NCBI GenBank assembly: GCA_029553545.1
Contig: JAKPKU010000217.1
Coordinates: 1-36,762, forward strand
Length of the DNA stretch: 36,762 nt
Source: Candidatus Cloacimonadota bacterium
Lineage (GTDB): Bacteria > Cloacimonadota > Cloacimonadia > Cloacimonadales > WRIO01
Direction of reading: 5' to 3'
This document shows positions 1-36,762 of the stretch, piece after piece. How positions within the stretch are numbered: position 1 is the stretch's first letter; each line of letters opens with the position of its first letter. The notes under the pieces are model-generated. The model was not told where the DNA came from. It was given only the letters and a program-made list of their open reading frames with translations, and ran no database searches. A program made the translations under genes and the position numbers.

Positions 1-157
1 GGCAGATGTGGAGTGGTTTGTCGAAGAAGTGGTTATCAACGGTAATGATACTATGAAGGAAAGCCGTGAAAAGTTTTATCATGATGTGTTGAAATATAAA
101 CGAGACAAGTCAGCTGCTGAAAATGTGTATGAATATGTGTGCAAAGAGCTGTTTTGA
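1..157 (+). CDS. CDP-glycerol/ribitol phosphotransferase-like protein, 3' end only
   Basis: The window opens inside a gene; frame 2 reads ADVEWFVEEVVING... to KELF and a TGA at 155-157. These 51 residues match the C-terminus of the intact gene at 2144-3448 with only a few substitutions (REKFYHD against RDTFYHE), and the nucleotide match continues past the stop. It is therefore the tail of a recent paralogue of that polymer-phosphotransferase-like gene, cut by the window edge. Whether the upstream part is intact cannot be seen. Confidence 0.85.
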   Translation, partial: ADVEWFVEEVVINGNDTMKESREKFYHDVLKYKRDKSAAENVYEYVCKELF

Positions 158-287
158 ATGATAACATATTGAACAACACACAACAACACACTTCATTTTT
201 TTAAACAACACACTACAACACACGATAACACACTATTAAGATTCAAGGTTTTAAAAAATACACCTTTTGGTTCTCGCGATCCTAACG
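158..287. repeat. AC-rich spacer shared with 3449-3640
   Basis: Noncoding stretch made of AACAACACAC/ACAACACACT runs, followed by a unit beginning ATTAAGATTCAAGG and ending in a TTCTCGC motif. The same blocks in the same order follow the paralogous gene at 3449-3640, but that copy has an extra ~80-bp unit inserted. Together with 288-541 this fills the gap before the first intact gene; no ORF or RNA gene is seen in it. Confidence 0.75.
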
Positions 288-502
288 TAGGGGCGAGCTG
301 TGCTCGTCATGTATTTGAAATAATGTAGGGGCGAGCTGTGCTCGTCAGTTGTTTAAAATAATGTAGGGGCGAGCTTTGCTCGTCAGTATTTGAAATAATG
401 TAGGGGCGAGCTTCGCTCGTCAGTCTCCGAAGAAATAATGTAGGGGCGAGCTGTGCTCGTCAGTCTCCGAAGAAATAATGTAGGGGAGAGCTGTGCTCGT
501 CA
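288..502. repeat. Six-copy tandem array of a 22-bp palindromic unit
   Basis: Core TAGGGGCGAGCTGTGCTCGT-CA starts at 288, 326, 364, 401, 441 and 481 (period 37-40). Each core is an imperfect palindrome (GCGAGC / GCTCGT) that could form a hairpin. The linkers resemble one another and mostly end AAATAATG, so they are part of the repeat rather than CRISPR spacers. The last copy runs into the 5' leader of the aminotransferase gene at 542. A solo copy lies at 3946-3967 ahead of another glycan gene. Confidence 0.9.
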
Positions 503-541
503 GTCCCACAGCGCAGCGAATGGACTAAAAGGAGAAGATAT

Positions 542-1633
542 ATGAAAATAAACTTTAATCAACTGGATAGAGGCTATCAGAAGTATAAAGATGAATATGA
601 CAAGGCGGCAATATCGGCTCTGGAGTCTGGTTGGTATATATTGGGGAATAAGTTAGCTAAATTTGAAGAAAAATTTGCCCATTTTATAGGATCCAAGTAT
701 TGTGTTGGGCTAAATTCTGGTCTGGATGCATTGATCTTGGCGTTTAGAGCGCTTGAGATCGGCATAGGGGATGAAGTGATTGTGCCTGCAAATACCTATA
801 TTGCCTCTGTCTTAGGAATTTCAGAGAATGGCGCAACTCCTATTTTTGTCGAACCTGATGAATATTATAATCTCGATGCTGAAAAGATAGAAGAAAAGAT
901 CACTGAGAAAACAAAGGCGATATTGGCTGTACACCTCTATGGGCAAGCAGCAAATATGACAAAAATAAAAGAAATTGCTGACAAATATCAGCTCTATTTG
1001 ATAGAAGATTGCGCACAGAGCCATGGTGCAAAACATGGTGATACCGTTACTGGTGCGTGGGGCGATATAGGCTGTTTTAGTTTTTATCCAACCAAGAATA
1101 TCGGTGCTTTTGGTGATAGTGGTGCCATTGTGACGAATAATGATGAGATTTATGAGAAAATGAAGATGCTCCGCAACTATGGTAGTAAAATGAAATATCA
1201 GAATGAAATACTTGGGGTCAACTCAAGATTAGATGAGATTCAGGCTGCCTTGCTCTCTGTCAAATTAAGCCATTATAGCGAATTAAGAAATGAAAGGACA
1301 TATATTGCCAGCAAATACTTGCAGGGGCTAAAAAACAGCAAAATTGAGCTTCCTGAGATAAGAAATTTATCAGAGCACGTATGGCATTTATTTATAGTGA
1401 GCGTAGCAGAAAGAGATGTTTTTCAGAAATATTTATTAGAAAACGGTATCGCTACCCAGTGCCACTATCCAATACCACCTCATCTATCTGAAGCATATGG
1501 CTATTTGGGGTATAAATTAGGAGATTATCCTATAACAGAGAGTTACGCAAATAGCGTCGTTAGCTTGCCATTGTATGATGGTATGACCGATCAAGAAATA
1601 GAATATGTGATAGAAAAAGTAAATGGGTTTTGA
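542..1633 (+). CDS. DegT/DnrJ/EryC1/StrS sugar aminotransferase (FdtB/QdtB-like)
   Basis: PLP-dependent aminotransferase of 363 residues, the normal family length. It would transfer an amino group from glutamate to a keto sugar on a nucleotide carrier, in the cytoplasm. The PLP lysine lies in SFYPTKNIGAFGDSGA (K185), with IEDCAQSHGA giving the D156 that contacts the pyridine nitrogen. The sequence style (GYQKYKDEYD, YPTKN, QCHYPIPPH) resembles dTDP-3-amino-3,6-dideoxyhexose transaminases FdtB/QdtB, but substrate assignment is inference. The ATG follows AAAGGAGAAG. No sugar 3,4-ketoisomerase neighbour is present in the window. It lies in a surface-glycan cluster and sits between two repeat mosaics. 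Confidence 0.9.
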   Translation: MKINFNQLDRGYQKYKDEYDKAAISALESGWYILGNKLAKFEEKFAHFIGSKYCVGLNSGLDALILAFRALEIGIGDEVIVPANTYIASVLGISENGATPIFVEPDEYYNLDAEKIEEKITEKTKAILAVHLYGQAANMTKIKEIADKYQLYLIEDCAQSHGAKHGDTVTGAWGDIGCFSFYPTKNIGAFGDSGAIVTNNDEIYEKMKMLRNYGSKMKYQNEILGVNSRLDEIQAALLSVKLSHYSELRNERTYIASKYLQGLKNSKIELPEIRNLSEHVWHLFIVSVAERDVFQKYLLENGIATQCHYPIPPHLSEAYGYLGYKLGDYPITESYANSVVSLPLYDGMTDQEIEYVIEKVNGF

Positions 1634-1733
1634 TGGCGTAGCGGGAAGGCGCTTCGACAACACACAGCAACTCACCTTTTGGTCCTCGCTACGCTGCGGG
1701 TGAGGAACATTGCTTCGCAACGGTTAGGTACTT

Positions 1734-1754
1734 CGACTTCGTCGAAGGTTAGGG
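1734..1754 (+). terminator. Repeat-borne hairpin, variant without a clean U-tract
   Basis: CTTCGAC-TTC-GTCGAAG is a perfect 7-bp stem following GGTTAGGTA. It occupies the same place in its repeat unit as the terminator-like stems at 1780, 2029 and 3657, but lacks a long T-run, so termination is doubtful. Confidence 0.35.
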
Positions 1755-1779
1755 TCCTCGCTTCGCTGCGGGTTAGGTA

Positions 1780-1804
1780 CTTTCACTTCGAGAAAGGTTT
1801 TTTT
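1780..1804 (+). terminator. Terminator-like hairpin in repeat unit
   Basis: CTTTC/GAAAG (5 bp, 7-nt loop) is followed by G and seven T residues. It lies about 150 bp after the aminotransferase stop. The form is that of a weak rho-independent terminator carried by a dispersed repeat. Confidence 0.5.
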
Positions 1805-1904
1805 AAAGGAAGTTGCAACTTCTTTTTAACAACACACTACAACACACGGGAACGCACTTTTTCCGAACATTTTAAACAACGCACTACAACTCACGATAAC
1901 ACAC

Positions 1905-1986
1905 GAAGATTTAAAGTTTTAGACAATGGCTGCAATACACGAACAGTTCCATATACTACAAATGCAAACTATACATTTCTTTTTTT
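1905..1986. repeat. 80-bp dispersed unit, copy 1
   Basis: Begins GAAGATTTAAAGTTTTAGAC and ends ACTATACATTTCTTTTTT, bounded by AC-rich sequence. Near-identical copies are at 3483-3563 and 7991-8073, with a diverged one near 8155-8237. All lie between glycan-cluster genes. No coding potential is apparent. Confidence 0.8.
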
Positions 1987-2028
1987 AACAACACACTTTT
2001 TGGCCCTCACTACGTTGCGGGTTAGGTA

Positions 2029-2054
2029 CTTTCATTTTCATGAAAGCTTTTTTT
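2029..2054 (+). terminator. Terminator-like hairpin in repeat unit (ATGAAAG variant)
   Basis: CTTTCAT-TTTC-ATGAAAG, a 7-bp stem and 4-nt loop, followed by C and seven T residues. The closing base pair is T-A, where the copy at 3657 has C-G, a compensatory change that supports a folded RNA. Confidence 0.6.
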
Positions 2055-2143
2055 AAAGGTAGATGTAATTTTTTTGAACATAGCACCTTTTGGTGCTCAT
2101 CCGCAGCGAAGCAATGACTAATGTAATGAAAGGGTTGAACTGA

Positions 2144-3448
2144 ATGAAGGATTTAGCGAAAAGGGTAATAGGAGGGTCGGTAGAGTACTTCTTTATGCTT
2201 AGGAAGTATATGATAGAGTCCGCTTATATGAAGCTACAGCCGAGATTGCATGAAAAAGCTCTTATAAAACTTAGAGAAAAAGCTAAAAGAGGGGAGAAGG
2301 TCAAGGTTGCCTTTTTTGCTATTTTCTCATCAATGTGGAAGCTTGATGGCATATATAGCTTTTTGCTAAAAGATGAGAGATTTGAGCCTATAATAATTGT
2401 CTGCCCTAACCAACACTACGGTAGAGAGATCATGCTCAATGAGATGGACAAAGCATATAATATGTTTAAAGCTAAAGGCTTTAAGGTTATAAAGGCGTAT
2501 GACGAAGAGAGTGACACATATCTTGATATAAGAAAAGAGATTAATCCAGATCTTATTTTCTATACCAGTCCGTATAAGGGTATAATTTATAAGAATTACC
2601 ATATCACTAAATTTCGAGATAAATTGACCTGCTATGTACCATATGGTTTCAATGCAGCAGCACTGAATGAATCAAATTACAATAATCTGTTCTCGCAGAT
2701 AGTGTGGAAGTTTTTTCTTGAAACTGAGATGCATCTGGAAATGTCGAAGGAGTATGCCAGGAATAAGAGCGTCAATACAGTTGTTACAGGATATCCTGGA
2801 GTCGATGGGTTTGAGTATGGGAGCAGGAGTGATGCGTATGGATGGAAGATAAAAGACCCTCGTTTAAAGAGAATAATCTGGGCACCACATCATACGATAA
2901 ACAATGATATAAAACTCACATATTCAAATTTCTTAAGCTATTATGGGTTTATGTTGGAGCTTGCTGAAAAGTATAAAGATAAAATCCAGATCTGCTTTAA
3001 GCCACATCCTGCTTTGATAATAAAATTATATCAGCACGGTGATTGGGGTAAAGAAAAAACAGATGAATATTATGATAAATGGAAAAATGGGGGAAATACT
3101 CAGATAAATACAGATGATTATATTGACCTATTTAATTCGTCTGATGCGATAATACATGATAGCGGATCTTTCACCACTGAATACCTACACTGTGGCAAAC
3201 CTTGCCAATATATCATGAAAGAAACAACAAAGGCTGAGTTTAATAGATTTGGTCTGATGGCTTTAGATCAGTATTATCAAGCTTGGGAAAAGGCAGATGT
3301 GGAGTGGTTTGTCGAAGAAGTGGTTATCAATGGTAATGATACTATGAAGGAAAGCCGTGATACGTTTTATCATGAGGTGTTGAAATATAAACGAGATAAG
3401 TCAGCTGCTGAAAATGTGTATGAATATGTGTGTAAAGAGCTATTTTAA
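2144..3448 (+). CDS. CDP-glycerol/CDP-ribitol phosphotransferase-like protein (TagF family)
   Basis: 434 residues with the signature blocks of the Glyphos_transf (TagF/TarF/TarL) family: RIIWAPHHTINND, a conserved His motif; CFKPHPALI, the HP motif; and DYIDLFNSSDAIIHDSGSF, the binding loop near the C-terminus. Family members polymerise or prime polyol-phosphate chains from CDP-glycerol or CDP-ribitol at the cytoplasmic membrane face. The ATG follows GAAAGGG, a modest RBS. The Bcs1-like CDP-ribitol gene two genes downstream makes a ribitol-phosphate donor plausible, as in Haemophilus-type capsules, but this is inference. A near-identical C-terminus lies at 1-157, so the cluster holds at least two paralogues. 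Confidence 0.85.
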   Translation: MKDLAKRVIGGSVEYFFMLRKYMIESAYMKLQPRLHEKALIKLREKAKRGEKVKVAFFAIFSSMWKLDGIYSFLLKDERFEPIIIVCPNQHYGREIMLNEMDKAYNMFKAKGFKVIKAYDEESDTYLDIRKEINPDLIFYTSPYKGIIYKNYHITKFRDKLTCYVPYGFNAAALNESNYNNLFSQIVWKFFLETEMHLEMSKEYARNKSVNTVVTGYPGVDGFEYGSRSDAYGWKIKDPRLKRIIWAPHHTINNDIKLTYSNFLSYYGFMLELAEKYKDKIQICFKPHPALIIKLYQHGDWGKEKTDEYYDKWKNGGNTQINTDDYIDLFNSSDAIIHDSGSFTTEYLHCGKPCQYIMKETTKAEFNRFGLMALDQYYQAWEKADVEWFVEEVVINGNDTMKESRDTFYHEVLKYKRDKSAAENVYEYVCKELF

Positions 3449-3482
3449 ATGGTAACATATTGAACAACACACGATAACACAC

Positions 3483-3563
3483 GAAGATTTAAAGTTTTAG
3501 ACAATGGCTGCAATACACGAACAGTTCCATATCCACCAAACGCAAACTATACATTTCTTTTTT
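3483..3563. repeat. 80-bp dispersed unit, copy 2
   Basis: Same unit as at 1905 and 7991. Here it sits inside a block otherwise duplicated from 158-280, so its presence in one copy and absence from the other marks a discrete insertion or excision. Confidence 0.8.
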
Positions 3564-3656
3564 AAACAACACACTACAACACACGATAACACACTATTAA
3601 GATTCAAGGTTTTAAAAAATACACCTTTTGGTTCTCGCTACGCTGCGGGTTAGGAG

Positions 3657-3682
3657 CTTTCACATTTGTGAAAGGTTTTTTT
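3657..3682 (+). terminator. Terminator-like hairpin after phosphotransferase gene
   Basis: CTTTCAC-ATTT-GTGAAAG, a 7-bp stem and 4-nt loop, then G and seven T residues. It lies about 200 bp downstream of the phosphotransferase stop, within a dispersed repeat unit, and looks like a functional rho-independent terminator. Confidence 0.65.
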
Positions 3683-3762
3683 AAAAGGATGATAATATCA
3701 TTCACTGCGTGAAATTATCTGTCAAATGATAAATCCGCCAGATTAATATTGTAAATATCAAT

Positions 3763-3845
3763 GGCTTCGCTGCACAACTAAGGATAGTTGTGGTTACGTT
3801 TAAAAAAATCTGCCGTTTTTTTTAACCATAACCAGCAACGAAGCA
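3763..3845. repeat. Palindromic element (copy 1) with two internal hairpins
   Basis: Outer arms CTTCGCTGC (3765) and GCAACGAAG (3835) pair. Inside lie ACAACTA-AGGA-TAGTTGT and TTTAAAAAAATC / GTTTTTTTTAA inverted repeats. The same element in reverse orientation is at 20624-20700. The structure resembles a small nonautonomous palindromic repeat of the REP or MITE kind. Confidence 0.7.
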
Positions 3846-3945
3846 AGGCATGCATACAATTACTTGAACGTGATTTTACTTAAAATAGGGATACATCCTT
3901 ATAACAAACAAAAATCAATTGATTTTTTACCTAACCAAAATAATG

Positions 3946-3967
3946 TAGGGGCGAGCTTTGCTCGTCA
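3946..3967. repeat. Solo copy of the 22-bp palindromic core
   Basis: TAGGGGCGAGCTTTGCTCGT-CA, identical in form to the units at 288-502. It is followed by a CCGCAACGAAGCGAGGACC motif. It lies 60 bp before the next start codon, as the tandem array does before 542. Confidence 0.85.
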
Positions 3968-4027
3968 GTCCCGCAACGAAGCGAGGACCAAAAATACGAG
4001 GACAAAAAGAGAAAAGAGAGAAGAACA

Positions 4028-5329
4028 ATGTCTAAAAATATTGGAGTTATATTAGCAGGTGGTATAGGTGCGAGATTTCATGGTAATATCCCAAAGCAGT
4101 ATATGAAATTAAATGGGAAAGAAATCATTACCTATAGCATCGAGGCATTTAGAGAAGCTAAGAAGATTGATGAGTTTTTGTGTGTCGTCAATGAAGATGA
4201 GTTTATAAATAAGAATATAAAAGAAAAATATAATGTGAAATGCATCAAGGGTGGCAGTTCGAGAAATGAGTCTTTGGCAAACGCACTGTCGTATATTAAT
4301 GAAATGATCCCAGATTGCAATAAGGTGTTTATTCATGAGGCGGCGAGGCCCTTCATCAAAGGTAGTCTGATAGATAAATATCTTGATTTATTGGATGAAA
4401 ATGATGCGGTGATTACTGCTGCAAAAGTAACTGATAGTCTTGGCTATGTGGATGGAAATATTGCAGATCGTAGCAATTTCTTGTTGATACAGGCACCTGA
4501 GGCTTTCGATTTTCAGCTGTTGAGAAAGCATTTTGATGCAAAGTCAAGTATCACAGCTACCGTGCATCAATTGCCAAGTAGTGTTCGCATATACAATTAC
4601 TATGATTTTAAGTTTAATTTAAAAGTGACTTATCCAGAAGATTTGTTCATAGCCGAACAACTTATTAAACTGAAGTATTACGATAGAAACCATAACTTTT
4701 TGCAACATAAGCTGAGAATATCAAGGAAAAAGGCGTTGATTCTTGGGGCTTCAGGTGGTGTGGGCTCTGTGATAAAGGAGAAGTTTAAAGAGTTGAATGT
4801 GAATATCTTATCTCCTACACGAGAAGAAATAGACTTGGAGACAGTGACTGTTGAGGCTTTGAAAGAATATTGTAAAGATTTTAAACCTGATATCATCATC
4901 AATGCCGCAGCGTTTTCGGCTAAAGACGATGCAGGATTGGTTGCTATGTTTGACAAACTATTCAGTGTTAATTTGAAGTCAAACTTGGTATTGATGGAGT
5001 TTGCTGTGCAATTGAATAAAAAAGTGAACTTGGTGCTGTTTTCATCATCTTCATCGACCAGAGGCAGGAAGGATATTGCCCTTTATTCTGCGGCAAAGGT
5101 AGGAATAAATAGTCTGGTAGAGAGTTTGGCAAATAAGATGCAGGAGCAGGGCGTGTATATAAATGCGATTATCCCTGAGAAGATCAATACGCCGATGATT
5201 CAGAAATTGCATGATGGCAAGGTCAATGAAAGAGAGCTCTTGGATGTGGAATACATTATGGATGCAGTTGTTTTTTACGCTACAACTGACACTTTTGGCG
5301 ATTTGATTCATATTCGCAAAGGTCTGTGA
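4028..5329 (+). CDS. Bifunctional IspD-like cytidylyltransferase / SDR dehydrogenase (Bcs1/Acs1-like, CDP-ribitol synthesis)
   Basis: 433 residues in two domains. Residues 1-225 are an IspD/TarI-type nucleotidyltransferase: LAGGIGARF plus PKQY, and HEAARPF. Residues 235-433 are a short-chain dehydrogenase: Rossmann GASGGVG at 240-246, a Ser-rich strand (FSSSSS), and catalytic Y353-SAA-K357. The order matches Haemophilus influenzae Bcs1/Acs1, which reduces ribulose 5-phosphate to ribitol 5-phosphate and activates it to CDP-ribitol; this exact substrate is inferred. ATG is preceded by GAGAGAAGAAC. The product would feed the TagF-like transferases nearby. It is read in tandem with the HAD gene 9 bp downstream. 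Confidence 0.85.
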   Translation: MSKNIGVILAGGIGARFHGNIPKQYMKLNGKEIITYSIEAFREAKKIDEFLCVVNEDEFINKNIKEKYNVKCIKGGSSRNESLANALSYINEMIPDCNKVFIHEAARPFIKGSLIDKYLDLLDENDAVITAAKVTDSLGYVDGNIADRSNFLLIQAPEAFDFQLLRKHFDAKSSITATVHQLPSSVRIYNYYDFKFNLKVTYPEDLFIAEQLIKLKYYDRNHNFLQHKLRISRKKALILGASGGVGSVIKEKFKELNVNILSPTREEIDLETVTVEALKEYCKDFKPDIIINAAAFSAKDDAGLVAMFDKLFSVNLKSNLVLMEFAVQLNKKVNLVLFSSSSSTRGRKDIALYSAAKVGINSLVESLANKMQEQGVYINAIIPEKINTPMIQKLHDGKVNERELLDVEYIMDAVVFYATTDTFGDLIHIRKGL

Positions 5330-5338
5330 GGTGGCTAA

Positions 5339-6064
5339 TTGAATAAGATAAAATTGGTGGGGCTCGATTTAGACGGCACAATTACCCAACATAAAACAAA
5401 ATTGGAAGAAAAGAATAAAAGAGTTTTGCAAGAAATCTGTCGCAAATATAAAGCAGTAATAGTGGCTGCAGGCGCTTGCCAGAGAGTGTTTGAACAGCTA
5501 AATAGATTTAAAATCAATATTATTGGAAATTACGGGATGCAAGAAGCAGAAGTGATAGAAAGCGCTGGATCTAATCAAATAAAACTGGTGAAGGATATCA
5601 CAGTGCATAAAAATCGAGCAGAAATCACAGATAAAATTGAGCGATTGAGAAAGATGACAGGATATCTCGGATATCAGGGAGATACTGTGGAATTTCATCA
5701 GTCAGGTGCTATTACATTCCCACTGTTGGGCACTAAAGCGAAGCTTGAGGATAAGCTAAGCTTTGACCCCAATAGACTGAAAAGAAGAGAGATATATCAT
5801 TTAGTCAAAAATGAATTCAGTGATGATACTGTGTTTATCGGAGGCACATCTTCATTTGATATAGTGCCAAAAGAATTTAATAAGTACACTGCCCTGATGA
5901 ACTATGCTGAAAAGTATGGTGTGAAAGAAAATGAGATAGTGTATTTTGGCGATGATTATGGGCTTGGCGGGAATGATGAACATGTGTATCAGTCTAAAAT
6001 AAAGTTTGTGAAGGTTGATGATTATTTGATGCTCAAAGAGTGTGTTGAGGCTCTAATATGTTAA
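5339..6064 (+). CDS. HAD-superfamily hydrolase, phosphomannomutase-like (type IIB)
   Basis: 241 residues. HAD motif I is DLDGT (D10, D12). Near the C-terminus GGTSSFDIVP, then KYTALMNYAEKYG and YFGDDYGLGGND, follow the layout of eukaryote-type phosphomannomutases (cap plus GGND loop). It may therefore isomerise or dephosphorylate a sugar phosphate in the cytoplasm; which cannot be decided from sequence. Start is TTG at 5339, chosen because GAGGTGG lies at the right distance and no nearer ATG exists. It starts 9 bp after the cytidylyltransferase-SDR stop, so the two are probably co-transcribed. Confidence 0.8.
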   Translation: MNKIKLVGLDLDGTITQHKTKLEEKNKRVLQEICRKYKAVIVAAGACQRVFEQLNRFKINIIGNYGMQEAEVIESAGSNQIKLVKDITVHKNRAEITDKIERLRKMTGYLGYQGDTVEFHQSGAITFPLLGTKAKLEDKLSFDPNRLKRREIYHLVKNEFSDDTVFIGGTSSFDIVPKEFNKYTALMNYAEKYGVKENEIVYFGDDYGLGGNDEHVYQSKIKFVKVDDYLMLKECVEALIC

Positions 6065-6069
6065 AATAA

Positions 6070-6216
6070 ATGAAAGATGAAATGTTAAGAGTTTTACTTG
6101 ATAATTTTTCGAAAGAAGAAGCAAAACCTGTGCTATTACCTGATGTAGCCTTAATCGAAAATTATACTATTATACTATTATACAATAAAGGGAAGAATGA
6201 TTATGTCATTTTTTAA
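6070..6216 (+). CDS. Small hypothetical ORF, possible gene remnant
   Basis: A 48-codon frame (MKDEMLRVLLDNFSKEEAK... to NDYVIF) fills the gap after the HAD gene and overlaps the next ORF by 20 bp. The composition is protein-like (amphipathic start, then a hydrophobic stretch), but there is no clear ribosome binding site and I recognise no family. It may be a residual fragment of a lost gene. Confidence 0.3.
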   Translation: MKDEMLRVLLDNFSKEEAKPVLLPDVALIENYTIILLYNKGKNDYVIF

Positions 6217-6613
6217 TGGGTTAAAGAATGCAATTAGCAAAGTCGCTGAAGATGAAAGAAAAAGACAGACAAAACAAAGTACATCGCACGTTTCTGCTTT
6301 ACCACCTGGTAGAATGAAAGAAACAGATACCATTAAAGGGAAAGACTGTGAGATCCCTAACACACCAGGCGCATACCGACATATCAATAAGGAAACAGGT
6401 GAAGTTGATTATGTGGGGCAGACAGACAACTTAAGAAAAAGACAACAAGAACATGAAAGAAATGGTAAACTTGACACAAAAAGCCAAACGGTCGCTTGTA
6501 AAGAGGCAAAAGCTGATGCTTCAAAAGACGACTTATGCAATACTGAACGAGACCATATTAAACGTCACAACCCCTCTGGTAATAAGACCAAGGGCGGCAA
6601 TGGACGACGTTAA
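6197..6613 (+). CDS. GIY-YIG nuclease-superfamily domain protein
   Basis: 138 residues (M1 at 6197; an alternative ATG is two codons in). Residues 1-55 are polar and probably flexible. Residues ~56-138 carry a GIY-YIG-like core: PGAYRHIN, then VDYVGQTDNLRKRQQEHERN (the GIY and YIG strands followed by the Arg helix), then an ERDHIKRHNPSGN segment supplying the acidic and Asn positions. Family members cut DNA using one metal; small stand-alone versions are found in mobile elements and DNA-uptake or toxin contexts. RBS AAGGGAAG precedes it. It does not fit glycan synthesis, so it may be a passenger gene. The ORF at 6453 in another frame is a shadow. Confidence 0.65.
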   Translation: MIMSFFNGLKNAISKVAEDERKRQTKQSTSHVSALPPGRMKETDTIKGKDCEIPNTPGAYRHINKETGEVDYVGQTDNLRKRQQEHERNGKLDTKSQTVACKEAKADASKDDLCNTERDHIKRHNPSGNKTKGGNGRR

Positions 6614-6707
6614 GTGTAATATTTTGCTTGACAAAGATGGTAGGGATTTGTTTTATCGTAAATTAGGGTTTGTTTTTACAATTTAATATCGAAAGAGAGT
6701 GTTTTAA

Positions 6708-7844
6708 ATGAAAAAAAAGATTTATTTATCTTCTCCGCATATGTCGGAGGAAGGGTATGAATTAGAATTTGTGCATGAGACATTTGCATCCAATTGGATC
6801 GCACCTCTTGGAGTGAATGTCGATGAATTTGAAAAAGAAATAGCTGCACGTATGCAGATGAAATATGCTGCTGCTTTGTCTTCTGGGACTGCGGCGATAC
6901 ATTTGGCATTGAAATATCTCGGGGTGGGTGAGGGCGATATAGTCTTCTGTCAGAGTTTGACGTTTTCAGCATCAGCGAACCCGATTATTTATCAAAATGC
7001 AAAACCTGTTTTTATTGATAGTGACTGGGCGACCTGGAATATGTGCCCTGAAGCATTGGCGCAAGCATTTGAGAAGTATGAGAAAATGGGCAAACTGCCT
7101 AAAGCGGTGATAGTCGTGCATTTATACGGGATAGCTGCTGATATAGATAAGATTATGGAGATCTGCAATCATTACCATGTGCCCGTCATTGAAGATGCTG
7201 CAGAGAGCTTGGGCACCACTTATAAAGGCAGACCGACAGGCTCTTTTGGTAAATTTGGCATATGTAGTTTTAATGGTAATAAAATCATCACAACATCTGG
7301 AGGCGGCATGTTAGTCTCGGACGATGAAGATGCGATCAAAAAGGTGCGTTTTTGGGCTACACAGAGTAGAGATCAGGCACGACACTATGAGCACTCTGAA
7401 GTTGGATTTAATTATCGTATGTCAAATGTGTTGGCAGGGATAGGCAGAGGGCAATTGAAAGTACTGGATAAAAGAATTGAAAAGAAGACTCAGATTTTTA
7501 ATTACTATAAAAAGCATTTGGCAGAGCTACCAGGTATTGCTTTTATGCCAGAAAATGAGTGGAATGTTCCAAATTACTGGCTCTCCTGCATTACTCTTGA
7601 TAATGGCGGCGTGCTGACCCAAATGGATATTATTCTCGCGCTGGAAAAAGAAAATATCGAAGCACGACCTATCTGGAAACCTATGCACATGCAACCCTTC
7701 TTTAAAAATTGTGACTATGTCGGCAAAAACGTAGCTGAAAAGATATTTGAAATAGGCGTCTGTTTGCCGTCAGATACGAAAATGACCCAAGAGGATATGC
7801 AAAGAGTAGTGGAGACGATCATCTACTCGCAGCATGTGAAGTAA
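6708..7844 (+). CDS. DegT/DnrJ/EryC1/StrS aminotransferase (PglE/LegC-like)
   Basis: 378 residues, a full-length PLP-dependent sugar aminotransferase. The catalytic lysine is in SFNGNKIITTSGGGML (K192) and the PLP-contacting acid in VIEDAAESLG (D163). The SFNGNKIITTSGGGM block is typical of the PglE/LegC branch, which aminates UDP-4-keto-6-deoxy-GlcNAc on the way to bacillosamine- or legionaminic-type sugars. No 4,6-dehydratase or acetyltransferase lies in the window, so the pathway is incomplete here. The GAAAGAGAG leader gives a plausible RBS. It ends the glycan cluster with a strong terminator 40 bp downstream. Its low similarity to the aminotransferase at 542 shows they are not recent duplicates. 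Confidence 0.88.
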   Translation: MKKKIYLSSPHMSEEGYELEFVHETFASNWIAPLGVNVDEFEKEIAARMQMKYAAALSSGTAAIHLALKYLGVGEGDIVFCQSLTFSASANPIIYQNAKPVFIDSDWATWNMCPEALAQAFEKYEKMGKLPKAVIVVHLYGIAADIDKIMEICNHYHVPVIEDAAESLGTTYKGRPTGSFGKFGICSFNGNKIITTSGGGMLVSDDEDAIKKVRFWATQSRDQARHYEHSEVGFNYRMSNVLAGIGRGQLKVLDKRIEKKTQIFNYYKKHLAELPGIAFMPENEWNVPNYWLSCITLDNGGVLTQMDIILALEKENIEARPIWKPMHMQPFFKNCDYVGKNVAEKIFEIGVCLPSDTKMTQEDMQRVVETIIYSQHVK

Positions 7845-7883
7845 GCTCTAACGACTCTTGTAATTCACGAGATACAGTATATT

Positions 7884-7924
7884 AAAGCATTGTAAGCTAA
7901 TCTGCTTATGATGCTTTTTTTTTT
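7884..7924 (+). terminator. Rho-independent terminator after aminotransferase
   Basis: AAAGCATTGTAAGC and GCTTATGATGCTTT form a 14-bp stem with two imperfect pairs and a 6-nt loop, running into ten T residues. It closes the glycan transcription unit. Confidence 0.9.
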
Positions 7925-8310
7925 GCAACACACAACAACACACTTTTTCCGAACATTTTGAACAACACACAGCAACACACTATAACACACGAAGATTTAA
8001 AGCTTTAGACATACGAATGCAATACACACACTGTTCCATATCCTACAAATGCAAACTATACATTTCTTTTTTTAACAACACACGACAATTCACTTCAACG
8101 CACTTTTTCCGAACATATTAAACAACACACTACAACACACTGGAACGCACTTGGGTTTTAAAGTTTTAGATACACGTAAATGATATACAATGGCTACAAA
8201 ACTCAGGCAACGCAATTATACACACTTTCTTTTTTTGAAACACACATTCTGGTCCTCGCTACGCTGCGGGTGAGGAACTTTCATTTTCACGAAAGGTTTT
8301 TTAAAGGTAT
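7925..8310. repeat. Intergenic repeat mosaic
   Basis: Alternating AC-rich runs, one good copy (7991-8073) and one diverged copy (about 8155-8237) of the 80-bp unit, then a TCCTCGCTACGCTGCGGG unit ending in a CTTTC/GAAAG hairpin with six T residues (8278-8302). The order resembles the mosaic at 1800-2055. No gene is seen. Confidence 0.8.
7991..8073. repeat. 80-bp dispersed unit, copy 3
   Basis: GAAGATTTAAAGCTTTAGAC to CATTTCTTTTTTT, differing from copies 1 and 2 at a handful of positions. It is flanked on both sides by AC-rich sequence, as the other copies are. Confidence 0.75.
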
Positions 8311-8409
8311 GTGCTATGGATAACTACGACCAGGCAAACGTAGGTACAATCTATCTTAGTTGTACCAAATTAAGACTGCAAAAAATCCTTATAAAAAACA
8401 AAAATCATC

Positions 8410-8502
8410 CCTAAACCCGCTCTTAGTAGGCATCTGCTGATTTAGATGAAAATAGTTTTCGGAAAACTCCATTTTGTAAGCCCTATATATATAGAAGGTG
8501 GT
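8410..8502 (+). repeat. ~155-bp dispersed repeat, copy A, first half
   Basis: CTAAACCCGCTCTTAGTAGG to GCCCTATATATATAGAAGG aligns with the first half of the copies at 20860-21015 (same strand) and 36465-36620 (opposite strand). The second half reappears about 330 bp further on, so this copy is split. Confidence 0.8.
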
Positions 8503-8833
8503 GCATGGAAAGTTCAAACAACATGTAAAATTACAGCTTGAAATTGCCTCATTTTCCTATGAAAGAAGATACAATAAACACAAAAATGCCTATTATCAAA
8601 TCTGTTTTCCCTCTCTTTTCATTCATTATCTATTCAGTCTTGTATATGATTATTTATCAAAGATATATCTTAGCGACCCCCCTTACATTCCCCTTGCTAT
8701 CTTGGAGAATTAAAGGGATTATTATTGGAATCTAAAGGGAATGTAACGGAGATTAATTATGAATTTATACAATAAAGAAAAACATCTGTTTTCTTATAGT
8801 AAAGGTGATTGTTAAATTTGCAATTTGAAAATT

Positions 8834-8926
8834 ATGCAACACCCTCATATAGAAGATGATGTTTTTTAAATGCATAATTTTGCTCTATTCTTTTGTAAGA
8901 TATTTAAGTTAATTTGCAACAACCTC
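8834..8926 (+). repeat. ~155-bp dispersed repeat, copy A, second half
   Basis: ATATAGAAGATGATGTTTTT through CTATTCTTTTGTAAG to TTTGCAACAACCTCC matches the distal half of copies B and C. It is preceded by a duplicated element end (GCAACACCCTC), suggesting insertion into, or tandem rearrangement of, the element. Confidence 0.7.
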
Positions 8927-9342
8927 CAATATGGTGTTTCTCAATCTAATGCTGGGCGGGCTGTGCGCAATATAGCCGAAGCCTCTCACTCACAGCGAAG
9001 CGTGGACCAAAATGTGCATTGCAGTGAGCAAAATTGCTTACTACAAATTATTTCAAATTTATAATTTTTTAACTTGACAAGATTAAACAGAAATGCTAAT
9101 TTGGTAAATGAGATTTGAAGCTCGGGAGGAGTTTTGGAATTTTGTGATTTAAAGTGCTGCTTTGAGATCCAAGGGTTGACGAGTTTATATAAAGACTTAA
9201 GTATAACTATCAGAAGGGTTTGGATTATTAGCTTAAGACTTATATTTAGCTTGCAATGCCATGCTGAAGACAAAGACTGTAAAACTGAGCATTGTGCTTT
9301 CCCTGCTCTTTTACAAAGAAATATCACAATTATCGCTCTTCA

Positions 9343-9714
9343 ATGATATCCGACAATCAAATGATAATGAAATATCAAAACCAAATGATGAGAAACTATA
9401 ACTTCGAAACTATTGTTAAATCGATGAGCAAACGTTTAAATTTTATTCAGAATAGCTTTATAGATAGTAAGAACACTAATAGCATAAAACCTGAATATAC
9501 ATAAAGACGTAATAATCATGATTTTAATCGTAAACTAAACATTCAAAAGTCATTAAGACAAGGGCAAAAGATGAACATTGAGAGCATACTTGATAACTCA
9601 ATAGTAGAAAAAGCACATTCAAAATCGGTTGAGATCATGGAAATGAGAGAGTATCTTCAAGTCAGTAATCAAATATCTTTTGTAAATGAAAAATTGTATA
9701 GAAGGATTGGTTGA
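9343..9714 (+). pseudogene. Interrupted reading frame of unknown function
   Basis: One frame runs from ATG 9343 (MISDNQMIMKYQNQMM...) to a TGA at 9712-9714 with a single TAA at 9502-9504; the part after the stop (RRNNHDFNRKLNIQKSLRQG...) reads in the same frame. The hydrophilic, helix-prone composition looks protein-like. I recognise no family. It may be a decayed gene just upstream of csm1, or a chance frame. Confidence 0.3.
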
Positions 9715-9759
9715 TTTGGTAAAAATTAACTATGAAAAATGGAACAGAAAGGAGGTTCT

Positions 9760-12228
9760 GTGGATAAAGAGAAAATAAGCTTACATGAATTTGTTTTTGC
9801 AGCATTGATGCAAAATATTGGTAAGGTTTTAAAAAGAGCTGAATTGCCGCATGAATCAACGGCTGTAAGCCATGAAGATTATCCTCATGCACCCTGGACA
9901 AATGAATTTTTGGCAAAGAACAAGAACAGTGTGGTATCGGAAGGTATCTGGCAAAGGATTACAAACCTTGCCTCTTTACATTATTCTGATAGTGAAGTGA
10001 ATCCAGAGGATAAGAAATTCCTGATGATGCTAAAAGCAGCAGATCAGATTGCTGCTGACAAAGATGAAAAGTCAAAGCAAGGTAACAAGAACTTGTCTAT
10101 GTATTCAGTATTTCAAGAAATAAGTTTGAAAAGTGATAAAAAAATTAATCATAGTTATGTCTTGCCAATTAAACCGTTATCACCAGAAAACATCAAACCT
10201 GAAAAGATCACGCCTAATTCAAAAGTAAAAGATTACCAAACGCTTTATACAGGTTTTATAACCGAGTATGAGTTACTATCAGAGGAATGGTCGGATCTTA
10301 CTGATTTTCCACGCTTCTTGAGTAGCGTTGACCACTTATTAAAAAAGCACTTTTATTGCGTGCCAAGCAATGTGCAAGAACAATATCCAACAGGATCTTT
10401 ATATCATCACAGCAAAACAACAGCACTAATTGCAGCGACTCTTTATGAGAAATACCATGAACACGAAGGCGAGCTCAGCTTGGAAGATATTAAAAAATCT
10501 ACAGGATATTTACTCATTGGTGGAGACCTGAGCGGAATCCAAAACTATTTATACGATTTAAACCCAGAAAACTCAAAATATAGCGCAAAGCTTCTGAGAG
10601 CACGTTCATTCAAAATAAAAGCACTATCAGATATGCTAATTTTTAAAATCATCAATGAATGTGGGCTTTGTCAACAAAATATCCTCATTAATGCTGGTGG
10701 GAAATTTATCCTATTAGCACCATATTCAGATGATATTAATGAAAAACTAAAAAAGATTCAGCAAGAAGTAGATGAAGCTTTTTATCACGAGTTCCTTGGT
10801 GCAGTTAGTTTAAACATGGACTGGTCTGTTAATGCCAAATTTATGGATTTAAATCAAGAAAACTTTAAAACAACCCTCAGCGAGTTTTTTGATCAACTTG
10901 AGAAAAGAAAATATACACGTTTTAAGAGCAGGTTGACAAATTCAGAAACTGGCAAATGGAATACAACTTCTTTTATCGTCAACAATGAGAAAATTGTTAA
11001 TGACAGCATGTGTAAAATTTGCAATCGGAGACTAAAAAGCCATAATAAAGAGGCATGCCATATTTGCAATAAAGAGATCAACTTGGGAGAAAACTTACCT
11101 AAAAAACAATATATCACTATTGCTATGAATGCTGAAGAACAAGGAAATGTTCAGCTATCTGATATTTCTCTATATTTAGATAGTGAAGAGGGTCTTACAC
11201 CAAGAAAAAATAAGTTTATAAAAGAAGGCATTAACTTTGAAGTATATGCGTATAAGAAAGGCGAAGGAAAAAGATACTTGGCATACCCACTAAAAGCTAC
11301 AGCAGCATATACTCATACAGACAAAGACGGTAGAATTACAGACTTTGAAGTTTTATCTAAGAAAGCAAGCGTAAATTGGGGTGATAAAGGAATAACTGGA
11401 TTACAAGCCAATGCAATAATAAAAGGTGATGTCGATGATTTAGGAGCCATATTCCAAAAAGGACTTGCTAAAGATGACAAGTTGTCATTAGCAAGATATG
11501 TTGCAACTTCATCAATGATGGACTTTTTCTTCTCTGAATACATTCCTTGGCTATTAGAAAATGAATCTGCTCATTTTAACAATGTAAGTATCCCATTTGA
11601 CCCTATTTACACAGTATATACAGGTGGGGATGACTTTTGCCTTGTGGGCCCCTGGCTGAACGTCTTGCTGTTTGCAAAGAGGTTAAGAGATGATTTTGCA
11701 AGCTTTACCTGCAACAATCCGGAAATACATTTCTCTTGTGGTATTGAGCTGCTACACGGAAAATCTCCTGTGAAATATTCTATCGAACAGACAGAAAAAG
11801 CTCTTGGTTTAGCAAAGAAAACACATGACCTAAAATATAAAGAAACATACAAGAATAGCGTATATGTATTTGAAACACTTATTCCGTGGGATGAATACAA
11901 TGACTTTATAAAAGAAGCTGAGACATATTTAAGCTGGTTGCAAGAAAATAATAAAGAAGGTTTTACTACTCAGTTGGCTTATCGCTTATTCAAATACCAG
12001 GAATCTTACATGAAAATAAATTACCGAAAAGAGGGAGAAAAATTTAGCATACGAGATAATTTATATTCAGCTCACATTAATTATGATTTGAATCGTAATG
12101 TTAAAAACAATCCGCTCGTATATAACAGTATAAAAGGATTAACTCAATTTCGCAAAGAAAATAAGATAGATTTTTTTAGGATACTAAAAGCAATACTGCA
12201 CGTTGCTATTTATGCAGATAGAAAATAA
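9760..12228 (+). CDS. csm1: Cas10/Csm1, type III-A large subunit with degenerate HD site
   Basis: Large subunit of the Csm surveillance complex; on target-RNA binding its Palm domain makes cyclic oligoadenylates. The GTG start at 9760 (822 aa) is preferred because AAAGGAGG precedes it by 4 nt; ATG at 9739 (829 aa) has no RBS. The N-terminal HD motif, normally LLHDIGK, reads LMQNIGK (Q18, N19), so metal-dependent ssDNA cleavage is probably lost, although later elements such as SLHYSD and AADQIAADKDE persist. A first palm motif, IGGDLSGIQNYLY, and a zinc knuckle (C418, C421, C433, C436) follow. The cyclase GGDD is intact at 622-625 (YTGGDDFC). It is first in an operon with csm2-csm5; csm2 starts 10 bp downstream. 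Confidence 0.96.
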   Translation: MDKEKISLHEFVFAALMQNIGKVLKRAELPHESTAVSHEDYPHAPWTNEFLAKNKNSVVSEGIWQRITNLASLHYSDSEVNPEDKKFLMMLKAADQIAADKDEKSKQGNKNLSMYSVFQEISLKSDKKINHSYVLPIKPLSPENIKPEKITPNSKVKDYQTLYTGFITEYELLSEEWSDLTDFPRFLSSVDHLLKKHFYCVPSNVQEQYPTGSLYHHSKTTALIAATLYEKYHEHEGELSLEDIKKSTGYLLIGGDLSGIQNYLYDLNPENSKYSAKLLRARSFKIKALSDMLIFKIINECGLCQQNILINAGGKFILLAPYSDDINEKLKKIQQEVDEAFYHEFLGAVSLNMDWSVNAKFMDLNQENFKTTLSEFFDQLEKRKYTRFKSRLTNSETGKWNTTSFIVNNEKIVNDSMCKICNRRLKSHNKEACHICNKEINLGENLPKKQYITIAMNAEEQGNVQLSDISLYLDSEEGLTPRKNKFIKEGINFEVYAYKKGEGKRYLAYPLKATAAYTHTDKDGRITDFEVLSKKASVNWGDKGITGLQANAIIKGDVDDLGAIFQKGLAKDDKLSLARYVATSSMMDFFFSEYIPWLLENESAHFNNVSIPFDPIYTVYTGGDDFCLVGPWLNVLLFAKRLRDDFASFTCNNPEIHFSCGIELLHGKSPVKYSIEQTEKALGLAKKTHDLKYKETYKNSVYVFETLIPWDEYNDFIKEAETYLSWLQENNKEGFTTQLAYRLFKYQESYMKINYRKEGEKFSIRDNLYSAHINYDLNRNVKNNPLVYNSIKGLTQFRKENKIDFFRILKAILHVAIYADRK

Positions 12229-12238
12229 AGGAGGGAAA

Positions 12239-12667
12239 ATGAATCAAAATAGACAAAGCGGAGGACAATGCTCATCTCAAAGACAGGGAGATAGGAAACA
12301 ATGTCCCACTCTAAATGGATTCTTTACAAAAGATGGATTAGTTAACTCATCTTGGATTAGTGAAAAAATTCAAGAATTTGCTGAATTTCTGTCCGCTGAT
12401 CGTAAATTTACAACTACTCAGCTCAGAAATTTTTATCATGAATATTTAAGAATACAAAACATGCCAGCCAAAAAAGAAGAAAAAATAATAATGGTAAAAA
12501 TGATTAAAGCAAAAATAAACTATAAGTCCGATAATGTGCCATATGACTTTATTAAGTTTACTAACAATTTGATTGATGAAATACAAACAAATGAATTATT
12601 CGATAAATATTTCGACAATGCATGTTTGATCATGGAAGCGCTTGTCGCTTATTACCCAAAAAGATAG
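12239..12667 (+). CDS. csm2: Csm2, type III-A small subunit
   Basis: 142 residues from ATG 12239, which follows AAAGGAGGGAAA; the track's longer start at 12203 overlaps csm1 and is unlikely. The helical core includes ISEKIQEFAEFL and the Csm2 hallmark KFTTTQLRNFYHEYLRI. Csm2 multimers line the belly of the Csm filament and contact target RNA. The first ~30 residues are rich in Gln, Ser and Gly (NQNRQSGGQCSSQRQ), a longer disordered lead than is strictly needed. It is 10 bp after csm1 and 8 bp before csm3, clearly co-transcribed. Confidence 0.93.
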   Translation: MNQNRQSGGQCSSQRQGDRKQCPTLNGFFTKDGLVNSSWISEKIQEFAEFLSADRKFTTTQLRNFYHEYLRIQNMPAKKEEKIIMVKMIKAKINYKSDNVPYDFIKFTNNLIDEIQTNELFDKYFDNACLIMEALVAYYPKR

Positions 12668-12675
12668 GAGGAGCA

Positions 12676-13368
12676 ATGTTAGAAAATAGAGTTATAAAAG
12701 GTTATATCTTATTAAAATCTGGCTTACATATTGGTGGTACCGAGGCAGGAATACATATTGGTGGAATTGATAACCCCGTTATAAAAAACCCTTTAACAGG
12801 ATTGCCATATATTCCAGGCTCAAGTCTTAAAGGTAAAATGAGATTCTTATTAGAACATGCTGAAGGCTTAGTCAAATCTGGCAATATACCAAATTACTCA
12901 GAAAATAATGTCGTTGCTAAAGTTTTTGGACATTTAGAGCATGATAAGCATTTAACTAAACCTACAAGGGTTATTTTTAGAGATTCACATATAATAGGAG
13001 CAATGAAAGAATTTAATATAGAAAATATTCTGGTTGAAGATATTGATCGTGATGTTGATGGTATTAGAGAGAAAATGGGTTCTGATTTTGTTGAAGGTAA
13101 AACGGAAGTTGTTATTGATAGACTATCAGGTACTGCTAAGCGCGGTGGGCTAAGACAAATCGAGCGTGTTTCTGCAGGTACAGTTTTCTCTTTTGAGATA
13201 ACTTTACGATCTTTTGAAGACAATGAGAGTGATAAGCATTTTAAGCTATTAAAGAAAGGATTAAAACTTCTAGAAAACGATGCTTTAGGTGGTTCGGGTA
13301 GCCGCGGAAGTGGTAAAGTTAAATTCTTTGGGCTGACTGATAATGATAAAGAATTCTCCTTAGAATAA
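12676..13368 (+). CDS. csm3: Csm3, type III-A backbone RAMP and target-RNA ribonuclease
   Basis: 230 residues from ATG 12676 (RBS AGGAGGAG); the track start at 12622 lies inside csm2. Cas7-family backbone subunit that coats the crRNA spacer and cuts bound target RNA at 6-nt steps. GGIDNPVIKNP holds the presumed catalytic Asp (D32), followed by YIPGSSLKGKMR, the RNA-binding block of Cas7 proteins. GGSGSRGSGKVKF near the C-terminus is the Gly-rich loop. The retained Asp suggests target slicing is active, which would also switch off Cas10 signalling. Confidence 0.96.
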   Translation: MLENRVIKGYILLKSGLHIGGTEAGIHIGGIDNPVIKNPLTGLPYIPGSSLKGKMRFLLEHAEGLVKSGNIPNYSENNVVAKVFGHLEHDKHLTKPTRVIFRDSHIIGAMKEFNIENILVEDIDRDVDGIREKMGSDFVEGKTEVVIDRLSGTAKRGGLRQIERVSAGTVFSFEITLRSFEDNESDKHFKLLKKGLKLLENDALGGSGSRGSGKVKFFGLTDNDKEFSLE

Positions 13369-13378
13369 AGGAGTATAA

Positions 13379-14377
13379 ATGAAGAATTATGAAATCAAAT
13401 GGTTATTAAAATCGCCTCTTTCAACTGAGTTAGAGAGCGATACTATTTTTGGCCATTTTTGTTGGAGCTATAGGTATCTAAAAGGTGAAGAAAAGCTGGT
13501 AGAGTTTTTAGATAAACTGAAGATAAAAGATATTAGCTTTATTGCATCAAATGGTTTCCAGGATAGGATTCTACCAATGCCGAAGCTGCCTTTAGATGCG
13601 AATGCGAGGGCAAGAATAGAAGATGAACTCAAATTTAGTTACGAGGAAAAGAGAAAAGAAATAAAGGCGATGAATACTATAAAATTATCTGATCTGAAGG
13701 ATTATGTAAATGACTTTTCTCTTGAAAAGCTGATTAGCGCTCATTACAAAGGAAAACTAAACCTATTGCCTGATAACAACAAAATGGCAAGCATTATTAC
13801 TCATAATACAATTAATCGACTTACTGGCACTACCTCTGTGGACATGGAAAATTTATTTAAAGAAATTGTTAATTTTTACCCTGACAATACAACTTTTTAC
13901 TCGTGGGTTAAGACTGAATATTTTAACCTAAAGGAAATGCAAGAAGTATTCACAATTATGAGCCAATACGGCTATGGTAAAAACAAGAATATCGGTAAAG
14001 GAAATTTCGATATTGAAGTAAATGAAATAGAGGAGTTGATCGAAACAACTGATAACATCAATGCTTGGGTCTTATTGTCAAACTGTGTACCCGATGAAAA
14101 TGATACAATTAACGTTATGTACAACAGCAAAGTTAAATTTGGGAAACTCGGTGGTAATGCGGCTCTGAAAAATTCACCGTTCAAGCATCCTATATTTATG
14201 TTGACACCAGGAACAGTTTTCTTTTCAAAACAGCAACCACATGGAACAATCTTAGAAAAAGTACACCCATTTGATGACAAGGTTATACAAAATTTATGTG
14301 CTTATACCATTCCAATCACTATTTCTCAAGATCTTATTGAAAAGATAAATACAAGGGAGGACAAACATGAATGTTAA
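13379..14377 (+). CDS. csm4: Csm4, type III-A RAMP capping the crRNA 5' handle
   Basis: 332 residues, Cas5-family RAMP that binds the crRNA 5' tag and anchors Cas10. Visible features are an N-terminal ferredoxin-like strand (YEIKWLLKSPL), the SDTIFGHFCWSYRYL motif typical of Csm4/Cmr3-like proteins, and a Gly/Lys loop, YGYGKNKNIGKGNF. The C-terminal half ends in a second RAMP fold with HPIFMLTPGTVFF. ATG is preceded by AAAGGAG. It overlaps csm5 by 11 bp, so translation is probably coupled. Confidence 0.94.
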   Translation: MKNYEIKWLLKSPLSTELESDTIFGHFCWSYRYLKGEEKLVEFLDKLKIKDISFIASNGFQDRILPMPKLPLDANARARIEDELKFSYEEKRKEIKAMNTIKLSDLKDYVNDFSLEKLISAHYKGKLNLLPDNNKMASIITHNTINRLTGTTSVDMENLFKEIVNFYPDNTTFYSWVKTEYFNLKEMQEVFTIMSQYGYGKNKNIGKGNFDIEVNEIEELIETTDNINAWVLLSNCVPDENDTINVMYNSKVKFGKLGGNAALKNSPFKHPIFMLTPGTVFFSKQQPHGTILEKVHPFDDKVIQNLCAYTIPITISQDLIEKINTREDKHEC

Positions 14378-15452
14378 AAATTATGAAATAAAGCTAAAAG
14401 TACTATCTCCCTTGCATATTGGCTCTGGTGAAACACTTAATCCTTTAAGATATGTTGTAAAAAATAATATCCTTTATTATCTCAATGAAAGCCAATATAT
14501 CAGAGAACTGTTAAAAACACCGAACTCGCACTTAGAACAAGTTGTTAAAACAGATAATATATATAATATTGTTAATTACTTCGTAGATTGTTTTGACGAA
14601 ACAAACACAGATACTTGGCAACATTCTTATAAAGTCGATAACCAATTTCAACAGGCTTTCGATAAAAACTTGAAAAGTCCTGATAATCAAAATAACTTAT
14701 TTGAATTCTATAGAACTGATCTTTTCAAAACACCTGTAATTCCTGGAAGCTCAATCAAAGGATGCTTTAGAACTGTTATGCTATCTGCAATGCAACGAAA
14801 GCTAAAGATTGAAGATGTTATGGAAGTAGTTGGTGATGGTAAAGAAAAACCTAATTCACAAAAAACTGAAGCGAAAATACTGGGCAACCTAAGCGTAAAA
14901 ATTACTGAAAAGGCAGGGAAGAAGCTGACGCAGACAAGTATCGACGTCGCAAAAGACCCTTTTAAGTATATCAAAATATCTGATATTGCAGTAGGAACCA
15001 GTGCTATGACAGTAAAGAAAATCTTTAATAAAAAAAATAACACTGATGAAGGTATTCCGTACTATGCAGAAATGTTGAATAAAGGAGATTTGGTTTACTC
15101 AGGTACTATGTCTATCGACAGTAGATTTGATATAGAAATAGCAAGAATACTTGGCACAGAACCTGTAAATACCTTTGAGTATTTCCTTAAATCAGCAAAA
15201 GAATATTATTCAAGAGTAATAAGAAAAGATCACGATTGGCTCGAAACAATAAAAAAGGTAGATACAATCAGAGAAATAATTTTACGTTTTAGTGAACTTG
15301 GAGGTAAACCTAATGCTGCGATATTTAGGCTTGGTAAAGGGCAGGGTTGTCACTCTTTGGCATTGAAACCTCTAAATCAAAGCCCCCGTTCAAGAAATCT
15401 CGCAGGTTGGGAACCTATAGGTTGGGTTCAGATCGAATTTAATGAAATATAA
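14367..15452 (+). CDS. csm5: Csm5, type III-A RAMP at the crRNA 3' end
   Basis: 361 residues, Cas7-like subunit at the head of the Csm complex, needed in studied systems for crRNA 3' maturation. LSPLHIGSGETLNP near the N-terminus and VIPGSSIKGCFRTVML are the family signature blocks; RLGKGQGCHSLALKP near the C-terminus is the Gly-rich loop. RBS AAGGGAGGA lies inside the end of csm4. It is the last of the complex genes; a hairpin separates it from the CARF-RelE gene. Confidence 0.94.
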   Translation: MNVKNYEIKLKVLSPLHIGSGETLNPLRYVVKNNILYYLNESQYIRELLKTPNSHLEQVVKTDNIYNIVNYFVDCFDETNTDTWQHSYKVDNQFQQAFDKNLKSPDNQNNLFEFYRTDLFKTPVIPGSSIKGCFRTVMLSAMQRKLKIEDVMEVVGDGKEKPNSQKTEAKILGNLSVKITEKAGKKLTQTSIDVAKDPFKYIKISDIAVGTSAMTVKKIFNKKNNTDEGIPYYAEMLNKGDLVYSGTMSIDSRFDIEIARILGTEPVNTFEYFLKSAKEYYSRVIRKDHDWLETIKKVDTIREIILRFSELGGKPNAAIFRLGKGQGCHSLALKPLNQSPRSRNLAGWEPIGWVQIEFNEI

Positions 15453-15470
15453 CAGTTGAAATAATATTAT

Positions 15471-15494
15471 TGCACTGCCTAATAAGGCAGTGCA
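15471..15494 (+). promoter_or_regulatory. Perfect 10-bp hairpin between csm5 and the CARF-RelE gene
   Basis: TGCACTGCCT-AATA-AGGCAGTGCA is a perfect stem with a 4-nt loop in the 67-bp gap after csm5. No T-run follows, so it is not a classic terminator. It could be an RNA-stability or processing element that sets effector dosage relative to the complex, or an operator. It ends just upstream of the next gene's AAAGGAG. Confidence 0.6.
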
Positions 15495-15519
15495 TTATTA
15501 CCCAATACAAAGGAGAAAC

Positions 15520-16620
15520 ATGAAAAATCTATTAATAATAAGCACATGCGGAACAAGTATTCTTACCAACCTAAATAGAGGCGAAGCTCTGCTTTTTAAA
15601 TATTCAAATATCAAGAATATCAGCGAAATAGAGAATGAAGAAGAACGTGAAAGAATACAAAACATACTACAAAATAGTAAAGATAAGATTAATGGGGTTC
15701 AGATAGAAGAAGCTAAAAAACTATCTGCTGAGCTCAATGGCTTATTTACTTATTTCCAAGGCAAACCACCTGCAGGGACTGTTTTATATTTAGTCCCCAC
15801 AGACACACTTTTTGGTAAGTTTACTGCAGGATTAATACAAGATTACTTTGAAAACAGCTGCAATATTAAGCCAATCATGATAGAACAGACAGACCTGCAG
15901 ACTAAAGATCACTATCTCTTTCAAAATGCACTTGGTGAGTTAAGTGATCAGCTAAGTGATATTTATGAAACATCTAAAGAAAACTATGCGATTATCTATA
16001 ATCTCACAGGTGGGTTCAAAAGTGTAAATGCCTTTTTACAGACAGTAGCCCAATTCTATGCAGATGAGAGTTTTTATTTGTTTGAGAGTGCGAAAGAGCT
16101 GATGAGAATACCAAGATTGCCCGTCAAGCTGACTATAGATGATAATATCAAAGAGAATATCAACGCTATCAGAAAGATGGCGCAAGGGCTAACAATCAAA
16201 AAAGAAGAACTTCAAACGCTTACCCCCTTATTCTACTTTGAAATGGAAGGACAATTCTCTTTATCTCTATGGGGTAAATCTCTGTGGAATACGATTAAGA
16301 CAACAATATACTCGGAAAAGCTATGGGATAGTCCAACTGAACTTGTTGTATTTACCGACGAGTTTAAACGTTCAATAAATACGACAAAATTTACAGCGCA
16401 CAGAATCTACGAAATTAATAAGAAAGTCGATGACTTAATGAAGTTTGCTTATGATGGTATTAATCCTGAGTCTCTGGATTGCAAACCTCTACGCGGTAAC
16501 AAACTTGCCCCATCTACTCACGAATGTGATGCTTGGCATGATCAAGATGCAAAAAGGATATATTTTCATAAGGAGGGGAATAAACTCATTCTTGATAAAT
16601 TGGATAAAGCATTACATTAA
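15520..16620 (+). CDS. cami1: CARF-RelE ribonuclease (Cami1-like), type III accessory effector
   Basis: 366 residues from ATG 15520 (RBS AAAGGAG); the track start at 15490 has none. Residues 1-200 form a CARF domain of the Csm6/APE2256 kind: LLIISTCGTSILTN, PTDTLFGKF and the ligand loop NLTGGFKS at 161-168. After a helical linker, residues ~280-366 read as a RelE/ParE-type toxin: helical pair ending DDLMKFAYDG, then CKPLRG, THECDAWH and AKRIYFHKEGNKLIL strands. Known CARF-RelE proteins bind cyclic tetra-adenylate and cleave mRNA at the ribosome. The final gene of the csm operon, it would convert Cas10 signalling into translation arrest. The HEPN domain of Csm6 is absent. The RelE call rests on pattern, not search. 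Confidence 0.8.
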   Translation: MKNLLIISTCGTSILTNLNRGEALLFKYSNIKNISEIENEEERERIQNILQNSKDKINGVQIEEAKKLSAELNGLFTYFQGKPPAGTVLYLVPTDTLFGKFTAGLIQDYFENSCNIKPIMIEQTDLQTKDHYLFQNALGELSDQLSDIYETSKENYAIIYNLTGGFKSVNAFLQTVAQFYADESFYLFESAKELMRIPRLPVKLTIDDNIKENINAIRKMAQGLTIKKEELQTLTPLFYFEMEGQFSLSLWGKSLWNTIKTTIYSEKLWDSPTELVVFTDEFKRSINTTKFTAHRIYEINKKVDDLMKFAYDGINPESLDCKPLRGNKLAPSTHECDAWHDQDAKRIYFHKEGNKLILDKLDKALH

Positions 16621-16626
16621 AGCAAC

Positions 16627-17811
16627 TCAGTTCTCTCTTTTCTTGATTTTAAACAAATCTGCTAAGGTATCATCTATCTTTTCTGGGACAAGGTCAGCAG
16701 GATCAGGAGTTATTATTCTGAACTGTTCTAATCTTTTTTTGACATTATCTGTAGAATATGTCTCTTGATCCAGTGTAAGTAGATATTTTTTAACACCAAT
16801 ACCCATAAGGTTACTCAAGGCGTCGAGCTTGAAGATGGTATCATTTGCAATACTTTTATCATCACTGTCCTTCATTGATGTCTTGCACTCAATGAAATAC
16901 AGCCCATTATCTTTTGTAAATGCTATATCTATTTCATTTGGCAGATTCTCTTGCTTGATGTGAAAACCAGTTTTGATATCAGTTATTGCAAATTGGTTTA
17001 GATGGTGATAAATATACTCTTCAAACCAGCCACCACTAATGTAATCAATCCATTTTTTGGTAATATGTTGTTCTTTTCCCTCAAATTCATTTAGAACATT
17101 CACAATCCTATCTAAAAAAGCATATACATCATCTTTATCTTTTTCAAAAATATCTTTTAAGCTTAATGGTTTAACTGATCGTTGTTTGATCTCAGTGTAT
17201 GAAATCTTCAATTTCTTTTTATCATGAAACTTCTTACGTATTTCTAATAATAATGGGATGTGATCATGAAAGTATTTATCATTATAATAGCCATACATTC
17301 TTTCTGCACATTCCATATTATTAAGAACTGTGGTTTTTTTATTAGGCAAATTAATATTATACGCTTTCAAGTACCCGTTTACAGACAAGCGATAGCCAAT
17401 AGCATTCTCTGAGTGCTTTTCTTCTTTGCTGACTTTATAATAACTATTTTTTCCAATAGCTAAATAAAAAAAGCTTGCTTTTGAATACTCTCTAAAGTGC
17501 TCGTAAATAGCGAGGCTTGTTACTTTTGTACCTCCTGTTAAATTTATCAAATAAGTGCTTTCTTTATCAAAATCTTGATTTTTCAGCTGGTAATAGACAT
17601 CATGGAAACTATCTGCTATTACCTGTACACTATTAATCTTTACATTATTGCCATTGATAAAGTGTTTAATAGAATCAAGTGCCTTGAAATCCTTTTCTGC
17701 CTCTTGGGTGGTAATAATAATCAAATTATCAAAATCATCTTCAAATTGTTTGAGAAATAAGACATTTGGTATCGATTGCTTGCTTAGCGCTATTACAGCA
17801 TATTTTGCCAT
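16627..17811 (-). CDS. can2: CARF-PD-(D/E)XK nuclease (Card1/Can2-like), type III accessory effector
   Basis: 394 residues from ATG at 17811, chosen because GAGGAGGGAAAA precedes it; the track's 411-aa start at 17862 has no comparable RBS. Residues 1-150 form a CARF domain with the INLTGGTKVTS loop at 89-99. Residues ~255-345 are a PD-(D/E)XK nuclease: WFEEY (E264/E265), NEIDI (D295) and FIECK (E308, K310), followed by a Gln-poor C-terminal tail. Card1/Can2 enzymes are switched on by cyclic tetra-adenylate and cut ssDNA, RNA or nick supercoiled DNA. It converges on the CARF-RelE gene with 6 bp between stop codons. It has its own upstream region, with a candidate promoter at 17948-17975. Confidence 0.88.
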   Translation of the reverse strand: MAKYAVIALSKQSIPNVLFLKQFEDDFDNLIIITTQEAEKDFKALDSIKHFINGNNVKINSVQVIADSFHDVYYQLKNQDFDKESTYLINLTGGTKVTSLAIYEHFREYSKASFFYLAIGKNSYYKVSKEEKHSENAIGYRLSVNGYLKAYNINLPNKKTTVLNNMECAERMYGYYNDKYFHDHIPLLLEIRKKFHDKKKLKISYTEIKQRSVKPLSLKDIFEKDKDDVYAFLDRIVNVLNEFEGKEQHITKKWIDYISGGWFEEYIYHHLNQFAITDIKTGFHIKQENLPNEIDIAFTKDNGLYFIECKTSMKDSDDKSIANDTIFKLDALSNLMGIGVKKYLLTLDQETYSTDNVKKRLEQFRIITPDPADLVPEKIDDTLADLFKIKKREN

Positions 17812-17934
17812 TTTTCCCTCCTCTACAGTACTTTTTTGCTCATGTCTATCAGTTGTGTTCATTTGGCTCTATAAGTAAAGATGAGCTGTTATAGTAATAA
17901 AGAAAGTATATAGCCCTGATTGGACAAATACACA

Positions 17935-17975
17935 CTATCTTTATTAATAGATAGCCATAAAAAACATTTTGTCAA
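17935..17975 (-). promoter_or_regulatory. Candidate promoter and dyad for the CARF nuclease gene
   Basis: On the minus strand TTGACA (17970-17975) lies 16 bp from TATCTA (17948-17953), about 135 bp upstream of the start codon. An inverted repeat CTATCT / AGATAG (17935-17940, 17949-17954) overlaps the -10, a common operator position. No other strong hexamer pair is nearer. Confidence 0.45.
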
Positions 17976-18499
17976 GAAAAAATCAACTTTTATTAAGCAT
18001 ACGCAGAAAAAATTCTCTTTCTTTCTAATAGATCAATTTCTCTAAGGGATATTACCAGACCGAAAGTAGGCGCTCTCGTCTCTGCTGCACTATTAATAAA
18101 AACAATCTCTTCCTTTAGCGCAGCCGAAACTGGTGCACCTACTTCTTCAATCTCAACTCTCAGAAAACAGTGTGTTGTCGTGTGTTGTTCAAAAAAAAAC
18201 AGCAATTACAAAAAATATGTTGACATATTATCGCTTTTTGTTCTTTACTCAGCAATAGTTAGAGCTTAACAACTTGAGACAATGTGACATAGTATTGTAT
18301 ATCAGTGATTTAGAAGTCACGGAGCGAAGCAGTGTTTCTCAACTTTATTGAGAGGATTGCAGGTATTTATGATATTAGCAAAACATTGACACCAAAATAA
18401 AGTTTTGGTAATATTGTTTTGAAAAAGTGCTAATGTGAAAAAGAATAAAATGATTGTGGCATGGCAAGGGGACGGAGTAATTGATACGCGGAGGGAAGA
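17976..18499. other. Intergenic stretch with palindromic repeats
   Basis: No credible gene. It contains a palindromic repeat (18066-18142), an AC-rich block in reverse orientation (GTGTGTTGTCGTGTGTTGTT near 18170), and a GGAGCGAAGCAGTG motif near 18320. The track's minus-strand ORFs here read through repeat sequence. The final ~20 bp hold the RBS GAGGGAAG of the next gene. Confidence 0.65.
18066..18142. repeat. 77-bp imperfect palindrome of a dispersed repeat
   Basis: Left arm GTAGGCGCTCTCGTCTCTGC pairs imperfectly with the reverse complement of the right arm (GCGCAGCCGAAACTGGTGCA-CCTAC). Single arms recur at 20761-20793 and, as the tail of a truncated gene, at 18769-18800. The usual unit ends CTATTAATA. 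Confidence 0.65.
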
Positions 18500-18895
18500 A
18501 TGAAACAAGACATCTTAAATCATTATAAAAGTACAGGGACTTATACTTATGCGGGTTTATATGCTGATTATTTTAAGAGTTTGCCTAATGATATACGTCA
18601 ATTAGGGAATCTTATTTGCTCACAGGTAATCCATCGTGTAACATTGCGTGAAGGAAATTCGGGCGCTAATTCTGATTTGACATATGGTGATATGACAAGG
18701 TTTCCTTGGTATCGTCTTCGTTGTGAAGATGATGTATTGTTAACTGCAATGGCTATGACAGCCGAATGGAGGTGCATCTGTCTCGATCGCACTATTAATA
18801 AAAAACAATATCCGCAGCGAAGCGAGGACCAAAACAGTGTGTTGTTAAAAAAAAGAAAAGCGAAAGAGGAAAAACAAAATGGCTTCAAAGATTGA
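18500..18895 (+). pseudogene. Transglutaminase-like protein, truncated by a dispersed repeat
   Basis: Residues 1-~90 (YKSTGTYTYAGLYADYF, LPNDIRQLGNLICSQVIHR, RLRCEDDVLLTAMAMTAEW) match my knowledge of the N-terminal part of a bacterial transglutaminase-like family, whose catalytic Cys-His-Asp lie further on. From about 18769 the sequence becomes dispersed-repeat DNA (arm ending CTATTAATA, then CCGCAGCGAAGCGAGGACC), giving a foreign tail DRTINKKQYPQRSEDQNS... and a stop. The catalytic region is missing, so the product is probably inactive. The start is supported by GAGGGAAG. The frame overlaps the TfoX-N gene by 17 bp. Confidence 0.65.
18769..18846. repeat. Dispersed repeat inside the truncated gene
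   Basis: A GTAGGCGC-type arm (here GAGGTGCATCTGTCTCGATC) ending CACTATTAATA, followed by CCGCAGCGAAGCGAGGACC and a reverse AC-rich block (CAGTGTGTTGTT). The same parts in the same families occur at 18066, 20090 and 20761. Confidence 0.6.
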
Positions 18896-19205
18896 ATTTG
18901 TCGAGTTTGTCTGTGACCAGTTGAGCGAAGCGGGCAGTATTTCGTATAAGAAGATGTTTGGTGAATACGGGATTTATATGGATGGTAAGTTTATTGCTGC
19001 TGTGTGTGATAACCAGTTTTTTGTGAAAATTACTGAAGCAGGGCGAAAGGTTCTACCTGAACCAGTCGAAGCTGAAATGTATGAAGGTAGTAATTTGGCA
19101 TTTCTTATAGAAAATGTGGAAAATAGAGACTTGCTCAATAATTTACTAAAAGCAACATGGAGTGAACTTCCCTTTCCTAAACCAAAAAAGCCAAAAAAAC
19201 GATAA
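18879..19205 (+). CDS. TfoX N-terminal domain protein
   Basis: 108 residues covering one TfoX_N domain: SISYKKMFGEYGIYMDGKFIAAVCDNQFFVK near the start, then TEAGRKVLPEP and a Lys/Pro-rich tail (PFPKPKKPKKR). The stand-alone domain is common and of unknown biochemical role; the full TfoX/Sxy protein regulates competence genes, but the C-terminal domain of that protein is absent here. ATG follows AAAGAGGAAAAAC within the end of the preceding truncated gene, so translation may be coupled. Most similar proteins are single-domain, so this is probably complete. Confidence 0.85.
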   Translation: MASKIEFVEFVCDQLSEAGSISYKKMFGEYGIYMDGKFIAAVCDNQFFVKITEAGRKVLPEPVEAEMYEGSNLAFLIENVENRDLLNNLLKATWSELPFPKPKKPKKR

Positions 19206-19309
19206 TATGCAGCAATATTATCTCGAAGCATATAATAATTTCGTATCAATGATGGATGACTATGTGCAGATAATAGACACTAGCAAGAGATTCTGCACGG
19301 TGGAGGAAT

Positions 19310-20008
19310 ATGATCATACTGAGCAAGAATGGTTACACAATACATAAGACAATGACACCTAGGTGTGCTTGTTATATTATAGAAAAAGACAAATACTGTG
19401 TTCTCGTGGATACAAGCATGCGCTTCGAGAAAGATGCTGTTGCAAAAAGCATTCAAGCTATCGGAGGGCGAAAAATAGATGCAATATTTTTGACACACAG
19501 TCATACAGACCATGTCGCTAATGCACAGTATTTATCTGACCTTTTTCATTGTAAAGTTTATATTTCTGAAAAGGGGCTTGCAAACATTCAGCAAGGATGT
19601 TGTACCATGCCAAAGGGAACAAATTTGTTTAGCAAGCTAATCCAAAGGGCTGAACCCCAAATTCCATTTTATCATTTTACACGCTTTCAACCTTGCCCAC
19701 TGGCGGAACCTCTGAACAATGAGGTTTTAAAATATTATTTGGGTGAATCATCTGAATTGCTTGAGACCCCAGGTCATTCAAACGATAGCATATCTATCCT
19801 GCTCGACAACAACATTGCTTTGGTAGGCGACGCAATGGTCAACATTTTTGGCAATTTGTATCCTCCTTTTGCAGACGATGAAAAAGCCGTGATTACTTCA
19901 TGGAAAGCATTACTGGACACACAATGTGAATTACTATGCCCAGCTCACGGCAACCCGTTAAGACGAGAAAAACTGATATTTTCATATCAGAAGGTGGTAA
20001 GTTCCTAA
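19310..20008 (+). CDS. MBL-fold metallo-hydrolase
   Basis: 232 residues. The metal-binding signature HSHTDH follows IDAIFLT; the further ligands appear as TPGHS, VGDAM and PAHGNP, so both metal sites look complete. This is the glyoxalase II/beta-lactamase-like hydrolase fold; the substrate cannot be told. The ATG follows GGTGGAGGAAT. Its amino-terminal half has the usual strand pattern (CACYIIEKDKYCVLVDT). It lies between TfoX-N and YeaO-like genes, all on the plus strand, with a short noncoding spacer after it. Confidence 0.88.
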   Translation: MIILSKNGYTIHKTMTPRCACYIIEKDKYCVLVDTSMRFEKDAVAKSIQAIGGRKIDAIFLTHSHTDHVANAQYLSDLFHCKVYISEKGLANIQQGCCTMPKGTNLFSKLIQRAEPQIPFYHFTRFQPCPLAEPLNNEVLKYYLGESSELLETPGHSNDSISILLDNNIALVGDAMVNIFGNLYPPFADDEKAVITSWKALLDTQCELLCPAHGNPLRREKLIFSYQKVVSS

Positions 20009-20165
20009 AACATACCACGTACAATAACATAAATTTGTATAAGAACCACTAAATGTCTACGAGTATATAATAGATTATCCAATTTCACGCAGCGAAGCGA
20101 GGATCACAACGTTCGTTGTTAAATGGTAAAATGAGATTATGTTTTATTATATTGGAGGTATTTCC
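20009..20165. other. Short spacer with a dispersed motif
   Basis: 157 bp between the hydrolase and YeaO-like genes. It holds a CACGCAGCGAAGCGAGGATC motif (about 20088-20107) of the family seen throughout the intergenic DNA, followed by a TTCGTTGTT piece, then the RBS TTGGAGG. Confidence 0.5.
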
Positions 20166-20537
20166 ATGAACGATATCAAGGTAAAAAGAATTTATGAGGA
20201 TTCCAGTCAAGATGATGGTTTTAGAATTTTAGTGGATAGGCTGTGGTCAAGAGGTGTAAGTAAGGACAAGGCAAATATTCAAGAGTGGGCAAAAGATATT
20301 GCACCGAGCAGTGAAGTCAGGAAAAGATTTAACCATGATCCTGACCTGATGGATTGGTTTAGAACCCAGTATCTACAGGAGTTAAATGGCAATAAATCTG
20401 CTGATAATTTTATCGCTTTGGTGAGAGATAAACTGGAGCAAGGTAATGTAACGCTTTTGTACTCTGCAAAAGATGAAAAAATAAGCCAAGCAGTAGTTTT
20501 ATTGGAATGGCTTAAGGAGAGACTTGGAAAATTATGA
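20166..20537 (+). CDS. DUF488 family protein (YeaO-like)
   Basis: 123 residues from ATG 20166, which follows TTGGAGGTATTTCC; the track start nine codons upstream has no RBS. RILVDRLWSRGVSKDKANIQEWAKDIAPS and LRKRFNHDP-type residues (VRKRFNHDPDLMDWF) followed by VTLLYSAKDEKISQAVVLLEWL are the YeaO/DUF488 signature. The biochemical role of this family is not established. It is the last plus-strand accessory gene before the tuf-S10 operon. Confidence 0.9.
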   Translation: MNDIKVKRIYEDSSQDDGFRILVDRLWSRGVSKDKANIQEWAKDIAPSSEVRKRFNHDPDLMDWFRTQYLQELNGNKSADNFIALVRDKLEQGNVTLLYSAKDEKISQAVVLLEWLKERLGKL

Positions 20538-20623
20538 CAAAGGGGTCAGGTGTATTGTGAAACAAGAACTGAGAACTAAGTTGACGGGTAATTTCACTTC
20601 GTGGAATTGGATGAGGGCTCTCG

Positions 20624-20700
20624 CTTCGCTGCGGGTATTTTAAAAAAATCGGTAGATTTTTTTAAACGTACCCACAACTATCCTTAGTTGTGCAGCGAAG
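20624..20700. repeat. Palindromic element, copy 2 (reverse orientation)
   Basis: Arms CTTCGCTGC (20624) and GCAGCGAAG (20692) pair perfectly. Inside, TTTAAAAAAATC / GATTTTTTTAAA and ACAACTA / TAGTTGT inverted repeats match the element at 3763-3845 read on the other strand. Confidence 0.75.
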
Positions 20701-20859
20701 TTAAATCCAGTTCCCTTGTCACGAGGCAGTCAGTGGTATCGCCTGCGAAGGTGTAAAGAAGTAGGCGCGCCCGTCTCGGCTGCGCTATTAATACTCCCAT
20801 CCATATTTCAAAGCGTGTCAACACACCTGTTCCCTTGACACTCAGAAAAAAAAGTTGCC

Positions 20860-21015
20860 TCTAAATCCGCTTGTAGAAGGCATCTGCTGATTTAGGTGAA
20901 AATAGTTTTCAAAAAACCTCATTTTGTAAGCCCTATATATATAGAGGGTGATGTTTTTATTTTTGATTCTGCTTTATTCTTTTATAAGCTATTTTGTTTA
21001 CTATGCAACACTCCT
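20860..21015 (+). repeat. ~155-bp dispersed repeat, copy B
   Basis: TCTAAATCCGCTTGTAGAAG to GCCCTATATATATAGAGGG to ACTATGCAACACTCCT. It aligns throughout, at roughly 80% by eye, with the reverse complement of 36465-36620. The first 50 bases can fold (CCTGCT/AGTAGG-type stem enclosed by CTAAA/TTTAG), which suggests a structured element. Confidence 0.8.
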
Positions 21016-21208
21016 TACTTTATTTCTTTTTTAGGTAGAATTTTGAATAGTAAGTAGTTGGTAGAGCAGTCATCAAGACATTGATGGTATTTGGCAGAAA
21101 TCAGTTTGTATATGTGTTTATATTTTCAACATAATAAAGAGAGGTGTATGTTTTTTTATTACTAATATTTTTAATTAATATATTTTTTTAAAAAAGAGAA
21201 AAAAATAG

Positions 21209-21237
21209 TTGACATAAAAACTATGCTATAGAATATG
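21209..21237 (+). promoter_or_regulatory. Candidate promoter for tuf-S10 operon
   Basis: TTGACA at 21209-21214 is a perfect -35. The best -10 choices are TAGAAT (21229-21234, spacing only 14) or GAATAT (21231-21236, spacing 16), so the exact box is uncertain. It is 100 bp upstream of the tuf start in an otherwise AT-rich leader. Confidence 0.45.
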
Positions 21238-21315
21238 GTCAAATTCAGGCAGAAATAAATATATATACTGCCGAAGTGATAAGCTGAATAAGCTTTAGAT
21301 CTATGGAGGAAAGAA

Positions 21316-22500
21316 ATGGCTAAGGAAAAATTTGTAAGAACCAAGCCACACGTCAATGTAGGGACCATTGGTCACGTCGATCATGGCAAGACTACATTAA
21401 CCGCAGCAATCACCAACTATTTAGCAAAAGTTGGCGGTGCAGCTGCCCGCTCTTTCGATAGTATTGACAATGCTCCGGAAGAAAAAGAAAGAGGTATTAC
21501 GATTGCGACATCGCACGTAGAATACCAAACAGAGACTCGTCACTATGCACACGTTGACTGTCCTGGTCACGCCGATTATGTCAAAAACATGATCACAGGC
21601 GCAGCACAGATGGACGGTGCAATTCTTGTTGTTTCAGCAGCAGATGGTCCGATGCCTCAAACACGTGAACACATCTTGCTTGCAAAGCAGGTGGGCGTGC
21701 CAGCTATGGTTGTATTTTTAAATAAATGCGACTTGGTTGACGACCCAGAATTGTTAGAATTAGTAGAACTTGAAGTTCGCGATCTTTTAAGCCAATATAG
21801 CTTCCCTGGTGACGATATTCCTATCGTTAAGGGCTCAGCTTTAAAAGGTTTGAATGGAGATCCAGAAGGTGAAGCAAGCTTAAAAGAATTGATGGAACAA
21901 GTTGACGCTTATATTCCATTACCAGAACGTAGTGTTGACAAACCTTTCTTAATGCCAGTGGAAGACGTATTCTCAATTCCTGGTCGTGGTACAGTTGCTA
22001 CAGGCCGTGTTGAGAGAGGCGTTTTGAAGCTCAATGATAAAGTTGAGAGACTTGGTATTAAAGAGACAATCGAGACAGTATGTACAGGTATCGAGATGTT
22101 CCGTAAAGTTATGGAGCAAGCAGAAGCTGGCGATAATATTGGTGTTTTACTTCGTGGTATCGGCAGAACAGATATCGAGCGCGGTATGGTTTTAGCTAAA
22201 CCTAAAACAATTAAACCTCATACCAAATTCAAAGGCGAAACTTATATCCTTACAGAAAAAGAAGGTGGTCGCCACAAACCATTCTTCAACGGTTATCGCC
22301 CACAATTCTATTTCCGTACAACCGACGTAACAGGAACATTGCATCTTCCAGAAGGCGTTGAAATGATTATGCCTGGTGACAATATCACAATCAGTGCAGA
22401 ACTTATCACCCCAATCGCGATGGAGCAAGGTCTTCGCTTTGCAATTCGTGAAGGTGGAAGAACTATCGGTGCTGGCGTAGTTGGCGAAGTTATTGATTAA
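21316..22500 (+). CDS. tuf: Elongation factor Tu
   Basis: 394 residues, standard EF-Tu length. It is a GTPase that delivers aminoacyl-tRNA to the ribosome. G motifs are clear: GHVDHGKT (19-26), DCPGH, NKCD and [14 protein letters not shown] is the switch I region. Domains 2 and 3 follow, ending [13 protein letters not shown] is GGAGGAA. It sits 9 bp before rpsJ with no terminator, so it heads the S10 operon here. The rpsL, rpsG and fusA genes that often precede it are absent; accessory repeats lie upstream instead. Confidence 0.99.
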
Positions 22501-22509
22501 GGAGAAAAA

Positions 22510-22830
22510 ATGAGTAAAGCTGAAAAAATCAATAGCATAAGAATCAGATTAAAAGCGTATGATTATCGTTTATTAGATAAATCAGTAGCAGAAATTGTAA
22601 AAAATACACGTGATACAGGTGCTAAAATTGTGGGTCCTATCCCTCTACCAACAGAGCGTACCCTTTATACAATATTGAGATCACCTCACGTTAATCGCAA
22701 GGCTCGTGACCAGTATGAAATGCTTGTTCACAAAAGAATGATCGACATTATCAATGCAACTCCGCAAACAACCACCGCTTTGAAGAAACTCAATCTTCCA
22801 GCTGGCGTTCATGTGGAAATCAAAGTATAG
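22510..22830 (+). CDS. rpsJ: 30S ribosomal protein S10
   Basis: 106 residues. S10 is a small-subunit head protein, also the NusE partner of NusB in transcription antitermination. [21 protein letters not shown] and the loop [21 protein letters not shown] are diagnostic. It follows tuf by 9 bp with RBS AAGGAG. No separate leader able to act as an L4-binding attenuator is visible before it. Confidence 0.99.
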
Positions 22831-22841
22831 GGGGATCAGAG

Positions 22842-23459
22842 ATGCTCGGTTTAATTGGTAAAAAAATAGCTATGACTCAAATCTTTGATAAAGATGGCAA
22901 AGTTGTACCTGTGACTGTTCTTGAAGTTGGACCATGTGTAGTGGTGCAAAAGAAAACAACAGATAAAGATGGATACAATGCTATTCAATTAGGTTTTGAA
23001 GAAATAGTCGAAAGAAAAGTTAAAAAGCCTGTTTTAGGGCATTTTAAAAAGCACAATTCAAAAGCGTATCGTTATTTACGCGAATTTAGAATAGATCATA
23101 TTGAAGACTTTTCAGAAGGTCAAGCTTTGGATCTCAATATTTTCCAAGAAAATGAGATCGTAAAAGTTATCGGCACTTCTAAAGGTAGAGGATTTGCTGG
23201 CGTGATGAAACGTCATAATTTTAGTGGCTTTGAAATGGGTCATGGCGTCCATGAAAGCTTTCGTGGCGGTGGATCTATTGGTCAATGCGCAACCCCTGCA
23301 AGAGTATTAAAGGGGCGCAAAATGGCTGGTCACTTTGGCGTTGATCGCGTTACTGTAAAGAACTTAAAAATTGTTAAGCTCGATAAAGAACGCAACCTTG
23401 TGATGATTAAAGGCGCAGTTCCTGGTCATCGTAATAGCCTAATTTACTTGAGCAAATAG
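22842..23459 (+). CDS. rplC: 50S ribosomal protein L3
   Basis: 205 residues, normal length. L3 is an early assembly protein reaching toward the peptidyl-transferase centre. MLGLIGKKIAMTQIF starts the protein, and the central loop GGGSIGQCATPARVLKGRKMAGHFG retains the Gln that is methylated in E. coli L3. ATG follows GGGGGATC. Co-transcribed with rpsJ (11-bp gap). Confidence 0.99.
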   Translation: MLGLIGKKIAMTQIFDKDGKVVPVTVLEVGPCVVVQKKTTDKDGYNAIQLGFEEIVERKVKKPVLGHFKKHNSKAYRYLREFRIDHIEDFSEGQALDLNIFQENEIVKVIGTSKGRGFAGVMKRHNFSGFEMGHGVHESFRGGGSIGQCATPARVLKGRKMAGHFGVDRVTVKNLKIVKLDKERNLVMIKGAVPGHRNSLIYLSK

Positions 23460-23471
23460 TAAGAGGTAACA

Positions 23472-24104
23472 ATGATAGAAGCTATAAAATTTTCAGCAAA
23501 TGGTGAGCAAATCGGCACTGTTAAATTGCCAGAATCACTCTTCGCTGTTACATGTAATAACCCAAAATCACTCCTCTATGAAGTTGTAAAAACTTATTTG
23601 CAAAACCAAAGACAAGGTACAGTTGCAAAAAGAGGACGTGGTGAAGTACGCGGAAGCACAAGAAAGATTTTTAAACAAAAAGGTTCCGGTAATGCGCGTA
23701 TGGGTAATAATAGAACACCAATTAGACGTGGTGGTGGTATGGCTTTTGCCGTAAAACCAAAAGATTGGTATTCTGTAATTCCAAGTAAAAAGAAAAGACT
23801 TGCACTTAAATTAGCTTTGACTGAAAAAGCAAACGATAAGCAAGTTATTATTATTGAGTCACTTAGTTTTGATAAACCATCAACCAAAAGCGCTGTTGAA
23901 TTATTGGGTAAAATTGCACCAGAAACAGGAAAAAAGCTAATGGTCGTTAATGGTTCAGATATAAACATCATCAAATCATTTAGCAATATTCCTCAAATCA
24001 GAATGGATCGCGCAGATGGTTTATATGCTTACGAAGTATTGAATTGCAAATATCTCATCATGACTGAAGAAGCACTAAATAAAGCTGTGGAGGTATTTGA
24101 ATAA
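23472..24104 (+). CDS. rplD: 50S ribosomal protein L4
   Basis: 210 residues. L4 lines the exit tunnel and in enterobacteria autoregulates the S10 operon. The tunnel loop is recognised by RQGTVAKRGRGEVRGSTRK and KQKGSGNARMGNNRTP. RBS is AAGAGGT. Its stop codon TAA shares its last A with the ATG of rplW, a TAATG junction typical of coupled translation. Confidence 0.99.
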   Translation: MIEAIKFSANGEQIGTVKLPESLFAVTCNNPKSLLYEVVKTYLQNQRQGTVAKRGRGEVRGSTRKIFKQKGSGNARMGNNRTPIRRGGGMAFAVKPKDWYSVIPSKKKRLALKLALTEKANDKQVIIIESLSFDKPSTKSAVELLGKIAPETGKKLMVVNGSDINIIKSFSNIPQIRMDRADGLYAYEVLNCKYLIMTEEALNKAVEVFE

Positions 24105-24391
24105 TGAAAAATCCAAGAGAAATAATCATTAGCCCAATATTTACCGAAAAATCAACACAAGCACAGTCTCTTCAGAATGCTTATACATTCAAAGTAAGTA
24201 TCAATGCTAACAAAATTGAAATCAAAAAAGCAATAGAAAAAGTATTTTCAGTTGATGTTGTCGATGTAAACACCATTCGTATGTATGGCAAACCAAAAAG
24301 ATTAGGACGCTATGAAGGTAGAAGACCTAATTGGAAAAAGGCTGTCGTTACCATTAAGAGTGGTCAATCTATTGCAGATTTTGAGATATAA
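24104..24391 (+). CDS. rplW: 50S ribosomal protein L23
   Basis: 95 residues. L23 sits at the tunnel exit and docks trigger factor and SRP. ISPIFTEKST and the KIEIKKAIEKVFSVDVVDVNT core are typical; YEGRRPNWKKAVVTIKSG closes the fold. It overlaps the rplD stop by one base, with RBS GGAGG inside rplD. Confidence 0.99.
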   Translation: MKNPREIIISPIFTEKSTQAQSLQNAYTFKVSINANKIEIKKAIEKVFSVDVVDVNTIRMYGKPKRLGRYEGRRPNWKKAVVTIKSGQSIADFEI

Positions 24392-24405
24392 AGCAGGAGT
24401 AAAAA

Positions 24406-25236
24406 ATGGGAATCAAAAAATATAAACCAGTTACACCTACTATGAGATACCGTACTGGTTACACATTTGAAGAAATTACAAAATCAACACCTGAAAAATC
24501 TTTGATCGTGCCTCTACCACAAAAAGCAGGTAGAAACAATATGGGTCGCATCACAATTCGCAGACGCGGTGGTGGACATAAAAGATTTTACAGAATCATT
24601 GATTTTAAAAGAAATAAAATTGGTGTTCCTGCAAAAGTTGCATCTATTGAATACGATCCAAATCGTACCGCAAGAATCGCATTATTGCACTATGCAGATG
24701 GAGAAAAAAGATATATCCTTGCTCCTGTTGGTTTGAAAGTTGGAGATAGCTTGATGTCAGGTCCAAAAGCTCCAATCGTTACAGGTAATGCATTGCCTTT
24801 AGAAAACATTCCTTTGGGCACTACCGTGCACAATGTTGAATTTACAATGAAAAAAGGCGGTCAGCTTTGCCGTGCAGCAGGAAGCTTTGCACAAGTATTA
24901 GCAAAAGAAGGCAATTATGTACACGTGAAAATGCCATCAGGCGACGTTCATTTAGTACGTAAAGAATGCTATGCAACAATTGGTCAAGTAAGTAATATCG
25001 AACATAATATAATCTGGCTTGGAAAAGCTGGTAGAACACGCTGGTTGGGTAGAAGACCTAAGGTTCGTGGTGTTGCAATGAACCCAGTAGATCACCCAAT
25101 GGGCGGTGGTGAAGGTAAAACCTCAGGTGGTGGACACCCAGTTTCACCTTGGGGCAAGCCTGCTAAGGGTGGTAAAACACGTAACCGTAAAAAATACTCT
25201 AACAAGTATATTATCAAAGCGAAAGTTAAAAAATAG
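24406..25236 (+). CDS. rplB: 50S ribosomal protein L2
   Basis: 276 residues. L2 is a core protein needed for subunit joining and peptidyl transfer. The C-terminal block [19 protein letters not shown] is the hallmark, with the conserved His of NPVDHP. ATG is preceded by AGCAGGAG. There is a 14-bp gap to rplW and 8 bp to rpsS. Confidence 0.99.
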
Positions 25237-25244
25237 GAGAATAT

Positions 25245-25523
25245 ATGGCTCGTTCAATTAAAAAAGGACCTTTCGTTGATGATCATTTGATGAAAAAAAT
25301 ATTTGTTCTAAACGAAGAAAATAAAAAGTCTGTCGTCAAGACATGGTCAAGAAGATCAACTATAACACCAGATTTTATTGGTCATACCCTTGCAGTACAT
25401 AATGGCAAGAAGTTTGTGCCCGTTTATGTAACTGAAAATATGGTAGGTCATAAATTAGGTGAATTTTCTCCTACTCGCACTTATCGTGGACATAAAGAGA
25501 AGAAGAAAAAGGTTGGAAGATAA
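25245..25523 (+). CDS. rpsS: 30S ribosomal protein S19
   Basis: 92 residues, standard. S19 binds 16S rRNA in the head with S13. [19 protein letters not shown] and [20 protein letters not shown] are diagnostic. RBS TAGGAG overlaps the rplB stop. Lys-rich C-terminus as usual. Confidence 0.99.
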
Positions 25524-25534
25524 GGAGTTGATGA

Positions 25535-25891
25535 ATGGAAGACATTAAAAAAACAGAATCAATCGCTAAGTTAAACAATCATCGCTGTTCAGCTCGTAAG
25601 GCAAGATTAGTACTTGACATGATCCGCGGCAAAAGCGTTAATGAAGCTAAAAAAATCCTTCTCTTCTCAAGTAAGAGAGTATCAGAAAGTATTGGTAAAT
25701 TACTTAATTCTGCCGTTGCAAACGTAACCCAGAAAAATGGTAAGATTGAAATCGATAAAATGATTGTAAATAAAGCATTTGCAGATGAAGGCGCAACAAT
25801 GAAAAGATTTCGCCCCAGAGCTCAAGGCCGTGCAACTGTAATAAGAAAAAGATCATGCCACATTACTATCGGCATTGCAGAAAAAGAATAG
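25535..25891 (+). CDS. rplV: 50S ribosomal protein L22
   Basis: 118 residues. L22 spans the large subunit and its beta hairpin lines the exit tunnel near L4. CSARKARLVLDMIRGKSVNEA is typical, and the C-terminal FRPRAQGRATVIRKRSCHITI forms the tunnel hairpin. RBS AAGGAG. A short N-terminal extension (MEDIKKTESIAK) precedes the core. Confidence 0.99.
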   Translation: MEDIKKTESIAKLNNHRCSARKARLVLDMIRGKSVNEAKKILLFSSKRVSESIGKLLNSAVANVTQKNGKIEIDKMIVNKAFADEGATMKRFRPRAQGRATVIRKRSCHITIGIAEKE

Positions 25892-25900
25892 GGGGAACCT

Positions 25901-26557
25901 TTGGGACAAAAAATTAATCCTAATTTATTTCGCCTTGGTATCAACAAAACACACCAATCTGTCTGGTATAGCGAAGGCAAAGAATATATTCAGAACTTAC
26001 ATGAAGATTTGAAAATAAAGAAATATATTAAGAACCGTTTAAAAGGTGCAATGACATCAAATGTTGTAATCGCTCGTAAAACCAACTCAATAAATATCGA
26101 TATCCATACAGCAAGACCTGGTCAAGTAATCGGTAGAAAAGGTGAAGCTATTGATGCATTGAGAGCGGAAATAACTCATATGATAAACAAAAACCGTGAA
26201 ACACCTATTACGGTGTTCATTAATATTAATGAAATTAAAAAAACATGGCTCGACGCAAGATTAGTGGGCGAAGAAGTCGCTCGCCAATTGCAAGAACGTG
26301 TGTCCTTCCGTAGAGCAATGAAACAAGCTATTAGAAACTCACTTAAAGATGGTGCTCTTGGCATCAAAATCCAATGCTCAGGCCGTCTTGGTGGAGCTGA
26401 AATGGCTCGAACAGAACGTTATCAACAAGGTAGAACCCCATTACAAACTTTGCGTGCAGATATTGATTACGCTATCGTAGAATCCCTTACTACTTACGGT
26501 ATAATCGGAATTAAAGTCTGGATATACAAGGGTGATATCTTGAGCAAGGAGATTTAA
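25901..26557 (+). CDS. rpsC: 30S ribosomal protein S3
   Basis: 218 residues. S3 forms part of the mRNA entry site and has helicase activity in the ribosome. The start is TTG at 25901, fixed by the canonical N-terminus [14 protein letters not shown] and by GGGGGAA upstream. The KH domain is seen at [48 protein letters not shown] is the C-terminal signature. 9-bp gap to rplV. Confidence 0.99.
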
Positions 26558-26559
26558 GA

Positions 26560-26979
26560 ATGTTAGCACCAAAAAAAGTTAAATATAGAAAACAAATGAA
26601 GGGCCGTAGAGCCGGCTTAGCTTACACAGGATGCAATGTAAGCTTCGGAGACTTTGGTTTAATCGCTACAGAAGCTGGCTGGATTAATAGCCGTCAGATT
26701 GAAGCTGCCCGTGTTGCTATAACAAGACATATGAAGCGTGTAGGTCGTGTTTGGATCAGAATATTCCCAGATAAACCTGTTACTTCAAAACCTGCTGAGA
26801 CTCGTATGGGTAAAGGTAAAGGCGCTCCAGATCACTGGGTAGCAGTTGTAAAACCTGGTAGAGTTTTATTTGAACTTGAAGGCGTGAGCAATGAAGTTGC
26901 TCGTGAAGCAATGCGTCTTGCAAGCCATAAATTGCCTGTAACAACAAAAGTGATAGCACGCGAGGGAGTAGAACTATGA
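26560..26979 (+). CDS. rplP: 50S ribosomal protein L16
   Basis: 139 residues. L16 contacts A-site tRNA and helps organise the 5S region. [17 protein letters not shown] at the start and [22 protein letters not shown] in the middle are diagnostic; the loop arginines are retained. Only 2 bp separate it from rpsC, and its ATGA end overlaps rpmC. Confidence 0.99.
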
Positions 26980-27179
26980 AAAGCGCAGAATTACGCGATT
27001 TAACATTAGAAGATTTGAACAAAAGAATTGAAGACTTAAAAGAAGAACTTTTTAACCTTCGCATTCAAAAAGTACGTAATCGTCTCGAAAATACATCTCG
27101 TATCCGCGATGTACGCCGCGATGTTGCTCGTGCTTTAACCGTATTAACCGAAAAAAATAATGCAAGTAAGAGGTCCTAA
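26976..27179 (+). CDS. rpmC: 50S ribosomal protein L29
   Basis: 67 residues, two-helix hairpin near the tunnel exit. [31 protein letters not shown] and [19 protein letters not shown] are typical. Start overlaps the rplP stop (ATGA) and its own stop abuts rpsQ, so three genes are tightly coupled. Confidence 0.98.
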
Positions 27180-27434
27180 ATGGCTATCGAAAGAAGAGTA
27201 AAAAAGATCGGTACCGTAGTTAGCGATAAAATGGATAAAAGCGTCGTTGTGAGAGTTGAAAAACACTTTATGCACCCGCTTTATAAAAAAGTCGTTAGAA
27301 AACATAAGAAATTTATGGCTCACGATGAAACAAACGATTGTCATGATGGTGATATCGTCGAAATTAGAGAATGTGCTCCTCATAGCAGAAATAAGCGCTG
27401 GGAAATCATTCGCGTTGTTGAAAGATCTAAGTAA
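27180..27434 (+). CDS. rpsQ: 30S ribosomal protein S17
   Basis: 84 residues, OB-fold primary 16S-binding protein. [29 protein letters not shown] and [24 protein letters not shown] are diagnostic. The ATG follows the rpmC stop directly, with AAGAGGT as RBS inside rpmC. The overlapping +1-frame ORF at 27256 is a shadow. Confidence 0.99.
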
Positions 27435-27445
27435 GGAGTCTAACC

Positions 27446-27814
27446 ATGATTCAAGTGGAAAGTAGATTAAATATTGCTGATAATTCTGGCGGCAGAAAAG
27501 CAATGTGTATAAAAGTTCTTGGTGGTAGTAAAAGAAAATATGCAAGCGTCGGTGATATTATCGTCGTTGCTATTAAATCCGCTACACCAGGCGCTAAAGT
27601 TAAAAAAGGCACAGTCGAAAAAGCTGTAATTGTGAGAACTTCTAAAGAAGTTAGAAGAGCTGACGGATCTTATATTCGTTTTCAAGACAATGCAGCAGTT
27701 ATTATCGACGATCGTATGGAACCAAAAGGTAGCCGTATCTTTGGACCAGTAGCCCGCGAATTAAGAGAAAAACAATTTACCAAAATTGTCTCTCTTGCAC
27801 CTGAAGTATTGTAG
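27446..27814 (+). CDS. rplN: 50S ribosomal protein L14
   Basis: 122 residues, standard. L14 lies at the subunit interface near the GTPase region. [28 protein letters not shown] is the classic N-terminus; [27 protein letters not shown] the C-terminal block. RBS AAGGAG; 11-bp gap. Confidence 0.99.
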
Positions 27815-27823
27815 GAGTCAGAA

Positions 27824-28141
27824 ATGAATAACAGATTAAGAATTCGCAAAGGTGATACAGTCGTTGTCACAACAGGTAAGTATAAAGGTGTTAAAGGAAA
27901 AGTTCTTAAAGTTTTTCCTGAAGCTAGAAAAATAATCGTTGAACGTGTTAATTTCATTAAGAAAAGCACTCGCCCAACTCAACAAAACCAACAAGGTGGA
28001 ATCATTGAAAAAGAATCACCTATCCATGTTTCAAATGTAATGCTTTGGAACTCCAAAATCAATGATGTCACAAAAGCTGTTTTTAAAGTTATTGGCGATA
28101 AAAGAGTGCGTGTTTGCCATAAAACAGGCGACGAAATTTAA
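27824..28141 (+). CDS. rplX: 50S ribosomal protein L24
   Basis: 105 residues. L24 starts large-subunit assembly at the 5' end of 23S rRNA. The KOW motif is seen at RKGDTVVVTTGKYKGVKGKVLKV; KESPIHVSNVMLWNSK is the second hallmark. RBS TAGGAG overlaps the rplN stop region. Strongly basic as usual. Confidence 0.99.
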   Translation: MNNRLRIRKGDTVVVTTGKYKGVKGKVLKVFPEARKIIVERVNFIKKSTRPTQQNQQGGIIEKESPIHVSNVMLWNSKINDVTKAVFKVIGDKRVRVCHKTGDEI

Positions 28142-28154
28142 TAAGGAGTAATGT

Positions 28155-28709
28155 ATGAACCGCTTAAGAGAAAAATATAAAACAGAAGTAATCCCTACAT
28201 TACAAAAAACATATAATTATAAAAATGTCAATCAAGTCCCAAAGTTAGAAAAAATAGTTGTATCTATGGGTGTTGGTGAAGCTACACAAAATAAGGCACT
28301 TTTAGACAATGCTGTAAAAGATATGACACAAATCACAGGACGTAAACCTCTTATCACAAAAGCTAAAAAATCAATTTCAAACTTCAAATTGAGAGAAGGC
28401 GTAGCGATCGGCTGTAAAGTGACATTGAGAGGCGAAGTAATGTATGAATTTTTTGACCGACTTGTTTCAATCACTTTACCACGTGTTCGCGACTTTAAGG
28501 GTGTTCCTCTAAACTCATTTGACGGAAGAGGTAATTATTCTCTTGGTATCAAAGAACAAACTGTTTTTCCAGAGATTGAATTTGAGAAGATCGATCAAAT
28601 TAGAGGCTTAAATATTGCTTTAGTAACAACTGCTCATACCGATGAAGAAGCAAGAATGTTTCTGAAACTTATGGGTATGCCTTTTGTTAAAAAAGAAAAA
28701 AATGATTAG
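28155..28709 (+). CDS. rplE: 50S ribosomal protein L5
   Basis: 184 residues. L5 carries 5S rRNA in the central protuberance. [42 protein letters not shown] and IFPEIE-like [20 protein letters not shown] are diagnostic. RBS AAGGAG. A 22-bp gap before rpsN is the widest so far in the operon. Confidence 0.99.
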
Positions 28710-28731
28710 ATAAAGCGAAAAGGAGAGTACC

Positions 28732-28917
28732 TTGGCTAAAAAATCTTTAGTTGTAAAAGCTCAAAAGAAACCCAAATTTGCGGTCAGAGCTTATAATCGT
28801 TGCCAAATCTGTGGTAGAGCAAGAGCTTATATAAGAGACTTTGGCATTTGTCGTTTATGTTTTAGAAACCTCGTTGCAAACGGCGAAATTCCTGGCGTTA
28901 GAAGAGCCAGCTGGTAA
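28732..28917 (+). CDS. rpsN: 30S ribosomal protein S14, zinc-binding type
   Basis: 61 residues, the short zinc form. CQICGR and CRLCFR supply four Cys ligands, then [11 protein letters not shown] ends the protein. Start is TTG at 28732 ([11 protein letters not shown]), preceded by AAAAGGAGAG; no ATG fits. The zinc form is common in low-GC and many anaerobic lineages; a zinc-independent copy, if any, is elsewhere. Confidence 0.99.
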
Positions 28918-28933
28918 TATTTGGAGGAAATAA

Positions 28934-29347
28934 ATGAGTATTAGTGATCCGATAGCTGATGCATTAACAAAAGTACGAAATGCATATCGTGCCGGACATA
29001 AACAGGTAACCGTACATCATTGTAAATTGGTTGAATCTGTTATGAAAATTCTGGCAAAAGAAAACTTTATCAATAATTTCGACATCATCGAAAGAGAACC
29101 TGAAAGAAAAATCTTCAGAAAACAGATCCTTGTCAATTTACGTTATACAAATGATGGGAAACCTATTTTAAGAGGGATTGAACGCATAAGTAAACCCGGA
29201 CGCCGCGTTTATGTTAAAGCTGCGAATGTCCCATCAGTTTATAATAATACAGGATGTGCTATCATATCCACCAGTCAAGGTGTATTTACCGATAGAGACG
29301 CTCGTGCTCAAAAAGCAGGCGGCGAATACATTTGTAAGGTTTGGTAG
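28934..29347 (+). CDS. rpsH: 30S ribosomal protein S8
   Basis: 137 residues. S8 binds the central 16S domain and in E. coli represses the spc operon. MSISDPIADALTKVRNA and the C-terminal GCAIISTSQGVFTDRDARAQKAGGEYICKVW are diagnostic. RBS TTGGAGGAA. The stop at 29345-29347 lies 8 bp before the rplF ATG. Confidence 0.99.
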   Translation: MSISDPIADALTKVRNAYRAGHKQVTVHHCKLVESVMKILAKENFINNFDIIEREPERKIFRKQILVNLRYTNDGKPILRGIERISKPGRRVYVKAANVPSVYNNTGCAIISTSQGVFTDRDARAQKAGGEYICKVW

Positions 29348-29355
29348 GGGGAAAA

Positions 29356-29928
29356 ATGTCAAGAATCGGTAAATTACCTATTAATATACCTTCTGGTGTA
29401 ACTGTTCAATTGGACGGTAGAAATGTTAACGTGAAAGGCAAATTAGGTTCATTGTCTTATAGTTTACAAGATGGCATTGATATAAATATTGAAAACAATG
29501 TTTTGACAGTAACAAGAGAAAACGATGAAAGAAATGTAAGAGCTTTGCATGGCTTAACAAGATCCTTGGTTTTCAATATGGTCAAGGGAGTCTCTGATGG
29601 ATATGAAAAAATTCTTCATATCATCGGTACTGGTTATTCTTCCGAAGTAGTCGGTCCATGGCTTAAAATTAACGTTGGATATTCACATGATGTTCTTTTA
29701 CAAATACCAAAAGGTATAACAGTAACAGCAGAAGCAGTTCCTCGCGGTAAAGGTGGAAAGCTTTCTATTCAATCTATTGTTACAATTAAAGGATTTCATA
29801 AAGAAGATGTCGGCAAATTTACAGCAGAAGTTCGTGCGGTAAGACCACCTGAGAACTATAAAGGTAAAGGCATCCGCTATAGTGATGAAAACGTTACTAT
29901 TAAAGCAGGAAAATCAGGCGCTAAGTAA
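29356..29928 (+). CDS. rplF: 50S ribosomal protein L6
   Basis: 190 residues from ATG 29356 (MSRIGKLPINIPSGV, the family N-terminus; RBS GGGGGAAA). The track start at 29341 is inside rpsH. Two repeated L6 folds are present; the end has the hallmark RPPENYKGKGIRYSDE. Slightly longer than the usual ~178 residues. L6 lies near the factor-binding site. Confidence 0.99.
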   Translation: MSRIGKLPINIPSGVTVQLDGRNVNVKGKLGSLSYSLQDGIDINIENNVLTVTRENDERNVRALHGLTRSLVFNMVKGVSDGYEKILHIIGTGYSSEVVGPWLKINVGYSHDVLLQIPKGITVTAEAVPRGKGGKLSIQSIVTIKGFHKEDVGKFTAEVRAVRPPENYKGKGIRYSDENVTIKAGKSGAK

Positions 29929-29958
29929 ACCTTAGTAGAAATCTTGAATGGAGAAAAA

Positions 29959-30327
29959 ATGGAAAAATCAGTAACTTTCTTTAGAGCAAAAGCACGTGAA
30001 CGTCGTAGAATGGCAATTCGTAAAAAGATTCACGGTACTGCAGAAAGACCAAGACTTGTAGTCTTTCGAAGCTTATCAAATATATATGCACAAATAATTG
30101 ATGATGTAGAAGGCAAAACATTAGTTGCTATGTCTACAAAGGCAAAAGAAGAAACTTTCACAGGCAAAACAAAGACAGATAAGAGCTTTGAAGTCGGTGA
30201 AAAATTAGCTAAAAGAGCATTAGATAAAGGAATTACACAAGTGTGCTTTGATCGCGCTGGATATAAATTCCATGGTCGTGTTAAAGCCCTTGCTGACGGT
30301 GCTCGTAAAGCCGGATTAAATTTCTAA
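29959..30327 (+). CDS. rplR: 50S ribosomal protein L18
   Basis: 122 residues from ATG 29959 (RBS TGGAGAAA); the track start five codons upstream uses TTG. L18 binds 5S rRNA with L5. [35 protein letters not shown] and [36 protein letters not shown] are diagnostic. Confidence 0.99.
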
Positions 30328-30340
30328 GAGGAGGAGAGCT

Positions 30341-30856
30341 TTGAATCAAATGAATAATTCCGAATCTAATGAATTATTTGAAAAAATAATCGATACTAAT
30401 CGCGTCGCAAAGGTTGTTAAGGGTGGTAGAAATTTCAGCTTTAACGCTATTGTTGTCGTTGGTGATAAAAAAGGTTCAATAGGTATTGGCATTGGTAAAG
30501 CAAATGAAATCACTGATGCTATTCGTAAAGCTAAAGAAAAAGCTGAAAAAAGCATGTTTAGAGTACCTATTGTCCGTGATACAATACCACATGAAATCAT
30601 TGGTAGATTTGGCGCAAGCAAAATTATGCTAAAACCAGCTTCTGCAGGTACAGGCATTATTGCTGGTGGTACTGCCAGAGCAATTTTTGAAGCCGCAGGT
30701 ATTACAAATATACTCGCTAAATCTATGGGCTCAAACACTCCTTGTAATGTTGTGAAAGCTACTATCCTGGGTTTAAAAGAACTTAGAACTGTTAGTGAAG
30801 CTGCAAGATTACGTGGAAAAACCTTTGCTGAATTAACAGGCACGGAGGAAAAATGA
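30341..30856 (+). CDS. rpsE: 30S ribosomal protein S5
   Basis: 171 residues from TTG 30341, with AGGAGGAG upstream; an in-frame ATG at 30350 is the alternative. S5 acts in decoding fidelity near the mRNA entry. [22 protein letters not shown] and [18 protein letters not shown] form the double-stranded RNA-binding-like domain; [19 protein letters not shown] the C-terminal one. Its ATGA end overlaps rpmD. Confidence 0.99.
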
Positions 30857-31035
30857 AGCTCAGAGTAACCAAAATCAAAAGTACTATTGGATATAATAAG
30901 AGACAAGATCTCGTGATGGAATCTTTAGGCTTAAGAAAAATGAACCAAGTAAAAATCCATGACGATAACCCTTGTATTCGTGGCATGATCAACAAAGTTT
31001 CTCACCTTGTAAAGGTTGAAGAGATCAATGAATAA
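30853..31035 (+). CDS. rpmD: 50S ribosomal protein L30
   Basis: 60 residues, short bacterial form. [32 protein letters not shown] and [14 protein letters not shown] are diagnostic. Start overlaps the rpsE stop, with GGAGG as RBS inside rpsE. A perfect palindrome follows 7 bp after its stop codon. Confidence 0.99.
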
Positions 31036-31042
31036 TATAAAG

Positions 31043-31064
31043 CCCGGCATTTTAAAATGCCGGG
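31043..31064. promoter_or_regulatory. 22-bp perfect palindrome between rpmD and rplO
   Basis: CCCGGCATTTT / AAAATGCCGGG is a perfect 11-bp inverted repeat with no spacer, in the 60-bp gap within the spc operon. It is GC-rich at its base in an AT-rich region. It is not followed by a T-run of terminator length (GGCATTT), so it may act in partial attenuation, RNA processing or protein binding. Confidence 0.65.
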
Positions 31065-31095
31065 GCATTTAAATAAATGTTTTGAAGGAGACATA

Positions 31096-31545
31096 ATGCT
31101 TCATCAGATGGAACGCCCAAATATAAAAAAGAAAACCAAACGCCTGGGTAAAGGCCAAGGTAGTGGTTATGGACACCAGGCAAGTAAAGGGCATAAAGGT
31201 ACAAAAGCTCGTAGTGGCGGAAAGGTACCAGTAAGCTTTGAAGGCGGTCAAATGCCTTTACAACGTCGTTTGCCAAAGCGTGGTTTTAAAAATATCTTCC
31301 GTATCGAATTTAGAATTGTTGATTTAGAACAAATTCAAAATTCAGAAAATAATGTATTCGATATTGAAGTATTTGAAGATACAAAAATGATTAGATCTGA
31401 AGGTAAATACAGATTAAGACCAGTTAAGATTTTATCTAACGGTATTGAGAGCTTTAACAAAAAAGTTACCATTAAAGCTAATGCTTTTTCTGAAAAAGCA
31501 AAAGAAGCAATAGAAAAACTTGGTGGTACAGCGGAGGTATTGTAG
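31096..31545 (+). CDS. rplO: 50S ribosomal protein L15
   Basis: 149 residues from ATG 31096 (RBS GAAGGAGA). The track start at 31057 lies in the palindrome and has no RBS. KKKTKRLGKGQGSGYGHQASKGHKGTKARSG is the Gly-rich signature and FEGGQMPLQRRLPKRGFKN follows. The end AKEAIEKLGGTAEVL is typical. Its stop abuts the secY start. Confidence 0.99.
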   Translation: MLHQMERPNIKKKTKRLGKGQGSGYGHQASKGHKGTKARSGGKVPVSFEGGQMPLQRRLPKRGFKNIFRIEFRIVDLEQIQNSENNVFDIEVFEDTKMIRSEGKYRLRPVKILSNGIESFNKKVTIKANAFSEKAKEAIEKLGGTAEVL

Positions 31546-32844
31546 TTGTTAGAAAGTATCAGAAATGTCTTCAAAATCCCGGAATTGAAGAAGAAAATAC
31601 TTTTCACCGCTTTTATATTAATTCTGTATAGGTTAGGAAGCTTTATTCCTACACCTGGAGTTGATGCCCAAGCCTTGAAAACTTTCTTTAGTGATAAAGG
31701 ACAAAATTCAATTTTCGGATTATTTGACCTATTTGTCGGGGGAAACTTTGAAAGAGCATCAGTGTTTGCATTAGGTATTATGCCTTATATTACATCATCG
31801 ATCGTCTTGCAATTATTAGGTAGCATTATACCATATTTTGAAAAACTCAGAAAAGAAGGCGCCGAAGGTCAAAAGAAATTAACACAAATCACACGTTACG
31901 GTACTATACTTATTGGTATTTTTAATGCCGTTGGTATAGCAGTCTTTTTACAGAGCATGAACGTAGTCTACAATCCGGGTGTCATGTTTACATTTACTAC
32001 TGTGATAACAATGGTTACAGGAACTATGGTTATCATGTGGCTTGGTGAACAAATTACAGAAAATGGTATCGGTAATGGAATATCTTTGATTATTTTTGCT
32101 GGTATTATCGCAAGATATCCACAAGGATTTATCCAAATGTTCCAAATGGTAAGAACAGGTACTATGCCTATTCTTACTGCCGTAATCGTTCTTGCTGTAA
32201 TGGTCGCAATTACAGGCGCTGTTATTCTTGTAACAGAAGCTATCAGAAAAATCAACGTTCAATATGCAAAACGCGTAATTGGTAGAAAGATTTATGGTGG
32301 ACAAAGCACACATATCCCATTGAGAGTGAACTCAGCAGGCGTTATTCCTATCATCTTTGCTCAATCAGTGATTATGTTTCCACGTACATTTGCTACTTTC
32401 TTCCCTAACTCAGCAGTGAGCGATTTTATTGGTCGCACACTCTCACCAGGGCATGCAGTTTACACTGTTCTTTATATGGGACTGATTATTTTCTTCGCAT
32501 ATTTTTACACAGCAATTGCAATGAATCCTGTTGAAATGGCAGAAAACATGAAGAAGCATGGCGGGTTTATTCCTGGCATTACCCCTGGAAAGAATACAGC
32601 AAACTATATCAATAATATTCTTGTACGTATAACTTTACCAGGAGCGATCTTCTTTGCAATAATCGCAGTGATACCAGAATTTATGATGAAATGGTCAAAT
32701 ATTCCCTTCTATTTTGGCGGCACAGGCTTGATCATTATCGTAGGTGTTGCTCTTGATACATTAAAGCAAATCGAATCTCACCTTGTGATGAGACACTATG
32801 ATGGCTTTATGAAAAAGGGCAAACTCAGAGGCCGTTCTTCATAG
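31546..32844 (+). CDS. secY: Protein translocase subunit SecY
   Basis: 432 residues, the ten-helix channel of the Sec translocon in the inner membrane. Start is TTG at 31546 right after the rplO stop, with GGAGGT inside rplO. IPTPGVD, PYITSSIVLQLL and the cytoplasmic loop GRKIYGGQSTHIPLRVNSAGVIPIIFAQS are diagnostic; the FIPGITPGKNTANYI loop and DTLKQIESHLVMRHYDGF tail complete it. A strong terminator follows, so the transcription unit ends here. map and adk, often next, are missing. Confidence 0.99.
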   Translation: MLESIRNVFKIPELKKKILFTAFILILYRLGSFIPTPGVDAQALKTFFSDKGQNSIFGLFDLFVGGNFERASVFALGIMPYITSSIVLQLLGSIIPYFEKLRKEGAEGQKKLTQITRYGTILIGIFNAVGIAVFLQSMNVVYNPGVMFTFTTVITMVTGTMVIMWLGEQITENGIGNGISLIIFAGIIARYPQGFIQMFQMVRTGTMPILTAVIVLAVMVAITGAVILVTEAIRKINVQYAKRVIGRKIYGGQSTHIPLRVNSAGVIPIIFAQSVIMFPRTFATFFPNSAVSDFIGRTLSPGHAVYTVLYMGLIIFFAYFYTAIAMNPVEMAENMKKHGGFIPGITPGKNTANYINNILVRITLPGAIFFAIIAVIPEFMMKWSNIPFYFGGTGLIIIVGVALDTLKQIESHLVMRHYDGFMKKGKLRGRSS

Positions 32845-32858
32845 ATATACATTATTAC

Positions 32859-32890
32859 AAAAGGGAGCAGAATAGATCTGTTCCCTTTTT
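32859..32890 (+). terminator. Rho-independent terminator after secY
   Basis: AAAAGGGAGCAGA and TCTGTTCCCTTTT pair over 13 bp (one G-T), with a 5-nt loop and a T-run. It separates the S10-spc unit from infA. Confidence 0.93.
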
Positions 32891-33074
32891 ATATAGCTCT
32901 TTAAACAGACAAATAAGCACAATTCTAAAGAACGCTTTTAAGTAATAAATCGAGTTTTTTAGCAAAAGAACAATTTAGTGCTTGACAAATATAGTTAAAA
33001 ATGAAACTTTGCATTAAAGATTATAAATATTTATATAATCAGTGTTTAATATAGGAAGGAAAACAAGGTTTAAT
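32891..33074 (+). promoter_or_regulatory. infA-alpha operon promoter region
   Basis: AT-rich stretch between the secY terminator and infA. TTGACA is at 32982-32987 but lacks a good -10 at normal spacing. A TATAAT at 33034-33039 lies 19 bp from TTGCAT (33009-33014). One of these is probably the promoter of the second ribosomal transcription unit. Confidence 0.4.
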
Positions 33075-33293
33075 ATGTCTAAAGCAGGCGTCATAGAAGT
33101 GGAAGGAATTGTAAAAGAAGCATTACCAAACACATCTTATCGAGTTGTATTAGAAAATGGCCACGAAATATTGGCGCATAGCTCTGGCAAGATGAGAATG
33201 AATTATATTAGAATACTACCTGGCGATAAGGTTAAAGTTGAGTTGTCCCCGTACGACTTAAATCGCGGCAGAATAACCTATCGTTATAAATAA
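33075..33293 (+). CDS. infA: Translation initiation factor IF-1
   Basis: 72 residues from ATG 33075, the exact usual IF-1 length; the track start at 33042 adds an unlikely leader. S1/OB fold: [58 protein letters not shown] is GGAAGGA, rather far (about 17 bp). IF-1 blocks the A site during initiation. First gene of the alpha-operon unit. Confidence 0.98.
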
Positions 33294-33349
33294 ATGGATT
33301 ATCCATTTCATATCTTATGATTTGAAGATTAGCGAGAAAGGAATTAGAA

Positions 33350-33466
33350 ATGAAAGTAAAATCTTCAGTAAAACCCATATGTAAAGATTGTCGCATAATC
33401 AAGCGCAATGGCATAATAAGAATAATATGCCCCTCAAACCCAAAGCATAAGCAAAGACAAGGCTAA
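33350..33466 (+). CDS. rpmJ: 50S ribosomal protein L36, zinc-binding type
   Basis: 38 residues, too short for the ORF track. [17 protein letters not shown], then [15 protein letters not shown]: three Cys and the His of the zinc site are all present. RBS GAAAGGAATT lies 6 bp upstream of ATG 33350. It stands between infA and rpsM in the standard position. Confidence 0.98.
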
Positions 33467-33484
33467 AAAGAAGGAGGATGTCAA

Positions 33485-33862
33485 TTGGCACATATAGCAG
33501 GTATCGAATTGCCACGCGATAAAAGGGTTATCATTGGTCTTACCTATATTTTTGGAATAGGCAGATCAACATCAGCAAAAATCCTTGCAAAAGCAAATAT
33601 TAATGAAAATATAAAAGTTAAAGATTTAACTTTAGATCAAGAAAAAATATTACGTGATATTATTCAACATGACGAAGATATCATTGTTGAAGGTACATTG
33701 AGAACTCAAGTTACTTTGAATATCAAAAGACTTATGGAAATTGGCTCTTACCGTGGACTCAGACACAAAAAAGGCTTACCAGTTCGCGGACAACGTACCA
33801 AAACCAATGCACGCACCAGAAAAGGTCCTAAACCAGGTGCTTTAAAAAGAACAAAAAAATAG
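33485..33862 (+). CDS. rpsM: 30S ribosomal protein S13
   Basis: 125 residues from TTG 33485 ([27 protein letters not shown]). S13 bridges the subunits and touches P-site tRNA. The helix-turn-helix region gives [16 protein letters not shown], and the basic tail [26 protein letters not shown] is diagnostic. Confidence 0.99.
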
Positions 33863-33871
33863 AGGTTTAAC

Positions 33872-34267
33872 ATGGCAAAAGCAAAAACAACAAAAGTAAA
33901 GAAAAAACGCGTTAGACTTTCTATCGACGAAGGAATGGCTACCGTTCATTCAAGTTTTAATAATACAATTGTCTCTTTAAGCGACTTGGCAGGCAATGTA
34001 ATCACCTGGTCAAGTGGTGGTAAAATAGGTTATAAAGGCTCAAGAAAATCAACACCTTTTGCAGCACAACTTGCAGCAGAAGAAGTTGCTAAGACAGCTA
34101 TTGAAATGGGAATCAAAAAGGTTCGCGTTGTTATTAAAGGACCAGGCGGCGGAAGAGAATCTGCTATTCGTGCTTTAAATGCAGCTGGATTAAGTGTTAC
34201 TATGATTAAAGACAACACCCCAATCCCTCACAATGGTTGTAGACCACCAAAAACAAGAAGAATCTAA
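33872..34267 (+). CDS. rpsK: 30S ribosomal protein S11
   Basis: 131 residues. S11 lies on the platform near the E site. [44 protein letters not shown] and [19 protein letters not shown] are diagnostic, ending [22 protein letters not shown]. The gap to rpsM is 9 bp. Confidence 0.99.
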
Positions 34268-34282
34268 TGGAGGCAATTTAAA

Positions 34283-34915
34283 ATGGCTAGATATACAGGA
34301 TCAGTATGTAAACTTTGCCGACGCGAAGGTAGCAAACTCATGCTTAAGGGTGCTCGTTGCATGACATCAAAATGTGCTTTTGAAAGAAGAGCATATGTAC
34401 CTGGTCAGCATGGTGCACCAAATGCGCGTAAAAAAGTTACCGACTACGGTATTCACTTACGTGAAAAACAAAAAGCACGCAGAATTTATGGTGTGCTAGA
34501 AAGACAATTCAAAAAATACTTTGAAATTGCAGATAGAAAAAGCGGTGAAACTGGCGACAACTTGCTTGTTTTACTCGAAAGAAGATTGGATAATGTTGTT
34601 TATAGAATGGGTTTTGCACCAAGTAGAAATGCTGCAAGACAGATCATTAGACATGGTCATGTGCAAGTAAACGGACATAAAGTTAATATCCCTTCTTATT
34701 TGGTTAATCCAACCAATAATATTGAAATAAAAGAAACAAGCCGTTCAATGGGGCTTATCCAAGATGCAGTACAAAACTCGATGGATTCTTCTCATTATGA
34801 ATGGCTCAGTGTCGATAGAAATAATTTTAAAGGTGAATTTCTCTACACGCCTAAAAGAGAGCAGGTAGAAATCGATATCAATGCTAACCTTATTGTAGAA
34901 TTCTACTCTAAATAA
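34283..34915 (+). CDS. rpsD: 30S ribosomal protein S4, zinc-binding type
   Basis: 210 residues. S4 nucleates 16S folding and in E. coli represses the alpha operon. A zinc-binding N-terminus is kept: CKLCRREG, then CMTSKC. The S4 domain reads RRLDNVVYRMGFAPSRNAARQIIRHGHVQVNG. RBS TGGAGG. The Cys-containing (C+) form matches the zinc-type S14 and L36 in this genome. Confidence 0.99.
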   Translation: MARYTGSVCKLCRREGSKLMLKGARCMTSKCAFERRAYVPGQHGAPNARKKVTDYGIHLREKQKARRIYGVLERQFKKYFEIADRKSGETGDNLLVLLERRLDNVVYRMGFAPSRNAARQIIRHGHVQVNGHKVNIPSYLVNPTNNIEIKETSRSMGLIQDAVQNSMDSSHYEWLSVDRNNFKGEFLYTPKREQVEIDINANLIVEFYSK

Positions 34916-34930
34916 AACAGGAGATATAAT

Positions 34931-35950
34931 ATGATGCTACTTGAACCCTTGCAAATGCCAACCAAAATCGAATTTGATAAGGACACTTATTCAGATACTT
35001 ATGGTAAGTTTGAAATCGGACCATTTGAACCTGGCTATGCTACTACAATTGGCAATACACTTCGTCGTGTTTTATTGTCCTCTATTCAGGGTGCGGCAGC
35101 AAGATTCGTGAAAATCGAAGGCTTACATCATGAGTTTACTCCAATACCAGGTTGCGATGCTGATTATGTAGATTTTATCTTAAATCTTAAAAAATTAGTA
35201 TTAAAATCAGATACTCTCAACGAGGTTAAGCTCACATTAAATCATAAAGGTATTGGTCCTATAACCGCTGGCGAAATTGAAGAAACTGCCGATATTAAAG
35301 TAATCAACAAGGACCTTGTTTTATGCAATATGACTGAAGATACTGAATTGTTTGCTGAAATATGGGTCGGTCAAGGCAGAGGGTATACTCCTGCAGACAT
35401 GCATAATGTTGATGAAAAATCTGTTGGCGTTATACCTGTAGACTCAATTTATTCTCCAATTACAAAAGTTAATTTTGTTACTGCAAATCAACGTGTTGGC
35501 GAAAGAATTGACTTCGATAAATTGATTGTTGAAATTTTTACAAATGGAAGTATCGAACCAAAATACGCTCTATATCTCTCAGCTAAGCTTCTTAAAGATA
35601 TTTATGCAACTCTCGTGCTTTTTGAAGAGGAACCTGACTATATTGAAGAAGTTGAAATGGATCCAGAACTAGAAAGACTTGAAAAAGTCCTGGCTATAAA
35701 TGTTAAGGAACTTGAATTGACTGTTCGTGCTGGAAATTGTTTAGCTGCTGCAAAAATTGAAACAATTGGCGAATTGGTAGCCAAGACAGAGCCAGAAATG
35801 CTCAAGTATAGAAACTTTGGTAAGAAGTCCCTCGACGAAATCAAAAAGCTCATTACTAACTATGATTTAACACTCGGGATGGACGTTCCAGGCATTCTCA
35901 AACGTATTGAAGATGCCAAAAATCGTATGATTAATATAAAGAAAGGTTAG
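34931..35950 (+). CDS. rpoA: DNA-directed RNA polymerase subunit alpha
   Basis: 339 residues. The N-terminal dimerisation domain (to about 235) includes FEIGPFEPGYATTIGNTLRRVLLSSIQGAA. After an acidic linker rich in Glu (EEVEMDPELE), the C-terminal domain shows ELTVRAGNCLAAAKIETIGELV and LKYRNFGKKSLDEIKKLI, the DNA- and activator-contacting HhH fold. RBS AGGAGAT. The usual place between rpsD and rplQ. Confidence 0.99.
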   Translation: MMLLEPLQMPTKIEFDKDTYSDTYGKFEIGPFEPGYATTIGNTLRRVLLSSIQGAAARFVKIEGLHHEFTPIPGCDADYVDFILNLKKLVLKSDTLNEVKLTLNHKGIGPITAGEIEETADIKVINKDLVLCNMTEDTELFAEIWVGQGRGYTPADMHNVDEKSVGVIPVDSIYSPITKVNFVTANQRVGERIDFDKLIVEIFTNGSIEPKYALYLSAKLLKDIYATLVLFEEEPDYIEEVEMDPELERLEKVLAINVKELELTVRAGNCLAAAKIETIGELVAKTEPEMLKYRNFGKKSLDEIKKLITNYDLTLGMDVPGILKRIEDAKNRMINIKKG

Positions 35951-35954
35951 ACCT

Positions 35955-36368
35955 ATGCGACATAAATGTGTTGGTAGAAAATTTGGAAGAGAAGCAGACC
36001 ATAGAAAGGCAATGCTTAAAAATTTAGTCATCTCTCTTTTCCAACATGGACAGATTGAAACCACTCAAGCAAAAGCAAAAGAAATGCGTGGATTAGCAGA
36101 AAGAGTTATTACTTATGGTAAAAAAGGTAGCTTGCACCATAAAAGATTGGCTTTCTCAATCGTTCATGATCATGCTTTAGTAAAAAAGATTTTCGATGAA
36201 ATTGCACCTAAATATTCAAATAGAAACGGTGGCTATACAAGCGTGATTAAGACAAAAATTAGACGTGGCGACGCTGCTCCAATGGCACTCATTCGCCTTG
36301 TTGAAGGTGAAGTTGTTGCTGAAAAAGAAAAAGATAATATCAAAGCTGAAGATCTGAATAAAGAATAA
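35955..36368 (+). CDS. rplQ: 50S ribosomal protein L17
   Basis: 137 residues. MRHKCVGRKFGREADHRKAMLKNLVISLFQHGQIETTQAKAKE is diagnostic, as is YTSVIKTKIRRGDAAPMALIRLV. It carries a charged C-terminal tail of about 20 residues (AEKEKDNIKAEDLNKE) beyond the core fold. Last gene of the ribosomal block; a strong terminator follows 18 bp on. Confidence 0.99.
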   Translation: MRHKCVGRKFGREADHRKAMLKNLVISLFQHGQIETTQAKAKEMRGLAERVITYGKKGSLHHKRLAFSIVHDHALVKKIFDEIAPKYSNRNGGYTSVIKTKIRRGDAAPMALIRLVEGEVVAEKEKDNIKAEDLNKE

Positions 36369-36386
36369 ATATAGCTTAAAATATTT

Positions 36387-36423
36387 AAGGGTAGTGATTT
36401 TGTAATCGCTACCCTTTTTTTTT
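36387..36423 (+). terminator. Rho-independent terminator after rplQ
   Basis: AAGGGTAGTGATT-TTGT-AATCGCTACCCTT is a 13-bp stem (one G-T) with a 4-nt loop, followed by eight further T residues. It closes the infA-rplQ unit. Confidence 0.95.
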
Positions 36424-36762
36424 ATTCAAAATCAGCGAAATAAATTATTGACTCTACATAAAGTGAGGGTGTTGCATAGTAATCAAAATATCTTATGAAA
36501 GAATACGCAGACTTATAAATTAAAAACATCACTCTCTATATATATAGGGCTTATAAAATGGGATTTTTCGAAAACTATTTTTACCTAAATCGGCAGATAC
36601 CTACTACGAGCAGGTTTAGAGAGAGGGTGTTGAATAATGCATAACTCAGGTTTACAGACTTGAAGAATAATGGGTTGTTAGAACTGAGAGCAGAGTTGAT
36701 GGGTAATTTCGCTTCGTAAAATTGATTGATGGATCTGGAACAACTAATGGTAGTTGTTGATA
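36424..36762. other. Repeat-bearing stretch after the ribosomal block
   Basis: No gene seen to the window end. It holds copy C of the ~155-bp repeat in reverse orientation (36465-36620), a GAACTGAGAGCAGAGTTGAT unit (36681-36723) that is a direct repeat of 20566-20608, and an ACAACTAATGGTAGTTGT hairpin like the one inside the palindromic element at 3763. Confidence 0.7.
36465..36620 (-). repeat. ~155-bp dispersed repeat, copy C
   Basis: Its reverse complement begins CTAAACCTGCTCGTAGTAGG, passes GCCCTATATATATAGAGAG and ends ACTATGCAACACCCTC. It mirrors copy B at 20860-21015, so the two are inverted relative to each other on either side of the ribosomal block. Confidence 0.8.

Follow-up and report, generated by a model that had tools for sequence, protein, structure and literature searches.

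Two of the best described kinds of modular intergenic repeats are NIMEs, which combine dRS3 and RS units around the 20-bp inverted dRS3 repeat ATTCCC(N8)GGGAAT (PMC3898611), and the pneumococcal BOX elements, composites of the form boxA-(boxB)n-boxC that were judged parasitic in that species (PMC3049150). The AC-rich modules analyzed here resemble NIMEs in that a short constant repeat lies between families of units of 30–160 bp, in that the arrays are intergenic and extend over a few hundred to a few thousand bases, and in that recombination is proposed at the short repeat (PMC3898611); as in NIMEs, some arrays adjoin surface-glycan-type genes. By contrast, the AC repeat is a 10-bp direct repeat in one to five phased copies joined to a T-run, unrelated in sequence to the NIME repeat and without a known phage integrase target, and the dRS3 motif was found by reading in no parsed spacer or decamer run. 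With BOX the modules share a composite organization of small interspersed repeats, tandem middle modules that vary in number, and clustering with, as well as junctions to, other repeat families (PMC3049150). However, BOX has fixed end modules, ISSpn2-like TIRs and a predicted RNA stem-loop (PMC3049150), whereas the AC units that we folded showed no such stem-loop and carry many interchangeable spacers. REP/BIME sequences are likewise high-copy extragenic repeats with a mosaic structure and alternating orientation, and have REP-associated Y1 transposases, a type of gene also present in this genome; unlike them, the AC modules are non-palindromic, with no stable sense-strand hairpin in the units folded, and other hairpin repeats of this genome fit the REP/BIME kind better (PMC2817692). 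A CRISPR array was ruled out, as the spacers recur across loci and range from 9 to 97 nt instead of being unique and equal in length. We consider the AC-rich modules a new family within a known kind, the modular intergenic repeats, since the defining sequences and structures of NIMEs and BOX were tested for and not found.

The window, i.e. the whole stretch of 36,762 nucleotides analyzed (positions in it carry the prefix w), is contig C44 of the 2.88-Mb, 268-contig genome of a Candidatus Cloacimonadota bacterium, and was compared with the genome of a sister species (G001); genome-wide counts are based on searches and fetched stretches. Each module consists of one to five AC-rich decamers (AACAACACAC, TACAACACAC and others) followed by a spacer that ends in a T-run. 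Short spacers measure 9–27 nt (TTCATTTTTTTA, TTTTCCGAACATTTTT or plain T-runs). Long ones, mostly of 59–97 nt, have lengths that peak around 65 and around 83 nt, and a central GTTCCAT box is common to them. Parsing of the fetched loci yielded 34 arrays, of which 33 belong to this genome and one to the sister species, counts that are lower bounds because several arrays lie at contig ends. A second parse recovered 69 complete modules, the number of long modules in an array ranging from one to about seven. The exact sequence AACAACACACNNCAACNCAC has 78 matches genome-wide against none for its reversed control, and the joint between T-run and AACAACACAC (pattern TTTTTTTNAACAACACAC, up to two mismatches) has 141 against one. 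A T-run (at least five T in 8 nt) precedes 105 of the 122 decamer runs, as compared with about 10% of background positions. The 80-bp unit that first drew attention to this locus is thus one interchangeable long spacer in a lineage-specific, dispersed intergenic mosaic. Searching and parsing located on the plus strand of the window an array at w1828–1996, where a short spacer (TTTTTCCGAACATTTTA) accompanies a long unit with 94% identity to that of w3483–3564, and another at w7919–8235, where short, long, short and long spacers follow each other, the last long unit being recognized by eye. The joint search also retrieved, on the minus strand, a lone joint without array (TTTTTTTTAACAACACAC, w18837–18854).

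The unit of w3483–3564 lies behind a plus-strand gene (w2144–3448) with a weak match, below the Pfam cut-off, to CDP-glycerol glycerophosphotransferases. The tail of this gene (w3292–3448) is identical at 149 of 157 positions to the paralogous tail at w1–157, and a third tail at the end of contig C9 matches the latter at 154 of 157 positions but has yet another 3′ flank. Both contigs start at the identical base of the tail, which indicates that the assembly breaks there. A search for relatives with the flanking gene found only one distant Bacteroidales MAG locus. The preliminary description held that the first two flanks are the same except for the unit. Indeed, the unit occurs in the second flank only and an exact 81-bp plus-strand repeat, of family D11, is common to both (w197–277 and w3558–3638), but beyond w277 and w3638 they diverge again and the first carries sequence of its own. 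Between tail and 81-bp repeat, the second block reads AACAACACAC-GATAACACAC-GAAGATTTAAAG...ACATTTCTTTTTTA: two decamers open the module (w3463–3482, plus strand), followed by the long spacer with GTTCCAT, ACATTTC and the T-run (w3483–3564, plus strand) and, after the T-run joint, by the decamer run AACAACACAC TACAACACAC GATAACACAC (w3565–3594, plus strand), which recurs at w204–233 on the same strand. The equivalent place in the first block, as parsed and aligned, holds a short module, AACAACACAC-AACAACACAC-TTCATTTTTTTA (w172–203, plus strand), whose spacer (TTCATTTTTTTA / TTCATTTTTTT) recurs on contigs C9 and C20; it is therefore not an empty site. With a single indel, the best alignment of the two blocks has a gap of 70 bp and still leaves 10 of 128 bases mismatched, and simple insertion of the 80-bp unit into the first block was rejected because of these 10 extra mismatches. 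The difference between the flanks is real, and it is a swap of a long for a short module. The recurrence of TTCATTTTTTT on C9 and C20 favors module exchange, although an old internal deletion might alternatively have created the short spacer of w172–203 with respect to w3463–3564. As for the additional copies of the unit, of which at least three had been announced nearby, two clear ones are in the window (w1886–1992, 94% identity; w7973–8079, 88%) and another is on a different contig (C9, 96%); about 30 weaker or partial matches occur elsewhere in the genome. Downstream of the first block, six tandem copies of a 38–40 bp sequence (TGTAGGGGCGAGCTGTGCTCGTC) occupy w283–504, upstream of an aminotransferase gene.

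A true pair of shorter and longer alleles exists at w18170–18197 (minus strand), found by the joint search and ortholog comparison, where our genome has a minimal joint, T-run plus AACAACACACGACAACACAC, and the orthologous site of the sister species is 188–189 bp longer, with two long modules. AC decamers are present at both edges of this difference and no separate target duplication is visible. Gain or loss of a discrete module with AC-rich borders, as proposed initially, is in this sense confirmed. Its single insertion into an empty site is unsupported: at the compared flanks the other allele is occupied by another module, the joints that form the borders are internal ones and recur in more than 100 modules, and a target duplication could not be distinguished from the decamers. 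The scenario then named as the contrary case, ordinary recombination between AC-rich tracts, fits the evidence better, even though the borders are sharp. AC arrays are missing from four orthologous spacers of the sister species (L080, L077, L081 and L078). In L077 (contig C96), another tandem word (AACGAGTG) comes after the same T-run behind tRNA-Pro, which looks as though the two lineages had each amplified a word of their own at this position. The stretch w15471–18766 is 91–93% identical to its counterpart in the sister species (L073, contig C55), against 68–80% in the other orthologous stretches that were compared. A recent exchange of this stretch, which carries type III CRISPR-Cas genes, between the two lineages is therefore probable; judging from these identities, the only array found in the sister species probably came with it. 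The type III-A genes in w9739–17862 encode Csm1/Cas10, Csm2, RAMP proteins and a Cas_APE2256-domain protein; a gene for a Card1-like nuclease is located on the opposite strand. No CRISPR array was noticed within the window. Of the Card1 region, about 1 kb (w17099–18109) is missing in the sister species. The AC pattern is present in two of the 107 genomes of the order. Searches of GTDB r220 genome contigs and of viral contigs did not find the exact decamer pair, and plasmid and phage records yielded no region similar to the 192-bp one; these collections may omit this genome.

A T-run precedes the start of 26 of the 34 arrays: that of a terminator-like hairpin (w7877–7920, directly before the array of w7919–8235), sites behind tRNA-Pro (L058) or 5S rRNA (L062 and L065, recognized by eye), and the T-run that ends a separate, high-copy dispersed repeat of ~105 bp (41 matches listed among 124 candidates). 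Copies of the latter are present in the window at w8396–8503, w20846–20963 and w36517–36621. In a survey of 48 copies, 13 had AC decamers directly after the T-run and most of the others a different sequence at that joint (AACAACTATCCTTAGTTGGCTCAG...). Lone joints mostly lead from the T-run into a GC-rich small-hairpin module (CTTTTGGTCCTCGCTTCGCTGCGGGTTAGG...). Such hairpin modules, found at w1684–1800, w1995–2056, w3630–3684 and many other loci, are separated by GGTTAGG, and their stems differ while loop type and pairing are kept (CTTCGAC-TTC-GTCGAAG, CTTTCAC-ATTC-GTGAAAG, CATTGC-TTC-GCAATG). Joints at a fixed point of the ~105-bp repeat, the preceding T-runs, and lone joints that lead mostly into similar modules would all be expected of a MITE-like element with the terminal inverted repeat (T)nAACAACACAC, inserting behind T-runs with a transposase acting in trans, the arrays resulting from later amplification of subterminal decamers. 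Opposite-strand arrays that lie close together also face inward with the T-run outermost in all six two-sided arrays parsed, as terminal inverted repeats would, a hint that leaves room for a MITE-like or transpositional past. Nevertheless, most arrays are one-sided, target duplications are not seen, and in AC-bearing copies of the ~105-bp repeat the usual AACAACTATCCTTAGTTGGCTCAG... sequence is mostly absent further downstream, i.e. the module mostly replaces it instead of displacing it. The search for a transposase covered the Y1 family and retrieved two Y1_Tnp matches, one about 1 kb from an AC array, and no transposase gene was found bounded by these ends; a 216-aa frame of this family lies about 0.8 kb downstream of the array in L064 (positions 2447–3097 of that locus, contig C113). 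Y1 enzymes act on hairpins, which the AC units lack. We consequently hold a MITE-like origin to be rather unlikely. Still more doubtful is that the joint T-run|AACAACACAC is recognized by a dedicated transposase or recombinase adding or swapping cassettes behind T-runs such as terminators; if true, this lineage would possess a unique, cassette-like system in its intergenic regions.

The placement of arrays directly after 5S rRNA and tRNA-Pro, and of all four arrays of w1–8140 behind same-strand genes, could also suggest functional 3′-end elements, for instance for Rho-dependent termination or as insulating RNA, a role for which the composition of the array strand (2433 C versus 834 G) would provide a C-rich, G-poor and unstructured transcript. 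Genome-wide, however, arrays show no strand bias with respect to the upstream gene (about 11 on the same strand and 16 on the opposite one, with a rough ORF call), and on this ground a 3′-UTR or terminator role was rejected; orthologous spacers of the sister species do without arrays and the spacers themselves are not conserved, making any 3′-end function improbable. The regularity of some arrays, with periods of 83 and 123 bp, might in turn evoke a small structured RNA or an antitoxin-type repeat RNA. Yet the units fold no better than shuffled sequences on either strand (z from +0.3 to +1.2 in seven of eight, −2.0 in one) and spacers vary in both length and content, so that we give this possibility hardly any credit; an Rfam scan of the window returned no match. 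A host function is unnecessary to explain the arrays, and none is indicated.

We consider it likely that the arrays are an intergenic mosaic, either parasitic or neutral, in which slippage or recombination between short homologies does the remodelling. Local homogenization is evident: the 5′ halves of long units have an identity of 0.79 within arrays versus 0.60 between them, and the 3′ halves 0.78 versus 0.62, and none of 2000 permutations gave a within-array identity as high. Moreover, units of L066 and L067 are 96% alike in their 3′ halves and 54% alike in their 5′ halves, and two neighboring modules of L017 have the same 3′ half while differing in the 5′ half. Near-identical 3′ halves next to unlike 5′ halves imply that exchange takes place inside the units too, at the GTTCCAT box, which would act as a second recombination site besides the decamers and T-run joints. 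The number and identity of modules would change by slippage, or by unequal short-homology recombination between decamers and T-runs. At w3449–3640, one flank of a duplicated gene would have exchanged a first module with a short spacer for one with a long spacer. Gene conversion is the probable route, with a neighbor such as w1866–1996, which shares the GATAACACAC|GAAGATTTAAAG joint, as the donor. New sites may be seeded behind T-runs by recombination or occasional transposition. Homologies of 10–20 bp are poor substrates for RecA, and recombination alone is therefore not a full account of the dispersal to dozens of loci.

These arrays show in a clean and countable form how a mosaic between genes grows: the joint is defined, spacers are interchangeable, halves have been swapped, and one site exists in a shorter and a longer version in two sister species. 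Short-read assemblies of this organism may break at the arrays, which coincide with contig ends, and strain typing could make use of them as a marker.

Follow-up and report, generated by a model that had tools for sequence, protein, structure and literature searches.

The type III-A CRISPR module described here is best read as a chromosomal system in which the HD DNase of Cas10 has been lost by residue replacement, and in which defence would rest on cyclic oligoadenylate (cOA) signalling together with RNA cutting by Csm3, using guides supplied from elsewhere. A probability of roughly two in three is assigned to this reading. The module lies within the 36,762-nt stretch analysed here (hereafter the window), which constitutes one contig (C44) of a draft genome totalling 2.88 Mb. 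A Cas10 with a dead HD site and an intact cyclase is a correct finding but belongs to a kind that is already well known and common; what is more unusual about this locus is the relic of a cas6 gene beside an otherwise intact operon. The original prediction for this sequence had proposed the loss of the HD motif and defence through signalling and Csm3, but included neither the relic nor a third replacement in the HD domain, H75Y.

The Cas10 protein and its HD site

The cas10/csm1 gene (9760..12228, forward strand) encodes 822 amino acids from a GTG codon and is matched by TIGR02578, PF22335 and PF18211, with a score of 554 bits (E 7e-166) for the first of these, the NCBIfam Csm1 model. This GTG (9760), which follows closely on an AGGAGG, is a plausible start; the longest mechanical ORF starts at an ATG at 9739. 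The translation of this gene reads ...FAALMQNIGKV..., and residues Q18 and N19, encoded by CAA (9811-9813) and AAT (9814-9816), stand in place of the His-Asp motif. In the alignment, Tyr75 (9982..9984) replaces the second histidine of a conserved His-His pair that is present in 71 of 75 sequences. The GGDD cyclase motif at residues 622-625 (11623..11634) is intact in both the translation and the alignment, as had been predicted, and alignment with relatives shows that the Palm DxD motif is also kept, as D557 and D559.

The genome is a draft of 268 contigs, and an error of sequencing or assembly might be suspected behind the Gln-Asn pair. Such an error would need at least three separate base substitutions, in two adjacent codons and in codon 75, within a frame that is otherwise clean and without stops, and the changes all fall at functionally linked positions; this explanation is scarcely credible.

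Relatives of the window's Cas10 were collected from 107 genomes searched at the order level, and from GTDB genomes scanned with two peptide patterns, the best 80 being ranked by overall similarity. Both patterns lie outside the HD domain, so that they introduced no selection on the HD motif themselves, although the ranking took the overall similarity into account. No close Cas10 was found in a family-level search (4 genomes). The closest relative available is about 41% identical, and the nearest named relatives, from Candidatus Cloacimonadota, are roughly a third identical, which makes this phylum the probable host. Among the 75 Cas10 sequences with a covered N-terminus, His-Asp is present in all 74 relatives, and Gln-Asn is found in the window alone. 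At least 90% of the other Cas10s agree at each of ten HD-domain positions, and the window differs at three of these (H18Q, D19N and H75Y), compared with two of 51 conserved positions in the rest of the protein (Fisher p = 0.028).

A FastTree phylogeny, constructed from Cas10 sequences without the HD domain, groups the window's protein in a clade of ten (SH-like support 100) together with sequences from Cloacimonadota and from genomes of its own order. The HD motif is present in all nine other members, and the simplest reading of this tree is that the loss occurred on the window's own long branch. Whether close relatives share the Gln-Asn change had been raised with the original prediction; the nine other members of this clade do not share it.

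The consequences of these replacements can be gauged from characterised homologues. The HD site of Lactococcus lactis Csm1 consists of His13, Asp14, Asp80 and His206, and a D14N substitution was introduced in structural work to guard against degradation of bound nucleic acids (PMC8964682). In a profile alignment, read together with the alignment of relatives, these four residues correspond to Q18, N19, D95 and H217. In LdCsm, ssDNase activity is strongly impaired by H15A/D16A (PMC7214462). Given the counterpart of D14N in the window and the impaired LdCsm HD mutant, it is very likely that the window's Cas10 is without HD DNase activity.

An AlphaFold model of the protein (mean pLDDT 89.4, pTM 0.91) has a mostly well-folded HD domain, and its best fold match in the PDB is L. 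lactis Csm1 (9ash_A), with a TM score of 0.86 by target length. Judged from this model, the HD site is lost, whereas the domain around it persists as a folded scaffold. The alignment with Csm1 proteins that was proposed as a check with the original prediction is in its favour, with Gln-Asn at the place of His-Asp. D95, H217, H43 and H74 are all still present, and retention of these four conserved His/Asp positions in a folded domain would be compatible with a weak residual metal site, and even with one that still cleaves DNA, with Gln-Asn or neighbouring residues acting as substitute ligands. However, two of the four L. lactis HD-site residues are replaced, one of them by the activity-stopping change itself, and the ssDNase of LdCsm suffers strongly when both HD residues are mutated, which makes residual cleavage very improbable.

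The Csm operon, its effectors and its surroundings

Csm1 to Csm5 are encoded in order in one operon and all five score above the NCBIfam cut-offs, which identifies the system as type III-A (Csm). On the forward strand, cas10 is followed by csm2 (12239..12667; PF03750 and TIGR01870, likely ATG start), csm3 (12676..13368; TIGR02582, 197 bits), csm4 (13379..14377; TIGR01903) and csm5 (14367..15452; TIGR01899). The catalytic Asp32 of Csm3 is present and is conserved in all five aligned sequences, those of the window and four relatives. The number of promoter-like sites upstream of cas10 is no higher than the level in shuffled sequence.

Two genes for CARF effectors complete the module. The first (15520..16620, forward strand; likely ATG start, longest ORF from 15490) encodes a Cami1-like CARF-RelE protein. 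Its ORF is matched by the PADLOC CARF_RelE model PDLC01934 with 335 bits over positions 13-376 of 376 amino acids, the CARF part is matched by PDB entry 8phb, and identity to relatives is 35-39%. The second (16627..17811, reverse strand; likely ATG start, longest ORF from 17862) encodes a Card1/Can2-like CARF-PD-(D/E)xK protein, with PF23400 and PF09002 above cut-off. It aligns with Card1 (PDB 6wxw; E 5e-21), including the NEID...IECK region, and the nuclease residues E293, D295, E308 and K310 are kept. Characterised Cami1 is activated by cA4 and cuts mRNA on the ribosome, and characterised Card1/Can2 is activated by cA4 and cuts both DNA and RNA (PMC11229360).

The presence of two CARF effectors had been taken to fit the loss of the HD nuclease. 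This association was dropped, as the same pair adjoins an intact HD motif and an intact cas6 in a Cloacimonadota locus from UBA4175 (L025), and Cami1 is found beside an intact HD motif in two further loci (L026 and L027).

In the proposed mode of action, a guide-loaded Csm complex would bind a foreign transcript, which Csm3 would cut, while cyclic oligoadenylate synthesis would take place at the Palm GGDD site. As both effectors are cA4-activated in their characterised forms, the messenger is probably cA4. The messenger would switch on the Cami1-like protein, leading to mRNA cutting on the ribosome, and the Card1/Can2-like nuclease, leading to cutting of DNA and RNA, so that any damage to DNA would come from Card1/Can2 and not from Cas10. 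With the module's own cas6 a pseudogene (see below), the cell would supply guides from a different array, processed by a different enzyme. The predicted defence without DNase draws support from the HD changes, the intact cyclase motif, Csm3 and the effectors, as seen in sequence and model, and from a direct experimental precedent in Serratia marcescens; its weaker part is the guided complex, which the original prediction had assumed.

Downstream of the module, positions 21316-36368 encode EF-Tu, ribosomal proteins (L3, L5 and S4 were matched), SecY and the alpha subunit of RNA polymerase. The module adjoins this core ribosomal-protein cluster and is therefore considered chromosomal. An interpretation of the downstream region as a prophage was dropped in view of the same tuf, ribosomal protein, secY and rpoA genes.

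A dispersed conserved repeat of about 108 nt, with the core ...GTAGTAGGCATCTGCTGATTTAGRTGAAAATAGTTTTCGAAAAAC...CCCTATATATATAGAGGGTG, is found at 8396-8503 (+), 20861-20953 (+) and 36527-36622 (-). The copies at 8396 and 20861 were considered as bounds of a mobile island, an idea that was dropped because 41 copies, at 84-100% identity, are among the matches listed genome-wide (116 candidates, 40 scored). Rfam has no match in the window, this repeat included. Copies of a short palindromic unit, GTAGGGGCGAGCTGTGCTCGTCAG, lie head to tail at 283-519 and 3938-3984 with a spacing of about 37-40 nt, and other parts of the window hold related copies. Positions 4028-5329 form a single frame in which an IspD-type cytidylyltransferase is fused to a short-chain dehydrogenase. 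This fusion lies among genes of surface-polysaccharide type, which include those for two DegT aminotransferases (542-1633 and 6708-7844).

The cas6 relic and the supply of guides

In all eight of the Cloacimonadota loci examined, an intact Cas6-like gene is located directly upstream of cas10. None of the NCBIfam models matches this gene in the relatives, and it was named Cas6 from its place, its length and a glycine-rich C-terminal motif. In the window, the corresponding region holds two parts of such a gene, both on the forward strand. The N-terminal part (9137..9322) covers positions 2-63 of a profile built from the eight intact relatives (E 1.7e-4) and is also detected by tblastn with four single relatives' Cas6 sequences (7e-6 to 9e-7). 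The C-terminal part (9361..9693) covers positions 170-281 (profile E 3.2e-14; tblastn 1e-10 with the Cas6 of locus L024). It is in another frame than the N-terminal part and contains one in-frame TAA, and its conserved glycine-rich segments are eroded. About 107 positions (codons) of the Cas6 model are missing between the two parts. A control search with reversed sequence gave nothing below 0.16. With a frameshift, a stop and a deletion, the cas6 gene of the window is, by its sequence, a pseudogene.

No further Cas6 was found in the draft assembly with PF10040, TIGR01877 or the relatives' profile, and the 36,762-nt window contains no CRISPR array. With the module's own cas6 ruined, no other Cas6 match and no array at hand, either the guides have another source or the locus is in the first stages of decay. 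The draft assembly may simply lack a shareable Cas6, and coexisting systems are known to share one Cas6 (PMC11127173).

Another contig of the assembly (C247, L010:1-4529) carries type I cas3, cas1, cas2 and cas4 together with an array edge whose repeat is GTTTCAATCCTTGATTTGATGGATAGATAGAGATAAAC. The assembly contains a single full copy of this repeat (at most 3 mismatches), perhaps because arrays were collapsed during assembly. As to the type I subtype, a search of the genome with PF01905 gave no match, and the Cas1 of this contig reaches no subtype-specific model cut-off. In a second genome of the same genus (G001), one contig (C55, L003:110-2318) holds a different, partial Cas10-like sequence with GGDD, followed by RAMP-like proteins, which suggests that a further type III system exists in the genus.

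It is possible, and is suggested here only tentatively, that this III-A alarm module still works although it has lost its DNase as well as its own Cas6. Its guides would then have another origin in the cell, through borrowing from the type I array or through maturation by a host RNase with no Cas6 involved. Csm-type guides with the repeat tag GTTTCAATCC...AAAC would speak for such borrowing.

The other outcome is that the locus is decaying, the loss of cas6 having removed its guides and relaxed selection, with the HD changes as early drift in a dead system. The frameshift, stop and deletion in the cas6 relic would fit this course of events, as would the lack of another Cas6 match in the assembly and of an array in the window. 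However, the seven csm and effector frames, 7,962 bases in all, are open. At the rate seen in the relic (at least 2 lesions in 519 bases), about 31 small lesions would be expected in these frames, on the assumption of equal age and a single rate free of selection for all genes, and none is seen, which argues against a long-dead locus. The catalytic residues of Csm3, the cyclase and Card1 are also kept, and the changes in the HD domain fall on catalytic positions and are not random. Decay is on balance rather unlikely, and the reading of a signalling module that has lost its DNase and takes its guides from elsewhere is preferred.

Comparison with known type III-A systems

Of more use is the question, prompted by the cas6 relic, whether a type III complex can survive once its own guide-processing gene is gone, and by what means. 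The Cas10 itself is a clear natural example of loss confined to the HD site, in a clade whose other members retain that site. In a survey of 1,113 type III loci, a recognisable HD nuclease was present in 39% of all loci and in 65% of those of type III-A, and a cyclase domain in 92% of Cas10s (PMC11229360). The HD-less III-A Cas10s of that survey, about 35% of III-A loci, resemble the window in having a cyclase and no recognisable HD nuclease. The window differs from them in that the domain is kept and is predicted to fold, with only the site lost, in a clade where nine others keep HD.

The structurally characterised Csm1 of L. lactis (6xn3 and 9ash) has the same domains as the window's protein, and the chain in 6xn3 carries the D14N substitution at the position of N19. 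Unlike the window's protein, wild-type L. lactis Csm1 has an active HD site; it makes mainly cA6.

The III-A system of S. marcescens combines, like the window, a Csm complex with a degenerate HD site and an intact cyclase, and its interference needs cOA, NucC and Csm3 but not HD (PMC13060164). It differs in keeping the histidine (H17) of the HD motif and in using NucC as its effector, where the window has Cami1 and Card1/Can2.

The UBA4175 locus L025 has the same gene order as the window (cas10-csm2-csm3-csm4-csm5-cami1-card1), but its HD motif and cas6 are intact, an array adjoins the operon, and card1 is on the same strand as the other genes. Comparison of the window with L025 could help to show what the HD DNase adds in a system that has both Cami1 and Card1/Can2.
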